The notes under the pieces: model-generated | Databases searched by the model: none | Told to the model about the DNA's origin: nothing | The model's input: the letters and a program-made list of their open reading frames with translations, nothing else | Shown: positions 1 through 64,000 of the stretch, one piece after another | How the letters are laid out: every line of letters begins with the position of its first letter | How positions within the stretch are numbered: the stretch's first letter is position 1 | Made by a program: the position numbers and the translations under genes | Assembly: GCA_003217735.2 (NCBI GenBank) | Contig: CP031585.1 | Coordinates: 3,211,501 to 3,275,500 of the forward strand | Source of the DNA: Marinibacterium anthonyi | GTDB lineage: Bacteria > Pseudomonadota > Alphaproteobacteria > Rhodobacterales > Rhodobacteraceae | Direction of reading: 5' to 3' | Length of the DNA: 64,000 bases

Positions 1-325
1 GCGGATCCAGCGAGGCGCCGGGGTCCTGGTAGGCATATTGCAGGCGCCGCCGCAACGCGCGGGCCTCGCGCGGGGTGCGGCCGGCGATTTCCTTGCCCTC
101 GAAGCGGATGGATCCGGAATTGGGGGCCTGGATGCCCATCAGCGTCTTGCCCAGCGTGGACTTGCCACAGCCGGATTCGCCCACCAGCCCCATGATCTCG
201 CCCGGGGCCAGGTCAAAGCTGACCCCGTCCAGCGCCCGGATCTGGCCCAGCTTGCGGTTGAACGGGCCACGGATGTCGAACCGGACATTCAGGTCGGTGA
301 CGGAAAGAAGGGCGGTATCTGTCAT
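1..325 (-). CDS. Dipeptide/oligopeptide ABC transporter ATP-binding protein, DppF/OppF-like (3' end cut by window edge)
   Basis: Only the first 108 residues are visible. They hold a nucleotide-binding domain with Walker A GESGCGKS near residue 50 and a Q-loop region (YAYQDPGASLDP) running into the left edge. Family members energise peptide or opine uptake together with a second ATPase, two permeases and a binding protein, all of which lie directly upstream here. The ATG overlaps the stop of the preceding ATPase gene (ATGA), so it is the last visible gene of that operon. The substrate cannot be read from an ATPase. Family assignment is firm; the C-terminal oligopeptide/HPY region is outside the window. 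Confidence 0.9.
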   Translation of the reverse strand, partial: MTDTALLSVTDLNVRFDIRGPFNRKLGQIRALDGVSFDLAPGEIMGLVGESGCGKSTLGKTLMGIQAPNSGSIRFEGKEIAGRTPREARALRRRLQYAYQDPGASLDP

Positions 326-1371
326 CCCCGGGCCTCCTTGTGGGCTGGTGTCGCGGTGGCAAGCGGATGGACGCAGCGCACCAGGTGCCCCGGCCCCGCC
401 AGGTGGGCGTCGGGCCGCGAGCGGCAGGCGTCTGTCGCGCGATCGCATCGGGTCTGAAACCGGCAGCCCGGCGGCGGCGCGTAGAAGCTGGGCAATTCGC
501 CGGGGATCCCGGTCATCCCCCCGCCGCCTTCGGGCAGCGAGGCCAGCAGCTTGGCGGTGTAGGGATGCGTGGGTCGGTTGAAGAACTCGGCCACCGGCGC
601 GGCCTCGACGTCCTGGCCCGCGTACATCACGGTGATCTTGTCGCAGATCTCGTAAGCGGATCCCAGGTCGTGGGTCGTCAGCATCACCGCCACGCCCCGG
701 TCGGTGGCAAGGGTGCGCAAAAGGCCCAGGATCTGCGCCTGGATCGTCACGTCCAGCGCCGTGGTCGGTTCATCGGCGATGATCAGGTCCGGTTCGGGCA
801 ACAGCGCCATGGCGATCATCAGCCGCTGGCGCTGTCCGCCCGACACCTCGTGCGGGTATTTGGACAGCAATTGTTCGGGGCGCGGCAACTGGACCAGGTT
901 CAGCATCTCCATCACCTTGTCACGGTCCTGCCGGCGCCGCGCCCGGGGATAGGGTGTCAGCAGCGCCGGCATCCGGGACCGGCCCGGCGCGCGGCGCGGC
1001 GATTTCCATTTCAGCAGCTCGTCGATCTGCTGGCCGATGGTGAACACCGGGTTGAGCGAGGTAAAGGGATCCTGCGGGATGAACGTCACGCGGCGGCCGC
1101 GCACGGCCTCCTGTTGGGCGGCATTTGCCTTGCCCAGCATGTCGACCCCGTCAAAGTCGATCCGCCCGCCCCGGATGTCCAGCGCGTTGCGCGGCAGCAC
1201 CCCCAGGATCGCGCGGGCCAGCGTGGTCTTGCCACAACCGGATTCGCCCACCAGCCCGACGATCTCGCCCCGGCGCATCGACATGTTGGCCCCGTCAAGG
1301 ATATGGGCAAACCCGCCATCCCCGCGAAAGCCAAGCGAAAGGTCCTGAACGGTCAGAAGCGCGTCGGCCAT
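322..1371 (-). CDS. Dipeptide/oligopeptide ABC transporter ATP-binding protein, DppD/OppD-like
   Basis: This 349-residue cytoplasmic ATPase shows Walker A GESGCGKT near residue 45, signature VSGGQRQRL, Walker B DLIIADEPT and the H-loop TTHD. It ends in the cysteine-containing oligopeptide-transporter tail (PGCRFQTRC) that marks the Dpp/Opp/Nik group. An Arg/Pro-rich insertion of about 25 residues (around residues 125-155) before the helical domain is longer than usual. It shares one base with the permease gene before it and overlaps the next ATPase by ATGA, so translation is probably coupled. It likely pairs with the edge-cut DppF-like protein as the ATPase heterodimer. Confidence 0.92.
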   Translation of the reverse strand: MADALLTVQDLSLGFRGDGGFAHILDGANMSMRRGEIVGLVGESGCGKTTLARAILGVLPRNALDIRGGRIDFDGVDMLGKANAAQQEAVRGRRVTFIPQDPFTSLNPVFTIGQQIDELLKWKSPRRAPGRSRMPALLTPYPRARRRQDRDKVMEMLNLVQLPRPEQLLSKYPHEVSGGQRQRLMIAMALLPEPDLIIADEPTTALDVTIQAQILGLLRTLATDRGVAVMLTTHDLGSAYEICDKITVMYAGQDVEAAPVAEFFNRPTHPYTAKLLASLPEGGGGMTGIPGELPSFYAPPPGCRFQTRCDRATDACRSRPDAHLAGPGHLVRCVHPLATATPAHKEARG

Positions 1372-2210
1372 CAGCTTCCCTTTCTCAGCTTGGGGTCAAG
1401 GATGTCGCGCAGCCCGTCACCCAGCAGATTGAAGCCCATCACCACGAGGAAGATCGCAAGGCCCGGCGCGGCGGCATACCACCAGGCCTCGGGCAGGAAT
1501 TCCCGCGCCTCCGATATCATGCGTCCCCATTCGGGCGTGGGCGGCGGTGCGCCAAGGCCCAGGAACCCCAGGGCGGCGGCGGTCAGGATCGTGGCGCCCA
1601 TGCCGATGGATGTGCGCACGATGATGGCCGACGCGGTGTTGGGCAGGATGTGCAGCACCATGACCCGCCAGTCCGACGCCCCCAGCGCCTGTGCCGCCTC
1701 GACAAAGGTCTGGGCCTTCAACGACCGGGTTTCCGCATAGACCAGCCGCGCCCAGAACGGCCAGTAGGTCAGCGACAGGGCCAGGATGACGTTTTCCACC
1801 GACGGCCCCAGCGTCTGGGCAATGGCGATGGCCAGCACGATCTGGGGCACCGCCAGGAACACGTCGGAGGTGCGCATCAGGAACCCGCCGGGGAAGCCTT
1901 CGTAATAGCCCGCCAGCAGGCCGATGGGCACGCCGATGGCGACCGACACGCCCACGGCGATGACCGCGATGGTGATGGTGATGCGCGCCCCGAACAGGAT
2001 GCGCGAAAACACGTCCGACCCCATCCGGTCGGTGCCGAACAAGTGCTGCGCCGACGGCGCCTGCAGCCGGTCGGTCAGGTGAAAGTCGGTCACGTCGCCG
2101 GGATACGGCGCGATCCAGGGCGCGAAGATCGCGATCAGCACGAGGGCCAGGATGATGGCGGCGCCCAAACCGGCGGCCCGGTCCGCGAAAAGCCGTTTCA
2201 GCGGGGTCAT
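1371..2210 (-). CDS. Dipeptide ABC transporter permease, DppC-like
   Basis: The 279-residue protein has a single N-terminal membrane helix (residues about 15-35), then a periplasmic segment with the typical LFGTDRMGSDVFSRILFGARI motif and five further helices. The EAA loop (EAAQALGASDWRVMVLHILPN) that contacts the ATPases is clear. This is the architecture of the DppC/OppC half of a peptide-type importer. It overlaps dppB by ATGA and dppD by one base, in the usual order binding protein, B, C, D, F. Substrate unknown. Confidence 0.92.
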   Translation of the reverse strand: MTPLKRLFADRAAGLGAAIILALVLIAIFAPWIAPYPGDVTDFHLTDRLQAPSAQHLFGTDRMGSDVFSRILFGARITITIAVIAVGVSVAIGVPIGLLAGYYEGFPGGFLMRTSDVFLAVPQIVLAIAIAQTLGPSVENVILALSLTYWPFWARLVYAETRSLKAQTFVEAAQALGASDWRVMVLHILPNTASAIIVRTSIGMGATILTAAALGFLGLGAPPPTPEWGRMISEAREFLPEAWWYAAAPGLAIFLVVMGFNLLGDGLRDILDPKLRKGS

Positions 2211-3211
2211 TTCAGGGTCCTCGGGTCGATGAACGTGTGCAGGATGTCGACAAGCAGGTTCACCCCGATGAACACCACGCCGACGATGATGGAAAATCCC
2301 AGGATCGCCTTGGTGTCCGATTGCAGGATGGATTGCACGGCATAGGTGCCAAGGCCTGGCCAGTCGAAGACCGCCTCGACCACCACGGCGCCGGCGAACA
2401 GCGACCCGAAGATCAGGCCGATCTGGGTGACCGTGGAAATCAGCGCGTTGCGCAGCACGTATTTCCAGATGATCAGTGGCGCCGGAAAGCCCATGGCGCG
2501 TTCATAAAGGACGAAGTTCGAATTGATCACCTCCAGCACGCCGGCCCGCGAAAACCGCACCAATGTGGCGGCGGCCGGCAGCGCCAGCGTGATCGCGGGC
2601 AGCAGCATATGGTGGAACGTGTCGCCCAGCGACTCCCAGTCGCGGGTCAGGATGGAATCGAGGACGTAGAAGCCGGTGATCTCTTCGGGGCCCCAGCCCG
2701 ATACCCGCCCGTTCAGCGGCGTCCACCCCAGCCGGGTCGAGAAATACATCTGCAGTTCCATCGCCAGCCAGAAGCTGGCGACCGCCAGCCCCGACACCGA
2801 CAGCACCCGCAGCGTCTGGTCGATCATCGTGTTGCGTTTGACCGCCGAAACCACCCCCAGCGGCACGCCAAGGCCGATGGCGATGATCATCGCGGCGATG
2901 GTCAGTTCCAGCGTGGCGGGCAGCCGGTGCAGCAGGTCGTCCGAGATCGCGCGCTGGGTATAAAGGCTTTGGCCCAGGTCGCCCGTGGCCAAGTCGCGCA
3001 CGTAGCGGGTGAACTGGACATGAAGCGGCTGGTCCAGCCCCATCTCGGCGCGCAGCGCCTGCACCTGCGTTTCGGTCGCGTTTTCACCGGCGATGATGCG
3101 GGCCGGATCGGTCGGGATGACGTTCGAAATGAAGAAGACCACGAAGACGAGGCCGAAGAGCGTCGGAATGAACCAGACGAGGCGCGACAGGATGATTTCC
3201 AGTCTTCGCAT
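2207..3211 (-). CDS. Dipeptide ABC transporter permease, DppB-like
   Basis: This 334-residue inner-membrane protein starts with a hydrophobic helix (LSRLVWFIPTLFGLVFVVFFI) and carries the DppB-type GDLGQSLYTQRAI segment, six predicted helices and an EAA loop near ERAMGFPAPLIIWKYVLRN. It ends in the common DPRT motif. A Shine-Dalgarno-like GGAG lies 8 nt before the ATG. It is separated from the upstream binding-protein gene by a strong 11-bp hairpin, probably to set a high binding-protein to permease ratio. Confidence 0.92.
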   Translation of the reverse strand: MRRLEIILSRLVWFIPTLFGLVFVVFFISNVIPTDPARIIAGENATETQVQALRAEMGLDQPLHVQFTRYVRDLATGDLGQSLYTQRAISDDLLHRLPATLELTIAAMIIAIGLGVPLGVVSAVKRNTMIDQTLRVLSVSGLAVASFWLAMELQMYFSTRLGWTPLNGRVSGWGPEEITGFYVLDSILTRDWESLGDTFHHMLLPAITLALPAAATLVRFSRAGVLEVINSNFVLYERAMGFPAPLIIWKYVLRNALISTVTQIGLIFGSLFAGAVVVEAVFDWPGLGTYAVQSILQSDTKAILGFSIIVGVVFIGVNLLVDILHTFIDPRTLK

Positions 3212-3258
3212 GAGGAGGCTCCGATCAGGCTGGGAATTCTGGCGAAAATGTCGGGGAT

Positions 3259-3291
3259 CGGGCGCCGCCCCCGTCAGGTCGGCGGCGCCCG
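3259..3291 (-). promoter_or_regulatory. Intercistronic GC hairpin after binding-protein gene
   Basis: A perfect 11-bp inverted repeat (CGGGCGCCGCC pairing 3259-3269 with 3281-3291, 11-nt loop) begins 15 nt after the stop of the binding-protein gene and precedes dppB. No T-run follows in the reading direction, so a rho-independent terminator is unlikely. An RNA-stabilising or partial-attenuation role is inferred from similar elements in other ABC operons. Equivalent hairpins follow the three other binding-protein genes in the window. Confidence 0.75.
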
Positions 3292-3306
3292 GTTGTCAGG
3301 ACGGGA

Positions 3307-4860
3307 TCAGTGTTCGAGGTAAGCCCACCGCATGTCCTGGCCGTTGCCGACCGGGCAGAAGCGGACGTTCTTGACGTTGGACGCATAGGGGCCGAACCAC
3401 TTGGTGTTGTAGATCCAGATGCCGGCGGCATCGTCGTAGATCTGCTTGGTGGCGGCCTTGTACAATTCGGCGCGTTCATCCTGATCGGTGATGACCAACG
3501 CCTTCTCCAGTTCTTCGTCGACCTGCGCGTTGTGGTAGTCCGACACGTTGCGCGTCGGCGCATAGCGCGAGGCGTAAAGTTCGCCGACCCAGTTGTTGGG
3601 ATCCACGTAGTAGGTGGATTTCCAGTAAGGCACCATGTCGGGCATGGTTTCGGGGTTCTGCATGTTTGACGAGATCACCGGCCAGGGGGAGCTTTCGATC
3701 TCGACCTCGATGCCCAGCTGCGACAGCCCGTTCTGCATCAGCGCGGCCGCCTGTTCGGTTTCCGAAAATCCCGCCAGCGTGCCGATCTTCAGCGTGCGGA
3801 TCTCGTCGCCATGTTCGGCCTTGTAGGCGTCCAGGTATTCGCGGGCCTTGTCCAGGTCGAAATCATAGCCCGGCACGTCCGGCGCGCCCCACAGGTTGCC
3901 CGGAACGATCGTGGGGTTGCGGGCCACGGTGCCCTGCATGATCTCGTTGATATAGCCGTCGTAGTCGAAGGCATGCACCATCGCCATGCGGAAGTTCTTG
4001 TCGTCCAGCGGCGCACGGCCATTGTGCATCGCGATGTGGAAGACCCGCATGGATTCCTCCTCGATGATCTGGACGTCCTCGTCCTCGCGCAGCCGGTCGA
4101 CCTGGTCGGGCGCCAGATAGCCGTCAAGCCCCTGGTAGTCGCCCCGCATCAGGCCCTGGATCCGCGTGTTGGTCTCCAGCACGGTGCGGAATTCGATCTC
4201 GTCGAAATACTTGTCGCCCCAACCGGCAAAGTGATCGGCAAAGCGTTCGCCGACAAAGCCCCGCGCCGGATCGTAACGCTTGAGCGTATAGGACCCGGAT
4301 CCCGCGACGTGGTCGATCAGGTAGGCCTGGCCCATGTCGCCGTCGACCTCGTGTTCCTGCACGACGTCCTTGTTGACGACCAATATGTCGGGCACCAGCG
4401 CCGCGAAGATGGCCGAGGGTTCCTTGAGCGTGAAGGCCACGGTGTGGTCGTCGACCGCCACGGTGCTGCCCGGGTCGATCATCGGCAGGAACAGCGACCC
4501 GGCCCCGCGCTTGAGCTCCAGCATGCGTTCGAAGGAATAGACCACGTCATCGGCCGTCATCAGGCTGCCGTCGTGGAACGGCACGTCGTCGCGCAGGTTG
4601 AATGTCCAGGTCAGGCCATCGTCGGACACGGTGTGATCGGTGGCAAGCCAGGGGATCAGCTGGGGCGGGTTGTCCACCCAGCGGTACAGCCCGTCGTAGA
4701 AGTTCAGGCGGCTGGCCACCCGCGCCACGTCCCGCACCGTGTGCGGATCCAGCGTGTCATAGGCAGAGTTGTTGGCATGGACGTAACGGTCCTGCGCCTG
4801 CCCGAGGGCTGGCAGTGCCAGGGCGAGTGCGGAGCACAACGCCAGTACGGTATGTTTCAT
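3307..4860 (-). CDS. ABC transporter substrate-binding protein, family 5 (peptide/opine type)
   Basis: The 517-residue periplasmic protein starts with a Sec signal peptide (MKHTVLALCSALALALPALGQAQD; cleavage likely near residue 23). That fixes the start at 4860 although the frame stays open upstream. SBP_bac_5 hallmarks are visible: LATDHTVSDDGLTWTFNLRD and VPFHDGSLMTADDVVYSFERM in the N-terminal lobe, and GMNQAYLIDHVAGSGSYTLKRYD-like residues in the middle. Members bind peptides, nickel complexes, opines or other amides. It sits between the deacetylase gene and dppBCDF and presumably feeds the Hyu/deacetylase pathway with its substrate. Confidence 0.92.
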   Translation of the reverse strand: MKHTVLALCSALALALPALGQAQDRYVHANNSAYDTLDPHTVRDVARVASRLNFYDGLYRWVDNPPQLIPWLATDHTVSDDGLTWTFNLRDDVPFHDGSLMTADDVVYSFERMLELKRGAGSLFLPMIDPGSTVAVDDHTVAFTLKEPSAIFAALVPDILVVNKDVVQEHEVDGDMGQAYLIDHVAGSGSYTLKRYDPARGFVGERFADHFAGWGDKYFDEIEFRTVLETNTRIQGLMRGDYQGLDGYLAPDQVDRLREDEDVQIIEEESMRVFHIAMHNGRAPLDDKNFRMAMVHAFDYDGYINEIMQGTVARNPTIVPGNLWGAPDVPGYDFDLDKAREYLDAYKAEHGDEIRTLKIGTLAGFSETEQAAALMQNGLSQLGIEVEIESSPWPVISSNMQNPETMPDMVPYWKSTYYVDPNNWVGELYASRYAPTRNVSDYHNAQVDEELEKALVITDQDERAELYKAATKQIYDDAAGIWIYNTKWFGPYASNVKNVRFCPVGNGQDMRWAYLEH

Positions 4861-4990
4861 CACGCGTCTCTCTGTTGGGTCTGTTGTCGGTCTTGCCTTT
4901 GTTCGTATTGGCCGCACCGATGGGCTTCGGGACGGCAGGGGCCCTGACGGGCCGGGTTCATCGGGTCTTGGTCTTGGGTGGTGACAGGCG
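4861..4990. other. Spacer between deacetylase and binding-protein genes
   Basis: This 130-bp gap is T/G-rich on the plus strand (pyrimidine/A-rich on the coding strand) and breaks an otherwise tightly overlapped operon. It has only a weak GGCCC-TGAC-GGGCC hairpin and no convincing terminator. It could hold a secondary promoter for the transporter half, but no clear -35/-10 pair is visible. Confidence 0.4.
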
Positions 4991-5881
4991 TCAGCCGTGG
5001 GCCTTGGCCCATTGAACGATCTCGGCATGGGTCGCGAACCAGACGTCGCCCTTGGCCTTGGCCAGGCGGACCATCTCCTCGAAGATCCAGATGCGCGACC
5101 GGTAGCCGGTGACATGGGGATGCATGGTCAGCTGAAAGACCCCGCCCTCGGCATAAGCGGCCTCGAATTCGCGGCGGAAGACGTCGAAGACGGCTTCGGG
5201 CGGCGTATAGGGGCGCAGGGCGGAAAAGCGGTTCATGTTGAAATAGACCGCATCGTCGCGGATCCATTCCACGGGCAGTTCGATCACGCCCGTATCTTCG
5301 CCATCCAGCAGCAGCTTGTGGCAATCCACATCGGCCATCAGCGAGCTGTCGTACAGCAGCCCCATGTCCCGGGTGATTTCCAGCGTGATATGCGAGAAAT
5401 CCCAGGACGGCGTGCGGATCCCCACCGGGCGCTGGCCGGAAATCTCTTCCAGCACGTCGGCCGACCGCATCTGCAGGTCGCGTTCGACGTCCGGAGGCAG
5501 AACGGAATTGCGTTCATGGATCCAGCCGTGGATGCCGACTTCGTGGCCTTCCCCCGCAAACATGCGGATCTCGTCGGGGTAAAGTTTCGCAACCACCGCA
5601 GGGACATAGAAGCTGGCCTTGATGTCATGGCGGCGGATGACGTCCATGATGCGAGGGATGCCCTGGCGGTGGCCGTATTGCCCCCGGCTGAGCGCGCCGA
5701 TGGAAGTACCGCCGTCGCGCAACTCGTTGCTGTCATGATCCACGTCGAACGACATCGCCACCGCGCATTTGGCGCCGCCCGGCCAGGTCGCGGGTTTCAG
5801 GCTGTCGCCGGCGCGCACCCGGTCGACCTTGGCGCGCCAGACCTCTTCGGGCCATTCCCACGGGTTTTCGGAAATCGTCAT
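4991..5881 (-). CDS. Polysaccharide deacetylase family (CE4, HpPgdA/PuuE-like) metal-dependent deacetylase
   Basis: The 296-residue cytoplasmic protein has a NodB-type fold with the metal/acid motif SFDVDHD (Asp46, Asp48), the HxxxH motif HGWIH (His118, His122), the RTPSWDFS motif and a late HPHVTG. The SRGQYG and GIPRIMDVI segments resemble the Helicobacter PgdA-like subgroup, whose members often act on small N-acyl or imide substrates rather than polymers. There is no signal peptide. Sitting in a hydantoinase operon with a peptide importer, it more likely hydrolyses an imported N-acyl or cyclic amide than peptidoglycan (inference). Confidence 0.82.
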   Translation of the reverse strand: MTISENPWEWPEEVWRAKVDRVRAGDSLKPATWPGGAKCAVAMSFDVDHDSNELRDGGTSIGALSRGQYGHRQGIPRIMDVIRRHDIKASFYVPAVVAKLYPDEIRMFAGEGHEVGIHGWIHERNSVLPPDVERDLQMRSADVLEEISGQRPVGIRTPSWDFSHITLEITRDMGLLYDSSLMADVDCHKLLLDGEDTGVIELPVEWIRDDAVYFNMNRFSALRPYTPPEAVFDVFRREFEAAYAEGGVFQLTMHPHVTGYRSRIWIFEEMVRLAKAKGDVWFATHAEIVQWAKAHG

Positions 5882-5900
5882 GTGTCAGCTCCTTGGATCC

Positions 5901-6650
5901 TCAGGGAAAGGGATGGCCGGTGACGGGCAGGACCTGCCCGGTGATGAACCCCGCCCGGTCCGACGCCAGAAAGGCGCAGGCGGCGGCGATATCGGACGGA
6001 TCGCCCAGACGGCGCAGGGCGATGTTGGCGACCATGCGGGCCTGGCCTTCTTCGCCGTAGCCGTCCCAGTTGCGTTCGTAATCGGGCGATGTCCGCATGA
6101 AGCCCGGCGCAATGGAATTCACCGTGATCCCGAAGGGCCCGAGTTCCAGCGCCATCTGCCGGGTCAGGCCGATCAGCCCGTGCTTGGCGGAACAGTAGGA
6201 TTGCACGCCGGTCAGGCTGGGCTTCAGCCCCGCGCCCGAGGATATGGTGACGATCCGCCCCGACCTGCGCGCCTTCATCGCCGGGATGACCGCGCGCATC
6301 AGGTTCAGCGCCGACATCACGTTGCCGTCGTAGATCGACAGCCATTCGGCATCCGTCACCTGTTCCAGCGGTTTCATCTGCTGGCCGCGCACGCCACCGG
6401 CGGCATTGACCACCACGTCCGGGGCAAGTGTGCCGAAGCGGCCCTTCACCGCCTCCAGGTCGCCAAGGTCGATGACCTCGGTCCGTGCGCCGGGGTGGGC
6501 GTCGGCGAACCGCGCCAGGTCGTCGCCCAGGATATCGGCGGCCACCACGTCGGCGCCGGCGGCCAGGAATTCCGCCGCGATGCCCGCGCCGATGCCGCGC
6601 GCCGCGCCGGTGACCAGCACCGTCTGGCCCGAGAAATCGAAGCTGATCAT
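5901..6650 (-). CDS. Short-chain dehydrogenase/reductase (SDR)
   Basis: This 249-residue classical SDR has the NAD(P)-binding TGAARGIG at about residues 14-21, NAAGG, the catalytic Ser in ISSGAG, and the YCSAK (YxxxK) motif. DILGDD after the second strand suggests an Asp that favours NAD+. The start at 6650 gives an ATGA overlap with hyuB; the frame runs further upstream inside hyuB but without SDR sequence. It probably oxidises or reduces an intermediate of the Hyu pathway. Substrate unknown. Confidence 0.88.
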   Translation of the reverse strand: MISFDFSGQTVLVTGAARGIGAGIAAEFLAAGADVVAADILGDDLARFADAHPGARTEVIDLGDLEAVKGRFGTLAPDVVVNAAGGVRGQQMKPLEQVTDAEWLSIYDGNVMSALNLMRAVIPAMKARRSGRIVTISSGAGLKPSLTGVQSYCSAKHGLIGLTRQMALELGPFGITVNSIAPGFMRTSPDYERNWDGYGEEGQARMVANIALRRLGDPSDIAAACAFLASDRAGFITGQVLPVTGHPFP

Positions 6651-8659
6651 TCCGCCGCCACCTTCGCCGCCATCGACCGGACCAGCCCCGGAACCCGGGT
6701 CTTCACAGCCTCGATCGCCGCCCACACGTCACTGCCATCCCCGCGCAGCGTGTCCTTTGGCATCGCCGCGATCCGGTCGAACACCTCGCGCTTGACGAAG
6801 TGGCGCCAGTGCACCGGCATCTGTGACAGGGCCGTCGTCAGCGCCGCGTAATTTGCGTCGGTCCAGGAGACCTCGAACGCCTTTCGGCTGGCGTTGTAGC
6901 TGTAGGTCTGGGGCGCGGGCGCCACATGGGCGGCCCTCAGGGCCTGCGTCGCCTCCGCGTCCAGTTGCCCGTCCGCGTCGACAACCACGCCGTAGCTGTC
7001 GCGCGCCGCCTTTGGCGTGACCGAGCCGCGCAGGACATCGCGCACCACCAGATCGACATCGCGGTCGAACGGATCGCCAAAGCCCGCGCCGCCGCCCGAT
7101 GTCAGGTTGAAGACGTCCCCGGGGCCCAGCGGCACCACGTCGGTGTTGCCCAGGTCGATCCGTTCGCCATCGGGCGTGAACTGCGTGAACATCGATGGCG
7201 CGCCGGGCAGGCCACCCGCGCCGCCCCAGGCGGCAAAGATCGTGCGGTCGCGGTTGCGCGCCGTGACCACGGTGTCGGGGGTAAAGACCTCGACCTCCAA
7301 CTCCGTCGCCATGCCGCCGCGCGCGCGGCCCGGGCCGCCGGAATCCGGCACCAGCCCGTAGCGGCGGAACTTGATCGGCACCTCGACCTCGTTGATCTCG
7401 ACCGGCGTGTTCTTCAGGAACGACGAATTCGCCCCCGACCCGTCGGTCCCGTCCCCCAGCGCCGATCCCCCCGCCCCGCCCGTCACCGGGTCGATGGACG
7501 CCATGGCCAGCTTGCCGCTGGCCGCATCGAAGGTCTTGACGTTGACAATCCCGCCACCGCCCGCGGCCCCCACCGGCAGCCGGTCGGGCGCGGCGGCATG
7601 GAACGCGCCCATCACCACGCCCTGCAGCCGCCCGCAGGTCAGCGAGCGCATGCCGACGGCGGCCGGATATTGCGGGTTCAGCACCGTGCCCTCGGGCACG
7701 ATGCAGGTTGCGGCCCTGAGGATCCCGCCATTCAGCGGGATCGAGGGATCCAGCGTATAAAGGCAGTAATTGTACCCCACCATCAGCAGGATGTGCCGGG
7801 GGTTGCCCCCGGTGGGCATGTTCAGCGCCGATTTCAACTGCGGGTCCGATCCGGTGAAATCCATGATCACCTCGTCGCCCCGGATCTTCAGCGTCAGGTC
7901 CAGCCGCACCGGCACACCCGATGGCCCGTCTTCGTCCAGGTAGTCGACGAACCGGAAATCCCCGTCCGGCAGCCCGCCGATGACCGCCCGCGCGCGCGCC
8001 TCGGCCACGTCCAGCAGATCCTCGATCCCGTTGCGGACCACGTCGACGCCGAACTTGCGGATCATCTCGTGCATCTTGGCTTCGCCGGTGTTCACGGCGG
8101 CGATCTGGGCGTTCAGGTCGCCCCGGTTCTGGTCCGGCATGCGCACGTTCAGCATCATCGTCTCGATCAACTGTTCGTTCATCACGCCCCGGCTGATCAG
8201 CTTGGTCGGCCTGAACCGGATGCCTTCCTGGTGCACCTCGGTATTGGCGCGCGACAGCGACGCAGGCACCGCGCCGCCCATGTCGGTGTTGTGGATGTGG
8301 CCGACGGCAAAGGCGATGATCTCGCCCTCCCAGAAGATCGGCTTCCAGATGTGCATGTCGGGCGTATGGGTACAGACGAACCCCGAATAGGGGTCGTTGG
8401 TGACGCAGATGTCGCCTTCCTCGTAGTCCGCGATCATGTCCAGCGCGCCCTTGTAGTCGAGCCCGATGAACCACGTCGCCCCCAGGTCGCGTGGGCTAGC
8501 AAAGGTCATGCCCGACGGCGTCACGAGGCCGGTGGTGAAATCCTCGGTCTCCTTGACGAAGGTCGAATGGGCGGTGCGGAACAGCGTGAAGGCCATGCTT
8601 TCGGCCACCGCCTGGGCGTGATTTTCAAGCACCTTGAGCGTGACGGGATCAGTCCGCAT
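6647..8659 (-). CDS. Hydantoinase B / oxoprolinase family protein (HyuB-like)
   Basis: The 670-residue protein matches the HyuB half of the ATP-dependent N-methylhydantoinase / 5-oxoprolinase / acetophenone-carboxylase family. It begins DPVTLKVLENHAQAVAESM, contains the metal-site stretch EEGDICVTNDPYSG and HIHNTDMGG, and ends its core with GGGAGFGDPFDRD. HyuB typically forms a complex with HyuA for ATP-dependent amide ring opening or carboxylation. Its start overlaps hyuA by 11 nt. An extra C-terminal extension of about 100 residues follows the usual core. The exact reaction (hydantoin, oxoproline or ketone) cannot be told from sequence alone. Confidence 0.9.
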   Translation of the reverse strand: MRTDPVTLKVLENHAQAVAESMAFTLFRTAHSTFVKETEDFTTGLVTPSGMTFASPRDLGATWFIGLDYKGALDMIADYEEGDICVTNDPYSGFVCTHTPDMHIWKPIFWEGEIIAFAVGHIHNTDMGGAVPASLSRANTEVHQEGIRFRPTKLISRGVMNEQLIETMMLNVRMPDQNRGDLNAQIAAVNTGEAKMHEMIRKFGVDVVRNGIEDLLDVAEARARAVIGGLPDGDFRFVDYLDEDGPSGVPVRLDLTLKIRGDEVIMDFTGSDPQLKSALNMPTGGNPRHILLMVGYNYCLYTLDPSIPLNGGILRAATCIVPEGTVLNPQYPAAVGMRSLTCGRLQGVVMGAFHAAAPDRLPVGAAGGGGIVNVKTFDAASGKLAMASIDPVTGGAGGSALGDGTDGSGANSSFLKNTPVEINEVEVPIKFRRYGLVPDSGGPGRARGGMATELEVEVFTPDTVVTARNRDRTIFAAWGGAGGLPGAPSMFTQFTPDGERIDLGNTDVVPLGPGDVFNLTSGGGAGFGDPFDRDVDLVVRDVLRGSVTPKAARDSYGVVVDADGQLDAEATQALRAAHVAPAPQTYSYNASRKAFEVSWTDANYAALTTALSQMPVHWRHFVKREVFDRIAAMPKDTLRGDGSDVWAAIEAVKTRVPGLVRSMAAKVAAE

Positions 8660-10709
8660 GGGACACCTCCGTAAAGGTCAGGATAAGGTTGCCATGCGTG
8701 TCGACCGTTCCGTCAAAGCCTGCCGGCACGATGGTGGTCGTGTCGTCCTGGGCGATGACGCAGGGGCTGGCGAACCGCGCACCGGCGGTCAGGTCGGTGC
8801 GGGCAAACAGCGCCACGTGACGCTCTGCCCCGTCGATCCAGGCGGTCAGGGACTTGGTCGCCACCACGTCGCGCGGTTGCGGGTCGTACCTGGGCAGGGT
8901 CGGCTTGGACGACGGGCCGGTGACCACGAGGTTGATCGCGATGACCTGGATCGGTGCGTCCGTGTCGGCATGTCCGTAAAGGCGGCGGTGTTCGGCGTGG
9001 AAGGCCTTGGCAATGGACATCGCGTCGCCACGTGCCAAAGCCGCCGGGTCGATCGGCACCTCGATCTCGAAGCTTTGCCCGCGATAGCGCATCTCGCCGC
9101 TGGCCTGGTAGGCGGGCGTGCCGTCGTAATGCTGTTCGTCCACCATCCAGCGCCGCGCGCGGTCGCTCAGCCGGGCGATGGTGTCGCCCATCCGCGCGGT
9201 GGTTTCCGGCGCCAGGTCGTAATAGGCGGTTTCGGTAAAATCGTTGCGCACGTCCGCCGTCAGCCCGCCAAGCGCCGACAGCACGCCCGGCGATGGCGGC
9301 ACGATGACCCGTTTCATGCCCAGGTCGCGGGCCAGGAAACAAGCCATCATCGGCCCCCCGCCCCCGAAGGCCAGAAGGCTGAATTCCTGCAGGTCGATGC
9401 CCCGACGGGAGCTGAGTTTCGTCACCTCGCGGAACATGCCCGACACGGCGATGCCGATGATCCCCTCGGCTACCTCGGCCAGCGACACGCCCAGCCGGTC
9501 GGCCAGCGGCTGGATCACCGCGATGGCCTTGTCGCGATCCACCGACACCATTCCGTAGCCCAGGGCCGAGACATCCAGCAGCCCCAGCGTCACGAAGGCG
9601 TCGGTGATCGTCGCCTGCGTGCCGCCCCGCCCGTAGGCCGCCGGACCCGGCGTGGACCCGGCGCTGTCGGGGCCCACGCCCAGCATCCCGGCGGCATCCA
9701 CCCGCGCGATGGACCCGCCGCCTTCGCCGATCGACGTCACCGACACGGTGGGCACGTAGATCGGGAAATCGCCCACGGTTTCGTTCATGCCGTATCCGGG
9801 TTGGCCGCCGGTGATGATCGCCACATCCGCCGAAGTCCCGCCGATATCCAGGCTCAGCACCTTGTCCTCGCCCGCCTCGCGCGCCACGAAGGCCGCGCCC
9901 ATGACGCCGGCGGCGGTGCCCGACAACAACATCTCGACACAGGCGGTCTTGCCGACCTCGACCGACATGATGCCGCCGTTGGACTTGGTGATCATCGGGT
10001 CCGGCGTCACACCGATCCCGGTCAGCGCGTCTTCCAGCGCGCCCAGGTATTTCGACACCGGCGGCTGCACGTAGCCATGGATGACGGCGGTCGAAGACCG
10101 TTCGTATTCGCGGATGATCGGGCGGATTTCGTGCGAACAGAAGACATGCAGATCGGGCGCCAGCGCCTTGATCAGCCGCTTGGCTTCGCGTTCATGGGCC
10201 GGGTTGCGGTAGGAATGCAGGAAGGACAGCACGATGCCCTCGGCGCCGCGCGCCTGCGCCGCCGCGACCGCCTCGGCCACGCTGTCCGGGTCCAGCGGCT
10301 GGTCCACCGTGCCGTCGGCCAGCATGCGTTCGCCGACCCCGAAGACCAGGTCGCGGGTGACCAGGGGCTCCGGCCGGGACGACAGAAGGTGATAGGGATC
10401 GGGCATCTTCAGCCGCGCCAGTTCCAGCACGTCGCAGAAGTTTCGGGTGGTGAACATCGCCAGGCGGATGCCCTTGCGCATGATGATCGCGTTGATCCCG
10501 ACCGTCGTGCCATGGGTGAAATACGAGATCTGTTCAGGCGCGATGCCGAACCGGTCCTCCAGCGCCTTCAGCCCGTCGATGACCTCTTGTCCCGGCCGGT
10601 CCGGCGTCGTCAGGACCTTGACGGTGCCGATGCTGCCCGCCGCTTCGTCGATCGCGCAGAAATCGGCGAAGGTGCCGCCGATGTCCACGCCCACGCGATA
10701 TCCCATCAC
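8649..10709 (-). CDS. Hydantoinase A / oxoprolinase family protein (HyuA-like)
   Basis: The 686-residue protein begins with the actin-like ATPase phosphate loop GVDIGGTFAD, then THGTTVGINAIIMRKG (TTVxxNA motif) and LSLDIGGTSADVAII, all typical of the HyuA subunit that phosphorylates the substrate amide. The first codon is GTG at 10709 (GTGA overlap with the iclR stop) or the ATG at 10706. It lies between its likely regulator and hyuB, so the pair probably works as an AB complex on a substrate brought in by the Dpp-type importer. Confidence 0.9.
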   Translation of the reverse strand: MMGYRVGVDIGGTFADFCAIDEAAGSIGTVKVLTTPDRPGQEVIDGLKALEDRFGIAPEQISYFTHGTTVGINAIIMRKGIRLAMFTTRNFCDVLELARLKMPDPYHLLSSRPEPLVTRDLVFGVGERMLADGTVDQPLDPDSVAEAVAAAQARGAEGIVLSFLHSYRNPAHEREAKRLIKALAPDLHVFCSHEIRPIIREYERSSTAVIHGYVQPPVSKYLGALEDALTGIGVTPDPMITKSNGGIMSVEVGKTACVEMLLSGTAAGVMGAAFVAREAGEDKVLSLDIGGTSADVAIITGGQPGYGMNETVGDFPIYVPTVSVTSIGEGGGSIARVDAAGMLGVGPDSAGSTPGPAAYGRGGTQATITDAFVTLGLLDVSALGYGMVSVDRDKAIAVIQPLADRLGVSLAEVAEGIIGIAVSGMFREVTKLSSRRGIDLQEFSLLAFGGGGPMMACFLARDLGMKRVIVPPSPGVLSALGGLTADVRNDFTETAYYDLAPETTARMGDTIARLSDRARRWMVDEQHYDGTPAYQASGEMRYRGQSFEIEVPIDPAALARGDAMSIAKAFHAEHRRLYGHADTDAPIQVIAINLVVTGPSSKPTLPRYDPQPRDVVATKSLTAWIDGAERHVALFARTDLTAGARFASPCVIAQDDTTTIVPAGFDGTVDTHGNLILTFTEVSHAD

Positions 10710-11515
10710 GCGCCCCCCTGTGATTGCTGTTCCGTAGTGCCCCGCGCACCGGCCCCGGGCCGATAGCCCAGCCGCGCGCTCAGCCGCTCGGCGCCTTCCA
10801 GCACAGCGGCCAGCATGTCTTCGCGCCGCTGTTCATAGCGCGCGGTGACCGTGGCGACGTCGATGACCGCGACGACCTCGCCCGCGGCATTGCGGATCGG
10901 CGCCGCGATCCCGGCGCCACCCACCGCGTATTCATCGACGATGGTGCCGTAGCCGTCGGCGCGGATCTTCTCCAGCGCGGCGCGGATCTCGGCTTCGGTC
11001 ACCGGTGTCGTGTCGGTGAAGGCGTGAAATTCGGTCCGGGCCAGGTAGGCATCCACGATTTCGGGTTTCTGCCACGCCAGCAGGACCCGGCCCATCACCG
11101 TGCCGTAGCCGGGCAGCGAGCTTTGGTCCGAGGCGTCATAGCGGATCGGCTGGCGGCTGACCGCCTTGGTGATCAGCCGCGCGTTCTGCTGTTCGGTGCG
11201 CACGCAGACGAACACCGTCTCGTCCAGCCGGTCGCGCAGCTCCTCGACCAGCGGCGCGGCGGCAGAGGTCAGAAGCCCCTCGACCCCGCCGACCCAGCCG
11301 AACCCCTGGCGAAAGATCTCGACGATGGCATAGCGGTCGGCGCTGTCCTTCGAGACGTAGCCGCGCGCCACCAGCGTCGACAGCAGGCCATGCGCGCTGG
11401 ACTTCGGAATACCCAGCTCGGCCACCAGCTCGTTCAGGCGGATCGGCTCGGCCCGACCCGAGAGAAGTTCGAGGACGTCGAGGATGCGTGCGGCGGACTT
11501 GACTTGACCGTTCAT
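10706..11515 (-). CDS. IclR-family transcriptional regulator
   Basis: The 269-residue protein has an N-terminal winged helix-turn-helix (NGQVKSAARILDVLELL..., recognition helix IPKSSAHGLLSTL) and a C-terminal IclR effector domain ending in VIDVATVTARYEQRREDML. The start at 11515 was chosen because the family's conserved beginning starts there, although the frame extends 33 codons upstream. It is the first gene of the hyuAB operon, and a GTTCA-N6-TGAAC palindrome overlaps its start codon, which suggests autoregulation. It may also control the divergent AtzG-like/amidase pair. Confidence 0.9.
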   Translation of the reverse strand: MNGQVKSAARILDVLELLSGRAEPIRLNELVAELGIPKSSAHGLLSTLVARGYVSKDSADRYAIVEIFRQGFGWVGGVEGLLTSAAAPLVEELRDRLDETVFVCVRTEQQNARLITKAVSRQPIRYDASDQSSLPGYGTVMGRVLLAWQKPEIVDAYLARTEFHAFTDTTPVTEAEIRAALEKIRADGYGTIVDEYAVGGAGIAAPIRNAAGEVVAVIDVATVTARYEQRREDMLAAVLEGAERLSARLGYRPGAGARGTTEQQSQGGA

Positions 11516-11525
11516 ATATGTGAAC
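11510..11525. promoter_or_regulatory. Palindromic operator candidate over the iclR start
   Basis: GTTCATATATGTGAAC has perfect 5-bp arms GTTCA/TGAAC around a 6-bp AT-rich centre and includes the ATG of the IclR gene. Its size and place fit an IclR-family autoregulatory operator. Binding is inferred. Confidence 0.55.
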
Positions 11526-11528
11526 CAT

Positions 11529-11544
11529 GTTCCTATCTGTGACC
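11529..11544. promoter_or_regulatory. Second, imperfect copy of the IclR operator candidate
   Basis: GTTCCTATCTGTGACC matches the first palindrome at 13 of 16 positions and starts 19 bp after it, which gives a tandem pair between iclR and the divergent amidase operon. Confidence 0.45.
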
Positions 11545-12099
11545 ATCTCAGCAGGCGATCCGGCACGCTGTCAACAATCGCGTTCCCCTTCAGGCGGCCC
11601 GAAAAGCGGTGCATGGCGGCTGCATGCGTTGTATGGGCCGCGCTGCGTCGTGGCTGAACGTCCCGGCCTCGGGCCCAAAATTGTCAATCAAATGAATAGG
11701 TTTAGAGCGATCTGGCGCATGACCCGCGCCGACACGGGGCATATCAAGCAAACCTTCGGACGTTTATTTCGCCCGGACGGACGGGTGGCGCGGAAATATG
11801 CAAAAGGGCGCGACGGGCGCGATGCCATGACACCGACGTGCAGCCGAACATCGTCGGACGGATCCTGCGGCTCCAGGGTCCCTCTGCCAGACAGGTGGCG
11901 CACTTCGATCAGTATTTGGGCTTGCGCATCGGAACGGATGCAAATTTCACCCGACCGGCATCGGGGCGCCCCGATTGCGTCACCTGATACTGTCATCGGC
12001 AATTAATGTAATTCTTACTATACGCATCAACAGATCGATCCTGCGTGCCGGCCCCCGTCGTCGCCCTGCGCACGCGGGATCGCATGACAGGACACGACC
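11545..12099. other. Divergent intergenic region between iclR and the AtzG-like gene
   Basis: About 555 bp without a credible gene; short open frames here lack recognisable sequence or a ribosome site. Contents: AT-richer segments around 11685-11705 and 12000-12025, a separated inverted repeat ATTGC/GCAAT (11974-11978 and 11999-12003), and TACTAT at 12016-12021 that could be a -10 box for the rightward amidase operon, though its -35 is weak. Both divergent promoters presumably lie in this gap. Confidence 0.5.
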
Positions 12100-12306
12100 A
12101 TGACCAAAGAGATCACCACGCTCATCGAAGAGGTTGCCGCCACCTGGTCCCAGGTGCGCCCACCCAACCGGCCGGGAGTCATCATGGCGGGACAGATGGC
12201 CAAGACCGTCGCCGGCTTTGCCGCCGAACAGGGCCGCATGGCGTTCGAAGACGAACCGTCCGGCTTCGAGGCCGCGCTGCAGGCCACCAAGGAGGGCACG
12301 GAATGA
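12100..12306 (+). CDS. Small AtzG-like (GatC-related, DUF4089-like) amidase partner
   Basis: This 68-residue acidic protein has two amphipathic helices and ends FEDEPSGFEAALQATKEGTE. The late DEP-aromatic pattern and the length resemble AtzG, the small GatC-like subunit that stabilises the amidase AtzE in cyanuric-acid breakdown. It overlaps the amidase start by ATGA, as expected for an obligate partner. The sequence is too short for certainty; it is probably a structural subunit, not an enzyme. Confidence 0.6.
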   Translation: MTKEITTLIEEVAATWSQVRPPNRPGVIMAGQMAKTVAGFAAEQGRMAFEDEPSGFEAALQATKEGTE

Positions 12307-13748
12307 ACATCGCCGCGACACAGGTGTCGACATTGTGCGACCTGACCCTGACCGAGGCGGCCGAGGCCGTGGCCAAGGGCGATGTCACCTCGGTCGAGCT
12401 GACCGAAGCCGCGCTGGCCGCCTTCGATCTGCGCGACGGACAGATCAATTCGGTCATCTGGATGGACCGCGACGCGGCGCTGGACACCGCCGCCAGCCTG
12501 GATGCCCGCCAGAAGGCCGGCGCGCCGCTTGGCCCGCTGCACGGCGTGCCGCTGGCGCACAAGGACATGTATTACCAGGCCGGCAAGCTGTCGACCTGCG
12601 GATCGAAGATCCGCGCCGACTTCCGGCCCGATTATACCGCGACGGTGATCGACCGGCTGCACGCCGCCGGAACGCTGACGCTGGGCGGGCTGAACATGGC
12701 CGAATTCGCGCAGAACCCGACGGGCCACAACGTCCACTACGGCGATTGCCACAATCCCTGGGGCCTGGACTATTGCACCGGCGGCTCGTCATCGGGTTCC
12801 GGCGCGGCCGTGGCCGGGCATTGCGTCACGGCGGCGCTCGGCTCGGACACCGGCGGGTCGATCCGGCTTCCGGCGGCGATCTGCGGTGTCACCGGGCTGA
12901 AACCCACCCAGACGCGGGTGTCGCGCCATGGGGTCATGCCGCTGTCGTTTTCCTGCGACAACGTCGGCCCCCTGGCCCGCACCGCCCGCGATTGCGCGGC
13001 GATCCTGTCGGTCATTGCCGGGCACGACCCGATGGATCCGACCTCGGCCGCCGAACCGGTCCCGGATTACGCGGCCATGCTGACCGGTGACATCCGGGGA
13101 TTGAAGGTGGGCGTGCCGGAAACCTACTTCCTCGACGACGCCTCGCCCGAGATCGGCGATGCCTTTGCCACGGCGCTTGACGTGCTGAAGGCGCGCGGGG
13201 CCAAGATCGTATCGGTGACCCTGCCCGAGATGGAAGCCGTTTCGACCTATGGCGGAATCGTCAGCCGGTGCGAGGGCGCGACCATCCACGCCCAGTGGAT
13301 GCGCGAGCGTCCCGAAGACTATGCCACCCACCTCAGCGGACGCATGTACGCGGGCTTTGCCATTCCTGCGGTACAATATATAGAGGCGCTGGCCCGGCGC
13401 GGCGCGATCCTGCGGGCCTTCGCGGCCCAGGTCTTTGGCACATGCGACGTGCTGGCCACGCCCACCCTGCGCTGGCGGACGCCCACGCTTGCGGCGTCCA
13501 GCATGGAAACCGGCGGGGACGACGCGATCGACACTTTCATGAACGTGTCGATCAACACGCGGCCCCTGAATTACCTGGGTCTTCCGGCCGTTTCGGTCCC
13601 CTGCGGCTTTGATGAAAACGCCATGCCCATCGGCCTGCAGATCGCCGGACGCCCCTTTGCGGAAGGCAAGGTGCTGAAGGTGGCCGATGCGTTTCAGGCC
13701 GATACCGACTGGCACGCGCTGAAATCGCCGGTGGCCCGGATGATCTGA
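12303..13748 (+). CDS. Amidase-signature hydrolase, GatA/AtzE-like
   Basis: The 481-residue cytoplasmic hydrolase carries the Ser-cisSer-Lys triad of the amidase-signature family: Lys in PLAHKDMYY, the Gly/Ser loop TGGSSSGSGAAVA, and the nucleophile Ser in GSDTGGSIRLPA. Family members cleave linear amides, carbamoyl or biuret-type bonds. The AtzG-like gene directly ahead points to the AtzE-like branch rather than to a tRNA amidotransferase; there is no gatB nearby. It is divergent from the IclR-hyuAB operon, so it may act on a product of that pathway (inference). Confidence 0.88.
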   Translation: MNIAATQVSTLCDLTLTEAAEAVAKGDVTSVELTEAALAAFDLRDGQINSVIWMDRDAALDTAASLDARQKAGAPLGPLHGVPLAHKDMYYQAGKLSTCGSKIRADFRPDYTATVIDRLHAAGTLTLGGLNMAEFAQNPTGHNVHYGDCHNPWGLDYCTGGSSSGSGAAVAGHCVTAALGSDTGGSIRLPAAICGVTGLKPTQTRVSRHGVMPLSFSCDNVGPLARTARDCAAILSVIAGHDPMDPTSAAEPVPDYAAMLTGDIRGLKVGVPETYFLDDASPEIGDAFATALDVLKARGAKIVSVTLPEMEAVSTYGGIVSRCEGATIHAQWMRERPEDYATHLSGRMYAGFAIPAVQYIEALARRGAILRAFAAQVFGTCDVLATPTLRWRTPTLAASSMETGGDDAIDTFMNVSINTRPLNYLGLPAVSVPCGFDENAMPIGLQIAGRPFAEGKVLKVADAFQADTDWHALKSPVARMI

Positions 13749-13838
13749 TCCTTCGCGGCGCCGCCAGATTTATGCAGCTATATCAGTATCTTGACCCCGG
13801 TGGCGCGGTCATACGGCGCCGGGTGAACGTGGGCCAGG

Positions 13839-15011
13839 TCAGGCGGGGTGGGACGGGGCCGCGTGGCAGATGGATTTCAACGCCAGGATCACGCGGGTCA
13901 TGTAGCCGGTGTCATAGCCCGCGTCGTTGTCCAGCACGCTGAGAAAGGCGCAGACAAGCCCCGTGGCCAGGTCCACCATCAGGAACTGGCCGCCGTATCC
14001 GCCGTGGCCCACGAACCGGCCGTCGGTCATCAAGTGGTTGGAATAATACATGAATTCCCGGGGCGGATCGAAACGTGGCGCGTCGCGCAGCGGCGCGCGG
14101 GCCAGGAATTCGGGGTTGCCGAACGTATCGCCCCCCGAAATGCGGTGAAACAGCAGGCCGAACCGCGCGAGGTCGCGGGGGCTGAGGCAGCCGCCGCCGG
14201 AAAAGGCCGGCAGGCCCTCGGCGTCGAGGCTGATGTGGAAGGCCCCGGAATAGCCGGCGGCGTCGGCGATGGCCTCGATCTCGGCGCGCAGGTCGGTGGG
14301 GCACAAACGGGCGCAGATCAGGGTCAGGACGTCCGAATTGGCCGATTTGTACTGAACCGGCACCTCCGGTTTGTCCGTTTTGTACACATTTTCCGAGGAC
14401 AGTCCGCCCGGCCCCGCCGCCGCGATGCCCCGCGCGAAGTCGCGCATGGTGGGTTCGGGCGCGTCACCGTCCGGCAGGCGCCAGCCAAGGGCGATTTCCT
14501 CGGTGTAGCAATCCGAGAGAGGGTCGGAATAATCTTCGCAGAAGGCGTTGGTGACGTTCATGTCGAGCAGCGCCTGAACCGGGGCGGCGGCATAGCCCGG
14601 CCCGATCTCGGGCAGGTAGGATCCGACGGGGCGCGACAGGTCGATGAGGCCCCGTTGCAGCAGGCGGCCGACGATCAGGTGCAGGTGCATCTTGGAAATC
14701 GACTGGATCGAGTGCACCCGGTCGGGACCGAAATCAGGCGCGGTGCGTTCGTAGAGGATGTCCGTACCGCGCGCGCAGACCAGCGCCGAGAAGGCGGGGT
14801 GGCCGGTCAGGTCGGCCACCGCCGGCAGGGCGGCCAGCGTCGCATCCGGCGCGGGCGACAAGGGCAGGACGTGGCGGGCGCGCACCATGTGGGCGCGGCG
14901 GAACAGGATGTGGGCGTTGTGAAAGCCGAAGCGGCGGTTTTCGGCGCGGTTCCACCATTGCTTGTTGTCGGGGCCGACCTGCAGTTCGGGGTTGGGGACA
15001 CGGTTGGTCAC
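13839..15011 (-). CDS. Serine hydrolase, class C beta-lactamase / esterase family
   Basis: The 390-residue protein has the SxxK nucleophile motif SISK (in VHSIQSISKMHLHL), the Tyr motif YKSANSDVL and an HGG box (GHGGYGGQF) in place of KTG. That is the set found in EstB-like esterases, 6-aminohexanoate-dimer hydrolases and related penicillin-binding folds. No signal peptide is seen, so it acts in the cytoplasm. It starts with GTG in a GTGA overlap with the acyl-CoA ligase gene and ends the BKACE/Pot operon. Hydrolysis of an ester or amide of the imported amine is a reasonable guess; antibiotic resistance is not. Confidence 0.82.
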   Translation of the reverse strand: MTNRVPNPELQVGPDNKQWWNRAENRRFGFHNAHILFRRAHMVRARHVLPLSPAPDATLAALPAVADLTGHPAFSALVCARGTDILYERTAPDFGPDRVHSIQSISKMHLHLIVGRLLQRGLIDLSRPVGSYLPEIGPGYAAAPVQALLDMNVTNAFCEDYSDPLSDCYTEEIALGWRLPDGDAPEPTMRDFARGIAAAGPGGLSSENVYKTDKPEVPVQYKSANSDVLTLICARLCPTDLRAEIEAIADAAGYSGAFHISLDAEGLPAFSGGGCLSPRDLARFGLLFHRISGGDTFGNPEFLARAPLRDAPRFDPPREFMYYSNHLMTDGRFVGHGGYGGQFLMVDLATGLVCAFLSVLDNDAGYDTGYMTRVILALKSICHAAPSHPA

Positions 15012-17101
15012 GGGGTGGCCACGTGCATCAGGACGTCGATCGCGACAACGTGGTCGGGGTAGACGAACAGCGGATTGATCTCGATCTCGGCCACCTTACC
15101 ATCCATGTCCAGGACCCTGGTGGCCAGACCATGCAGGCTGCGCGCCAGCGCGTCCAGATCGGCGGGCGCCCTGCCCCGGAATCCCTGCAGCAAGCGCGCG
15201 GCGCGGACCTTTTCCAGAGCGGCGCGGATGTCCCTTGGCGACGCGGGCAGCAACAGCGTCGCGGCGTCGGCGATGAGTTCCACCAGGATGCCGCCGCTAC
15301 CGAGGGTCAGGGCGGGGCCGAATTGCGGATCATGGCGGATCGACACGATCAGTTCGGCCAGGGGCGCGGGCGACATGGCTTCGACCAGAAAGCGGTCGGT
15401 GGCCGCGCCCGGGGAATAGGCTTCGACGTCCTGGCGCATCCGCGCGGCGGCGCGGGCGATGGCGTCGGGGGTGGACAGGTTGAGCGCGACGGCGCCGGCT
15501 TCGGTCTTGTGAAGAAGCTTGGGGCCCATCATCTTCAGCGCGACGGGGCCGCCAAGGGCCTGGGCCGCGACCGCGATGCCGGTGCCCGAAACGACGAGGC
15601 CCGGGGGCACGGGAAAACCGGCGGCAGACAGCCAGGCCTTGCCCTGGGCTTCGTCCAGCGGGCAGAGGTTGCGCGCGCGCGCGGGGGCCAGCGGGTGCAG
15701 GGTTGATGCCAGGATACGGGTGCGGGCGGCGGACCACCAGGCGGCGGCGGCGATGGCGTTCAGCGCCTCGTGCAGGCCCTGCATGGGGGCGACGCCACGG
15801 GTCACCAGCAGCGCGCGGGTTTTCGCATCGAGGTTTTCCGGCAGGGTCGAACAGATGGCGGCGGGGATGGCGCGGTCTGTCGTGGCGTCGACAAAGGCCA
15901 TGGCGTCGTTGCGGTAATAGATCCGGGATTCATCGAGGCCCGGCGCGGGATAATCCTGCACCAGGATTGCGGCGTCGATGTCGGGGCGGGTGATGGCGGC
16001 GGTGAAGACCGGCAGCGTGCGATCGGGCTGCCCCCAGATGGGGGTGGTGTAATCGAGCGGGTTGGACACCGTGGCGATATCGGGAAGCAGGCCGCGCAAG
16101 GCCCTGGCGGTTGCGGGGGCGAAGGCGGGGAAGTCGATACCGATGGTTTCGCCGTGATCGGCCAGCATGGTGGCGCCGCCGCCCGAACAGGTGAAGCCGG
16201 CGATGCGGTTGCCGGTGGGCGCCCCCGCGACACAGAGGAACTTCAGCGTTTCCAGCAGCTGGGTCGGAGAATTGACCGAGATGATGCCGAGCCGGTCGAA
16301 AAGCGCCTGGTAGAGTTCGTTGGTGCCCGACAGCGATCCGGTGTGGGAGATTGTCAGCGCCGAACCGATGGCGGAGCGGCCGGTTTTGAGAGCGACGATG
16401 GGGCGGCCCGCCTTGAGGGCTTTCAGGGCGGCCTGTTCGAAGCGGACCGGGTCGCGCAGGCCTTCGATATGCAGGCCGATGGCGCGCACGGCGGGCTTTT
16501 CGCACAGCAGGTCGACGAAGTCTTCGATGCCCAGCACCGCCTGGTTGCCGGCCGAGATCATGTAGGACAGCGGCAGCGAGCGTTGGGACATGGTGATGTC
16601 GGAGGACAGCATGCCGCTTTGGGTGATGATGGCCGCGCCGTAGCCGGGGCAGTCGCCGCCATGGGCAAAGGGCCAGAGGGCGGCGCGGTCGACATAATTG
16701 ATGAGGCCATAGCAATTGGGGCCGATCAGGGCCATGTCGCCGGCGGCCTCGCGCAGGGCGTCTTCGGCGCGGGCGCCTTCGCGGCTGGCCTCCTTGAAGC
16801 CGGCGGAATAGCAGACGACGCCGCCTGCCCCCATCTGTGCCAGCCGCGCGACCGTGTCGATGACGGCGGCGGCGGGGATGGCGAGAAAGACGGCGTCGGG
16901 CGGTTCGGGAAGGTCTTCGATGGTGGCGTAACAGGGGATCCCGGCGAGGTCGGGGCGGCGCGGGTTGACGGGCCAGTATTGGCCCGCAAAGCCCCGGCGG
17001 CGGGCTTCGGTGATGGCGACGATGGCGTCGGCGCCGCCGATGAAGGCGATGTGCCGGGGCGCCAGGAGCCGGTCGAAATTGGCGGTTCGGGCGGGTGTCA
17101 T
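15008..17101 (-). CDS. NDP-forming acyl-CoA synthetase (acetate--CoA ligase, ADP-forming family)
   Basis: The 697-residue fusion has a CoA-binding domain (residues about 10-135, FIGGADAIVAITEARR), a succinyl-CoA-ligase-like core with the phospho-His loop SHTGSLSG, and a C-terminal ATP-grasp domain (from about residue 480, DEAQGKAWLSAAGFPVP). Such enzymes make or split acyl-CoA with ATP/ADP and phosphate. The start at 17101 overlaps the acyl-CoA dehydrogenase stop (ATGA); the open frame upstream lies in that gene and is not translated. It probably activates the acid that the next enzyme dehydrogenates, replacing an AMP-forming ligase such as CaiC. Confidence 0.85.
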   Translation of the reverse strand: MTPARTANFDRLLAPRHIAFIGGADAIVAITEARRRGFAGQYWPVNPRRPDLAGIPCYATIEDLPEPPDAVFLAIPAAAVIDTVARLAQMGAGGVVCYSAGFKEASREGARAEDALREAAGDMALIGPNCYGLINYVDRAALWPFAHGGDCPGYGAAIITQSGMLSSDITMSQRSLPLSYMISAGNQAVLGIEDFVDLLCEKPAVRAIGLHIEGLRDPVRFEQAALKALKAGRPIVALKTGRSAIGSALTISHTGSLSGTNELYQALFDRLGIISVNSPTQLLETLKFLCVAGAPTGNRIAGFTCSGGGATMLADHGETIGIDFPAFAPATARALRGLLPDIATVSNPLDYTTPIWGQPDRTLPVFTAAITRPDIDAAILVQDYPAPGLDESRIYYRNDAMAFVDATTDRAIPAAICSTLPENLDAKTRALLVTRGVAPMQGLHEALNAIAAAAWWSAARTRILASTLHPLAPARARNLCPLDEAQGKAWLSAAGFPVPPGLVVSGTGIAVAAQALGGPVALKMMGPKLLHKTEAGAVALNLSTPDAIARAAARMRQDVEAYSPGAATDRFLVEAMSPAPLAELIVSIRHDPQFGPALTLGSGGILVELIADAATLLLPASPRDIRAALEKVRAARLLQGFRGRAPADLDALARSLHGLATRVLDMDGKVAEIEINPLFVYPDHVVAIDVLMHVATP

Positions 17102-18252
17102 GCGCCGAGCGGCCTGAGGATGGACCGGGTGATGATGTGGCGCTGGATTTCCGACGTGCCGTCCCAGATGCGTTCCAGGCGGCTGTCGCGCCAGAGACGC
17201 TGGATCGGGAGTTCCTCCATCAGGCCCATGCCGCCGTAGATCTGGACGGTGTCGTCGGCGACCCGGTTCAGCATTTCCGAGCAGTAGACTTTCACCATGG
17301 CCGCGTCCTGGTCGAGCAGGCGGTGATCGTCGGCGCGGGCCACGGCATCGGCGACCAGCAGGTCGGCGGTGCGCAACCCGATGGCCATGTCGGCCAGGCG
17401 GAAACCGGTGGCCTGGAAAGTGCCGATGGGCTTGCCGAACTGGCGGCGGTTGGCGGCCCAGTCGGTGGCCAGCCCGATCAGGCGTTCGGCCTTGCCGCAG
17501 CAGGTGGCGCCGACCCAGATGCGGCCCATGCCAAGCCATTTGCCGGAGAGTTCCAGCCCCTTGCCTTCTTCGCCCAGCACCTGGTCGGGGCCAAGGCGGA
17601 CATCGTCGAAGGTGAGTTCGAAGGTCTTGTAGCCACGATAGCTGACGCATTTGTTGCCTTCGCGACAGTCGAAACCGGGGGTTCCCACGTCGACCAGAAA
17701 GGCGGTGACGCGCTTGCGGGGGCCACGCGGGGTGTCATCGGTGCCGGTCGCGGCGAAGACGATGGCGAAGTCGGGCATGCAGGGGCCGGAGATGAAGTGC
17801 TTGCGCCCGTTCAGGATCCAGTCGGAGCCGTCGCGCCGCGCGTTGGTCTTCATGCCCATGACGTCCGATCCGGCCTCGGGTTCGGTCAGCGCGAAAAGCT
17901 CGCGTTTCTCACCGGTGACGCAAGGGGTCAGGTAGCGGGCGATCTGGTCGCCTTCGCAGGCCAGCAGCAGTTCGGTGGGGCGGCCGATCCAGCTGTGAAG
18001 GGCGTGCGAAGTCTTGCCGTATTCGCGTTCGACGACGGCCATGGCGGAGTAGTTGAGGCCGCCGCCGCCGACGTCTTCGGGCAGGTTCGAGGCGTAGAGG
18101 CCGATGTCCTTGGCGCGGGCTTCGATCTGGCGGCCGATCTCTTCGGGGACGTGGCCCAGGCGGTCCACGAGGTCTTCGTGGGGAAAGATCTCGGCTTCCA
18201 TGAAGCTGCGGACGGTGGCGAGCAGCATGTCGTTTTCGTGGGTCGTTTGCAT
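17098..18252 (-). CDS. Acyl-CoA dehydrogenase family flavoprotein
   Basis: The 384-residue FAD enzyme has the signature FALTEPEAGSD, the QIYGGMGLMEE segment and a C-terminal WDGTSEIQRHII. In most members the residue before GT is the catalytic Glu; here it is Asp (codon GAC), a notable change that may alter chain-length preference or activity. The start is set at 18252 because the family's N-terminus begins there. Its place next to a CoA ligase, BKACE and a PotABCD-like importer suggests alpha,beta-desaturation of an imported short acid, for example gamma-butyrobetainyl-CoA (inference). Confidence 0.87.
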   Translation of the reverse strand: MQTTHENDMLLATVRSFMEAEIFPHEDLVDRLGHVPEEIGRQIEARAKDIGLYASNLPEDVGGGGLNYSAMAVVEREYGKTSHALHSWIGRPTELLLACEGDQIARYLTPCVTGEKRELFALTEPEAGSDVMGMKTNARRDGSDWILNGRKHFISGPCMPDFAIVFAATGTDDTPRGPRKRVTAFLVDVGTPGFDCREGNKCVSYRGYKTFELTFDDVRLGPDQVLGEEGKGLELSGKWLGMGRIWVGATCCGKAERLIGLATDWAANRRQFGKPIGTFQATGFRLADMAIGLRTADLLVADAVARADDHRLLDQDAAMVKVYCSEMLNRVADDTVQIYGGMGLMEELPIQRLWRDSRLERIWDGTSEIQRHIITRSILRPLGA

Positions 18253-18269
18253 GGGGTGAAGACCTTTGT

Positions 18270-19067
18270 TCAATTCTGGCGGGCCTTCGCGCGGTGGCGC
18301 GACAGGATCAGGGAGAGGGCGAAAGCGATCAGCGTGATGGCGATCAGCACGACCGCGGCGGCGGCGACGGTGGGGTCGGTGTTTTCGCGGATGCCGTTCC
18401 ACATGCGGCGCGGCAGGGTGTAGACGTTGAATTTCGACAGAAAGAGCGTGACGACGATTTCGTCCCAGCTGAGGATGAAGGCGAAAAGCGCGCCGGCGAT
18501 GACGCCGGGGCGGATCGACGGCAGGATCACGCGGCGGATGGTTGTCCCGGTCGAGGCGCCGAGGTTGCGCGACGCCTGTTCGAGTTTCGGGTCGAAATTG
18601 GCGAGGCTGGCGGAGACGGTGATGAGCACCATGGGGGTCGCCAGGATCGTGTGGGCGAGGATCAGGCCCGGGTAGCTGTCAAGCAGGCCCAGCGGGATCC
18701 AGAGGCGGTAGAACGCCATGGCCGAGATGATCTGCGGCACGATCAGGGGCAGCAGCAGCACGGCGCGGACGAGTTCGGAAAACCGCGACGAGATGCGCCA
18801 GAGGCCGATGGCGCAGAGCGTGCCGAGGACGGTGGCAAGCGCGGAGGTGGACACCGCGATGACCGCCGATTGCGCGAAGCTGGACAGCCATTCGGGGCTG
18901 GTGAAGAGATTGTGGAAATGCTGCAGGGAATAGGTGCCGTTCGGCATCGACAGGAAGCGTTTCGCCGTGAGCGAGACCGGTATGGCGATGAGAGCGGGCG
19001 CCACGAGGAACAGCAGCAGCACCCAGGCCCAGGCGGAGTTCAGGCGGGAGAGGAGGCCGGGCTTCAT
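18270..19067 (-). CDS. Polyamine-type ABC transporter permease, PotC-like
   Basis: The 265-residue inner-membrane protein has an N-terminal helix (WAWVLLLFLVAPALIAIPVSL), six predicted helices, and the EAA loop EQASRNLGASTGTTIRRVILP, followed by the PotC-type SWDEIVVTLFL. Its start gives an ATGA overlap with potB. The four-gene importer is ordered A, D, B, C on the minus strand. Relatives carry spermidine, putrescine, opines or quaternary amines. Confidence 0.9.
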   Translation of the reverse strand: MKPGLLSRLNSAWAWVLLLFLVAPALIAIPVSLTAKRFLSMPNGTYSLQHFHNLFTSPEWLSSFAQSAVIAVSTSALATVLGTLCAIGLWRISSRFSELVRAVLLLPLIVPQIISAMAFYRLWIPLGLLDSYPGLILAHTILATPMVLITVSASLANFDPKLEQASRNLGASTGTTIRRVILPSIRPGVIAGALFAFILSWDEIVVTLFLSKFNVYTLPRRMWNGIRENTDPTVAAAAVVLIAITLIAFALSLILSRHRAKARQN

Positions 19068-19915
19068 CGGGTGGATCCGCCGAACACGACCGACAGTTTC
19101 ATGAAGCGCGACATCAGCCAGAGGAGCGCGAGGACGCCGAGCAGCAGCAGCACGGCCAGCATGGCGGCGGTGCCCCATTGCAGGGTGACCAGCAATTGGA
19201 CCGAGATGTATTCGGCCACCATCAGCACCTTGCCCCCGCCCAGCACGGCGGGTGTCACGTAAAAGCCAAGCGACAGGATGAAGATCAGCATCGACGCGGC
19301 GGCGACACCCGGCAGGGTCAGCGGCAGGTAGATGCGCCAGAAGGTCTGCGCCCCGGTGGCGCCAAGGTTGCGCGATGCGGCGATGACGCGGCTGTCCATG
19401 GTCTGCATGGACGCCAGCAGCGGCAGCACGGCGTAGGGGATCATGTAATGGACCATGCCGATCAGCACGCCCAGTTCGTTGCGCATGAAGGCGATGGGGC
19501 GGGTGATGATGCCCGTGCCGACAAGCGTGTCGTTGACCAGCCCGTGATTGCCCAGCAGCATCAGCCAGGCGAAGGTGCGCACCAGCACCGACAGCCAGAA
19601 GGACACCAGCAGCAGGACCAGCATCCGGCTGCGCCCGCCCTGCCCCGCGTGGATCATCGCGTAGGCGATGCAATAGCCCAGCGTGACGCTGAACGCCGTG
19701 GTGACCAGGCAGATCCGGAACGTGGTCCACAGGATCCGGGCCAGCGCATCGCTGGTGACCAGCTTTTCGTAATTGCCAAGGCCCGGTTCGGGGTCGGTGA
19801 AACTGAGCCAGGCGATGTTCAGGATCGGGCCCAGGTAAAGGGCCGCCAGCAGGATCAGGAAGGGCGCGACAAGCAGCCAACCGGGGTGGAGTTTCGGGAT
19901 CTGGAGACGGGGCAA
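19064..19915 (-). CDS. Polyamine-type ABC transporter permease, PotB-like
   Basis: The 283-residue membrane protein has the PotB-type start (HPGWLLVAPFLILLAALYLGPI), the SFWLSVLVRTFAW segment and the EAA loop AASRNLGATGAQTFWRIYLP. It is preceded by the binding-protein gene and a hairpin and overlaps potC by ATGA. Together with potC it should form the channel. No substrate is evident from the permease itself. Confidence 0.9.
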   Translation of the reverse strand: MPRLQIPKLHPGWLLVAPFLILLAALYLGPILNIAWLSFTDPEPGLGNYEKLVTSDALARILWTTFRICLVTTAFSVTLGYCIAYAMIHAGQGGRSRMLVLLLVSFWLSVLVRTFAWLMLLGNHGLVNDTLVGTGIITRPIAFMRNELGVLIGMVHYMIPYAVLPLLASMQTMDSRVIAASRNLGATGAQTFWRIYLPLTLPGVAAASMLIFILSLGFYVTPAVLGGGKVLMVAEYISVQLLVTLQWGTAAMLAVLLLLGVLALLWLMSRFMKLSVVFGGSTR

Positions 19916-19948
19916 GGCGGGGCTCCGGAAGGAGGACGGTGGGGGCCG

Positions 19949-19975
19949 GGATCCGGCGGGTGGGCCGCCGGATCC
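19949..19975 (-). promoter_or_regulatory. Intercistronic GC hairpin after PotD-like gene
   Basis: A perfect 11-bp inverted repeat GGATCCGGCGG/CCGCCGGATCC with a 5-nt loop lies 13 nt after the binding-protein stop and before potB. It has no following T-run, which fits an mRNA-stabilising element better than a full terminator. Confidence 0.75.
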
Positions 19976-19988
19976 TTTGGGTCTGGGC

Positions 19989-21095
19989 TTAGCTGATCGC
20001 TTCGAGGAAGGCGTTCACAGCCATGTCGCTGTTTTCGCCCCACCAGACCGGGTCGTTGAAGGCGACCTTGTCGATATTGGGGGCCGAGGTGATCGCATAG
20101 GGGATCTGACCTTCGGGGATCTGGGAAAACGCCTCGGGGTTGGACGGCGTCATGCCGAGGCAGTCGAGCAGTTCGAGCTGTGCGGGAACGGACTGGGCGG
20201 TGGCGATGAATTTCATCACCGCGTCGCGCCCCGCCGGGTTGCCCTTGGGCACGATGTAGGCGCCGGGCATGGCCAGCGCCTGGTTCATCACCAGCTTGAA
20301 GCGGCCGTCGGTGTCCTGTTCGATGTTCTTGCCCCGGTTCTGCCAGACCATGCCCATCGACACCTCGCCATTGACGGCCATGGAATGCGCTTCGGAGCCC
20401 GAGCCCCAGTAGAGCGTGTCGTCCTTGATGGCTTTGATCCTGGCCAACGCGCGGTCCATGTCGATCGGATAAAGCGCATCCCTGGCGACGCCGTCGGCCA
20501 TCAGCGCCGCTTCCAGCGAACCGTTGGCCCATTTGTAAAGCGAGCGCATGCCGGGGAATTTTTCGGTGTCGAAGAAGTCGGCCCAGCCGGTGGGCGCGGT
20601 TTCATAGGCTTCGGTGTCGTAGACGAAGGCATAGCCGTAAAGGATGATCGAGACGCCGTATTCCAGCGCGTATTGCGGCAGGGTCCTGTCCTTGCTGACG
20701 ATGGCGTAGTCGATGGGTTCAAGGATGCCGTCGGGGCCAAGGGCGATGGCGTCGAACAGGTCGGCGTCGCAGACGTCGGCGGTGACATTGCCGCTTTGGA
20801 CCATCTCCTTGATCTTGCCCTGCAGGGGCCCGGAGGTGTCGAAGCGCAGGGGCATACCGGTTTCGGCGGTGAACGGGTCGCCGATGGCGCGGCCATGGCA
20901 TTCCTCGGACTGGCCGCCCCAGTTCCACATCACCACCTGTTCGGCCGCCGCCTGCGCGTCGCCGGCCAGAACCGCCGGGGTGATGAACCCGGCCGCCGCG
21001 CACAGCGACAGGAAACCGCGCCGGCTGAGGCGGCCCTGGGTGAAGGCCGTGGCGCCGTCGCGCAGCGTTTCGGCCATGAATCCCTTGTCATTCAT
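19989..21095 (-). CDS. Polyamine-type ABC transporter substrate-binding protein (PotD-like, Tat-exported)
   Basis: The 368-residue protein has a twin-arginine signal (SRRGFLSLCAAAGFITP) that cleaves near AQAAA, then a PotD/extracellular-solute-binding fold beginning VVMWNWGGQSEECHGRAIGDPF. Tat export implies folding in the cytoplasm before secretion. Start codons at residues 1 and 7 are both possible. It lies in the BKACE operon, so the ligand may be carnitine, gamma-butyrobetaine or another trimethylated or polyamine-like compound (inference). Confidence 0.88.
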   Translation of the reverse strand: MNDKGFMAETLRDGATAFTQGRLSRRGFLSLCAAAGFITPAVLAGDAQAAAEQVVMWNWGGQSEECHGRAIGDPFTAETGMPLRFDTSGPLQGKIKEMVQSGNVTADVCDADLFDAIALGPDGILEPIDYAIVSKDRTLPQYALEYGVSIILYGYAFVYDTEAYETAPTGWADFFDTEKFPGMRSLYKWANGSLEAALMADGVARDALYPIDMDRALARIKAIKDDTLYWGSGSEAHSMAVNGEVSMGMVWQNRGKNIEQDTDGRFKLVMNQALAMPGAYIVPKGNPAGRDAVMKFIATAQSVPAQLELLDCLGMTPSNPEAFSQIPEGQIPYAITSAPNIDKVAFNDPVWWGENSDMAVNAFLEAIS

Positions 21096-21148
21096 CGTGT
21101 TTCTCCTTGTTGGGGGGTGGGCTGGTGGCCCGCGAGTGGCGCCCGTTG

Positions 21149-22177
21149 TCAGGCGCTTCTTTGTTGTGGGTCCGGGTCGTCGAGCAGGCGGACGGCGGCG
21201 TCGTGCGCCCAGTGCAGGTCCACCGCCTGGCGTTCCCGGAAGGGTTCGCGCACGCGCCAGCTGTCGATATCGACCTCAAGCGTTTCGCCGTCGGGCAGCG
21301 CGACGATGATGCGCTGCATGGAGCCGAAATAGGTGATCAGGCGGATGGTGCCGCTGATGTTGGCGGTGCCGGGGCCCCGGCCTGCCGGGAAGATGTCGAT
21401 CTTTTCGGGGCGCAGGGCATAGGTGCCGTCGGGCTGGTTCAGGAAGTTGCTTTTGCCCAGGAAGGCGGCGGCGAAACGGGTGGCGGGGCGTTCGTAGAGG
21501 TCGAGCGGCGTGCCGACCTGTTCGATGCGCCCGTCGCGCATGATGACGATGCGGTCGGACATGGACAGCGCTTCTTCCTGGTCGTGGGTGACGTAGATGA
21601 AGGTGGTGCCGACGCGCTTGTGGATGTCTTTCAGCTGTTCCTGCACCTCGATCCGAAGCTTCTTGTCCAGCGCGCCGAGCGGTTCGTCGAGCAGCAGGAC
21701 GGGGGGCGAAAAGCTCATGGCGCGGGCAAGCGCCACGCGCTGTTGCTGGCCGCCGGAGAGCTGCGCGGGCTTGCGGTCGGCGAAGTCTTCGAGCTGGACG
21801 AGTTTCAGCATCTCGTCCACGCGGGCGTCGATTTCGGCGCGGGGACGTTTGCGCACGTCCAGCGCATAGGCGACGTTGTCGCGGACGGACATGTGGGGGA
21901 ACAGCGCGTAGCCCTGGAAGACCATGCCGAAATTGCGCTTTTCCGCCGGGCGCCTGGCGATTGAGGTGCCGTCGAGCAGGATGTCGCCCTGGGTGATGTC
22001 GAGGAACCCGGCGATCATCATCAGAAGCGTCGTCTTGCCCGACCCGGAGGGGCCCAGCAGCGTCAGGAATTCGCCCTGCCTGATATCCAGCGAGACATCG
22101 TCGACCCCCCGGAAGGTGCCGAAGGTCTTGACCAGGTTGCGCAGCTGGAGGCTGCCGATGTGGGCCTGCCCCGCCAT
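21149..22177 (-). CDS. Polyamine-type ABC transporter ATP-binding protein, PotA-like
   Basis: The 342-residue ATPase has Walker [10 protein letters not shown], signature [15 protein letters not shown], Walker [13 protein letters not shown] and the H-loop [13 protein letters not shown]-terminal TOBE domain (residues about 265-335, [16 protein letters not shown]) is present. It immediately follows the BKACE gene with no spacer and probably forms the ATPase homodimer for the PotBCD-like proteins downstream. Confidence 0.92.
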
Positions 22178-23065
22178 CTAGTTGGCCCCGCGCAGGCCCA
22201 GGCGGTTGCGCGCCTCTTGCGGGGTGACGGCGCGGGCGCCCATGCGGTCGATGATTTCGATCGCGCGGGTGACCAGCGCGCCGTTGGTGGCCAGCACACC
22301 CTTGTCGAGCCAGATGTTGTCTTCGAGCCCCACGCGCACATTGCCGCCCATCGCCACGGCGGCGGCGGCCATGGGCATCTGCATGCGGGAGATGCCGAAG
22401 CTGGCCCAGGAGGCGTCGGGCGGAAGGTGATCCTTCATCACCTTCATCGTGTCGACGCTTTGGTCCGCGCCCCAGGGGATGCCGAGGCAGATCTGGAACA
22501 TCGGGGGCGCGGCGATCAGGCCTTCGTCGATCATCTGGCGGGCAAAGCGGATGTGGCCCAGTTCGAACACCTCGAGTTCCGGTTTGACGCCCCATTCCTT
22601 GGTCAGTTCGGCCATGCGGCGCAGCGTTGGCGGGGTCGAGATGTAGATGTTGTCGCCATCGCCGAAGTTCAGCGTACCGCAATCCAGTGAACAGATGTCG
22701 GGCATGCAGTCGTGGATATGGGCCAGGCGTTCCTCGGGGCCGATCATGTCGGTGCCGGGGCCGGGCATGGCGGGGTTGGCGGCGTCGGGCACCCAGTCGC
22801 CGCCCATGCCGGCGGTCAGGTTGATGACCACGTCGGTGCCGCTGTCGCGTACCCGGTCGACCGTTTCCCGGAACAGCTTGGGGTCGCGCGAACCCTTCCC
22901 CGTTTCCGGGTCGCGGACGTGGATATGAACCACAGCCGCGCCGGCCTTCGCGGCCTCGATCGCCGCATTGGCGATCTCTTCCGGGGTGACGGGGACGTGG
23001 GGGCTGCGGCCGGTCGTATCGCCGGCTCCGGTCACGGCACAGGTTACGATGACGTCGCGATTCAC
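22178..23065 (-). CDS. BKACE family beta-keto acid cleavage enzyme (DUF849; dehydrocarnitine-cleavage-like)
   Basis: The 295-residue TIM-barrel enzyme has the zinc motif [12 protein letters not shown] (His47, His49) and a late metal-ligand Glu in RVGLEDNIW. BKACEs condense a beta-keto acid with acetyl-CoA to give acetoacetate and a new acyl-CoA; the 3-dehydrocarnitine enzyme (CdhC) gives betainyl-CoA. That reaction is favoured here because an L-carnitine-dehydrogenase-like gene, a CaiD-like gene and a CdhR-like regulator lie just across the divergent promoter. It is the first gene of a leftward operon with the Pot importer. Substrate remains inferred. Confidence 0.85.
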
Positions 23066-23124
23066 CTGGATGCTCCTTGTTGGCTTGTCCCGATCTTGAG
23101 AGGAATTTCTTGCGCGGATGTCGA

Positions 23125-23160
23125 TTTTTCGTCATCCCGGTCATGGCAATGACGGATAAT
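23125..23160. promoter_or_regulatory. Candidate regulator site with CGTCAT inverted repeat
   Basis: The BKACE/regulator divergent gap contains CGTCAT (23130-23135) and its inverse ATGACG (23149-23154), with a related GGTCAT between them. The TTNTNCGTCAT context is shared with the 28627-28638 site of the second divergent promoter. It may be bound by the GlxA-like regulator encoded next to it. Confidence 0.4.
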
Positions 23161-23196
23161 CTGTTCTGCAGATGAAAAGTGAACGGAGCCCGCCCC

Positions 23197-24267
23197 ATGG
23201 ATGCCCCTGCCCCGACCGTCCCGGCCACGCGGCTGCGCTGTGTCCTGATTCCCCGGTTCAACATGCTGGGGTTGAACGGCATTCTGGAACCGCCCCGGAT
23301 CGCCAATTACCTGTCGCAGGATCCGCTGTACCAGCCGTCGTTCCATTCCTTCGACGGCGACGTGGTGACGTCCAGCAACGGGCTGAAGGTGGCGTGCGAC
23401 CCCGCCCCCGAGAAGCTGGACCGCGACGATATCGTGCTGGTGTTCGGCAGCTGGGGCAGCGAGCATTACCGGAACCCCAAGCTGATGTCCTGGCTCAGGC
23501 TGCAGGCGCGGCGGAACGTGCGGCTGTGCGGGATCGAGCTGGGCGCTTATGTGCTGGCGCGCACGGGGCTGTTGTCGCAACAGAAGGCGACCACGCACTG
23601 GAGCTACCTGTCGGGGTTCCAGGAACGGTTTCCCGACCTGGTGGCGGTCGAGCAGCTTTATACCGATGACGGGCGGTTCATGACCTGCGGCGGGGGCACC
23701 GCGGGGCTGGACATGATGCTGTACCTGATCGCGCAGGCGCATGGCAAACGGCTGGCGGGCGAGATTTCGGACCAGTTGCTGCACCACCCGATCCGGCCCG
23801 AGGATACGCCGCAGCGGGTGACGCTGGGGCGCGGAACGGACTCCTTGCCCACAGCGGTGCGCCGGACCGTCAGCCTGATCGAGAACAACATCAATGAACC
23901 GTTGAAAGTACCTGATATCGCTGATGAAGTCGGATTGTCACAGCGTCAGCTTGAACGGCTTTTCGTCAAGGAGATGGGCTGCAGCGTGGTGCAGTTCGGG
24001 CTGCTGATGCGGTTGCAGCACGCGCGGGTTCTGCTGATTTCCACGGGGCTGAGCATTCGCGAGATCGCCACCGCGTCGGGGTTCAATTCGCTGTCCCACT
24101 TTGCCTATGCATTCAAGGAATGTTTCGGCAAGCGGCCGAGGGACTACCGCCAGGCCTGGCCCGAGCAGGAGGTCGAGCCACATTGGCCCGGAACGCTGGC
24201 GACGTTCCTGGATACGATCCGGGCCAAGCGGCGGGTGGAACGGCAGGCGTCAGACGGTCTCGCGTAG
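23197..24267 (+). CDS. GlxA-type AraC-family regulator (DJ-1/PfpI-like domain + AraC HTH), CdhR-like
   Basis: The 356-residue regulator has an N-terminal class-I glutamine-amidotransferase-like (DJ-1/PfpI) domain (residues about 15-190, with LCGIELGAYVLARTG) and a C-terminal double-HTH AraC domain (about 225-325: VPDIADEVGLSQRQLERLF and IREIATASGFNSLSHFAYAF). CdhR and GbdR, which control carnitine and betaine breakdown in Pseudomonas, share this build. The ATG at 23197 has CGGAG upstream; a GTG six codons earlier is an alternative. It is divergent from BKACE and its 3' end overlaps the convergent dehydrogenase gene by 18 nt. Confidence 0.87.
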   Translation: MDAPAPTVPATRLRCVLIPRFNMLGLNGILEPPRIANYLSQDPLYQPSFHSFDGDVVTSSNGLKVACDPAPEKLDRDDIVLVFGSWGSEHYRNPKLMSWLRLQARRNVRLCGIELGAYVLARTGLLSQQKATTHWSYLSGFQERFPDLVAVEQLYTDDGRFMTCGGGTAGLDMMLYLIAQAHGKRLAGEISDQLLHHPIRPEDTPQRVTLGRGTDSLPTAVRRTVSLIENNINEPLKVPDIADEVGLSQRQLERLFVKEMGCSVVQFGLLMRLQHARVLLISTGLSIREIATASGFNSLSHFAYAFKECFGKRPRDYRQAWPEQEVEPHWPGTLATFLDTIRAKRRVERQASDGLA

Positions 24268-25191
24268 GGCTCGCAGGACGGCGACGATCTGGCGGTCGCG
24301 GCGGGCTGCCATGTCTTCGAACCGCTGGTCCCCGGCGATGGCGTTGCAGCCGTCGACCATGCGGTCGCGCAACTCCTGCGTCAGTTCCGGCGCGTCCAGC
24401 CGCGTCCAGGGGAGTTTCAGCGCCGGGCCGAACTGGTCGAGGTTGGTGGCCATGCCGCCTGCCCCGCACGCAACGTGGAAGGCCATGCACTGACCCTGCG
24501 CCACCATGCGCGGCGCGGGGCCGTTCATCAGCGCGTTGTCGATGTCGGCGGGCGTGGCTTCGCCGTTGGCGACCATGTGCAGGGCTTCACGCCACAGCGC
24601 CTCCTGCAGGCGAGTGGCAACGAAGCCGGGGATTTCCTTTTTCATCAGAAGCGGCGATTTTCCGGCGATGGCGTAGAAGTCGCCGGCCCATGTCACCGCC
24701 TGCGGCGCGGTCCGTTCGCCGCCGACGATTTCGACCAGCGGCAGCAGGTACGGCGGGTTGAACGGGTGGCCGATGACGGTGCGTTCCGGCGTGGCGCAAT
24801 GGGCCTGGATGTCGGTCATCATCAGGCCCGAGGTTGACGAGCCGATGACCACGTTGGCCGGGACCAGATCGCCCAGTTGCGTGTAAAGCGCCTGTTTGAG
24901 GGCAAGGTTTTCCGGCGCGCTTTCCTGGATGAACCCGGCACCGTCGATGGCCTGGTCCAGGTCGTGGACGATGATCAGCCGGTCCAGCGAGGCGCCGGGC
25001 GCAAGGCCGAGGCCCGTGAGGCTGATCCAGGCGGTGTCGAGGATGGCGCGGAAGGCGTCGATTTCGGACGCGTCGTGCAGGTAGGTGGTGACGTCGTAGC
25101 CGCGGGCGAGGAAGTGCGCCGTCCAGCCGCCGCCGATGGGGCCGCCGCCGATGCTGGCGATACGGGTGATGGAATGGGGATCGGGGTACAT
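24250..25191 (-). CDS. L-carnitine dehydrogenase-like 3-hydroxyacyl dehydrogenase
   Basis: The 313-residue NAD-dependent enzyme has a Rossmann loop IGGGPIGGGWTAHFLARG, the STSGLM segment, and HPFNPPYLLPLVEIVGGERT, which is characteristic of stand-alone L-carnitine 3-dehydrogenases (CdhA/LcdH). The C-terminal 3HCDH helical domain (about residues 185-280) contains PGFVATRLQEAL. It would oxidise carnitine to 3-dehydrocarnitine, the substrate of the BKACE enzyme encoded across the regulator gene. It is the last gene of the aldehyde dehydrogenase-LLM-CaiD operon. No fused thioesterase domain is present. Confidence 0.82.
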   Translation of the reverse strand: MYPDPHSITRIASIGGGPIGGGWTAHFLARGYDVTTYLHDASEIDAFRAILDTAWISLTGLGLAPGASLDRLIIVHDLDQAIDGAGFIQESAPENLALKQALYTQLGDLVPANVVIGSSTSGLMMTDIQAHCATPERTVIGHPFNPPYLLPLVEIVGGERTAPQAVTWAGDFYAIAGKSPLLMKKEIPGFVATRLQEALWREALHMVANGEATPADIDNALMNGPAPRMVAQGQCMAFHVACGAGGMATNLDQFGPALKLPWTRLDAPELTQELRDRMVDGCNAIAGDQRFEDMAARRDRQIVAVLRALRETV

Positions 25192-25995
25192 CTATTCGCC
25201 CCTGAACACGGGGTCGCGTTTTTCGACGAAGGCGGCGACGCCTTCGGACGCGTCCGAGGATTGCAGCATCCTGCGGTAGGTCGGCATGGGATCGGTGCGC
25301 ATCTTGTGAAAGGCGGATTCCAGCGGCACGCATTCGATGGCGCGCTGCACCTCCTTCACGGATTGCATGGCCAGAGGCGCGGACCAGGCAATGGCGGCGG
25401 CCCATTCGCGGGCGGCGTCCATCAGCTGATCGGCGGGCACGACCTTGTTGACCAACCCGTAACGGGCGGCTTCGGCGGCGGGCATGCGGCGGCCCAGCAG
25501 GAACATTTCCATCGCGATGTTGTGGGGGATGCGACGGGGCAGCCGTTGCAGGGCACCGGCGTCGGGGACGATGCCAAGGGGCATTTCGGGCAGGCCGAAT
25601 TCCATGTGATCGGCGGCGATCAGCAGGTCGCAGGCGATGGCCATTTCCAGCCCGCCGCCGATGGCATGGCCGTTCAGCGCGGCGATGACGGGCTTGTTGA
25701 GGAACCAGTTTTCGGTCAGCCCGGTAAAGCCGCCGGCACCGTAGTCATCGGTTTCCCACCAGTTGTTCAGCTGCATTTCCCCGGCGTTCAGCGCCTTGAG
25801 ATCCCATCCGGCGGAGAAGATTTTCGATCCGCCGCCGGTCAGGATGGCGACCCGCAGGTGCGCATCGTCGTGCAGTTCCTTGAAGGCTTCGGCCAGGGCC
25901 CGCGACGTGGGCACGTCGATGGCGTTGACCTTGGGCCGGTCAAGCGTGATTTCCAGCACGTGGCCGTCGCGGACGACCTTCACACCATTGTCCAT
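25192..25995 (-). CDS. Enoyl-CoA hydratase family, carnitinyl-CoA dehydratase (CaiD)-like
   Basis: The 267-residue crotonase-fold protein resembles CaiD along its length: LEITLDRPKVNAID at the start, KIFSAGWDLKALN, the oxyanion-hole region NGHAIGGGLEMAIACD, PEMPLGIVPDAGALQRLP, and FVEKRDPVFRGE at the end. CaiD hydrates crotonobetainyl-CoA to carnitinyl-CoA. Its neighbour is a carnitine-dehydrogenase-like gene, which supports the same substrate class. The gene abuts that neighbour with no spacer. Other crotonases share the fold, so function is probable rather than proven. Confidence 0.8.
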   Translation of the reverse strand: MDNGVKVVRDGHVLEITLDRPKVNAIDVPTSRALAEAFKELHDDAHLRVAILTGGGSKIFSAGWDLKALNAGEMQLNNWWETDDYGAGGFTGLTENWFLNKPVIAALNGHAIGGGLEMAIACDLLIAADHMEFGLPEMPLGIVPDAGALQRLPRRIPHNIAMEMFLLGRRMPAAEAARYGLVNKVVPADQLMDAAREWAAAIAWSAPLAMQSVKEVQRAIECVPLESAFHKMRTDPMPTYRRMLQSSDASEGVAAFVEKRDPVFRGE

Positions 25996-26017
25996 GGCGA
26001 ACTCCTGAAAGGGGGGA

Positions 26018-27052
26018 TTAGGACAGCGCCGGGATGACCTCGTCGCAGAACAGCTTCAGCGAGCGTTTCTGCGCGTCATGCCCAAGGCCCATGGAGGCGT
26101 AGTAGATGAATTCATCGATCCCAAGCGCCTGGTAGCGCTTGAGTTTCGCGATGACCTGGTCGGGGGTGCCGAACATCAGGTTTTCTTCCAGCATGGCCGG
26201 ATCGTATTGGTCGCGGCCTTCGATGTCTTCCAGAGGCAGGGGTTTGGGGAAGCCGTTCACCACGTCGCCGGCATTGCGGAAGAGGTTTTCGAACTGGCCC
26301 AGCACGGTGCGGATGGCGGCGATGGCCTCGGCCCGGCCTGCGTCATTGTCGTAGACGCAGGCGTGGCGCATGAGCGCGAAGCGCGGGGCGAAGCCGTTGT
26401 CGGCCTTGGCGATGGCGTCGTCAAGCTGGCGCTTGTACAGCTCGGCCTCGGAGAAGGGGCGCGTGAGGGGCCAGCAGTTGACGTTGCACTTGTTGGCGAT
26501 GGCGTAGTCATAGGTGATGGGCGAACGGGCGGCGACCCAGACCGGGACTTCGGGCTGCACGGGCTTGGGGACGGACGTGGAGACCGGGAAGGTCCAGTAG
26601 TCGCCATCATGGGCGTAATCGCCGGCCCACAAGGCGCGCACGGCGGGCAGCATTTCCTGCATGTAGCGCCAGCCGTCGGATTGTTTCAGACCCGGGTGCA
26701 TGCGGTCGAATTCGCGCTGGTAGGCGCCCGACCCGATGCCGAATTCCAGGCGTCCGCCGGTCAGCAGGTCGACCATCGCGGCCTCGCCCGCAAGGCCGAT
26801 GGGGTGCCAGTAGGCGGCGGTGGCGACGGCGGTGCCCAGGCGGATCGTGCTGGTTTCTGCGCCCCACCAGGTCAGGATCTGGAAGGGATTGGGCGCGATG
26901 GTCATTTCCAGCGCGTGGTGTTCGGCCGCCCAGGCGATGTCGAACCCGCCGGCTTCGGCCATCTGGACCATTTCGATCGTGTGACGTGCCACGTCGGTCA
27001 TGTCGAGGCTGTCGTCCATCCTCTCCATGTTGATCGCCAGTTGAAACTTCAT
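26018..27052 (-). CDS. LLM-class flavin-dependent monooxygenase
   Basis: The 344-residue luciferase-like protein has a TIM-barrel core (MKFQLAINMERM..., DIAWAAEHHALEM, TIRLGTAVATAAYWHP, LLTGGRLEFGIGSGAYQREF). It belongs to the bacterial-luciferase superfamily that uses reduced flavin supplied by a separate reductase. A flavin-reductase domain is encoded on the other side of the divergent promoter (fusion gene at 29915). It is not RutA itself; the sequence is only distantly similar. Substrate unknown; position suggests oxidation or C-N cleavage of an amine in the CaiD/carnitine-dehydrogenase operon. Confidence 0.85.
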   Translation of the reverse strand: MKFQLAINMERMDDSLDMTDVARHTIEMVQMAEAGGFDIAWAAEHHALEMTIAPNPFQILTWWGAETSTIRLGTAVATAAYWHPIGLAGEAAMVDLLTGGRLEFGIGSGAYQREFDRMHPGLKQSDGWRYMQEMLPAVRALWAGDYAHDGDYWTFPVSTSVPKPVQPEVPVWVAARSPITYDYAIANKCNVNCWPLTRPFSEAELYKRQLDDAIAKADNGFAPRFALMRHACVYDNDAGRAEAIAAIRTVLGQFENLFRNAGDVVNGFPKPLPLEDIEGRDQYDPAMLEENLMFGTPDQVIAKLKRYQALGIDEFIYYASMGLGHDAQKRSLKLFCDEVIPALS

Positions 27053-27075
27053 GAAATGCTCCTTGGGGTCGCGCG

Positions 27076-28557
27076 TCAGCGCATCACGAACGGATTGGCC
27101 AGCGGCGCGTCCGAGGTGTTCATCCAGATGGTCTTGGGGCGGGTGTAGTCGTACATCGCCTGGAAGCCGCTTTCGCGGCCATAGCCCGATCCCTTGATGC
27201 CGCCGAATTCGGCGATGGGGGACACGACGCGGTAGGTGTTGACCCAGACGATGCCGGCCCGCACGGCGTTGGACACGCGCAGCGACCGGGCGCTGTCGCG
27301 GGTAAAGATGCCGGCGGCCAGCCCGTGCCTGGTGTCGTTGGCCAGCGCTATGACCTCGGCTTCGGTCTTGAAGCGCTGGACCGACAGGACGGGGCCGAAC
27401 AGTTCGGTGTCGACGATGCGCAGGTCCTGGCGGGGGCAGTCGATGATGGTGGGTTCATAAAACAACCCGCCGGCGTCGGGCTGCTTGCCGCCGGTCAGGA
27501 TGGTTGCGCCTTCGGCCTGGGCATGGGCGACTTCGGCCTGGATGTGGTCCAGCTGGCCCTGGGTGCACAGCGGGCCCATCTGGGTGTCGTCGGCCAGCGG
27601 GTCGCCGATGCGGATGGTGCGGGCCAGGTCGACCATGCGGGACAGGAAGGCGTCGGCGATATCCTCGTGCAGGTAGAGGCGCGATCCGGCGACACAGCTT
27701 TGGCCCGTGGCGCCGAAAATCCCGGCGATGGAGGCGTTGACGGCGCTTTCGATATTGGCGTCGTCGAAAACGATGAAGGGGGATTTGCCGCCAAGTTCCA
27801 AGGAGACCTCGGCGAAGTTGTTTTTCGAGTTTTCAAGCACATGGCGCGCCGCGCCGGGGCCGCCGGTGAAGGACACGCGGGCGACCAGCGGATGGCTGGT
27901 CAGCGCGCGGCCGCAGGGGTCGCCGTGGCCCGACACGATGTTGATGACGCCGGGGGGAAAGCCCGCTTCCTCGACCAGTTCGCCGAATTCCAGCATCGCG
28001 GCCGAGGCATGTTCGGAGGCTTTCAGCACCACGGTATTGCCCGCCGCCAAGGCCGGGCCGATCTTGACGGCGACCAGGAACAGCTGGCTGTTCCAGGGCA
28101 CGACGGCGGCGACCACGCCAAGGGGGTCGCGCTTGGTAAAGACGAAAAGGTCGGGCTTGTCGATGGGCAGGGTTTCACCGCTGATCTTGTCGGCGCAACC
28201 GGCGTAAAACCGGAAGTATTCGGCGATATAGGTCGCCTGCCAGCGGGTTTCCTTGAGCATCTTGCCGGTGTCGATGGATTCCGTGCGCCCCAGGGATTCC
28301 GATTTCCCGGCCAGCAGATCGCCCAGGCGGTACAGGCACTTGCCCCGCTGCGTGGGCGTCATGGTGGCCCAGGGGCCGGTGGTGAATGCGGTGTGGGCGG
28401 CGGTGACGGCGCGGTCGACGTCGGCTTCGGTCGCCTCGGGGATGCGGGCCCAGACCTGGCCGGTGGCGGGGTTGATGCTGTCGAAGGTGGCGCCGTCCGA
28501 GGCGTCGGCCCATGTGCCGTCGATCAGCATCCGGTAGCTTTGGATATCGGTCATCAT
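27076..28557 (-). CDS. NAD(P)-dependent aldehyde dehydrogenase
   Basis: The 493-residue enzyme has the catalytic Glu in SLELGGKSPFIV, the catalytic Cys in GATGQSCVAGSR, and the conserved EFGGIKGSGYGRE tail. Tandem ATG codons at 28557 and 28554 are both possible; AGGGG lies 5-8 nt before them. It is the first gene of the leftward operon that continues with the LLM monooxygenase, CaiD-like and carnitine-dehydrogenase-like genes. Likely substrates are small amino- or trimethylamino-aldehydes, by context only. Confidence 0.9.
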   Translation of the reverse strand: MMTDIQSYRMLIDGTWADASDGATFDSINPATGQVWARIPEATEADVDRAVTAAHTAFTTGPWATMTPTQRGKCLYRLGDLLAGKSESLGRTESIDTGKMLKETRWQATYIAEYFRFYAGCADKISGETLPIDKPDLFVFTKRDPLGVVAAVVPWNSQLFLVAVKIGPALAAGNTVVLKASEHASAAMLEFGELVEEAGFPPGVINIVSGHGDPCGRALTSHPLVARVSFTGGPGAARHVLENSKNNFAEVSLELGGKSPFIVFDDANIESAVNASIAGIFGATGQSCVAGSRLYLHEDIADAFLSRMVDLARTIRIGDPLADDTQMGPLCTQGQLDHIQAEVAHAQAEGATILTGGKQPDAGGLFYEPTIIDCPRQDLRIVDTELFGPVLSVQRFKTEAEVIALANDTRHGLAAGIFTRDSARSLRVSNAVRAGIVWVNTYRVVSPIAEFGGIKGSGYGRESGFQAMYDYTRPKTIWMNTSDAPLANPFVMR

Positions 28558-28626
28558 GGCATCCCCTGTCGTTGCGCCCGTGGTCCTGATTCCCATTGTT
28601 CCGGGTTTTGGCCGGGAAAACGCCGA

Positions 28627-28662
28627 TTATTCGTCATCTTGCGTCGAAAATTCCGTGATATT
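28627..28662. promoter_or_regulatory. Candidate AraC-type direct repeat in ALDH/RidA divergent promoter
   Basis: TTATTCGTCATC (28627-28638) is followed 22 bp later by the similar TTCCGTGATA (28651-28660), a two-helical-turn spacing that suits AraC-family proteins. The first copy closely matches elements in the BKACE/regulator gap, which suggests one regulator for both divergent promoters. Confidence 0.4.
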
Positions 28663-28709
28663 GTCAGCCAAGGTCGGCGAGGTTGGCAAAAAACCGGGAG
28701 AGCGCGGCA

Positions 28710-29120
28710 ATGACACATGACCCATCGAAGAAGCAGATCATCGGCGGACCGCTGGAAATCGGCGGGCGGGTCCTGTCGCTGTCGCGGGCGATCCGGGCGG
28801 GGGATTTCGTGTTCCTGACGGGCCAGGTGCCGATGCAGGACGGCGTTCCGATGACCACGGGCCGTGTCGAGGATCAGACCCATGCGATCCTGCGCGATAT
28901 CCGCGAGACGCTGGCCCAGGCGGGATGCACGCTGGACGATGTGGTCAAGGCGATGGTCTGGTTGCGCGATCGCGCGGATTTCCCCGGGTTCAACGCGGTT
29001 TACGGCGATTATTTCCCGCATCAGCCGCCGACAAGGTCCGCCGTCGTCAGCGACCTGCTGGTCGATGTCCGGGTCGAGGTCGAAGTGATTGCCTACAAAC
29101 CGCTGCCGAAAGGGAACTGA
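28710..29120 (+). CDS. RidA/YjgF/Rid-family protein
   Basis: The 136-residue protein has the Rid core IRAGDFVFLTGQVPMQDG, the substrate-binding Arg in PPTRSAV and the final VEVEVIAY. Rid proteins hydrolyse reactive enamine/imine intermediates; RutC is the family member in pyrimidine breakdown. GGGAG sits 9 nt ahead of the ATG at 28710, preferred over an upstream TTG. It opens the rightward operon with a hydrolase, a flavin-reductase fusion and DUF1185, and likely removes an unstable product of the monooxygenase. Confidence 0.87.
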   Translation: MTHDPSKKQIIGGPLEIGGRVLSLSRAIRAGDFVFLTGQVPMQDGVPMTTGRVEDQTHAILRDIRETLAQAGCTLDDVVKAMVWLRDRADFPGFNAVYGDYFPHQPPTRSAVVSDLLVDVRVEVEVIAYKPLPKGN

Positions 29121-29918
29121 ATGACCACCTGTCCCGATGGAACCGTCACCGAAACCCATGGCCCCGCCGATGCGCCGGCGGTCGTGCTGATCCACGGGCT
29201 GGGGCTGTGCCGCGAGGTCTGGCAATGGCAGGTGCCGGCGCTGGCGGATCGCTACCGCGTGGTGACCTATGACCTTTACGGGCATGGCGACAGCCCGGAC
29301 CCGCCAAAAGAGCCGTCGCTCAGCCTGTTTTCGCGGCAATTGACCGGCGTGCTGGATGCACTTGGGATTGAACGGGCCGCCATCGTCGGGTTCTCGCTGG
29401 GGGGGATGATCGCGCGGCGCGTGGCGCAGGATGCGCCGGAACGGGTCAGCGCGCTGGGGATTCTGCATTCACCGCATCGCCGGACAAAGGCCGCGCAGCA
29501 GGCGATCCTGGATCGGGTGGCGCAGGCGCGGCGGGAAGGATCGGGATCGACGGTCGAAGCGGCGCTGGAGCGGTGGTTCACGGGCCCCTGCCGCGCGGCG
29601 AACCCGCAGATGATGGACCTGGTGCGGCGTTGGGTTCTGGCCAATGACATCGCGGTCTATCACCGCAATTACCTGGTGCTGGCGGAGGGGATCGACGAGA
29701 TCGTCGCGCCCGACCCGGCGATCACCGCGCCGACGCTGGTGGTCACCGGCGACGAGGATTTCGGCAACGGGCCCGAGATGACCCGCGCCATCGCCGCCGA
29801 GATCGCGGGGGCGGAGGTGGTGATCCTGAAGGGGCTGCGCCACATGGCGCTGGCCGAGGATCCGGGCGCGATGAACCGGCCCTTGCGGGCCTTCCTGGAC
29901 AGGGTGATCGGCGGATGA
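29121..29918 (+). CDS. Alpha/beta-fold hydrolase
   Basis: The 265-residue hydrolase has the oxyanion motif LIHGLGL, the nucleophile elbow GFSLGG (Ser near residue 92), an acid in VTGDEDFGN and His in GLRHMAL. The arrangement resembles PcaD, MhpC and RutD. It directly follows ridA with no spacer and its stop overlaps the next gene by ATGA. It may hydrolyse an amide, enol-lactone or thioester made by the LLM/flavin-reductase pair; a betainyl-CoA thioesterase role is another option because no CdhB homologue is seen. Confidence 0.85.
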   Translation: MTTCPDGTVTETHGPADAPAVVLIHGLGLCREVWQWQVPALADRYRVVTYDLYGHGDSPDPPKEPSLSLFSRQLTGVLDALGIERAAIVGFSLGGMIARRVAQDAPERVSALGILHSPHRRTKAAQQAILDRVAQARREGSGSTVEAALERWFTGPCRAANPQMMDLVRRWVLANDIAVYHRNYLVLAEGIDEIVAPDPAITAPTLVVTGDEDFGNGPEMTRAIAAEIAGAEVVILKGLRHMALAEDPGAMNRPLRAFLDRVIGG

Positions 29919-31501
29919 CGGGCGGGATCCTTTCCGGGGTGCGGGTGCTGGACCTGACCGACAGGCTGTCGGGGCCCTATTGCACGATGATGCTGGCCGA
30001 TCACGGCGCGGACGTCATCCGGGTGGACACCACCAGCGAGACGCCGCGCCCGGCCAGCCTGAACCGCAACAAGAAGAGCGTCCTGCTGGCGCTGGACACG
30101 CCCGAGGGCAAGGACGCGTTGCTTGGCCTGGCCGCCACCGCCCACGTGGTGGTCGAGAGCCTTGCGCCCGGAGAGATGGCGCGGCTGGGCCTGGAATACG
30201 AGGTGCTGGCACAGGTGAACCCGGCGCTTGTCTACGGGGCCATTCCCCCGCGCGTGGGACCGGCCGAAGATCCCGGGGACGACAGGCACGCGGGCATGAT
30301 GATGGCCTTTGGCCTGATCGCCGCGCTGCGCCAGTCCGAAGCCACGGGAAAGGGACAGGTTGTCGACCTGGCCGGCGACACGTTGCAGGCCAGCGACGCG
30401 ACCACCGGACCGGAGGGTGAGCGATGGGACATCCCGGCCCCCCTGCGGTTCTCGCAGAACCCTGCGCCCGAGATCCAGGGCCCGCCACGGATCGGGGCCG
30501 ATACCGATACCTACCTGTCGGAAATGCCGCCGATGCCGATGTCGGAGGCCGACAAGCGCGCGTTGCGCGATGCCTTCGGCGCCTTTGCCACCGGCGTGAC
30601 GGTGGTGACGACGCTGCAACCCGACGGCACGCCCCGGGGGTTCACGGCGAATTCCTTCACCTCGGTGTCCCTGGATCCGCCCATGGTGCTGGTCTGCGTG
30701 GCGAAATCCGCCCTAAGCTGCGCGATCTTCGTCGAGGCGCCGCATTTCGCCGTCAACGTCCTGGCCGAGGAACAGACGCAGGTGTCGGGCATCTTTGCGT
30801 CGCGCGATCCCGACAAGTTCGACCGGGTCGGGTGGGACAGCGGGGCGGCGGGGATGCCGGTGTTGAAGGACACGCTGGCCAGCATCGTCTGCGCCCGCGA
30901 CAGGGCCGTGGATGCGGGTGATCACGTGATCCTTCTGGGCCGCGTCATCGACCACACCACCGGCACCAGCGCGCGCCCGCTGGGGTTCTTCAAGGGCTCG
31001 TATTTCTCGGTCGGGGTCGAAGACGACCTGGTGAACGCCGCGACCCGGGCCGGCGCGGTCGAGATCGGCGCGCTGCTGGTGCGCGGGCGGCAATTGCTGA
31101 TGAAGCTGGAACCGGACGGCAAGCTGGGCCTGCCCAAGGCACCGGGCAAGCGGCCCGGCCTGCCGGCGCTGAACGGCGAGTTGGAACAACTGGGGATGCG
31201 CCCGAAGCTGGATTTCCTGTACGCGATCTACCGCGACAGCGTGACGGGCCATCACGGCATCTTCTACCATGGCACGGTGGCGGGGCTGACGCCGCCGGGC
31301 TACCGGTTCATCGGCCTGATCGACATCCCCCTGGCCAAGGTCGCAAACCCGGCCGAACGCAGCATGCTGTCGCGGTTCATCGACGAATTCCAGCATGGCA
31401 ATTTCGGCATCTACCAGGGCGACGAAACCCGCGGGCTGGTGCAGCGGGTGACCGACCGCGCGCCGTCCAAAACCGCATCCAAGCCCCCCATCCAGACATG
31501 A
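29915..31501 (+). CDS. Fusion: shortened CaiB-type CoA-transferase fragment + flavin reductase + degenerate Nudix-like domain
   Basis: The 528-residue protein has three parts. Residues 1-200 match both ends of a family III (CaiB/BaiF) CoA-transferase (GVRVLDLTDRLSGPYCTMMLADHG, then LRFSQNPAPEI...GADTDTYL) but lack roughly 200 residues of the middle; a possible active-site Asp survives near 155. Residues 213-365 form a flavin-reductase domain (FGAFATGVTVVTTLQPDGTPRG, TANSFTSVSLDPPMVLVCV). Residues 375-515 look like a Nudix fold (GALLVRGRQLLMKLEPDGKLGLP) whose box reads GELEQLGM and lacks key acids. The reductase could feed reduced flavin to the LLM monooxygenase. Internal Met codons near 204-209 may mark the ancestral reductase start. 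The fusion is in frame, without stop codons. Confidence 0.78.
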   Translation: MTGGILSGVRVLDLTDRLSGPYCTMMLADHGADVIRVDTTSETPRPASLNRNKKSVLLALDTPEGKDALLGLAATAHVVVESLAPGEMARLGLEYEVLAQVNPALVYGAIPPRVGPAEDPGDDRHAGMMMAFGLIAALRQSEATGKGQVVDLAGDTLQASDATTGPEGERWDIPAPLRFSQNPAPEIQGPPRIGADTDTYLSEMPPMPMSEADKRALRDAFGAFATGVTVVTTLQPDGTPRGFTANSFTSVSLDPPMVLVCVAKSALSCAIFVEAPHFAVNVLAEEQTQVSGIFASRDPDKFDRVGWDSGAAGMPVLKDTLASIVCARDRAVDAGDHVILLGRVIDHTTGTSARPLGFFKGSYFSVGVEDDLVNAATRAGAVEIGALLVRGRQLLMKLEPDGKLGLPKAPGKRPGLPALNGELEQLGMRPKLDFLYAIYRDSVTGHHGIFYHGTVAGLTPPGYRFIGLIDIPLAKVANPAERSMLSRFIDEFQHGNFGIYQGDETRGLVQRVTDRAPSKTASKPPIQT

Positions 31502-31519
31502 CAGAAGAAAGACAGCGAC

Positions 31520-32125
31520 ATGTTTCCTGAACTCCGCAAGATCGTGACCTTTGACGAGGACATCCACCGCGAAGGCTATCGCGCCGCCGATCCGGTGCTG
31601 CGCATGATCGGCGTGGCCGCCGTGCTGCGCAACCCATGGGCCGGCAACGAATATATCGAAGACCTGGGCCCCGAGATCCGCCGCCTGGCGCCGCCATTGG
31701 GGCAGATGCTGAGCGACCGGCTGATCGCGCTGGCCGGGTCGGGCGACGCGATCGAGGCCTATGGCAAGGCCTGCGTGGCGGGCACCGATTGCGAGCTGGA
31801 ACATGCCAGCGCGTTGATCCACACGCTGCAGTTCGGCAATTTCTACCGCGAGGCGGTGGGCGCGAAAAGCTACCTGGGCTTCACCAACACGCGCGGCCCG
31901 GCCAATACGCAGATCCAGATCCCGCTGATGGACAAGCACGATACCGGGCGGCGGTCGCATTACCTGACGGTGCAGTTTTCGATCTACGACGCACCGGCGG
32001 CGGACGAGGTCGTGGTGGCATTGGGGGCCGCGACCGGAGGGCGGCCGCATCACCGGATCGGCGATCGCTATTCCGACCTGAAGGCCCTGGGCCGCGACGT
32101 CGAAAACCCCGCCGGCGTCAGCTGA
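31520..32125 (+). CDS. DUF1185 'amino acid synthesis' family protein
   Basis: The 201-residue cytoplasmic protein matches the DUF1185/AA_synth family (FDEDIHREGYRAADPVLRMIGVAAVLRNPWAG, the KACVAGTDCELEHASALIH segment, and GRRSHYLTVQFSIYDAP). The biochemical role of the family is not established; members often sit beside flavin monooxygenases and reductases. It is the last gene of the ridA operon, 18 nt after the fusion gene, and is followed by a rho-independent terminator. Its repeated presence in such clusters suggests an isomerase or hydrolase step (inference). Confidence 0.82.
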   Translation: MFPELRKIVTFDEDIHREGYRAADPVLRMIGVAAVLRNPWAGNEYIEDLGPEIRRLAPPLGQMLSDRLIALAGSGDAIEAYGKACVAGTDCELEHASALIHTLQFGNFYREAVGAKSYLGFTNTRGPANTQIQIPLMDKHDTGRRSHYLTVQFSIYDAPAADEVVVALGAATGGRPHHRIGDRYSDLKALGRDVENPAGVS

Positions 32126-32131
32126 ACCCGC

Positions 32132-32170
32132 GCACCGGGCCCGCCTGTGGCGCGGCCCGGTGCACCTTTT
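32132..32170 (+). terminator. Rho-independent terminator after DUF1185 gene
   Basis: GCACCGGGCC (32132-32141) pairs perfectly with GGCCCGGTGC (32154-32163) and is followed by ACCTTTT. It lies 6 nt after the DUF1185 stop and separates the ridA operon from the second Dpp operon. Confidence 0.75.
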
Positions 32171-32492
32171 CCGGCCGCCCCGCCGCCGGAACACGGCCCC
32201 GTCCGGGCCATGGCAGGACACGCGGCGGCGCGCACCCGGCAGCGCCAAAGTGGCCGCCTCATCGCCGCATCCATGTGAAATTCGATTAATCCGTAAGCAA
32301 ACAACATGCCATGCGGCGCGTATCTGTGCGCCCGCGGCCAAGCGTTGCCCTGTGACACGTATCGACTGGCAAGCCGTTTCGCAGCCTTGCCAGTCTGCAG
32401 CGCGCCGGCATGCCCGCGGTTGCGCCCCCCAGGCGGAGCCCATCACTCAGGGACATAGCCGGACCAGAAGAACATGGGACAACACGGAGAGA
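32171..32492. other. Leader/promoter region of the second Dpp operon
   Basis: This gap of about 320 bp holds no gene. An AT-richer stretch at 32275-32312 (GATTAATCCGTAAGCAAAC) could be promoter sequence, and a 10-bp inverted repeat lies at 32364-32395. No regulator gene for this operon is adjacent. Confidence 0.5.
32364..32395. promoter_or_regulatory. 10-bp inverted repeat in Dpp leader (operator or 5' UTR hairpin)
   Basis: GACTGGCAAG (32364-32373) and CTTGCCAGTC (32386-32395) are perfect inverses with centres 22 bp apart, about 100 nt before the binding-protein start. No T-run follows, so a dimeric repressor operator or an mRNA leader structure is more likely than a terminator. Confidence 0.5.
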
Positions 32493-34097
32493 ATGATGTC
32501 GAAACTGGGTAAGGGCGCGGCGATCCTCGCGACGGCGGTCGCGATCGCCTGCGGCTCGCTTGCACAGGCGCAGGGCACCCTGCGCGTGGGCATGACGGCG
32601 GCCGATATTCCGCTGACCACCGGCCAGACCGACCAGGGCGGCGAAGGCATGCGGTTCATGGGCTACACCGTCTATGATTCCCTGATCGAATGGGACCTGA
32701 CGAGCGCCGACAAGGCATCGACGCTGGTCCCGGGCCTGGCGACCGAATGGTCGGTGGCCGACGATCAGCTGACCTGGACGTTCAAGCTGCGCGACGGTGT
32801 GAAATTCCACGACGGGTCGGACTTTACCGCCGAAGACGTGGTGTGGAACATCGACAAGCTGCTGGACGACACATCCGAACAATACGACCCGCGCCAGTCG
32901 GCGCAGGGCAAGTCGCGCATCCCCGCCGTGGCGTCCTACAAGGTGATCGACCCGCTGACGGTGGAAATCACCACCAAGGAACCCGACGCCACCCTGCCCT
33001 ACCAGATGACCTGGGTGCTGATGTCGTCGCGCGCCAACTGGGAAGCGATGGACAAGGATTGGGAAAAGGTCGCGGGTTCGCCGTCCGGCACCGGCCCCTG
33101 GAAGCTGGAAACCTTCGTGCCGCGCGAGCGCGCCGAACTGGTGCCCAACAAGGAATACTGGGATGACACCCGCATTCCGAAGCTGGACAAGATGGTGCTG
33201 ATCCCGCTGCCCGAACCCAACGCCCGGTCCGCCGCGCTGCTGTCCGGCCAGGTCGACTGGATCGAGGCGCCCGCGCCCGACACCATCCCTGCGATGCAGG
33301 CCAACGGCTTCGTCATCTCGTCCAACGCCTATCCGCACAACTGGACATGGCACCTGTCGCGCCTGGAAGGATCGCCCTGGAACGACATCCGTGTGCGCAA
33401 GGCCGCCAACCTGGCCATCGACCGCGAAGGCATGGCGCCGCTGCTGGGTGGGCTGATGATCCCGGCCAAGGGCTTTCTGCCGCCGTCGTCGAACTGGTTC
33501 GGCAACCCGACCTTCGACGTGACCTACGACCTGGACGCCGCCAAGGAGCTGATGACCGAAGCCGGTTACGGCCCCGACAACCACCTGCAGGTCAAGGCGC
33601 TGATTTCGCCGTCGGGGTCGGGCCAGATGCTGCCCCTGCCGATGAACGAATACATCCAGCAAAGCCTGGCCGAGATCTGGATCGACGTCGACTTCATGGT
33701 CGTCGAGTGGAACCAGATGATCAACCTGTGGCGTGCCGGCGCGGCTGATCCCGCGGTCGAAGGCGCCCAGTCGATCAACTTTACCTACTTCATCCAGGAT
33801 CCGTTCACCGGCCTGATCCGTCACCTGGACTGCAACCTGATCGCGCCCAACGGCACCAACTGGGGCCATTACTGCGATCCGGAAATGCAGGACCTGTTCG
33901 AACAGATCAAGACCACCTTCGATCCCGAAGAACAGACCAAGGTGCTGCAGAAGACGCACGAGAAGTTCGTCAACGACGCGCTGTTCCTGTTCGTCACGCA
34001 TGACGTGGCGCCGCGGGCGATGAAGCCGTCGGTGAAGGGCTTTGTGCAGGCACAGAACTGGTACCAGAACTTCTCTGGCATCACGATCGAAGACTAA
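32493..34097 (+). CDS. ABC transporter substrate-binding protein, family 5 (second Dpp system)
   Basis: The 534-residue periplasmic protein has a Sec signal peptide (KLGKGAAILATAVAIACGSLAQAQ) and SBP_bac_5 motifs: ATEWSVADDQLTWTFKLRDG, VKFHDGSDFTAEDVVWNIDK and VAGSPSGTGPWKLETF. Two adjacent ATGs at 32493 and 32496 follow GGAGAGA; the second has better spacing. The frame is open further upstream but that part lacks signal-peptide character. It leads a B-C-F-D importer operon that ends in a hydroxyacid dehydrogenase gene. The ligand is unknown; a peptide, opine or ester-type acid is possible. Confidence 0.92.
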   Translation: MMSKLGKGAAILATAVAIACGSLAQAQGTLRVGMTAADIPLTTGQTDQGGEGMRFMGYTVYDSLIEWDLTSADKASTLVPGLATEWSVADDQLTWTFKLRDGVKFHDGSDFTAEDVVWNIDKLLDDTSEQYDPRQSAQGKSRIPAVASYKVIDPLTVEITTKEPDATLPYQMTWVLMSSRANWEAMDKDWEKVAGSPSGTGPWKLETFVPRERAELVPNKEYWDDTRIPKLDKMVLIPLPEPNARSAALLSGQVDWIEAPAPDTIPAMQANGFVISSNAYPHNWTWHLSRLEGSPWNDIRVRKAANLAIDREGMAPLLGGLMIPAKGFLPPSSNWFGNPTFDVTYDLDAAKELMTEAGYGPDNHLQVKALISPSGSGQMLPLPMNEYIQQSLAEIWIDVDFMVVEWNQMINLWRAGAADPAVEGAQSINFTYFIQDPFTGLIRHLDCNLIAPNGTNWGHYCDPEMQDLFEQIKTTFDPEEQTKVLQKTHEKFVNDALFLFVTHDVAPRAMKPSVKGFVQAQNWYQNFSGITIED

Positions 34098-34104
34098 GAC
34101 CAAC

Positions 34105-34130
34105 GGCCCCGCCGCACGCGCGGCGGGGCC
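34105..34130 (+). promoter_or_regulatory. Intercistronic GC hairpin after second family 5 binding protein
   Basis: GGCCCCGCCGC and GCGGCGGGGCC form a perfect 11-bp stem with a 4-nt loop (ACGC), starting 8 nt after the stop codon and 25 nt before the permease start. No T-run follows. The position suggests differential expression of the binding protein over the membrane components. Confidence 0.8.
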
Positions 34131-34155
34131 CCTGCAAAGCAAGGCGTACCTCCCC

Positions 34156-35109
34156 GTGCTCAGCTATCTCATCCGCCGCATCATACTTGTGCTTCCCGTG
34201 GCCTTCGGCGTGTCGATCATCTGCTTCCTGCTGGTCCAGATCGCGCCCGGCGATCCGCTGACCGCGATCATGCCGGTCGATGCCACCGCCGAGGAACAGG
34301 CCGCCATGCGCGCCGCCTATGGCCTGGATAAACCCCTGCCCGTGCAATACGGCATCTGGATCGCGAACCTGGCCCAGGGCGACATGGGCAAGTCCATCGC
34401 CACCGGGCGCCCGGTGTCGACCGAGGTCTTCGGCGCGGTCAAGAATTCGCTTCTGCTGGCGTTCAGCGCCGCCGTGATCGCGTTTCCCATCGGGATCTTC
34501 CTGGGGTTCCTGGCCGGCTATTTCCGCGACACCTGGATCGACCGGGCCGTGACGGCCGCGTCGATAACGGGCGTGTCGTTGCCCAATTACTGGCTGGGCA
34601 TCGTCCTGGTCATCATCTTTTCCGTCAACCTTGGCTGGCTGCCGTCGATGGGCGCGGGTCCCGGCGGGTCGCAGGACTGGCACTGGAACTGGCTGCACAT
34701 GCGCCACCTGGTGCTGCCGGCGGTGACCCTGTCGGTGGTGCCCATCGGCATCGTGGCGCGCACGGTGCGGGCGCTGGCGGGCGATATCCTGACCCAGGAT
34801 TTCGTGCAGGCGTTGTATGCCAAGGGGATGACCCGGATGGACGTGCTGTGGCACGTGGCGCGCAATGCCGCCGCCACCGCGCTGTCGGTGATGGGGCTGC
34901 AGCTGGGCTACCTGCTGGGCGGATCCATCCTGATCGAGACGGTGTTCAACTGGCCCGGATCCGGGTTCCTGTTGTCGAACGCCATCTTCCAGCGCGACCT
35001 GCCGCTGCTGCAGGGCACCATCCTGGTGCTGGCGCTGCTGTTCGTGGCGATGAACCTGATCGTCGACGTGGCCCAGGCCGCGATCGACCCGCGCGTCCAG
35101 AGGACCTGA
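34156..35109 (+). CDS. Dipeptide-type ABC transporter permease, DppB-like (second system)
   Basis: The 317-residue membrane protein is best started at the GTG at 34156 (giving LSYLIRRIILVLPVAFGVSIICFLL), because the frame upstream runs through the hairpin. It shows the DppB features APGDPL, YGLDKPLPVQYG, NLAQGDMGKS and the EAA-type loop YAKGMTRMDVLWHVARN, ending DPRVQRT. It is followed by the DppC-like gene after 3 nt. Confidence 0.88.
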   Translation: MLSYLIRRIILVLPVAFGVSIICFLLVQIAPGDPLTAIMPVDATAEEQAAMRAAYGLDKPLPVQYGIWIANLAQGDMGKSIATGRPVSTEVFGAVKNSLLLAFSAAVIAFPIGIFLGFLAGYFRDTWIDRAVTAASITGVSLPNYWLGIVLVIIFSVNLGWLPSMGAGPGGSQDWHWNWLHMRHLVLPAVTLSVVPIGIVARTVRALAGDILTQDFVQALYAKGMTRMDVLWHVARNAAATALSVMGLQLGYLLGGSILIETVFNWPGSGFLLSNAIFQRDLPLLQGTILVLALLFVAMNLIVDVAQAAIDPRVQRT

Positions 35110-35112
35110 GCC

Positions 35113-36009
35113 ATGGCCCTTGCCGAACCCGACATGATGAAAGATGCCGAACCGGCGCCCGCCGAAAAGCCCCAGGGCTACTGGGCGGGCGTGGGCGAAC
35201 GGCTGGTGCGCGACCCGCTGACCATGGCCTGCCTGGCCGTCATCCTGGCGCTGATCCTGTCGGCGATCTTTGCGCCCTGGCTGGGGCTGCAGGATCCCTA
35301 CAAGGGGTCGATGATCGCCCGCCTGAAACCCATCGGCACGCCCGGCCATATCCTGGGCAGCGACGAACAGGGCCGCGACATGCTGGCCCGGCTGATCTAT
35401 GGCGGGCGGCTGACGCTGTTCATCGGGCTGGTGCCGGTGGTGCTGGCCTTCTTCATCGGATCGTTCCTGGGGATCCTGGCCGGTTACGTCGGCGGCATGA
35501 CCAACACGATCATCATGCGCACCGTCGATGTCTTCTTCGCCTTCCCTTCGGTGCTGCTGGCGATCGCGATTTCCGGCGCTTTGGGAGCGGGGATCGTCAA
35601 TTCGCTGGTCTCGCTGACCATCGTCTTCATCCCGCCCCTGACCCGCGTCGCCGAAGCCGTGACCTCCGGCGTGCGCTCGCTCGATTACATCGATGCGGCA
35701 CGCGCCACGGGGGCCAGCAACTGGACGGTGATCCGCGTCCACGTGATCGGCAACGTGCTGTCGCCGATCTTTGTCTATGCCACGTCGCTGACCAGCGTCT
35801 GCATGATCCTGGCCGCCGGCCTGTCGTTCCTTGGCATCGGCGTGCGCCCGCCGGAACCGGAATGGGGACTGATGCTGAACACGCTGCGGTCGGCCATCTA
35901 CATCAACCCGTGGCTCTCGGCGCTGCCTGGCATGATGATCTTCATCACCTCGCTGTGCCTGAACCTGCTGAGCGACGGTCTGAGGAGTGCAATGAATGTC
36001 CGCGACTGA
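35113..36009 (+). CDS. Dipeptide-type ABC transporter permease, DppC-like (second system)
   Basis: The 298-residue protein has a cytoplasmic N-terminus rich in Ala, Pro and Glu, a first helix (LTMACLAVILALILSAIFA), the motif LGSDEQGRDMLARLIYGGR, and the EAA loop DAARATGASNWTVIRVHVIGN. Architecture and order match DppC/OppC. Its last 14 nt overlap the start of the ATPase gene. Confidence 0.92.
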   Translation: MALAEPDMMKDAEPAPAEKPQGYWAGVGERLVRDPLTMACLAVILALILSAIFAPWLGLQDPYKGSMIARLKPIGTPGHILGSDEQGRDMLARLIYGGRLTLFIGLVPVVLAFFIGSFLGILAGYVGGMTNTIIMRTVDVFFAFPSVLLAIAISGALGAGIVNSLVSLTIVFIPPLTRVAEAVTSGVRSLDYIDAARATGASNWTVIRVHVIGNVLSPIFVYATSLTSVCMILAAGLSFLGIGVRPPEPEWGLMLNTLRSAIYINPWLSALPGMMIFITSLCLNLLSDGLRSAMNVRD

Positions 36010-37051
36010 AAAGCTGGGCTACGATCCCCTTCCCGATACCGGAGGCCCGGCGCAGCCCCTGATCAAGGTCAAGAACCTGCGCAAGTACTTTCCCGTGCGC
36101 GGCGGCCCGCTGGGCCGGATCCAGGCGCAGGTGCAGGCGGTGGACGGCGTGTCCTTCGACGTGGCCAAGGGCGAAACCCTGGGCATCGTGGGCGAATCCG
36201 GCTGCGGCAAGTCCACCACTGCCAAGCTGCTGATCGGCCTGACCGAAAAGGACCAGGGCGAGATCATCTTCGACGGTCTGGCGTTGGGCGAACGGCTGTC
36301 GCTGAAGGAACTGCGGCGCGGCGTGCAGATGGTGTTCCAGGACAGCTATGCCACGCTGAACCCGCGCATGACGATCGAGGCCAGCGTCGCCTTTGGCGCG
36401 CGCGTGCAGGGGCTGGACAAGCCCGAGGAACGGGCGCGCAAGCTGATGGACCGCGTGGGGCTGGACCCGGCGCGCTTTGCCCATCGCTATCCGCATGAAC
36501 TGTCGGGCGGCCAGCGCCAGAGGGTGAACATCGCCCGCGCGCTGGCCATGTCGCCCCGCCTGGTGGTGCTGGACGAGGCCGTGTCGGCGCTGGACAAGTC
36601 GGTCGAGGCGCAGGTGCTGAACCTGCTGAACGACCTGCGCGCCGAATTCGGGCTGACCTACATCTTCATCAGCCACGACCTGAACGTGGTGCGCTATATC
36701 TCGGACCGGATCCTGGTGATGTACCTGGGCGAGGTGGTCGAGGTCGCGCCGGTGGCGTCGATCTGGGCGGAACAGGCGCATCCCTACACGCGGTCGCTGT
36801 TTTCCGCGATGCCGTCCATGGACCCCGACAACCGCACCAAGGAGCCGCCCCTTGCCGGCGATCCGCCGAACCCGATCAACCCGCCCTCGGGCTGCCGGTT
36901 CCACACGCGCTGCCGGTTCACCAGCGATGTCTGCAAGGCCAAGACGCCGAAGCTGGCCGGGCTTTCGAAGGACACCCGCCACCTGGTGGCCTGCCACCTG
37001 CACGATCCGGCATCCGGCCATCCCAAGGCCGGCCAGGGGGTGCCGGCATGA
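35996..37051 (+). CDS. Dipeptide-type ABC transporter ATP-binding protein, DppF/OppF-like (second system)
   Basis: The 351-residue ATPase has Walker A GESGCGKSTT, signature LSGGQRQRVNIARAL, Walker B LVVLDEAVSALD and the H-loop ISHDL, plus the C-terminal oligopeptide tail PPSGCRFHTRCRF. The N-terminal VRGGPLGRIQAQVQAVDGV is typical of OppF-type subunits. It overlaps the permease before it by 14 nt and the partner ATPase after it by ATGA. Confidence 0.92.
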   Translation: MSATEKLGYDPLPDTGGPAQPLIKVKNLRKYFPVRGGPLGRIQAQVQAVDGVSFDVAKGETLGIVGESGCGKSTTAKLLIGLTEKDQGEIIFDGLALGERLSLKELRRGVQMVFQDSYATLNPRMTIEASVAFGARVQGLDKPEERARKLMDRVGLDPARFAHRYPHELSGGQRQRVNIARALAMSPRLVVLDEAVSALDKSVEAQVLNLLNDLRAEFGLTYIFISHDLNVVRYISDRILVMYLGEVVEVAPVASIWAEQAHPYTRSLFSAMPSMDPDNRTKEPPLAGDPPNPINPPSGCRFHTRCRFTSDVCKAKTPKLAGLSKDTRHLVACHLHDPASGHPKAGQGVPA

Positions 37052-38025
37052 CCAAGCTTCTGGACATCCGCAACCTGACCCTGCGCTTTCGCGGCAAGCG
37101 GACGGTGCATGCGATCAACAACGTGTCGCTGGCGATGGAACAGGGCGAAACCCTGGCGCTGCTGGGGGAATCCGGGTCGGGCAAGTCGGTGACGCTGAAG
37201 GCGTTGCTGGGCCTTTTGCCGCCGAAACGGACCGAGATCGAAGGATCGATCCACGTCAACGGCACCGACGTTCTGGCGCTGAAGGGCAAGGCGCTGCAGC
37301 AATACCGGGGCGGCGAGGTGTCGATGGTGTTCCAGGAACCGGCGCTGGCGCTGGATCCGGTGTTCACCGTGGGCCGCCAGATCGCGGAATCGGTGCGCCG
37401 CCACAAGGGCGTCAGCATGGATGACGCGATGTCGACCGCGCTCGACATGCTGGACCGGGTGCGCATCCCCTCGGCCAACCGGCGGCTGCACAATTACCCG
37501 CACGAATTGTCGGGGGGCATGCGGCAACGGGTGATGATCGCGCTGGCGCTGGCCTGCCGGCCGCGCCTTTTGCTGGCGGACGAACCGACGACGGCGCTGG
37601 ATGCCACCGTGCAGATCCAGATCCTGCTGCTGCTGCGGGAGCTGCAGAAGGAATTCGGCATGGGGGTGATCTTTGTCACCCATGACATCGGCGTGGCGGT
37701 GGAGATTTCCGAACGCGTCGCGGTCATGTACGCCGGCCAGATCGCCGAGGAAGGCACCACGCGCGAGATCATCCGCGAGGCGCGCCATCCCTATACCCAA
37801 GGATTGCTGGCGGCCAACCTGCATGACGTGGAACAGGGCCAGCGGCTGAACGCCATTCCCGGCGCGCCCCCCGCGCTGGAGGCCAAACCGGACGGCTGTT
37901 CCTTTGCCCCCCGCTGTCCGCTTGCGCTGCCCGAATGCACGGCCGCCCTGCCCCCGGTGTTCGAACCGGCGCCCCGGCGGCGCGTGGCCTGCCTGCGCGC
38001 GACGGAACCGGTTGCGGCGCAGTAG
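37048..38025 (+). CDS. Dipeptide-type ABC transporter ATP-binding protein, DppD/OppD-like (second system)
   Basis: The 325-residue ATPase shows Walker [11 protein letters not shown], signature [15 protein letters not shown], Walker [20 protein letters not shown] and the tail [20 protein letters not shown] instead of GGQRQR is common in OppD-type subunits. It completes the SBP-B-C-F-D set; only the dehydrogenase gene follows in the operon. Confidence 0.92.
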
Positions 38026-38067
38026 CGGCGGGAGTACCTCGGCCGGGCTTGCCTGAAAGGAACCGCC

Positions 38068-39000
38068 ATGACGGTCGCCGTCTACCTTCCCCGCGACGAA
38101 AACACCCGGTGGTGGGTGGAGATGCTGTCGGGGCTGCTGCCCGGCTGGGACGTCCGGCCGATGGACCAGGTCCGCGATCCGGCCACGGTGCAGTATGCCG
38201 TGGTCTGGCGCCCCCCTGTCGGGGCGCTGGCGGGGTTTGCCAACCTCAAGGCCATCGCGTCGATCGGCGCGGGGATCGACCATGTGCTGGCGGATACGCA
38301 CTTGCCAAAGGGCGTGCCGATCATCCGGACCGTGGGCGACGACCTGACCCAGCGGATGCGCGAATACGTGGCGCTGCACGTGCTGCGCCATCACCGCGAC
38401 ATGCCCCGCCAGTTGCAGGCGCAGGCCGAACGGGACTGGCACGCCATCGTCGTGCCGGTGGCGCCGCACCGGGTGGTCGGCGTGATGGGTCTGGGCAACC
38501 TCGGCGCGGCTGCGGCGCGGACGTTGACGGGGCTGGGTTTTGCCACGCGCGGCTGGTCACGGTCGGCCAAGGCCATCGATGGGGTGGAAACGTTTTCCGG
38601 CCCCGACGGGCTGGACGCCTTCCTTGAGGGCTGCGAGATCCTGGTGAACCTGCTGCCGCTGACCGACGACACACGCGGGATCCTGAACGCGGACCTGATG
38701 GCGAAACTGGCGCCGGGCGCCTGCCTGATCAACTGCGCCCGCGGCGCGCACCTGGTGGATGGCGACCTGCTGGCGGCGCTGGAGACCGGGCAGATCAAAC
38801 AGGCGACGCTGGACGTCTTTCACCAGGAGCCGCTGCCGCAGGACAATGTCTTCTGGGATCACCCGGCCATTACCGTGACCCCGCACGTGGCATCCCAGAT
38901 CGACGCGGCGACCGGCGGGCGGATCATCGCGGCGAACCTGAAGTGCTTCGAGGACACCGGCAGGTGCGCCGATATCGCGGATGCGGCGCGGGGGTACTGA
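38068..39000 (+). CDS. D-isomer-specific 2-hydroxyacid dehydrogenase (glyoxylate/hydroxypyruvate reductase A-like)
   Basis: The 310-residue NAD(P) enzyme has the Rossmann loop GVMGLGNLGAAAA, the catalytic Arg in NCARGAHLVD, the Glu in FHQEPLP and the His in TPHVASQID. The short N-terminal domain (TVAVYLPRDENTRWWVEML, then IASIGAGIDHVL) is typical of the GhrA branch. It sits 42 nt after the transporter genes, so it may reduce or oxidise a 2-keto or 2-hydroxy acid released from the imported substrate. It converges with an SDR gene 3 nt away, without a visible terminator. Confidence 0.88.
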   Translation: MTVAVYLPRDENTRWWVEMLSGLLPGWDVRPMDQVRDPATVQYAVVWRPPVGALAGFANLKAIASIGAGIDHVLADTHLPKGVPIIRTVGDDLTQRMREYVALHVLRHHRDMPRQLQAQAERDWHAIVVPVAPHRVVGVMGLGNLGAAAARTLTGLGFATRGWSRSAKAIDGVETFSGPDGLDAFLEGCEILVNLLPLTDDTRGILNADLMAKLAPGACLINCARGAHLVDGDLLAALETGQIKQATLDVFHQEPLPQDNVFWDHPAITVTPHVASQIDAATGGRIIAANLKCFEDTGRCADIADAARGY

Positions 39001-39003
39001 GCC

Positions 39004-39735
39004 TCAGACGTGCTGCCCGCCGTTGACGTCGACCGAGGCGCCGTTGACGTAGGACGCCTGTTGGGAACACAGGAACAGCACCACGCGCGCGACCTCGTCG
39101 GGCTGGCCAAGACGGCGCAGCGGGATGATGTCGGCCATCTTCTCGGTGCCGGGCGACAGGATCTCGGTCTCGATCTCGCCGGGGGTGACCATGTTGACGC
39201 GCACGCCGCGCGGGCCCAACTCGCCGGCGGCCTCGCGGGTCAGCGCCTCCAACGCGGCCTTGGAACAGGCATAGGCCACGCCGGCATAGGGATGCACCCG
39301 CTTGCCGGCGATCGACCCGACGTTGACCACCGCGCCCCTGGCCCGTTCCAGTTCGGGCAGCAGGTCGCGCATCAGCGCGGCGGGGCCCAGAAGGTTGACG
39401 CCCAGCACCTGGGTCCAGACCGTATCGCTGCTGTCGGCCACGCCAAGGCGCGTGCCGTCCGCGCCCTTGGGCGAGATCCCGGCATTGTTGACGATGGCGT
39501 GCAACCCCGACGGCCCCAATGCCGCGCGCACCTGCGCCACCAGCGCGGCGCGGGCGTCCGGGTCGGCCAGGTCGCCCTGGAAATGGTCGGTCGATCCCGC
39601 GTGCCAGGGGCAGCGCGCGTCGAAAGCGGTGCGCGACACGGTCAGCACGCGCCAGCCGTCGGCCTGGAAGACCTTGACCGTCGCATGGCCAATCCCCCGG
39701 CTGGCCCCCGTCAGAAGCAATGTCTTCTGGGTCAT
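39004..39735 (-). CDS. Short-chain dehydrogenase/reductase (SDR)
   Basis: The 243-residue classical SDR has TGASRGIGHA at residues about 9-18, NNAGISPKG, the Ser in NVGSIAG, and the YACSK (YxxxK) motif, ending VNGASVDVNGG. VSRTAFDAR after the second strand points to NADP(H). It is the last gene of the leftward PotABCD-amidohydrolase-GGT operon. Substrate unknown. Confidence 0.88.
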   Translation of the reverse strand: MTQKTLLLTGASRGIGHATVKVFQADGWRVLTVSRTAFDARCPWHAGSTDHFQGDLADPDARAALVAQVRAALGPSGLHAIVNNAGISPKGADGTRLGVADSSDTVWTQVLGVNLLGPAALMRDLLPELERARGAVVNVGSIAGKRVHPYAGVAYACSKAALEALTREAAGELGPRGVRVNMVTPGEIETEILSPGTEKMADIIPLRRLGQPDEVARVVLFLCSQQASYVNGASVDVNGGQHV

Positions 39736-39761
39736 TGATCTTCTCCCCGGCTTCGCCTGTG

Positions 39762-41429
39762 TCAGATGTGGAATTCCACGCCCGCCGCCGCAAGCCCGCC
39801 GCCCATCGCCGACACGGTTCCGTCGGCCCGCCAGCAGGCGGCGCCCGTCATTTCACCGCTGGCGTCGAAAGCGATCATGTTCATGCCGCCGCCGATATGG
39901 GGCACCAGCGTCACCTCGTGCCCCATCGCTTCCAGCGCGGGCTTGTGATGGGCGTATCCGGGTTCCAGTTCGACATGCGCGCCTTCGGTCCAGATCCGGG
40001 GCGCTTCGACCGCCTGCTGCGGGGTCATGGCGAAATCGATCATGTTGACGATGGCCTGCATCGCCGAGGGAAAGATGCGCACCGCGCCGGGAAGACCCAG
40101 CGCGAAACAGGGCGCGCCATCCTTCAGCACGATCATCGGCGCCATCGACGTCGGCACCCGCTTGCCCGGCATGACGGACAGCGCCTTGCCCGGGTGGGGA
40201 TCGAAATTGTACATGTAGTTGTTGGGGATGATGCCGGTGCCCGGCACCATGAACCGCGCGCCGAACAGGCCGTTGATCGTATGCGTCGCCGCCACGATCC
40301 GCCCGTCGCTGTCGGCCACGGTGACATGGGTGGTGTTGCGGCTTTCGTATCCGGGGGGCACGTCGGTGGCCCCGCCAAGCGGCCGCATCCGGGAGCGGCA
40401 GTGTTCGGCGTAGGACTTGGACACCAACCGTTCCACGGGAATGTCGACGAAATCCGGGTCCCCGGAGGCCGCGCGGCGGTCTTCGAAACCGATGCGGATG
40501 ACCTCGGCCAGAAGATGCAGGCGCTCGGGGCTGTCGAAGCCCATGGCGCTCAGGTCCCAGCCTTCGAGCATGTTCAGCATCTGCGCGACATGCACGCCCG
40601 ACGACGCCGGCGGCGGGGGGCCGACGATATCGTGGCCCCGGTAGGTGGCGAAGATCGCGTCGCGCTGGCGGGCGGTGTATGTTTCCAGGTCCGCCAGCGT
40701 CACCGTCCCGGCGTCGTCCCCGCCGGTGGCAAGCCGGTCGACCAAAGCCTGGCCAAGCGCACCGCCGTGAAGGGCCCGGGCCCCTTCGGTGGCGATCAGG
40801 CGCAGGCTTTCGCCGTAATCGCCCTGCACCAGCCGGTGGCCCGGCTGGGCAGGTCTGCCCCCCGGCAGGAAAAGCGCCGCGATCACCGGGTCGTTGGCCA
40901 TGTCCGCGGCGTGGCGGTCGATGTTGGACGACAGGTAGCGGGTGATGGGAAAACCGCCTTCGGCCAGCCGGATGGCGGGGGCGATGACGTCGGCAAAGGG
41001 CAGCGCGCCGTGACGGCTGTGCATGTCGCACCAGCCGCGCAGGTTGCCGGGAACGGCCACGGCCGACGGGCCGACGAGGTTGCGACGGCCGGCGGTTTCC
41101 ATGTAGTCGGGCAGGCTGTCGGACACGGGTTGGTACATGTCGGGCCGCGCGGCCGCGGCGGCCTGCGACAGGCAATCGTAGACCGTGTGCGTGCCGTCGG
41201 GCAGGCGCAGATGCGCCACGCCCCCCCCTGCGATGCCGACCATCATCGGTTCCACCACCGTCAGCGCCAGCAGCGCCGCGACGGCGGCATCCACCGCATT
41301 GCCGCCGAACGCCAGCATCTCGTGCCCCGCCGCCGAGCCCAGCGGATGGTTGGTCACGACGACGCCCCGCGACCCGCTTGCGGGCGATTTCCGGCAGGTG
41401 AACGGCAGCGGCATGGGATCGGAGGGCAT
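39762..41429 (-). CDS. Gamma-glutamyltransferase family protein (Ntn hydrolase)
   Basis: The 555-residue protein has the autoprocessing site RNTTHVTVADSDG; cleavage before Thr366 would give the catalytic small subunit. GGNAVDAAVAALLALTVVEP, GPPPPASSGVH and GFEDRRA are also typical. No signal peptide is visible, so it is cytoplasmic. The start at 41429 has AGGAAG 7 nt upstream; an ATG five codons later is an alternative. With a PuuB/OrdL-like oxidoreductase next to it, hydrolysis of a gamma-glutamyl amide is plausible, but many such homologues are general acylases. Confidence 0.87.
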   Translation of the reverse strand: MPSDPMPLPFTCRKSPASGSRGVVVTNHPLGSAAGHEMLAFGGNAVDAAVAALLALTVVEPMMVGIAGGGVAHLRLPDGTHTVYDCLSQAAAAARPDMYQPVSDSLPDYMETAGRRNLVGPSAVAVPGNLRGWCDMHSRHGALPFADVIAPAIRLAEGGFPITRYLSSNIDRHAADMANDPVIAALFLPGGRPAQPGHRLVQGDYGESLRLIATEGARALHGGALGQALVDRLATGGDDAGTVTLADLETYTARQRDAIFATYRGHDIVGPPPPASSGVHVAQMLNMLEGWDLSAMGFDSPERLHLLAEVIRIGFEDRRAASGDPDFVDIPVERLVSKSYAEHCRSRMRPLGGATDVPPGYESRNTTHVTVADSDGRIVAATHTINGLFGARFMVPGTGIIPNNYMYNFDPHPGKALSVMPGKRVPTSMAPMIVLKDGAPCFALGLPGAVRIFPSAMQAIVNMIDFAMTPQQAVEAPRIWTEGAHVELEPGYAHHKPALEAMGHEVTLVPHIGGGMNMIAFDASGEMTGAACWRADGTVSAMGGGLAAAGVEFHI

Positions 41430-41515
41430 GGGCGGACTTCCTGTTGAGACAGGCGCAGTCAATCGCTTTGGCGCCCGGTCCACAAGGACTTAACGATGGC
41501 GGCGCCCTGCCCCGC

Positions 41516-42820
41516 TCATGCCTGTTTGCGCGCGGCCCTGCGCAGGTCGCGGGCGTCCTGAAAGGCGTACCAGCGGGTCAGCAGCGCCGCGCCCTGGCGC
41601 GAGAACGGGCTGAACGGGACCTTGTCGAAGGGCAGATCGTCCAGCGCGGTGTCCGCCCCCGGCAGGCCCAGGATGCGGCGGGCCAGCTTGCTGCCCAGGT
41701 AGACGCTGCGGGTGACGCCGGAACCGCAATAGCCCCCCGCCAGCCAGACGCCGTCGACCTTGCCCAGGTGCGGGCTGTGGTCGGGGGTATAGGCGATGCG
41801 GCCGGACCAGGAATGATCGAAGCGGATGCCGTCGAGCTGCGGAAAGACCCGGCGCACGGATCTGGCAAAGACCTGCTTGCGCGCCTCCGGCCCTGCCCCC
41901 GGCGGGCCGAGGCGACCGCCAAAGATGAAGCGGCGGCCATCCGGCGTGGGGCGGAACCACATGAAGATGCGCCCGGATTCGCCGAACATCCGGCCCCTGG
42001 GAGTCAGGTCCGCCATCTGGTTGGGCGACAGGTCCTCGGTGGCCACCACGAAGGTGTCGATGGGCACCACGCGCTGCGCCATGACCGACGTGCGGCGGTC
42101 GGCATAGGCGTTGGTGGCGATCACCACCTCGCCCGCGCGCAGCGCGCCCTTTGGGGTGGAAAGCTCGACCTCGCCGCCATCGCGCCGCATCGCCGTGACG
42201 GGGCAATCCGGGATCAGGGTGGCCCCGGCCTCGGCCGCGATACGGGCCAGTTCCAGCACCAGCTTGCGGGGATGCACGCCGCCGTCACGGTGATAGACCA
42301 CGCCGCCCTGGTAGAAATCGCTGCCGATCTCGGCGCGCTGATCCTCGCGCGCGACCATGTCGGATTGCAGCCCCAGGTTCTTGCGCAGCCAGTCGCATTC
42401 GCGCGCCATGGCGTCCCGGTCGGCAATCGTGCGCGCGCCCCGGAAGCGGCCGCGCATCTGCAGGTCGCAGTCCAGCCCTTCGTCGGCGATCAGCGCCTCG
42501 AAATGATCCAGCGCCAGCAGGCCCTCGCGCATCAGCGCCAGCGTCTTCGCCTCGCCGTACCGCGCCAGCAACCCGGCGGACCCCAGCTTGTGAAAGCTGG
42601 GGCCGACCATGCCGCCATTGCGCGACGACGCCCCCGCCCCGATCCGGCCCGCATCGAAGACCACCACGCTGCGCCCCGCCCGCGCCAGCGTCAGCGCGGC
42701 GGACAGCCCGGTGAACCCGCCCCCGACGATGGCAACGTCGACCCGTTTCGGCAGCGGTTCGCCACTGGCATAGGCCGGTTCCGGCTGGTCGACATCCCAG
42801 AAGATCGGCGGGCAGCGCAT
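41516..42820 (-). CDS. FAD-dependent oxidoreductase, DAO family (PuuB/OrdL-like)
   Basis: The 434-residue flavoprotein has the dinucleotide-binding loop VAIVGGGFTGLSAAL near residues 29-43, the FAD segment SRNGGMVGPS, and a C-terminal GRIAYTPDHSPHLG followed by GGYCGSGVTRS. Relatives oxidise secondary amines such as gamma-glutamylputrescine, sarcosine or D-amino acids. The ATG is 2 nt after the stop of the DUF1028 gene; the longer upstream frame lies within that gene and is ignored. Its likely role is amine oxidation of the imported compound. Confidence 0.87.
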   Translation of the reverse strand: MRCPPIFWDVDQPEPAYASGEPLPKRVDVAIVGGGFTGLSAALTLARAGRSVVVFDAGRIGAGASSRNGGMVGPSFHKLGSAGLLARYGEAKTLALMREGLLALDHFEALIADEGLDCDLQMRGRFRGARTIADRDAMARECDWLRKNLGLQSDMVAREDQRAEIGSDFYQGGVVYHRDGGVHPRKLVLELARIAAEAGATLIPDCPVTAMRRDGGEVELSTPKGALRAGEVVIATNAYADRRTSVMAQRVVPIDTFVVATEDLSPNQMADLTPRGRMFGESGRIFMWFRPTPDGRRFIFGGRLGPPGAGPEARKQVFARSVRRVFPQLDGIRFDHSWSGRIAYTPDHSPHLGKVDGVWLAGGYCGSGVTRSVYLGSKLARRILGLPGADTALDDLPFDKVPFSPFSRQGAALLTRWYAFQDARDLRRAARKQA

Positions 42821-42822
42821 GG

Positions 42823-43584
42823 TCAGTCCCTCAGCGTCCAGTTCGCCCGCTGGCGGGCGGTGGGAAAGCGGGCTTCCAGCCCCAGTTCGGCGATCCGGTC
42901 GATGCTGGCCTCGAAGAGGGCGCGCATCACCGGCAGCGCGTCGGGTTCCAGCGCCACCTGCCGCAGCATCCGGGACCGGTCGCCATAAGCGGTGTAAAGC
43001 GTGCGCAGATCCTCGATCGCGCGGCCATCCGATATGTCGACGCGCAGGTCCATGGCGTCGATCCCGTGTTCCCCCGTCACGCGCAGGGCGGCGGATTTCA
43101 TCGCATCGCGCACCTCCCCCCCCGCGTCGCGCCCGGCCTCCAGCGCCAGCATCAGGCGTTCGCCCAGCGGGGCCGTGGCGGCGCCGACGAAGGCGGCGGC
43201 CATGGCGTCGGTCACCCGGTCGTTGTCCAGGATATTGCCGATGGCCAGGCAGTCGGTGTCGATGCTGTGGGTATATATCGAATACATCCGCCGCCCGTGG
43301 TAGACGGCGGCGTGCCCCCGCGCATCCAGCGCGCCCAGCTGGCGCCATTCGATATCGTCCGAAGACGACGATACGCGGGCCACGGTGTCATCGGCGGTCT
43401 GCCCGTCGGCCAGCAGGGAAATGCCCAGATCGCCCAGACGGCTGTCGGTGCGGTGCTGGGACAGGAACGCGCCCTTGCCATGGGCCAGCCGCAGACAACG
43501 GCTGCCCACCGCCAGGTCGGACGTGGTGACGGCGCCGCCGAAGGCGCCGGTGCGGGCGCAGCGCCCGATGATCGAATAGGTCAT
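42823..43584 (-). CDS. DUF1028 family protein (Ntn-hydrolase-like)
   Basis: The 253-residue protein begins MTYSIIGRCARTGAFGGAVTTSD, the typical DUF1028 start, and includes the region around DNDRVTDAMAAAF and RLMLALEAGRDAGGEVR. DUF1028 has an Ntn-hydrolase-like fold but no firmly assigned reaction. A second member at 51065 lies beside a D-carbamoylase on the other side of lysR, so the family is likely tied to the amide/amine catabolism of this locus. The N-terminal Thr after Met could become the nucleophile (inference). Confidence 0.85.
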   Translation of the reverse strand: MTYSIIGRCARTGAFGGAVTTSDLAVGSRCLRLAHGKGAFLSQHRTDSRLGDLGISLLADGQTADDTVARVSSSSDDIEWRQLGALDARGHAAVYHGRRMYSIYTHSIDTDCLAIGNILDNDRVTDAMAAAFVGAATAPLGERLMLALEAGRDAGGEVRDAMKSAALRVTGEHGIDAMDLRVDISDGRAIEDLRTLYTAYGDRSRMLRQVALEPDALPVMRALFEASIDRIAELGLEARFPTARQRANWTLRD

Positions 43585-43602
43585 TGTCCTCTCTCCCTCG
43601 GT

Positions 43603-44970
43603 TTACGCGGGATCCGTTGCCGGCAATGGCACGCCGCGGTCTTCCGCCGCGAACTTGCGCCACAGGCTTTCCGTCGCCGCCTGCCCTTCGGCAACCACCC
43701 GCGTTTCGTCCATGGTCGTCAGCTGGCGGTTGCGCATCAGGAAACGGCCATCCACCATCGTGTCGCTCACCACCCCCGGGTGTCCGTAATGCAGCAGGTT
43801 CGAGATGGCCGAAACGCGGGGCGTCATCACCGGGGTCATCAAATCGAACACCGCCAGGTCAGCCTTCATGCCCGGCGCGATGCGCCCGATGCCGGGGTGA
43901 TCCAGCGCCCTGGCCGCATTGACGGTGACATAGTCGAACACCGTCTGCGGCGACGGGGTCACCGACCGCCCATAGGCGCCGCGATGCAATGTCATGGCCA
44001 TCTTCATGGCGTGAAACATGTCCTCGGTCATGTTGTCGGTGCCAAGCGTGATCTTGACCCCGTGATCGAGGATCGCCTTCATCGGCAGCGGATGCGGTCC
44101 CTTGGCCGACATGGATGCCGGACAATGGGCCAGCCAGGTGCCGGTTTCCGCCAGCCGCGCCACGTCGGTTTCGGTGCAGAAGGTCCAGTGGACGGCCAGC
44201 AGGTCATCGCCCAGGAAATCGTTGCGGTCCAGGTATTCGGTGGAGGTGCAGCCGTGCAGCTTTTCCACCTGTTCCTTTTCGCTGATGATCTGGCTCAGGT
44301 GCACCGTGCGGCGCAGCCCGTGCCGGCGCGCCAGGTCTTTCAGCTGGCCCAGCATCCAGGGGCTGCAATTGTCCGGCGCATGGGCCGCGATCATCACGCG
44401 CACGCGGTCGTTTTCCGCCCCGTGGAAGCGGTCGATCAGGGCGCGGGTCCGATCCAGGAAGGTCTCGCCGAAGTCGCGATCGAAACGGTATCCGCCGCCC
44501 GCCACCTCGGTCGTCACGGCATCTGCACAGCTTTCGGCCAGCCACAGGCGCATCCCCGTTTCGATCATCGCGGGCGCGTAATCGGCCACGTGGCGCAGGG
44601 GGTCGACCATGGTCGTTGTGCCGGACCGGATCGCCTCGGCACAGGCAAGTTTCGCGATGGCGGCGCGTTCGGACGGGTCCAGCAGGTAGGAGGCCGGAAC
44701 CATGTACTGGTAGACCAGGTTGCCTTCGATATCCTCGATCGTGCCGCGCAGGGCCAAGAGCACCGCGTGCGTGTGCGAATTGATCAGGCCGGGCGACACC
44801 AGCCGCCCGATCATGTCGACCGGTTCGAAACCGGCGAAATCGGTGCCGGTGAACGTTTCCGGCAAGGCGACGATGCGGTCGTCTTCGATGGCGACGTGGG
44901 CGGCACGGATTTCGGGCGTCCCGCTGTCGTGGCTGACGATGCGGGCGTTCTTGAGCAATAGGCGGGTCAT
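43603..44970 (-). CDS. Amidohydrolase of the TRZ/ATZ/SsnA type
   Basis: The 455-residue metal-dependent hydrolase has the HxH metal site LINSHTHAV, a second His in VHLSQ, AVHWTFC, and the metal Asp in LGTDNMTED. The N- and C-terminal composite beta-sandwich is visible (LLLKNARIVSHD...; GMKADLAVFDL). Members deaminate or dechlorinate s-triazines, guanine, S-adenosylhomocysteine or related amidines. It overlaps the potC-like gene by ATGA, so its substrate is probably what the Pot importer brings in. Confidence 0.88.
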   Translation of the reverse strand: MTRLLLKNARIVSHDSGTPEIRAAHVAIEDDRIVALPETFTGTDFAGFEPVDMIGRLVSPGLINSHTHAVLLALRGTIEDIEGNLVYQYMVPASYLLDPSERAAIAKLACAEAIRSGTTTMVDPLRHVADYAPAMIETGMRLWLAESCADAVTTEVAGGGYRFDRDFGETFLDRTRALIDRFHGAENDRVRVMIAAHAPDNCSPWMLGQLKDLARRHGLRRTVHLSQIISEKEQVEKLHGCTSTEYLDRNDFLGDDLLAVHWTFCTETDVARLAETGTWLAHCPASMSAKGPHPLPMKAILDHGVKITLGTDNMTEDMFHAMKMAMTLHRGAYGRSVTPSPQTVFDYVTVNAARALDHPGIGRIAPGMKADLAVFDLMTPVMTPRVSAISNLLHYGHPGVVSDTMVDGRFLMRNRQLTTMDETRVVAEGQAATESLWRKFAAEDRGVPLPATDPA

Positions 44971-45743
44971 GAGCGGCGCAGCGCCCCTATGGCGGTGATG
45001 ATCAGGGTCAGGATCACCAGCAGCGTCGCCACCGATGCGATGGTCGGGTCGATGTTGTCCTGGATGCCTTCCCAGATCTTCTTGGGCAGGGTCGTCACCC
45101 GGCGCACGGTCAGGAACAGCACGCCGACGATTTCGTCAAAGCTGACGATGAAGGCGAAGACGAAGCCGGTCAGCATGCCGGGCCGTGCGGCGGGCACGAT
45201 CACCGCCATCACCGTCTGGCGGATGGATGCGCCCAGGGACCGGGCGGCGCGCGGGATGTTGCGATCAAGGTTGGCCAGTGCCGCGAAGACCGAGATCGAC
45301 ACGTAGGGCAGCGCCAGCAGCGTATGGGCCAGGATCACGCCGAAGTCGGTGTCGATCAGGCCCAGCTTGACCCAGAAGCGGTAGAAGCCCAGCGATTGCA
45401 CCACCGGCGGCACCAGGATCGGCGTGATCAGCACCCAGCGGGCGATGGCGGACGCGCGGTCGGACAGGAACCAGCAGCCGATGGCGAAGCTGGTGCCAAG
45501 CGCCGTGGCACAGGCGGCCACGACGGTGCCGATCCAGATGCTGGTCCACGTCGCCTTGAGCCAGTCGGGCGAGGCGAAGTAATTGGCGTAGTGCTGCAGC
45601 GACAGGTGATCCTTGGGCAGGCCGATATAGCTGGTGTCGGTCAGCGACACCGGGATGACCACCAGCAGGGGCAGCACGAGGAAGGCGGTGACCAGCCAGG
45701 CGCCGGTCTGAAAGAAGATCCGAAAGGGCGATACGGGCATCAT
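44967..45743 (-). CDS. Polyamine-type ABC transporter permease, PotC-like (second system)
   Basis: The 258-residue membrane protein has six predicted helices, the EAA loop AARSLGASIRQTVMAVIVP and the PotC hallmark VSFDEIVGVLFLT. The start at 45743 gives an ATGA overlap with potB and a double Met; the upstream frame is not translated. It forms the channel with the PotB-like protein. Confidence 0.9.
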   Translation of the reverse strand: MMPVSPFRIFFQTGAWLVTAFLVLPLLVVIPVSLTDTSYIGLPKDHLSLQHYANYFASPDWLKATWTSIWIGTVVAACATALGTSFAIGCWFLSDRASAIARWVLITPILVPPVVQSLGFYRFWVKLGLIDTDFGVILAHTLLALPYVSISVFAALANLDRNIPRAARSLGASIRQTVMAVIVPAARPGMLTGFVFAFIVSFDEIVGVLFLTVRRVTTLPKKIWEGIQDNIDPTIASVATLLVILTLIITAIGALRRS

Positions 45744-46582
45744 TTCCGCTCCAGCAGTGCATTGCGCAGGTTGACGAAGCGGGCGGCCACCAGCAGCACC
45801 AGCGCCGTCGCGATCAGCAGGATCACCGACAGGGCCGCGCCCAGGCCCCAGTTCAGGAATTCCTGGATCTGGTAGGTGATGTATTCCGAGATCATCAGCA
45901 CGCGGCCCCCGCCCAGCAGCGCCGGCGTGATGTAAAAGCCCAGCGACAACACGAAGACCAGCAGCGCGCCCGACAACACCCCCGGCAGGGTCTGGGGGAA
46001 ATAGACCTGCCGGAAGGCGGTCCATTCAGAGGCGCCCAGCCCCCGCGCGGCCTTGACGTAAGCGTCGGGAATACCGCGCATGTTGGTCAGCATCGGCAGG
46101 ATGGCAAAGGGCAGCATGACGTGGATCATGGCGATCAGCACGCCGAATTCATTGTGCATCAGGCGCAGCGGGCTGTCGATCAGCCCCGCGTTGCGCAGCG
46201 TGTCGTTGACAAGGCCGGACCGGCCCAGCAGCACGATCCAGCTGAACGACCGGATCAGGACCGACACCCAGAACGGCAGGATCACCAGCGCCAGCATCAG
46301 CGGTGTCAGGCGCCCGGCGTAATTGCTGATGGCGTAGGCCACGATATAACCCAGCAGGACGCAGCCGATGGTGGTCACCAGCGCGACGCGGAAGGTCAGC
46401 ACGAAGCTGGTCTTGACCGCGCTCGAACCGGCCGCCTTTGCGAAATTGCCGAAGCCCGCGGCCGGTTCGGTGACCGAGATCTGCCAGATGCCCAGCACGG
46501 GAACGATGTAGAAGACGATCATGATCGCCAGGGCCGGCAGGATCAGCATCCAGTATTGGGTCTTTTCACCAAGGCGCGGCAT
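45740..46582 (-). CDS. Polyamine-type ABC transporter permease, PotB-like (second system)
   Basis: The 280-residue protein begins MPRLGEKTQYWMLILPALAI, has helices typical of PotB, and the EAA loop KAARGLGASEWTAFRQVYFPQ. The frame stays open upstream through a repeat and hairpin, but those residues are Asp/Pro-rich and not permease-like, so 46582 is the start. It lies between the binding protein and potC-like genes. Confidence 0.9.
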   Translation of the reverse strand: MPRLGEKTQYWMLILPALAIMIVFYIVPVLGIWQISVTEPAAGFGNFAKAAGSSAVKTSFVLTFRVALVTTIGCVLLGYIVAYAISNYAGRLTPLMLALVILPFWVSVLIRSFSWIVLLGRSGLVNDTLRNAGLIDSPLRLMHNEFGVLIAMIHVMLPFAILPMLTNMRGIPDAYVKAARGLGASEWTAFRQVYFPQTLPGVLSGALLVFVLSLGFYITPALLGGGRVLMISEYITYQIQEFLNWGLGAALSVILLIATALVLLVAARFVNLRNALLERK

Positions 46583-46601
46583 GGCATCTCCGGGATCGTC
46601 T

Positions 46602-46625
46602 GGGGGATCTTCAGGGGGATCTTCA
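46602..46625. repeat. 12-bp tandem direct repeat (two copies)
   Basis: GGGGGATCTTCA occurs twice in a row just before the PotB start region, followed by a partial third copy (GGGTCTTC). It is probably slippage-derived spacer sequence; no function is evident. Confidence 0.7.
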
Positions 46626-46639
46626 GGGTCTTCGAGGCG

Positions 46640-46665
46640 CGGGGCCGGCGCGAACGCCGGCCCCG
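46640..46665 (-). promoter_or_regulatory. Intercistronic GC hairpin after second PotD-like gene
   Basis: A perfect 11-bp stem (CGGGGCCGGCG with CGCCGGCCCCG) and a CGAA loop begin 9 nt after the binding-protein stop. CGAA lies on the plus strand; the transcript loop is UUCG, a very stable tetraloop. No T-run follows. Confidence 0.8.
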
Positions 46666-46674
46666 GGGCACCGA

Positions 46675-47808
46675 TCAGTTGATCAGCGCGTCGATGTATT
46701 TCTCTTCCGCCGACACCTGGTTCTTCGCGTACCATTCGTCGTTGTAAAGGATCTGCGTCGCCAGGTTTTCCGGGCTGGTGGGGTTCCAGGGCGCCAGTTC
46801 GGCGGGCACCAGGGCCGCCGCCTCCGGGTTGATCGGCGCCGAGCCGATCAGTTCCAGCCATTTGACCTGCAGGGCGGGATCCTGGGCATGGGCGATGAAC
46901 TTCATCACTTCCTCGGTGCCGGCCGGGTTGTCCTTGGGTACGACCCAGATACCCGGCGCCATGACGCCGCCGTTGAACGACACGGTAAAGGTGCCTTCGT
47001 CCATCTGGTCCTTCAGCAGGTGCGCGCGGGTCGACCAGATGTTGCCGATGGCGACCTCTTCCTGCAGGAACAGGTTCTGGCTGTCGCTGCCCGATCCCCA
47101 GACGATGATGTTGTCGCGCAGCTCGCGGAACTTGGCGATGGCGGCGTTGATGCCATCATCCGTCCCCAGCACCTCGTAGACCTCGTTCAGGGGCACGCCC
47201 TGTGCCATCGTGGCGCTTTCCAGCATGCCGCGCACCGACTTGCGGAAGGTGCGCATGCCGGGGAAGTCCTTGACGTTCCAGACATCCGCCCAGCTTTGCG
47301 GCACGTTGCCGCCCAGCATCTTGGGGTTGGTGGCCAGCACGTAGGAATAGACGTAGTTGCCGACGCCGTTGGTATAGGCCGTGCCGTCCAGCACCTTGGA
47401 CTTGTCGACGATGGAATAGTCGATGGGCTGGGTCATGCCCTGCTGTTCCAGGATGATGGCGGACCCCGCGCCGCTGTCGCACAGGTCCCAGACCACGGCA
47501 CCGCTTTCGACCATCGCCCGGATCTTGCCCGCCGAAGGGCCCGATCCGTCGACAACCACCGGAATCCCGGTTTCGGCGGTGTAGGTGTCGCACATCACTT
47601 CCTGCAGCACGTCCTTGGCGGTGCCGCCCCAGTTGACGACGACGATCTCTTTCGCCTGGGCCATGGCGCGCGAATTCAGCGCCGGCAGAATCCCCAGCGC
47701 GCCCATCGCCGCGACAAAGCCGCGACGGGTCAGCCGCCCCTGCCTGTAGCGTTCGACCGCGATCTCCGCGATGTCGCGCTTGGCTTCGAAATCGGTGGTA
47801 TCGGTCAT
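46675..47808 (-). CDS. Polyamine-type ABC transporter substrate-binding protein (PotD-like, Tat-exported)
   Basis: The 377-residue protein has a long N-terminal region with a twin-arginine signal (LTRRGFVAAMGALGILPAL, cleavage near RAMAQA), then EIVVVNWGGTAKDVLQEVM typical of PotD-like proteins. The start at 47808 follows the family's beginning; 35 more upstream codons are open but not signal-like. It pairs with the PotA-like gene upstream and the PotBC-like genes downstream. The ligand is unknown, likely an amine or amidine handled by the amidohydrolase and FAD oxidoreductase. Confidence 0.88.
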   Translation of the reverse strand: MTDTTDFEAKRDIAEIAVERYRQGRLTRRGFVAAMGALGILPALNSRAMAQAKEIVVVNWGGTAKDVLQEVMCDTYTAETGIPVVVDGSGPSAGKIRAMVESGAVVWDLCDSGAGSAIILEQQGMTQPIDYSIVDKSKVLDGTAYTNGVGNYVYSYVLATNPKMLGGNVPQSWADVWNVKDFPGMRTFRKSVRGMLESATMAQGVPLNEVYEVLGTDDGINAAIAKFRELRDNIIVWGSGSDSQNLFLQEEVAIGNIWSTRAHLLKDQMDEGTFTVSFNGGVMAPGIWVVPKDNPAGTEEVMKFIAHAQDPALQVKWLELIGSAPINPEAAALVPAELAPWNPTSPENLATQILYNDEWYAKNQVSAEEKYIDALIN

Positions 47809-47920
47809 GTGTGATCTCCTTGTCGTGGGTGCCTTGTTTGTCGGCATTGTCAGGTCGGTGTCGTGAGTGGCGGCCTTTTCCGGCTCTGTTCTGGCTTTGA
47901 ATTCTGGCTTCAAATGGCGT

Positions 47921-48991
47921 TCATTCGGGGTTCAGCAGGACACAGGCGTCGCGGTCCCAGCCGACGCTGACGGGCAGGTCGGGAACCGGGGTGATGCCGC
48001 TTTTCCAGGTCGGGCAGGACACCAGCAGATCGCCCAGCGTCTCGTGCGTGACGATCACCTGGCAGCGTTCGCCCAGATAGCTGACCTGGCGCACGCGGGC
48101 GGGCAGGAATTCCTCGCCCGGGGCACCCAGGCGCAGCCGCTCCGGGCGCAGCGCGACCTTGGCGGCGCCGGATTTCGGCCCGGTTTCGGTGGGCATGGCG
48201 GCAAAGCTGGCGCCTTTCGCGGCGCACTGAAGCAGCCCGCCTTCGGTGCCGGTGACGGTCACGTCGATGAAGTTCGACTTGCCCAGGAAATCGGCGACAA
48301 AGGCGTTGACGGGGCGGTTGTAGAGTTCCCCAGGCTTGCCGTCCTGCTGGATCTTGCCGTCCTTCAGGATGACGATGCGGTCAGACATCGACAACGCTTC
48401 CTCCTGGTCGTGGGTCACGTAGATGAAGGTCACGCCCAACCGGTCGTGCAGCGCCTTCAGTTCCCACTGCAGGTCGGCGCGCAGCTTCTTGTCCAGCGCC
48501 GACAGCGGTTCGTCCAGCAACAGCACCTGCGGGTGGAACGACAGCGCGCGCGCCAGGGCCACGCGCTGTTGCTGACCGCCCGACAATTGCGACGGCATGC
48601 GGTCGGCGTATTGGCCCATCTGCACCAGGTCGAGACATTCGGCCACCCGCGCCGCGATCTCGGCGGCGGGTTTCTTGCGCACCTTCAGCGGGAACGCCAC
48701 GTTGTCGCGCACCGACATGGTCGGAAACAGCGCATAGCCCTGGAACACCATGCCGAAATCGCGGTGTTCGGGTGGCTGGCGGGTGATGTCGGTGTCACGC
48801 AGGGCGATGCGGCCTTCGTCCAGGGTGATGAACCCGGCGATGGCGCTCAGCAGCGTGGTCTTTCCGGACCCCGAGGGCCCCAGCAGCGTCAGGAACTCTC
48901 CGTCAGCGATATCCTGGCTGACATGGTCAAGCGCATGCACGTCACCATAACGTTTCACGGCGTTCTGAACGGAAAGGATGGGTGTGGTCAT
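47921..48991 (-). CDS. Polyamine-type ABC transporter ATP-binding protein, PotA-like (second system)
   Basis: The 356-residue ATPase has Walker [10 protein letters not shown], signature [15 protein letters not shown], Walker [13 protein letters not shown] and [11 protein letters not shown], with a C-terminal TOBE domain (VALRPERLRLG). It is the first gene of the nine-gene leftward operon that ends with the SDR. A LysR-box cassette shared with the divergent carbamoylase promoter lies 85 bp upstream of its start, so it is probably under the control of the adjacent LysR protein. Confidence 0.92.
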   Translation of the reverse strand: MTTPILSVQNAVKRYGDVHALDHVSQDIADGEFLTLLGPSGSGKTTLLSAIAGFITLDEGRIALRDTDITRQPPEHRDFGMVFQGYALFPTMSVRDNVAFPLKVRKKPAAEIAARVAECLDLVQMGQYADRMPSQLSGGQQQRVALARALSFHPQVLLLDEPLSALDKKLRADLQWELKALHDRLGVTFIYVTHDQEEALSMSDRIVILKDGKIQQDGKPGELYNRPVNAFVADFLGKSNFIDVTVTGTEGGLLQCAAKGASFAAMPTETGPKSGAAKVALRPERLRLGAPGEEFLPARVRQVSYLGERCQVIVTHETLGDLLVSCPTWKSGITPVPDLPVSVGWDRDACVLLNPE

Positions 48992-49075
48992 GAAATCCCC
49001 GGATCGGCTGGCAGGCCGGTCCCCGCAGGGGCGCGGCCGGTCACAGCGTCAGGGGAACACGGGCTGCCAATACAA

Positions 49076-49115
49076 TGAAATAAAATATTCGCCCATCAAA
49101 ATAATCCCAAGTTAT
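49076..49115 (-). promoter_or_regulatory. LysR-box cassette, left copy (pot operon promoter)
   Basis: Read on the minus strand, this 40-bp element starts with ATAACTTGGGATTAT (ATAA-N7-TTAT, containing T-N11-A) and after 10 bp continues with GAATATTTTATTTCA. It matches the right copy at 50037-50076 in 28 of 40 positions, with the same spacing. The box overlaps the lysR stop codon. Confidence 0.65.
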
Positions 49116-50032
49116 AGGCGCTGACCTGGCCGCCCCACGACCGGCACGTTGGCCGCCAGGTATTCCGCGACGAATTCCTGGAACTGGATCGCCAGGTTCG
49201 AGGTCGGGAACAGGTTCGACGTGATCGCGTGCAAATCCAGCGGCATCTCGGGTTCGGTGGGCCGGATGGCGATGTCGTCATTGACCTTGCCGATCAGCGC
49301 GAAGGTATCGACCAGCGCCACCCCCAGCCCGCTGCGCACCATCTCCAGCGCGGTCGCCGTGTGCCGCACCTCGCAGAAATAGCGCCGCTCCAGCCCCTGC
49401 GCCGAAAAAACCGCATCCACGGTCTGCCCCAGCGGCGTGTTGCTGGCGTAGGAGATGTGGCGCACGTGGTTCAGGTCGGTCACGCGGATCCGTTCGGACA
49501 GGGCCATTTCGTGATCCACCGGGCAGACGCACATCAGCCGGCCGCGCCCAAGAGTACGCACCGACAGGGCGGATCGGCGCGGGCCGGTGACCGACAGACC
49601 CAGATCGGCGCGCCCGCTCAGCAGGCGGCGGGTGATCTCCTCGATACTGCCCAGTTCGATGGAAATCTGCAGTTTCGGCCGTGTGCGCACGAAATCGGCC
49701 AGCACGCGCGGCAGGATGCCATGCCCGATCGACGGGGTCGCCACGATGTTCAGCCGCCCGATGGTGCCGCCGCGCAGTTCCTCGATGATGTTGGCGACGC
49801 GCTTTTGCTGCATGAACAGATGCTGCGCCTCCTGCGCGATATGCAGCGCCTCGGGCGTGGGGACCAGCCGGCCGTGTTCGCGTTTGAACAGGGGAAAACC
49901 CACCTGGTCCTCGGTATGGCGGATCATGTTGGAAACCGCCGGCTGGCTGACCGACAGCAGTTCGGCGGCGCGCGCCGTGGTGCCGACTTCGATGACGGTC
50001 GACAGGACTTCAAGCTGCCTGGCATTGATCAT
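49112..50032 (-). CDS. LysR-family transcriptional regulator
   Basis: The 306-residue protein has an N-terminal winged HTH (NARQLEVLSTVIEVGTTARAAELLSVSQPAVSNMIRHTE) and a LysR effector-binding domain (residues about 90-295). It is transcribed leftwards, between the pot operon and the D-carbamoylase. Its start lies 5 bp from one T-N11-A box (50037-50051), and its stop overlaps the other (49101-49115). It probably represses itself and activates both flanking operons in response to an amide or amine ligand (inference). Confidence 0.9.
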   Translation of the reverse strand: MINARQLEVLSTVIEVGTTARAAELLSVSQPAVSNMIRHTEDQVGFPLFKREHGRLVPTPEALHIAQEAQHLFMQQKRVANIIEELRGGTIGRLNIVATPSIGHGILPRVLADFVRTRPKLQISIELGSIEEITRRLLSGRADLGLSVTGPRRSALSVRTLGRGRLMCVCPVDHEMALSERIRVTDLNHVRHISYASNTPLGQTVDAVFSAQGLERRYFCEVRHTATALEMVRSGLGVALVDTFALIGKVNDDIAIRPTEPEMPLDLHAITSNLFPTSNLAIQFQEFVAEYLAANVPVVGRPGQRL

Positions 50033-50036
50033 TTCG

Positions 50037-50076
50037 ATAACCCAAGATTATTCGCATGGCATGAAATTTTATTTCA
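50037..50076 (+). promoter_or_regulatory. LysR-box cassette, right copy (lysR/carbamoylase promoter)
   Basis: ATAACCCAAGATTAT (ATAA-N7-TTAT, with T-N11-A) is followed after 10 bp by TGAAATTTTATTTCA, itself an inverted repeat TGAAAT-TTT-ATTTCA. The same two elements at the same spacing occur on the other side of lysR in inverted orientation. Confidence 0.7.
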
Positions 50077-50132
50077 CACTGATATTGCACCTGTCTAGCA
50101 ATGAAAGGAAACCCCGCCAAAAGGAGAGCCGG

Positions 50133-51068
50133 ATGAGCCGCAACGTCGTCTTCGCAGTCGCACAGATGGGGCCGGTTCACCTGGCCGACACCAAGGCGCA
50201 GACCGTCGCCCGCCTGGTCGACATGCTGCGCGAGGCCCATGGCCGCGGCGCGCGCTGGGTGACCTTCCCCGAACTGGCGCTGACCACCTTCTTCCCGCGC
50301 TACATCTACGACACGCCCGAAGACTACGACGCCTTCTTCGAGGAAGGCCTGCCGTCGCCCGCGATGGTGCCGCTGTTTGACGAAGCAAGACGGCTGGGCG
50401 TGGGGTTCTACCTGGGCTACGCGGAAAAGATCACGGAAGGCGGGGCCGTGCGGCGGTTCAATACATCGGTGCTGGTGGCGCCGGATGGCGCGATCCTGGG
50501 CAAGTACCGCAAGATCCACCTGCCCGGCACAAAGGATCCCATCGGGGATATCGAATTCGAACACCTGGAAAAGCGGTATTTCGAGGTCGGCGACCTGGGT
50601 TTCCCCACCTATCCCACCGATGACGGCCGCTTCGGCATGTGCATCTGCAACGACCGCCGCTGGCCGGAAACCTTCCGCGTCATGGCGCTGCGCGGGGCCG
50701 AGGTGTTCATGCTGGGCTACAACACCCCCACCCGCAACATCCACCATCCCGAACCGGCGCACCTGCGCGAATTCCATCACCGGCTGAGCCTGGAATCGGC
50801 CGCCTACCAGAACGCGGCCTGGGTGATGGCCGCCGCGAAATGCGGATCGGAAGACGGGTTCGCGATGATCGGCGGATCGGCCATCGTGTCCCCCACCGGC
50901 GAGGTCGTGGCCCGCGCGGCGTCCGAGGACGACGAGGTCATCACCTTCAGCTGCGACCTGGACCTGGGCGCCTATATCCGGCGGTCGGTCTTCGATTTCG
51001 CCCGCCACCGGCGGATCGAGCATTACGGGCCGATCACGTCGCAGACCGGGATCGAGGTGGACGAATGA
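50133..51068 (+). CDS. N-carbamoyl-D-amino-acid hydrolase (D-carbamoylase)-like nitrilase
   Basis: The 311-residue nitrilase-fold enzyme carries Glu47 (FPELALTTFFPR), Lys127 (KYRKIHLPG) and Cys172 (CICNDRRWPET), at the same numbers as in the well-studied Agrobacterium D-carbamoylase; FNTS and HLEKRYFEVGDLGFP are also shared. It should release a D-amino acid, ammonia and CO2 from an N-carbamoyl compound. AGGAG lies 6-10 nt before the ATG at 50133; the open frame upstream overlaps lysR and is ignored. No cyclic dihydropyrimidinase-type hydantoinase is seen nearby, so the carbamoyl substrate may be imported or made by another route. Confidence 0.87.
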   Translation: MSRNVVFAVAQMGPVHLADTKAQTVARLVDMLREAHGRGARWVTFPELALTTFFPRYIYDTPEDYDAFFEEGLPSPAMVPLFDEARRLGVGFYLGYAEKITEGGAVRRFNTSVLVAPDGAILGKYRKIHLPGTKDPIGDIEFEHLEKRYFEVGDLGFPTYPTDDGRFGMCICNDRRWPETFRVMALRGAEVFMLGYNTPTRNIHHPEPAHLREFHHRLSLESAAYQNAAWVMAAAKCGSEDGFAMIGGSAIVSPTGEVVARAASEDDEVITFSCDLDLGAYIRRSVFDFARHRRIEHYGPITSQTGIEVDE

Positions 51069-51736
51069 CCTTCTCCATCGCCGGCCGCTGCCCCGAAACG
51101 GGCGACATCGGGTTTGCCGTGACCACGTCGTCGGTCTGCGTGGGCGCCCGCGTGGGCGCCGTGGCCGAGGGCTGTGTCGTGTTCTCGCAGGCCCGCACCG
51201 ATCCGCGCCTGCACGCCGTGGGCCTGAAGGCCTGGGCCGAAACCGCCAGCGCGCAGGCGGCGCTGAATGCGATGCACACCGCCGCCGTCGCGCCGCACTG
51301 GCGGCAACTGGGCGTGCTGCCCGCCACCGGTGATGCGCTGCACCTGACCGGCGACAGCTGCCTGCCCCATTGCGGCGGGCTTGCGGGGGCCGACAGCCTG
51401 GCGCTTGGCAATTTCCTGGGCAGCGCCGATGTGCTGCCGTCGATGATCGAGGCCTTCGAAACCGGCACCGGGTCGCTGGCGGAACGCATGGTCGCCGCCC
51501 TGCGCGCCGGTGAAGCGGCGGGCAGCGAACGCGATCCCCTGCAATCGGCCGCCGTCGTCGTTCTGGGCGCCGAGGGGCTGAAGGACGTGGACCTGCGCAT
51601 CGACGCCTCGGCCGATCCGCTGGACGCACTGGCCGACCTGCTGGCCGACTGGCTGCCCAAGGCCCCGGCCTATCGGCTGCGCGCGCTTGACCCGGATGCC
51701 GCGCCGTCGTCCAGCAGCGTGGAACATTCGGGCTGA
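51065..51736 (+). CDS. DUF1028 family protein (second copy)
   Basis: The 223-residue protein begins MTFSIAGRCPETGDIGFAVTTSSVCVGARVGAV, as in DUF1028 proteins, and is co-translated with the carbamoylase (ATGA overlap). It is related to, but clearly different from, the copy at 42823. The functional link to carbamoyl or amide hydrolysis is inferred from position. Thr2 could act as an Ntn nucleophile if Met1 is removed. Confidence 0.85.
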   Translation: MTFSIAGRCPETGDIGFAVTTSSVCVGARVGAVAEGCVVFSQARTDPRLHAVGLKAWAETASAQAALNAMHTAAVAPHWRQLGVLPATGDALHLTGDSCLPHCGGLAGADSLALGNFLGSADVLPSMIEAFETGTGSLAERMVAALRAGEAAGSERDPLQSAAVVVLGAEGLKDVDLRIDASADPLDALADLLADWLPKAPAYRLRALDPDAAPSSSSVEHSG

Positions 51737-51766
51737 TCCGGCCCGGCGCCCAAGCGCGCCGCCCCC

Positions 51767-51788
51767 CCCGGTTGACCCGCAAACCGGG
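51767..51788 (+). terminator. Weak hairpin after DUF1028 gene
   Basis: CCCGGTT (51767-51773) pairs with AACCGGG (51782-51788) around an 8-nt loop, about 30 nt after the stop. It is followed by TATTC rather than a T-run, so it is a possible weak terminator only. Confidence 0.35.
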
Positions 51789-51862
51789 TATTCACCCCAG
51801 GATGTCCGCAAGCGCCCGATTGTGATATGCTGTCCCGGGTGCAGGTCTTGCGGGGCAGCAGC

Positions 51863-54562
51863 ATGGATATTCATTCGACGCCGAACCCATCGGACGCGGC
51901 CCCCTGGCCGGCCCCCTGGCCAGCCTCTGTCCATGCCGTCGCGGTTTCGGCCCAGAGCGAGACCGCGGGCGAACGACGGCCGGTGATCCTGTCGACCCAC
52001 GCGGCCGCGCCGTTCATCGGCCAGGCCCGGGGCAATGTCCTGGATTTCGACGACTGGGTGCGGATCGCACAGGATTACCTGCCGGCGCTTTCGGCGGTGT
52101 TCAAGGACCGGGCCCTGCCCTTCCTGCCGGAAAGCTGGATGGCTGCCCTTGGCCCGCACGGCAGCGGGCTTGGCTTTTCCTGGCGTCCGACGCACGCGGC
52201 GCGCAGCCCCCATGACCGCAATCCCGTCGTTTCGCACGTCCTTGAACGCGGCCCTGACCGGACGATCATCCTGGTGGCGGGCGATCCGATCGAAAGCGGC
52301 TTTGGCGTGCGCGTCGTCCTGCGGGTGCTGGATGAAACCGACCGGCTGCTGGCCATCACCTCGTTCGCGGCCCACCTGCCCTATGGCCCTTATGAAACGA
52401 CCCTTGTGATCGAAAACAACGGCACAGACTCGGGCCCGTTCGCCTACCCGTTCACGCCAGAGGATTTTTCCAAGACCATCGACGGCGTCCTGCAGGACAA
52501 CCTGTCGGACATCGCGCGGGATGCCGGACAGGCGCAGGACACGGTGCGGATCAAGGACCTGCGCCTTCTCGATCCCGCCCGCACAGGTCAGACCGGCCAT
52601 CTGTTCGAGGCGACGACCCTTGGCCTGATGAGCCACTTTCCCCATGGGCCCGAACCCGACCCGGCGGGCCAGGGCGTGGCCGCAAGGACGCGGTTCGGCT
52701 TTGCCGGCACGCCCCCGCAACTGCGGGAGCGCTGGCCGCTTCAGGCAAGCGCGCTGCCCGATGGCGGCGGGCGGGCGAACCCGGTGTTCGACGTACCGGT
52801 GTTTCGCACGGACCCGGCCTCCAACATGACCCTGCAGGATCCACCGCCCTACAATTTCGGCCAGTTCCGCCCGTCCGGCGATCTGAACGACGCCCGCGCG
52901 ACGGCCAATGTGCCCAACATCCTCAGGACCCCCCAGTTCGAGATCCGCACCTGCCCCGGCTTCGTGCAACAGGATGACGGTGGGCCCGCCGACGGCATTC
53001 GCAGGCTGAATTTCGACCCGGCCCACCCATACGTCGCGCGCAGCGACGATCAGTCCGCGGCCTCGGCCTTCGTGGCCTGCCGGTCCTTTTTCGACATGAT
53101 CGCCAGCTTCGGCATCGACGTCGCGTCGATCTTCACGCGGGCGAAACTGCCGCTGCTGGTGCATTACCGGTCCGGCATCCGGCCCGGATCCGGCAAGGAC
53201 GGGCGCACCGTCAATGCCCGGGTCGAAATCGAGCCGGTGGACGGCGAGCTGTCCGATCCGATCATCGGCCAGGTGCACATGTACCTGGCGCTGGCCAACC
53301 TGAACAAATGGCACCGGGACGTGCCCCCGAACGGCACCTTCGCGCCCCGCCCGGCCCAGCCGCTGGGCATCGCCAACAGCCGCCGCTGGGTCCATCACGA
53401 GATGGGGCATGTCCTGATCGCGGCCGCCCTGGGCGAGCTGGAGTTCCGGTTTGCCCACAGCGCCGGCGATGCGCTGGCGGCGATCATGGCCGACCCCACG
53501 TCGCGCGCGAACGAGGCCGCCCTCCACGGGCCCTGGGCCACGTTCCGGTTCCAGACCTTTCCCTGGGTCTTCCTGACCCGCCGGCACGACCGGTCGGTCC
53601 TGGCCGGGTGGAGCTGGAGCGGGTCGATTCACATGGACGTGCTGCGGACGCCCGAGAACGAGCTGCGCCGGCTGAAGGGCTATCATTCGGAACAGATCCT
53701 TTCGACGACGCTGTTCCGGCTGTATCGGGTGATCGGCGGCGACACGACCATTGGCGGCACCCCCATTGGCGGCACCCCCGCAGACCCGGATGTCGACAGG
53801 CGCCGGAAGGCGGCGCGGGTGGCGCTGTACCTGATCGTCCGCGCGATCGACAGTTTCGGCCTGTCGCCGCTGCGCGTGGACGAGTTGGAAAGCGCGATGA
53901 TCGACGCCGATGTCGGGCTGACAAGCCCCCTGGGATCCGCTCTTGGCGACATCTGGATCGGGGGGCTGGGGCACAAGGTCATCCGCTGGGCCTTCGAGGC
54001 GCAGGGCCTGCATCCGGCCGACCCCGCGCGCATCAACAACGACAAGGGCGCGCCGCCCGAGGTGGACCTTTACATTGACGACCGCAGGCCAAAGGTCGAA
54101 CCGACCGATGCCGGGGACGTGATCCACGGGCCCGGCACCTATGTGCCCGTCTCGTTGCACTGGGCGCAGGATGCGCAATGGCTGGGCGCGCCGACAGGCG
54201 ACAAGCATTTCGTATTGGGCAATCGCGGCACCCAGCCCGCGACGGGCGTCACCTTGCGCGCCTGGCGCGGCCATCTTGCCGGTGCAACCATCGTCTGGCA
54301 TCCGATTGCCATCGCCACACCCGCCGCCGCCAACGGGATCGCCCCGGGCGCACGGATCGCGCTGCCCCTTCCCGCCATCATCGACGCGGCCATCGTGCGG
54401 CTGCTGCTTGTCGAGGTCACGGCGCCCGCAGATCCGGCCAACAGCGACCCGGCCACAGGGTTCGCTTGCGCGATCCCGGCCGGCGGCCTGCCGCCCGGTA
54501 ACCGCGACAAGCTGACGGCGCTGGTCGCGAACGACAACAACCTGGGGCTTTTCTGGCTGTAG
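51863..54562 (+). CDS. Large unassigned protein with HExxH metalloprotease-like motif
   Basis: The 899-residue protein has no signal peptide or membrane helix. HEMGH lies at residues 512-516, and His532 in FAHSAGDALAA may be a further ligand; this resembles a zincin active site but fits no family I can name. N-terminal Pro/Trp-rich residues, an imperfect IGGTP repeat near 630 and a C-terminal beta-rich domain (about 730-895, VPVSLHWAQDAQWLGAP) are visible. The ATG at 51863 was chosen over one 12 codons upstream that has no ribosome site. It converges on a PAP2-like gene 23 nt away. Unknown function; a metallopeptidase is the best guess. Confidence 0.6.
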   Translation: MDIHSTPNPSDAAPWPAPWPASVHAVAVSAQSETAGERRPVILSTHAAAPFIGQARGNVLDFDDWVRIAQDYLPALSAVFKDRALPFLPESWMAALGPHGSGLGFSWRPTHAARSPHDRNPVVSHVLERGPDRTIILVAGDPIESGFGVRVVLRVLDETDRLLAITSFAAHLPYGPYETTLVIENNGTDSGPFAYPFTPEDFSKTIDGVLQDNLSDIARDAGQAQDTVRIKDLRLLDPARTGQTGHLFEATTLGLMSHFPHGPEPDPAGQGVAARTRFGFAGTPPQLRERWPLQASALPDGGGRANPVFDVPVFRTDPASNMTLQDPPPYNFGQFRPSGDLNDARATANVPNILRTPQFEIRTCPGFVQQDDGGPADGIRRLNFDPAHPYVARSDDQSAASAFVACRSFFDMIASFGIDVASIFTRAKLPLLVHYRSGIRPGSGKDGRTVNARVEIEPVDGELSDPIIGQVHMYLALANLNKWHRDVPPNGTFAPRPAQPLGIANSRRWVHHEMGHVLIAAALGELEFRFAHSAGDALAAIMADPTSRANEAALHGPWATFRFQTFPWVFLTRRHDRSVLAGWSWSGSIHMDVLRTPENELRRLKGYHSEQILSTTLFRLYRVIGGDTTIGGTPIGGTPADPDVDRRRKAARVALYLIVRAIDSFGLSPLRVDELESAMIDADVGLTSPLGSALGDIWIGGLGHKVIRWAFEAQGLHPADPARINNDKGAPPEVDLYIDDRRPKVEPTDAGDVIHGPGTYVPVSLHWAQDAQWLGAPTGDKHFVLGNRGTQPATGVTLRAWRGHLAGATIVWHPIAIATPAAANGIAPGARIALPLPAIIDAAIVRLLLVEVTAPADPANSDPATGFACAIPAGGLPPGNRDKLTALVANDNNLGLFWL
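53749..53778. repeat. 15-bp perfect tandem duplication inside the HExxH gene
   Basis: CATTGGCGGCACCCC occurs twice in a row, encoding IGGTP-IGGTP in frame. It looks like a recent slippage event that may vary between strains. Confidence 0.85.
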
Positions 54563-54585
54563 CACCGCCCGCGGTCAGGCCCAGC

Positions 54586-55803
54586 TCAGGCCCATTCCGC
54601 CTTGGCCCGTTGCAGGACCTGGTGGAACATCGGGCTGTCGATCTTGCCCGGATAGTGCGGGTTTCCGCTTGTCGGTTTCATCAGCGCATCCCAGACCCCG
54701 AAGGCCAGGTGCCGTCCCACGGAACTGTCCGAGGGGTAATGCACCCCGATCCGTTCGCGGTTGACCGCGATGCGATCTGCGACCAGCAGCAGCGGCGACT
54801 GGATCGGCCGGCGCACCGTGCTGAGCTTGATGTCGGAATTGTCCACGCCCAGATCCGACCAGACCGGCTTGCGTAACGCACCGCCGTCCCCCGGCACCCC
54901 GGTATCCGACACCCCCAGCCGCGCGGCAAGTTCGGGGATTTCCAGCAGCAGCAAGGCGATGAAATGCGCCAGGAAGGAATGCCCCGACGGGAACGACGGG
55001 TGCATGGGCGGACCGAACGGCGGGATCAGGCCCGGGCACAATTCTGACGGACGCACGCGCGAGAAATGGTCCTTGTAGGCCATGTAGACCAGGTTGCCGA
55101 TGGCCAGCCCGCAGCTGATCAGTTCCAGCGTCCAGATATTGTCCCGCTGGTTGGCGTCGATGAACTGGATCAGGTATTCGTGCAGCAGGTCGGCCTGCAT
55201 GTCCGCCTCGTTCAGATAGGCGGCGCGGTCTTCCTGCATGTAGTTGATCAGCTGTTCCAGCTCGGCGTCGATATAGGACCAGTTCTGGTTCGCGGTGCCA
55301 TCGCGCCAGCCAAGGTCCAGGGCCTTGATCCAATGCCAGCCGTTGGGGCCGGTGCCGTACTTGTTCTCGTCAGGGTGCCACAATCGCCATTGCTGCGCGA
55401 ATTCCTGCGCCGCGACGATGGACGGCAGTTCCGGTTCATCGACCGATTTCAGCCAGGCCGCCAGGAAGGGATCGAACGGCCGGGTCCAGAACCGCAGGGC
55501 CGGGTCCCAGTCGCGCGGGCGCCACCTGTCGCCGCCGGGCAGGTTTTCCGGGCGGATGCGGAACTGCGTCGGAAAGGAATTGGCCCCGGTGTTGTCGGGC
55601 GAAAATTCAAGCGCCCAGGGCCGGCGGTGCAGCTCGTAGGGCGTGGCGTAGTAACTGCGGGGCAGCGTGCTGCCATAGGGCGTGTAACCGGCCAGTGCGA
55701 AGTACTGGGCTTGCCCCTGCCCCTGTCCTTGCCCCTGGCCCTGTCCTTGCCCCTGGCCCTGACCTTGTCCCTGGCCTTGGCCTTGTCCCTGACCGAATGC
55801 CAT
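54586..55803 (-). CDS. PAP2-superfamily / vanadium-haloperoxidase-like protein with (Gly-Gln)n head
   Basis: The 405-residue protein has the three acid-phosphatase/haloperoxidase motifs: KDHFSRVRP (Kx6RP), FPSGHSFLAH (PSGH) and RIGVHYPSD (Rx3Hx3D). The spacing and lack of membrane helices fit the soluble haloperoxidase-like branch rather than lipid phosphatases. Residues 4-31 are 14 Gly-Gln units, then Ala-Gln; no signal peptide precedes them. A strong GGAGG lies 10 nt before the ATG. It follows the adenylate cyclase gene by 48 nt, so the two are probably co-transcribed. Vanadate binding or phosphatase action is not decided. Confidence 0.85.
   Translation of the reverse strand: MAFGQGQGQGQGQGQGQGQGQGQGQGQGQGQAQYFALAGYTPYGSTLPRSYYATPYELHRRPWALEFSPDNTGANSFPTQFRIRPENLPGGDRWRPRDWDPALRFWTRPFDPFLAAWLKSVDEPELPSIVAAQEFAQQWRLWHPDENKYGTGPNGWHWIKALDLGWRDGTANQNWSYIDAELEQLINYMQEDRAAYLNEADMQADLLHEYLIQFIDANQRDNIWTLELISCGLAIGNLVYMAYKDHFSRVRPSELCPGLIPPFGPPMHPSFPSGHSFLAHFIALLLLEIPELAARLGVSDTGVPGDGGALRKPVWSDLGVDNSDIKLSTVRRPIQSPLLLVADRIAVNRERIGVHYPSDSSVGRHLAFGVWDALMKPTSGNPHYPGKIDSPMFHQVLQRAKAEWA
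55711..55794. repeat. Degenerate hexanucleotide repeat encoding (Gly-Gln)14
   Basis: Fourteen 6-bp units of the form GGN-CAR (minus strand) with mixed third-position bases code for the low-complexity head of the PAP2-like protein. Codon mixing suggests the peptide repeat is maintained rather than newly expanded. Confidence 0.9.
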
Positions 55804-55851
55804 ATCGTACTCCCTCCTCGTTCACTCGCTCCACTTCGTTCTTTGGCGCCG

Positions 55852-57624
55852 TCACGCGGGAAGCCCTGCCAGCAGCAGGCCCTCCCTCAGGGCGGTCTTG
55901 TCCTCGTCCCTGGCCAGCGGATACCACGACATGAACCGATCGACCGAAAACGTGCCGTCCAGCGCCAGCAGCTGCTGCGCGACGGCCCGGGCCTCGGTGT
56001 CATTGCCATCCAATGCCAGCGTTGCGGCCAGCATCCGCAACGTCGCCGCGTAGCGCGGGTTCGCGGTATGGGCCTTGTGCAGCCAGGACGCGGCGGCCGG
56101 GTAATCGCCGCCGACGAATTCAGCCATGCCGGCGCCGCACCACCATGAAAAGTTCAGCCAGTCGAACGGGCTCAGCTTGAAGGCATTGCGGAACCGCTTC
56201 ATCGCATCGTCGCGATGGCCCAGGTAGCTCATCGTTATGCCGCTCATCGCCCAGCCAAGCGCGCTGTTCTCGTCGATGGACAGGGCGGTGTCGAAGATCG
56301 TCATCGCCTCGGTCGGACGGCCGGCGACAAAGGAGGTCAGATGCGCCGCCACGACCTGTGAAAACGCATCGCCCGGATCCAGCGCGATGGCCCGGCGCGC
56401 ATGGTCGAACGCCCGCGCCCGGTCGCGCACCGGATCGGTCGACCGTTCCTCGCCGATCAGGAAATTCAGCCGCCAGCCGGAAAACGCATGCGCCTGGGCA
56501 TAATCGGGATCCAGCGTCAGCGCCCGTTCCAGCGCCAGGCCCGACAGCCGGAAACTGTCGTCGCTGAAATCGTAAAGCTGCGACGCCGCCTTCAGCACGC
56601 AATCATAGGCATCAAGGCTGGCCGTGGGCCGGCTGCGCACGCGCGCGGTCTCGGCCGCGCGCAGCCGCAGTTCCAGAGAGGCCACGACCTGGGTCACGAT
56701 GCTGTCCTGGAAATCAAAGATGTCCTGGGTGCTGCCATCGAAATGCTCGGCCCAGATCGACCGGTTTTCGGCCACGCTGACCAGCTGCGCCGAGATCCGC
56801 AGAACGTCCTTCTGCCGACGCACGCTGCCATCCAGAACATAGTTCACGCCCAGTTGCGCCGCGATGTCGCGGATGTCGTCCGTCCGTTCCACGAACCGAA
56901 GGGTGGAGGCGCGCGCGATCACGTGCATCGTGCGGCTGCGCGACAGGCCGGTGATGATGTCTTCGGTTATGCCCGAGCCGAAATATTCGTCCGCGCTGTC
57001 CCCCGGCCCGCAGCGGAACGGCAGAACCGCCACGGCCGGCCGCGAGGTCCATTCCAGGTAGGGATGATGCAGGATCGGGTCTTCGCCACCATCCATCGGC
57101 TCGGCGGCATAAAGATGCACGATACGGTTGATGTTCTTCAGCCGCGGCGTGCCCAGGTCGCGGTAATGCACCGCCACCCTGTTGCCGACCAGTTCGCGCG
57201 CGAGGCCGGTGATGACGATCTGCCCCGGGTTCGCCGCCTGGTGGATGCGCGAGGCGATGTTGATGCCGTCCCCCAGCATGTGATCGCCGTCGATCACCAC
57301 GTCCTCGACATTGATGGCGAAACGCAGCTGCAGATCCGACAGGTTCGTTTGCGGCTGCTCATCATGCATGCCCTGCACCTCGATCGCCCAGTTCAGCGCG
57401 CCGACGACACTGGGAAAGGCCATCAGGATCGCATCGCCGGCGAATTCGGCCAGCCTGCCGCCAAAGCGGGCGGCCAGGGGAATAAGGACAGTGCGACGCA
57501 ATTCTTCCCAGCGCCGGGTGGTGCCGATATCGTCATCCGCCATCAGCCGCGAAAAACCCGCGACATCGGCGAAAACCACGGCGGTCAGATACCGGGACGT
57601 CGCACTCTGTTCCTCTTGCAACAT
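55852..57624 (-). CDS. Class III adenylate/guanylate cyclase with TolB-like and TPR regions
   Basis: The 590-residue protein begins with a class III cyclase domain: metal Asp20 (VVFADVAGFSRLM) and Asp64 (EFAGDAILMAF), and transition-state Asn122/Arg126 (GINIASRIH). Residues about 195-330 resemble the TolB/FlgO-like domain (AVAVLPFRCGPGDSADEYF, NYVLDGSVR), followed by TPR-like helices to the end. This build is common in rhizobial and related cyclases. No membrane segment is seen. It precedes the PAP2-like gene and may make cAMP in response to an internal signal. Confidence 0.87.
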   Translation of the reverse strand: MLQEEQSATSRYLTAVVFADVAGFSRLMADDDIGTTRRWEELRRTVLIPLAARFGGRLAEFAGDAILMAFPSVVGALNWAIEVQGMHDEQPQTNLSDLQLRFAINVEDVVIDGDHMLGDGINIASRIHQAANPGQIVITGLARELVGNRVAVHYRDLGTPRLKNINRIVHLYAAEPMDGGEDPILHHPYLEWTSRPAVAVLPFRCGPGDSADEYFGSGITEDIITGLSRSRTMHVIARASTLRFVERTDDIRDIAAQLGVNYVLDGSVRRQKDVLRISAQLVSVAENRSIWAEHFDGSTQDIFDFQDSIVTQVVASLELRLRAAETARVRSRPTASLDAYDCVLKAASQLYDFSDDSFRLSGLALERALTLDPDYAQAHAFSGWRLNFLIGEERSTDPVRDRARAFDHARRAIALDPGDAFSQVVAAHLTSFVAGRPTEAMTIFDTALSIDENSALGWAMSGITMSYLGHRDDAMKRFRNAFKLSPFDWLNFSWWCGAGMAEFVGGDYPAAASWLHKAHTANPRYAATLRMLAATLALDGNDTEARAVAQQLLALDGTFSVDRFMSWYPLARDEDKTALREGLLLAGLPA

Positions 57625-57882
57625 AAGCGTGACCTGCCGTTGCCGTGCCGGATACGTGATGGTTTCGTGAACTTTAGCCGATCCGACGCTGAAACGCAGG
57701 CGGAATCTGGATATCGGTCGGTGACCGAAGCAAATTTCCCGAATTTGGCCCTTTCGGAGCTGCGCCGGATCCGACCGGTCCGCCCCCCTGCCGCGAAAAC
57801 CGGCAGGCGCGCACGAACAGGGCAGTTGCGCATGGTGCCGCCGGGCGCCCCGCCCTGGGTGGCATGCTCCCTGTTGCGGCGG
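57625..57882. other. Gap between macB 3' end and cyclase gene
   Basis: This 258-bp gap should hold the cyclase promoter. A small palindrome TCGGTC-GGT-GACCGA lies at 57714-57728, about 90 bp before the cyclase start; nothing else is recognisable. Confidence 0.4.
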
Positions 57883-59901
57883 CTATTTGGACAGGGCCAC
57901 GACCGGATCCAGTTTCGAAGCATTGCGCGCCGGAAGATAGCCGAAGACCACGCCGATGAGGTTCGAGCTGGCGAAGGCGGCCAGGATCGTGGCGGGCGAA
58001 TAGATAAAGCTGAAATCCGGCCGGATCAGCGAAATGGCGGTGCCCGCGCCAAGCGCGATCAGCACGCCGATCACCCCGCCCAGCAGGCAGACCAGCACCG
58101 CTTCGATCAGGAACTGGATCAGGATGTCGGCCTGCCGCGCCCCCACCGCCATGCGCACGCCGATCTCGGACACCCGTTCGGACACGGACACCAGCATGAT
58201 GTTCATCACCCCGATCCCCCCCACGACCAGCGAAATCACGGCGATGGCGGCGATCAGAAAGGTCATGGTCTCGGCCGTGCTGGTGATCGTCTCGCGGATG
58301 TCGTCGGTGTTCATGATGTGGAAATCGACGCTGCCGTGACGCCGGGTCAGCATGGTTTGCACGGCGGATTCCGCGACATCGGTTTCCACGTCGTCGCCAA
58401 CCCGCACCGTGATCGACCTGAGCGATGTGCTGCCGGTGAACCGGGCCTGCACCGTGGTATAGGGCACGTAAAGCTGCAGGTTGCTGGACGATCCGAAGCC
58501 GCTGGACTGATCCTCGGCCACGCCGATCACCTTCAGGGGCACGTCGCCCACGATGACCACCTGCCCGATCGGATCCACGTGCAGCGGCGTGAACAGCGCA
58601 TCGCGCGTGTTCTCGTCGATCACCACGTCCTGCGCATAGTCGCGCACGGCGCGGTCGCCAAAGAACTGGCCCGCGCTCAGCTTGGTGCCCTTGACGTCGA
58701 AGTAGCCCGCGCCGACCCCGTTCACCAGCGCGCTGCCCTCCTTGTTGGCGAACCGCGCCACGCCCGATGTCGACACCGTGGGCGTGACGGCGGCCACGTA
58801 GGGCAACGCGCCCAGGGCATCGGAATCCGACACGACAAGCGTGGTGATCCGCCCCGAATGCGGATCGCCGAAACCCCTGCCGGAAAAGATCTCAAGCGTA
58901 TTGGTCCCGAGATTCGAGATGTTGCTGAGCACCGCCTGCCGCGATCCCGCGCCAAGCGCCACGACGCTGACCACCGAGGCGATGCCGATGATGATGCCCA
59001 GCATGGTCAGCAGCGTGCGCAACCGGTGCGCGTTCATCGCGCGCAGCGCCATCAGGAAGGCCTCGGTGAACCGGTCCTGCAGGCGGCGCAGGGAATTGCC
59101 CGCGGGGCGGGCCCTGGCCTGGGTGTCGGGGGGCACGGCTTCGGCGACGGGCCGGAAATCCGGGTTCGGCCCGTCGCTGACGATACGGCCATCGCGGATC
59201 TCGATGATGCGTTGAGCCTGGCGGGCGATGGCCTGGTCGTGGGTGACGATCAGGATCGTACGCCCCTCGGCGTGCAGGTCGCGCAGGATGTTCAGCACGT
59301 CCTCGCCGCTGCGGCTGTCCAGCGCGCCGGTGGGTTCGTCCGCCAGGATCACGTCGCCATCGTTCATCAGCGCCCGCGCGATCGACACGCGCTGCTGCTG
59401 GCCGCCCGACAGCTGGCCGGGCCGATGGCCCGTGCGTTCGCGCATGCCAAGCCGCTCCAGCAGGGCCTCGGCCCGGTTGCGGCGGTCATCGACGGGCATG
59501 CCGGCATAGATCGCCGGCACCTCGACATTGCCTAGCGCCGTCAGCTCGTCCAGCAGGTGATACCGCTGGAAGATAAAGCCGAAATTGTCGCGCCGGACCG
59601 TCGCCAGCGCATCCGCGTCCAGTTGCGACACGTCCTGGCCGTACAGCCGGTAGCGGCCCGCGCTGGGGCTGTCGAGGCAGCCGATCAGGTTCATCAGCGT
59701 CGACTTGCCCGACCCCGATGCGCCGACGATGGCCACCATCTCTCCGGCGCGGATCGTCAGGTCGACGTCGTTCAGCACCCAGGTCTCGGTCTCGCCCGAG
59801 GGATAGACCTTGCCCAGCCCGGCCAGTTCGATGACCGGCGGCGCCAGATCTGCGGGCGTCACGGCCGCACGGGGGCCGGTGGCGGGATCGCTGATCCTCA
59901 T
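57883..59901 (-). CDS. MacB-like ABC efflux ATPase/permease
   Basis: The 672-residue fusion has an N-terminal ATPase (Walker [35 protein letters not shown]) up to about residue 245, a first helix near 305-325 (LLTMLGIIIGIASVVSVVAL), a large periplasmic domain, and three C-terminal FtsX-type helices ending FGYLPARNASKLDPVVALSK. MacB with MacA and an outer-membrane channel exports macrolides, lipopeptides or siderophores. No TolC-like gene is in the window. GGAGG lies 8 nt before the ATG. Confidence 0.92.
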   Translation of the reverse strand: MRISDPATGPRAAVTPADLAPPVIELAGLGKVYPSGETETWVLNDVDLTIRAGEMVAIVGASGSGKSTLMNLIGCLDSPSAGRYRLYGQDVSQLDADALATVRRDNFGFIFQRYHLLDELTALGNVEVPAIYAGMPVDDRRNRAEALLERLGMRERTGHRPGQLSGGQQQRVSIARALMNDGDVILADEPTGALDSRSGEDVLNILRDLHAEGRTILIVTHDQAIARQAQRIIEIRDGRIVSDGPNPDFRPVAEAVPPDTQARARPAGNSLRRLQDRFTEAFLMALRAMNAHRLRTLLTMLGIIIGIASVVSVVALGAGSRQAVLSNISNLGTNTLEIFSGRGFGDPHSGRITTLVVSDSDALGALPYVAAVTPTVSTSGVARFANKEGSALVNGVGAGYFDVKGTKLSAGQFFGDRAVRDYAQDVVIDENTRDALFTPLHVDPIGQVVIVGDVPLKVIGVAEDQSSGFGSSSNLQLYVPYTTVQARFTGSTSLRSITVRVGDDVETDVAESAVQTMLTRRHGSVDFHIMNTDDIRETITSTAETMTFLIAAIAVISLVVGGIGVMNIMLVSVSERVSEIGVRMAVGARQADILIQFLIEAVLVCLLGGVIGVLIALGAGTAISLIRPDFSFIYSPATILAAFASSNLIGVVFGYLPARNASKLDPVVALSK

Positions 59902-59906
59902 GGCCG

Positions 59907-61148
59907 TTACCTCCGGCCCATCGGCGGTCCGCCCATGCCGCCGAAGGCGCCCGATCCGCCGCTGGACGCGCGCGCCGCGGCCTGGCCCAGCACCACCTGC
60001 TCGCCCTCGGACAGGCCATCGGTGATCTGGGCGCTGGTGCCGTTGTCCAGCCCGACGCTCACCCGCCGCATCTGGGGCCGGCCATCGGGGTCCAGCACGG
60101 TGACAGAGGTATCGCCCCCCTGCCCCGTGACCGCCGAAGACGGCACGATCAGCACATTGTGCGCCTCGCCCGTGACGATATGGACCTCGGCGGTCATGTA
60201 GGTCAGCAGGCGGCCGTCGGGGTTGGGCACGTTGAAGGTGCCGACGTAATAGACCGCGTCATCGCTGGACGACGAACTGGAGGAACTGGAGGACGAGCTG
60301 AGCGTGGTGTCGTCCACCACGTCTTCGGGCGCGGGTTCGATGGCGGTCAGCTCGGCCTCGTACCGGGTCTGGCGATCGCCCAGGATGGTGAACCAGGCGT
60401 CCTGCCCGGGCCGCACGCTGACCACGTCGGCCTCGGCGATATTGGCGCGCACGGTCATGGTGTCCAGTTGCGCGACGATGACGATTGTGGGCGTCGACTG
60501 GCTGGCGTTCACCGTCTGGCCCTGCTGGCTGACGATCGAAATGATGGTGCCGTCGATGGGCGACGTGATGCGGGTGTAGCCCAGGTTCGCGCGCGCGGTG
60601 CTGACCGAAACCTCGGCCTGCGAAATCTGGGCCTTCAGCGATGCGATCTGCGCCTGCGTCGTGGCGACCTGCATTACGGCCTCGTCGAATTCGGATTCGG
60701 CAATGCCCTTGCCGCGCAGGGTCTGCGCCCGGGTCAGCACCTTGTTGTAATAGTCCAGGTCGGCCTGCTTTTCCGCCAGCTGCGCGCGGATGTCCTCCAG
60801 CGCGGCCTCGTCGCTTTTCAGGTCGTTTTCCTGGGTGACGGAATCGATCTCGGCCACCACGTCGCCGGCGGTGACGTGATCGCCAAGGGCCACGTTCAGC
60901 GTTTCGATCTGCCCCGACACCTGCGCGCCCACCGCGACCCATCGGCTGGGCTTGAGCGTGCCGGTCGCCAGCACCGATGTCTGCACATCCGCCCGGGTGA
61001 CCGGCGTCGTCAGGAACCGCGCCGCCCCGTCGTCGGCCTGCCCAAAGCGGTACCAGGCGGCAGCGGCAATGACCGCAACGACCAGCAGGCCCCAGACAAG
61101 GGACAGGCGGCGCCGCTTGCGCGGCCTGGAAGGAGATTGCGTCGTCAT
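59907..61148 (-). CDS. MacA-like periplasmic adaptor (membrane-fusion) protein
   Basis: The 413-residue protein has an Arg-rich N-terminus and one helix (LSLVWGLLVVAVIAAAAWY), a biotinyl-lipoyl-like half (VSGQIETLNVALGDHVTAGDVVAEIDS), a coiled coil of about 80 residues and a second half (ANLGYTRITSPIDGTIIS), then a beta-barrel. Twelve consecutive serines interrupt the barrel region near residue 290. The tail is Gly/Met/Pro-rich. It is co-transcribed with macB 5 nt downstream. The start at 61148 precedes the membrane helix. Confidence 0.9.
   Translation of the reverse strand: MTTQSPSRPRKRRRLSLVWGLLVVAVIAAAAWYRFGQADDGAARFLTTPVTRADVQTSVLATGTLKPSRWVAVGAQVSGQIETLNVALGDHVTAGDVVAEIDSVTQENDLKSDEAALEDIRAQLAEKQADLDYYNKVLTRAQTLRGKGIAESEFDEAVMQVATTQAQIASLKAQISQAEVSVSTARANLGYTRITSPIDGTIISIVSQQGQTVNASQSTPTIVIVAQLDTMTVRANIAEADVVSVRPGQDAWFTILGDRQTRYEAELTAIEPAPEDVVDDTTLSSSSSSSSSSSSDDAVYYVGTFNVPNPDGRLLTYMTAEVHIVTGEAHNVLIVPSSAVTGQGGDTSVTVLDPDGRPQMRRVSVGLDNGTSAQITDGLSEGEQVVLGQAAARASSGGSGAFGGMGGPPMGRR
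60264..60299. repeat. Poly-serine tract (12 Ser codons) in MacA-like gene
   Basis: Twelve successive Ser codons of mixed type (AGC, TCG, TCC, AGT) encode a flexible run in the beta-barrel part of the adaptor. The mixed codons argue against simple trinucleotide slippage alone. Confidence 0.9.
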
Positions 61149-61416
61149 GTGTCGGGACCCGTGGCGTTCTTTGTCTTCGTGTCGCTCCCTGCTGCCCGGG
61201 GTCCGGGCGGCGCCAAGCTGTGTCGCCTTGGCAGGGATGCTCTTTAACATCAACGCAAAGCGCGACCTTTTCCGTCGCGGGTCCGGGGCAGAAATCGTTC
61301 GCACGCTTGCAGATAGCGGTATCGGGGCCGATCCGCCGGGGATGTCCGGACGCCGTTTTGCAGGGCTGCACCCGGCCATCGCCCAAGCAATCGGCCGGGT
61401 ATGGGCCGTCAGGCGG
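61149..61416. other. Gap between amidase 3' end and macA
   Basis: This 268-bp region presumably carries the macAB promoter. It contains no convincing gene. A short GGCGG/CCGCC hairpin lies at the amidase stop (61412-61426), without a clear T-run. Confidence 0.4.
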
Positions 61417-62880
61417 TCAGGCCGCCTTGCCCAGGTCGGTAACCAGCGCCGGCCAGCGATGCGCCCAGGGGCGCGCGGCCTCGAAGGCGGCCGAGGCGGT
61501 CATCACCAGGGCGTCGTCAAGGTGGCGGCCGACGATCTGCAGGCCCACGGGCAGGCCCGCCGATGTCCAGCCGCAGGGGATCGACGCCGCCGGCTGGCCG
61601 GTCTGGTTGAAGGGCCAGGTCGAGGGCAACCCCGCCCTGGGGTCTTCGATCGGCTTGCCGTTGATCTCGGTCGGGCCGAAGGCGTTGACGTCGAAGGCCG
61701 GGGTGGCGACGGTCGGGCACAGGAACAGGTCGTAGTTCGACATGAACCGCCAGATCCGGTTGACCACGTCCTGCCGTCCCTTCGCGGCGTCCGAGAAGAA
61801 TTCGGCCGTGTATTCCGTTTCCAGCGCAGCCTTGAGATGGGGCATGTAGATCCCGCTTTTGCGCATCAACTCGCGCATGCCGACAAGGTCGCTGTCGCGC
61901 AGGATGATCTTCCAGTGCAGGTCCAGCACGTCCAGCAGGTGGGGCGCGTCCTCGACCACCTCGCAGCCGAATTCGTCGGCAAAGACCTGTGCGGCGGCGG
62001 CGGTCAGGGCGCGGACCTCGGTGTCGACCATGCAGCCGCCGAAATCGGGGGTATAGGCGATTTTCTTGCCCCGGAAGTCGCGTTTGATGACCTCGAACCA
62101 GTCGAAATCGGGCGCGGGCAGCGAATGGCGGTCGCGCATGTCCGGGCCGGCGGTGACCGACAGCAACAGGGCGCTGTCCTCGACCGTGCGGGTCATCGGG
62201 CCGATATGTTCGGTGGTTTCCCAGGACGACACGCCCGGCAGGCGATGATCGCGGCAACCGGGGTACAGCGGCAGCCGTCCAAAGGACGCCTTCATCCCGA
62301 ACAGCCCGGTGAAGGCGGACGGCCCGCGCACCGATCCGCCCCCGTCGCTGCCCAGCGTCAGCGATCCCATGCCCGCCGCCACCGACGCGGCGCTGCCGGC
62401 ACTGGATCCGCCGGGCGTCCTGGTGATGTCCCAGGGGTTGCAGGTGGTTTCGGCCACCAGGTTGTGGCTGACCCCGCCATAGCCCAATTCGGCCACGTTG
62501 GTCTTGCCCAGCATGACGGCGCCGGCGGCCTTGACCCGTTCGACGACGATGTCGTCCTCGTCGGGGATGTAATGCTCGTAGGCCTTCGACCCCAGCATGG
62601 TGCGCACGCCCTTGGTGCAGATCAGGTCCTTGATCGACACCGGCACGCCGTGCAGCGGACCCAGGTCGTCCCCGCGCATCACCGCCGCCTCGGCGTCCCG
62701 GGCCTGGGCGCGGGCGCTGTCTTCGGTCAGGGTGCAGAAGGCATGCAGGATGGGCTCCAGCGCATGGATCCGGTCCATCACCGCGTCGATCACCTCGACC
62801 GGAGACAATTTCTTGGCGCGGATCATGCGCGCCTGTTCGGCGCCGCTCATGCTGCAGATATCGGATGTGGTCTTGGCCAT
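61417..62880 (-). CDS. Amidase-signature family hydrolase
   Basis: The 487-residue enzyme has the Lys of the triad in PVSIKDLICTKG, the Gly/Ser loop TPGGSSAGSAASVAAG and the nucleophile region LGSDGGGSVRGPSA. It is distinct from the amidase at 12303 and has no AtzG-like partner. Family members hydrolyse aliphatic, aryl or cyclic amides. It follows an LLM monooxygenase gene in the same direction, with a 242-bp gap; together they may form an N-heterocycle or amide oxidation unit (inference). Confidence 0.88.
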   Translation of the reverse strand: MAKTTSDICSMSGAEQARMIRAKKLSPVEVIDAVMDRIHALEPILHAFCTLTEDSARAQARDAEAAVMRGDDLGPLHGVPVSIKDLICTKGVRTMLGSKAYEHYIPDEDDIVVERVKAAGAVMLGKTNVAELGYGGVSHNLVAETTCNPWDITRTPGGSSAGSAASVAAGMGSLTLGSDGGGSVRGPSAFTGLFGMKASFGRLPLYPGCRDHRLPGVSSWETTEHIGPMTRTVEDSALLLSVTAGPDMRDRHSLPAPDFDWFEVIKRDFRGKKIAYTPDFGGCMVDTEVRALTAAAAQVFADEFGCEVVEDAPHLLDVLDLHWKIILRDSDLVGMRELMRKSGIYMPHLKAALETEYTAEFFSDAAKGRQDVVNRIWRFMSNYDLFLCPTVATPAFDVNAFGPTEINGKPIEDPRAGLPSTWPFNQTGQPAASIPCGWTSAGLPVGLQIVGRHLDDALVMTASAAFEAARPWAHRWPALVTDLGKAA

Positions 62881-63122
62881 TGGTCAGGCTCCCTGGAAAC
62901 GGCGGGTACGGGCGGCGCGGCGCAATGTCCGCGGCGACATGGGCTTGCCGGGGCGGTCACCGATGGCCGAGGCCGACAGGATCGCGATTCCGGGGCCAAA
63001 TGACAGGGCCCAGCATATGTTGACGCCCGATATCTGCCTCGCGCGGGCCTCCGTGCCCAATCCGCGTCCTGCGGCAGCACGCCGAAGCACGGGATCAAGC
63101 CAGAGAGCGCATGCGGCAGCGA
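62881..63122. other. Gap between LLM monooxygenase and amidase genes
   Basis: These 242 bp hold no recognisable gene, terminator or repeat. The amidase promoter may lie here. Confidence 0.4.
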
Positions 63123-64000
63123 TCAGCCCGCGGCGCTGCCCGCCCGCGCGGCGATGGCGGCGGGGTGTTCGGGACGTGCCAGGCCAAAGCTGTCGCGCAG
63201 GGTCGTGCCTTCGTATTCCTCGCGGAACAGCCCCCGGCGCTGCAGTTCGGGCACCACCAGCCGGCAAAAGCTCTCCAACCCGTCCGGCATCCCGGCGGGG
63301 CTGAGCGAGAACCCGTCGGCGGCCCGCGTCTGGAACGCTTCTTCCATGTAATCGGCCACCGTCCGGGGCGATCCCACGACAGCGAAATGCGCCGCGCCGC
63401 CATTGGCCATGCGGTCATGCATCTGGCGGATGGTCAGCCCCTCTTCGCGGGCGATGCGGGCATAGATGTAATATTGCGTCAGGTGCACGACTTCGGGATC
63501 CTCGAACGCGGGGATCTTGTCGTCGACATCCAGCCCGTCCAGGTTCGCCCCCGGCAACGCGGTGGCCACGACCGCCTTGATCAGCGCCGGGTGGGCCAGG
63601 GAATTGAGGTAGTCCGCCTTCTGCCGCGCGATCTCGTCCGTCTCGGCCACGCAGTAATAAAGCCCCGGCATCATCTTCAGCTGGTCGGGCGTGCGCCCGA
63701 ACTTCGCCATCCGCCCCTTGATGTCGGCATAAAGCTTGCGGGCGCCTTCGAACGTCGGCTCGCCCGAATAAACGGCATCGGCCGTGGCCGCGGCCAGTTC
63801 GCGCCCCGGTTCCGACGATCCGGCCTGGAACAGCATCGGGTAGCCCTGCGGCGGGCGGCTCTGGTTCAGGGGGCCGCGCACCTGGAAATGGTCGCCCACG
63901 TGGTTCAGCTCGTGCAGCTTGGCGGGGTCGTAGAACAGCCCTTCCTCGCGGTCGAGCACCAGCGCGTCATCCTCGAAACTGTCGAAAAGCCCCTTTACCA
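63123..64000 (-). CDS. LLM-class flavin monooxygenase, NtaA/SnaA/DszA type (5' end cut by window edge)
   Basis: The visible 292 residues are the C-terminal two thirds of an NtaA-like FMNH2-dependent monooxygenase: LFDSFEDDALVLDREEG..., FQVRGPLNQSRPPQGYPMLFQAGSSEPGRELAA and the family-typical end VVPELQRRGLFREEYEGTTLRD. The frame is open through position 64000, so the GTG at 63959 is not the true start. Members attack aminopolycarboxylates, sulfur heterocycles or alkanesulfonates and need a separate flavin reductase. It differs in subgroup from the LLM protein at 26018. Confidence 0.9.
   Translation of the reverse strand, partial: VKGLFDSFEDDALVLDREEGLFYDPAKLHELNHVGDHFQVRGPLNQSRPPQGYPMLFQAGSSEPGRELAAATADAVYSGEPTFEGARKLYADIKGRMAKFGRTPDQLKMMPGLYYCVAETDEIARQKADYLNSLAHPALIKAVVATALPGANLDGLDVDDKIPAFEDPEVVHLTQYYIYARIAREEGLTIRQMHDRMANGGAAHFAVVGSPRTVADYMEEAFQTRAADGFSLSPAGMPDGLESFCRLVVPELQRRGLFREEYEGTTLRDSFGLARPEHPAAIAARAGSAAG

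Follow-up and report, generated by a model that had tools for sequence, protein, structure and literature searches.

As read from sequence, the window (the whole 64,000-nucleotide stretch of DNA analysed here) contains a regulon of the LysR type that is local in extent and has two promoters as its targets. Each promoter has a palindrome, IR1, and, at a fixed distance from it, a promoter-proximal ATTTC element. The 40-bp cassette composed of these two parts is very probably a two-part operator of the LysR-type protein encoded between its two copies, a protein that would activate the pot and D-carbamoylase operons in the presence of an inducer and probably governs a regulon of the hydantoin class. 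The regulatory device is an ordinary, textbook LysR device, whereas the set of genes under its control is less so.

Two inverted cassettes flanking lysR

The two copies of the cassette, 40 nt each, are located in opposite orientation at 49076-49115 (copy 1) and 50037-50076 (copy 2), and are detected as an inverted repeat with 70% complementarity in a repeat search. The positions of their parts and of the surrounding genes are listed in Table 1. A direct count gives 28 identical positions out of 40, which are distributed over IR1 (positions 1-15, 11/15), the spacer (16-25, 5/10) and the AT-rich part (26-40, 12/15). In dinucleotide shuffles of the two intergenic stretches, the best inverted 40-mer has a mean of 19.3 and a maximum of 25 identical positions, and none of 3000 shuffles reaches the observed 28. 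The paired inverted cassette of the original prediction is thus confirmed by the repeat search, the direct count and the shuffles. The box and the AT-rich element claimed to lie 10 bp apart are likewise present in both copies, each of which consists of ATAA-N7-TTAT, 10 bp, and an AT-rich element ending with TTTTATTTCA.

The full cassette pattern matches the window twice without mismatches, and 0.00 matches are expected even when three mismatches are allowed. In the 6,811,023-base genome, the two sites flanking lysR are the only exact matches and the only ones with fewer than three mismatches. A control pattern with the spacer shortened by one base gives just two matches, both with three mismatches. 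Copy 1 spans the lysR stop codon TAA (49112-49114), and copy 2 begins at 50037, separated from the lysR ATG (50030-50032) by four bases (50033-50036). Copy 1 therefore lies on the stop codon and copy 2 close to the start codon, as had been claimed, and the overlap with the stop codon looks incidental. When the 15 bases of the AT-rich element of the two window copies are compared with their own complement in one register, 12 of them are self-complementary in copy 2 and 6 in copy 1; the values for IR1 itself are 10 and 8.

Table 1. Predicted operator parts and genes of the proposed regulon in the window
Feature	Position	Strand	Sequence, evidence and remarks
IR1, pot-operon cassette	49101..49115	-	ATAACTTGGGATTAT (ATAA-N7-TTAT), LysR site of predicted high affinity; no variation at columns 1-4 and 13-15 among 19/19 pot-side rows
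AT-rich promoter-proximal element, pot side	49076..49090	-	GAATATTTTATTTCA; conserved core T33, ATTT 35-38 (C39 in 16/19)
Possible -10, pot operon	49056..49061	-	CGTGTT; cassette positions 55-60 read C[A/G]TGNT in the family; C55, T57, G58 and T60 each in 15/19; putative -10 assignment
IR1, D-carbamoylase cassette	50037..50051	+	ATAACCCAAGATTAT; 4 bases from lysR start codon, also placed for lysR repression
AT-rich promoter-proximal element, D-carbamoylase side	50062..50076	+	TGAAATTTTATTTCA
Possible -10, D-carbamoylase operon	50094..50099	+	TCTAGC; T60 and A61 invariant in 18/18 rows; putative -10 assignment
LysR-type regulator, 306 aa	49112..50032	-	HTH_1 (PF00126, 61.8 bits, cut-off 26.6) and LysR_substrate (PF03466, 134.6 bits, cut-off 28)
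Polyamine-type ABC transporter ATPase, first pot gene	47921..48991	-	family search
ABC transporter substrate-binding protein	46675..47802	-	ORF, conserved synteny; start codon chosen by the analyst
ABC transporter permease 1	45740..46600	-	ORF, conserved synteny; start chosen by the analyst
ABC transporter permease 2	44967..45830	-	ORF, conserved synteny; start chosen by the analyst
Amidohydrolase, TRZ/ATZ deaminase kind	43603..44970	-	family match; TRZ/ATZ-type models all below cut-offs
DUF1028a, Ntn-hydrolase fold by model	42823..43584	-	family match and structure model
FAD-dependent oxidoreductase (DAO type)	41516..42862	-	models matched below cut-offs, synteny; start uncertain
Gamma-glutamyltransferase	39762..41483	-	family match; 32 bp after oxidoreductase; doubtful regulon member
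N-carbamoyl-D-amino acid hydrolase (CN_hydrolase)	50133..51068	+	best PDB match 1fo6, E 2.9e-108; also 2ggk/1erz, E about 1e-108
DUF1028b	51065..51736	+	family match

Conservation of the cassettes and of their putative target genes

Relatives were collected by searching named genomes once with the LysR protein, which gives 20 loci with 61-88% identity and, together with the window, 21 loci with 42 promoter regions. Lineages were looked up for three organisms, of which Nisaea denitrificans and Tistlia consotensis belong to Rhodospirillales and Albimonas pacifica belongs to Rhodobacterales. The 21 loci are not independent of one another, with L003/L004 and L009/L010 being near-duplicates. The shuffled control matters in this comparison, because the scoring allows one base more or less and uses the consensus of the window as the reference. 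By this score the cassette is present in all 42 promoter regions, with real scores of 14-18 out of 18. When the same regions are shuffled (n=630 per side), 99% of the scores are 12 or lower, and the maximum is 15 on the pot side and 13 on the carbamoylase side, so that the weakest real score on the pot side (15) equals the best of the 630 shuffles. The cassette is exactly 40 bp long in 41 of the 42 regions, the exception being the carbamoylase side of L016, which has one extra base. When the 20 loci and the window are scanned over their full length with a stricter pattern, 35 of the 42 sites are recovered and none appears elsewhere; this pattern misses the pot-side sites of L009, L010 and L015 and the carbamoylase-side sites of L017, L018, L019 and L021. 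Conservation of the boxes in orthologous loci had been set beforehand as a point on which the original prediction stands or falls. The boxes, the 40-bp layout and the orientation towards both operons are found in all 21 loci, and the prediction is not refuted on this point.

The mean pairwise identity among 18 loci (L004, L010 and L016 being omitted) is 0.32/0.38 in the spacer versus 0.91/0.97 in the motif columns; because the rows are aligned on the motif, the comparison is tilted towards the latter figure. In the same set, a permutation test gives no sign that the two copies of one genome have evolved together, the observed value being reached by 595 of 5000 permutations. The start of the cassette is found 99-136 bp ahead of the ATPase gene, and 119-127 bp ahead of it in 17 of the 21 loci. 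In each of the 21 loci, 0-9 bp separate the carbamoylase-side IR1, a T-N11-A palindrome in a divergent regulator/target region, from the start codon of lysR.

A search by tblastn with the window proteins indicates that the pot ATPase, the binding protein, the permeases, the amidohydrolase, DUF1028a and the oxidoreductase form one syntenic block in the relatives, with D-carbamoylase and DUF1028b on the other side. The exceptions are L006, which has no D-carbamoylase ortholog beside lysR, L017-L019, which have no DUF1028b, L015, which is cut by a contig end, and L016, L020 and L021, which have no oxidoreductase ortholog in the stretch examined (26% match only in L016). D-carbamoylase adjoins the cassette in the window and in 19 of the 20 relatives. 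DUF1028a is present in 19 of the 20 relatives, the contig of the other one ending early, and DUF1028b in 17 of the 20, which supports the claim that two DUF1028 genes belong to one regulon. In L006 (Sulfitobacter undariae), the cassette is retained, the D-carbamoylase ortholog beside lysR is gone, and DUF1028b is the first gene. Behind DUF1028b, this locus (1513-8858) contains, without a change of strand, the second hydantoin module with its transporter, carbamoylase and racemase genes.

Membership of the gamma-glutamyltransferase gene, which was also part of the original prediction, is not supported. This gene has no match in the 20 loci, in a search that covered about 0.7-1.5 kb beyond the oxidoreductase gene, and is a doubtful operon member. 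D-hydantoinase directly follows the oxidoreductase in 6 of the 16 relatives with the oxidoreductase (L003-L006, L013 and L014), and the gamma-glutamyltransferase gene, which occupies this place in the window, looks like a local addition. On the other side, a 911-aa open reading frame (51827-54562) follows DUF1028b on the same strand; it has no Pfam match at E <= 0.001.

Proposed operator architecture and assignment to LysR

Column statistics were obtained from 19 pot-side and 18 carbamoylase-side rows; L004 and L010 (near-duplicates of L003 and L009) are omitted from both sets, and L016 from the carbamoylase-side set as well. When the rows are aligned on IR1, positions 1-4, 13-15, 33 and 35-38 are invariant on both sides, and position 39 is C in 16 of the 19 pot-side and all 18 carbamoylase-side rows. 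The spacer columns 17-21 contain 0.58 bits or less. At the pot-side spacer positions 22-24 (window 49092-49094, minus strand), GGG is conserved in 17, 15 and 16 of the 19 rows and is weakly shared by the carbamoylase side. The invariant T60 and A61 of the carbamoylase side lie within TCTAG. No sigma-70 consensus promoter is found in 48980-50140, where 0.3 is expected by chance, so that this result says little.

A distal palindrome and a second conserved part near -35 are thus held in a fixed 40-bp layout in 41 of the 42 regions, and the second (ATTTC) part would also be a protein site. The AT-rich element might instead be just the -35 element of each promoter, with IR1 alone serving as the LysR site. 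This alternative is rather unlikely. The element does lie at the place expected for a -35 element and is followed by conserved -10-like stretches, but it is spaced identically from IR1 in 41 of the 42 regions, whereas the -10-like stretch lies about 3 bp nearer to it in one promoter than in the other (cassette positions 55-60 versus 58-63), the -10 assignments being uncertain. If these assignments are right, a spacing that is constant towards IR1 and variable towards the -10-like stretch favours contact of the ATTTC element with the regulator over a plain -35 element. The element may serve both roles, LysR contact and -35.

This architecture fits known LysR-type operators. In such operators, a distal inverted repeat is located near -65, with additional repeats around -44 and -34, and the T-N11-A core is common to LysR-type sites (PMC5002191). 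OccR/occQ of Agrobacterium (octopine catabolism) is also of the LysR type, and OccR (5vvh) and the Rubisco operon regulator (5y2v) are the solved structures nearest to the window LysR by sequence, tied at E 1e-20. The OccR operator combines a distal inverted repeat of high affinity at -64 with weaker repeats closer to the promoter, a plan that the cassette fits; the distal site is the strongest, and the inducer changes occupancy and DNA bend (PMC5002191). The differences are that the OccR operator serves the occR-occQ intergenic region, whereas the window has a second copy beyond lysR for a second operon, and that the enzyme genes of the window point to hydantoin or N-carbamoyl compounds. The promoter-proximal sites of an OccR-like operator are themselves inverted repeats; the AT-rich element of the window, self-complementary in only one of its two copies (copy 2), may or may not be of this form, and the cassette is not classed as an OccR operator. 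CynR/cynTSX of E. coli shares with the window the 15-bp inverted repeats ATAA-n7-TTAT, which are centred at -66, -44 and -34 in CynR (PMC5002191), but differs in having one target operon opposite the regulator and other enzymes. PcaQ of Sinorhizobium meliloti is likewise a LysR-type regulator of an ABC transporter operon and has an ATA-N10-TAT site centred 65.5 bp upstream (PMC5002191), but it governs the uptake of protocatechuate.

In the mechanism that we infer, a LysR dimer would bind the palindrome IR1 (ATAA-N7-TTAT), whose centre lies about 60 bp upstream of the likely transcription start, and the second dimer of the LysR tetramer would contact the AT-rich ATTTC element, whose centre lies about 25 bp further downstream, beside RNA polymerase. 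With the inducer, the tetramer would activate two weak promoters, of which the left one would serve the pot transporter-amidohydrolase-DUF1028a-oxidoreductase genes and the right one the D-carbamoylase-DUF1028b genes. The occupied right-hand IR1 would hold down lysR too. Such autorepression fits, because this IR1 abuts the lysR start codon.

The pot operon could also be merely co-transcribed with lysR, and copy 1 would then be a leftover AT-rich stretch at the end of lysR. The two are arranged in the same direction in the window and in 17 of the 20 relatives. The window has no terminator-like site in 48980-50140, so that read-through from lysR is possible, which is a weak argument because only 0.7 sites are expected by chance. 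In the other three relatives (L016, L020 and L021), however, the pot operon is inverted and its ATPase gene is located 6-7 kb beyond lysR, and the cassette precedes the relocated ATPase gene and points at it (L016 17044-17083, L020 16107-16146 and L021 17012-17051). Furthermore, the distance between the cassette and the ATPase gene is steady, whereas the overlap of copy 1 with the lysR stop codon is variable, occurring in 10 of the 17 relatives with the gene order of the window. Co-transcription as the sole explanation is thus very unlikely, and copy 1 is most plausibly an operator that belongs to the pot operon rather than a feature of the lysR end, because the cassette is found before the first gene of this operon even when the operon is relocated. 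A third copy of the cassette is present in another genome, G134, on a 6353-base contig (G134:C4:309-348; L027 309-348), upstream of a second pot operon. The ATPase and the binding protein of this operon are 70% and 84% identical to those of the window, respectively, and are followed by a fragment only of permease 1 and then by D-hydantoinase (TIGR02033, 470 bits, cut-off 393) and hydantoin racemase (PF01177).

The genome of the window contains a second hydantoin operon (C1:906183-912355), which encodes an amino-acid-type ABC transporter, carbamoylase, D-hydantoinase and racemase. ATAATCTAAGATTAT is located 146 bp before its first gene (L041 4037-4051, C1 about 906037), and the AT-rich stretch that follows this palindrome is one base closer than in the cassette. 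Among 18 loci fetched for the first gene of this operon, a perfect ATAA-N7-TTAT is found within 420 bp upstream in nine by raw count. This operon was considered as a third target of the window LysR and is rejected as such: the palindrome is kept in three genomes (G258, G067 and G051) that have no ortholog of this LysR at E <= 1e-50. The palindrome alone is therefore not specific, and another LysR-type protein may act at the second hydantoin operon.

A different LysR-type protein might then bind the cassette as well, since the T-N11-A core is common to such sites and a related palindrome precedes the second hydantoin operon in genomes without a window-type LysR. This is highly improbable. All 20 relatives, which were collected through the window LysR, have the cassette beside lysR. 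In a survey of 295 genomes of the family, D-carbamoylase is found at E <= 1e-120 in nine, and all nine have a cassette match with two or fewer mismatches, which lies within 100 bp upstream of D-carbamoylase in eight. Eight of the nine also have a cassette where the pot side is expected, as judged by position. Only two of the nine (G138 and G149) add new evidence, because one is the window itself and six have cassettes identical to those of named loci. Cassette matches are found in 46 of the 295 genomes overall. The other 37 genomes contain 89 matches by a hand count, no two of which lie within 2 kb of each other and 61 of which come from 14 genomes where a backward control pattern also matches. 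A lone match with two mismatches thus means little, and the pairing of matches is what counts. Two extra unpaired matches with two mismatches occur in the carbamoylase group (G052:C44 and G138:C22); the surroundings of the latter, as read from open reading frames, contain nothing that seems to resemble the lysR-cassette regulon. Control of both operons by a single regulator, as proposed originally, is thus supported by the paired conserved operators, including those of the rearranged loci, and binding of the window LysR to them is the predicted step.

Chance similarity of two AT-rich intergenic stretches is a negligible explanation for the likeness of the two copies, both of which do have an A+T content of 70-72%, given that no shuffle attains 28/40, and it is already refuted by the conservation of the cassette in 42/42 regions.

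Probable hydantoin pathway and the DUF1028 proteins

The three families of the hydantoinase process genes (D-hydantoinase, D-carbamoylase and hydantoin racemase) are all found in the lysR neighbourhood across the relatives. Besides the six relatives in which D-hydantoinase follows the oxidoreductase, there is L021, whose carbamoylase and DUF1028b genes are followed in series by hydantoinase and racemase. D-hydantoinase is absent from the window, and the hydantoinase-racemase pair of its own genome is located at C1:910272-912355; no cassette that passes the patterns is found at this hydantoinase. Unlike the hydantoinase process genes, the genes are joined here to a polyamine-type transporter, a TRZ/ATZ-like amidohydrolase, an FAD oxidoreductase and two DUF1028 genes, beside one LysR. 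A regulon for D-hydantoins or N-carbamoyl-D-amino acids is suggested, because D-carbamoylase is present in the window and hydantoinase and racemase are present in the neighbourhoods of the relatives. The regulon probably serves the uptake and breakdown of 5-substituted hydantoins or N-carbamoyl-D-amino acids, and the inducer probably belongs to the hydantoin or N-carbamoyl-D-amino-acid class. A literature search on LysR control of hydantoinase/carbamoylase operons gave nothing that looked relevant; most subscription journals lie outside this search, and earlier work may be missed.

DUF1028a and DUF1028b are 38.5% identical over 218 residues. Both start with Met-Thr-[Phe/Tyr]-Ser, and none of the 34 DUF1028 proteins aligned (out of 38 available, with L004 and L010 left out) deviates from Met1-Thr2 and Ser4, so that Thr2 is a candidate N-terminal nucleophile. 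The AlphaFold model of DUF1028a (pLDDT 89.1) matches a solved DUF1028 protein, 2imh, in a Foldseek search. Weaker matches are a proteasome subunit (E 1.0e-4), HslV (2.3e-4) and glycosylasparaginase (1.6e-3), with query-normalised TM values of 0.32-0.44. By the model, the fold of DUF1028a is that of Ntn hydrolases of the proteasome/HslV/glycosylasparaginase kind, for which these matches are weak. Both DUF1028 proteins are likely to be Thr-dependent amidases, because Thr2 is invariant and the fold of the DUF1028a model is of the Ntn type. A search for DUF1028 or PF06267 found no papers within its reach, which leaves out most subscription journals. It is a tentative and somewhat doubtful proposal that LysR senses hydantoin or N-carbamoyl-D-amino-acid compounds and governs a natural hydantoin-degrading regulon in Alphaproteobacteria, in which the two DUF1028 proteins, as Thr-dependent Ntn amidases, would carry out a step of the pathway.

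The conserved operator pair provides a hard criterion for membership of one pathway. The set of genes that the operators join consists of the transporter, amidohydrolase, oxidoreductase, D-carbamoylase and two DUF1028 genes and, by way of the relatives, D-hydantoinase and hydantoin racemase. The role of DUF1028 thereby becomes directly testable, and LysR with its operators becomes a candidate inducible sensor for the hydantoinase process. If the proposal of a hydantoin sensor and Ntn amidases is true, DUF1028, a family of unknown function, would gain an assigned role.
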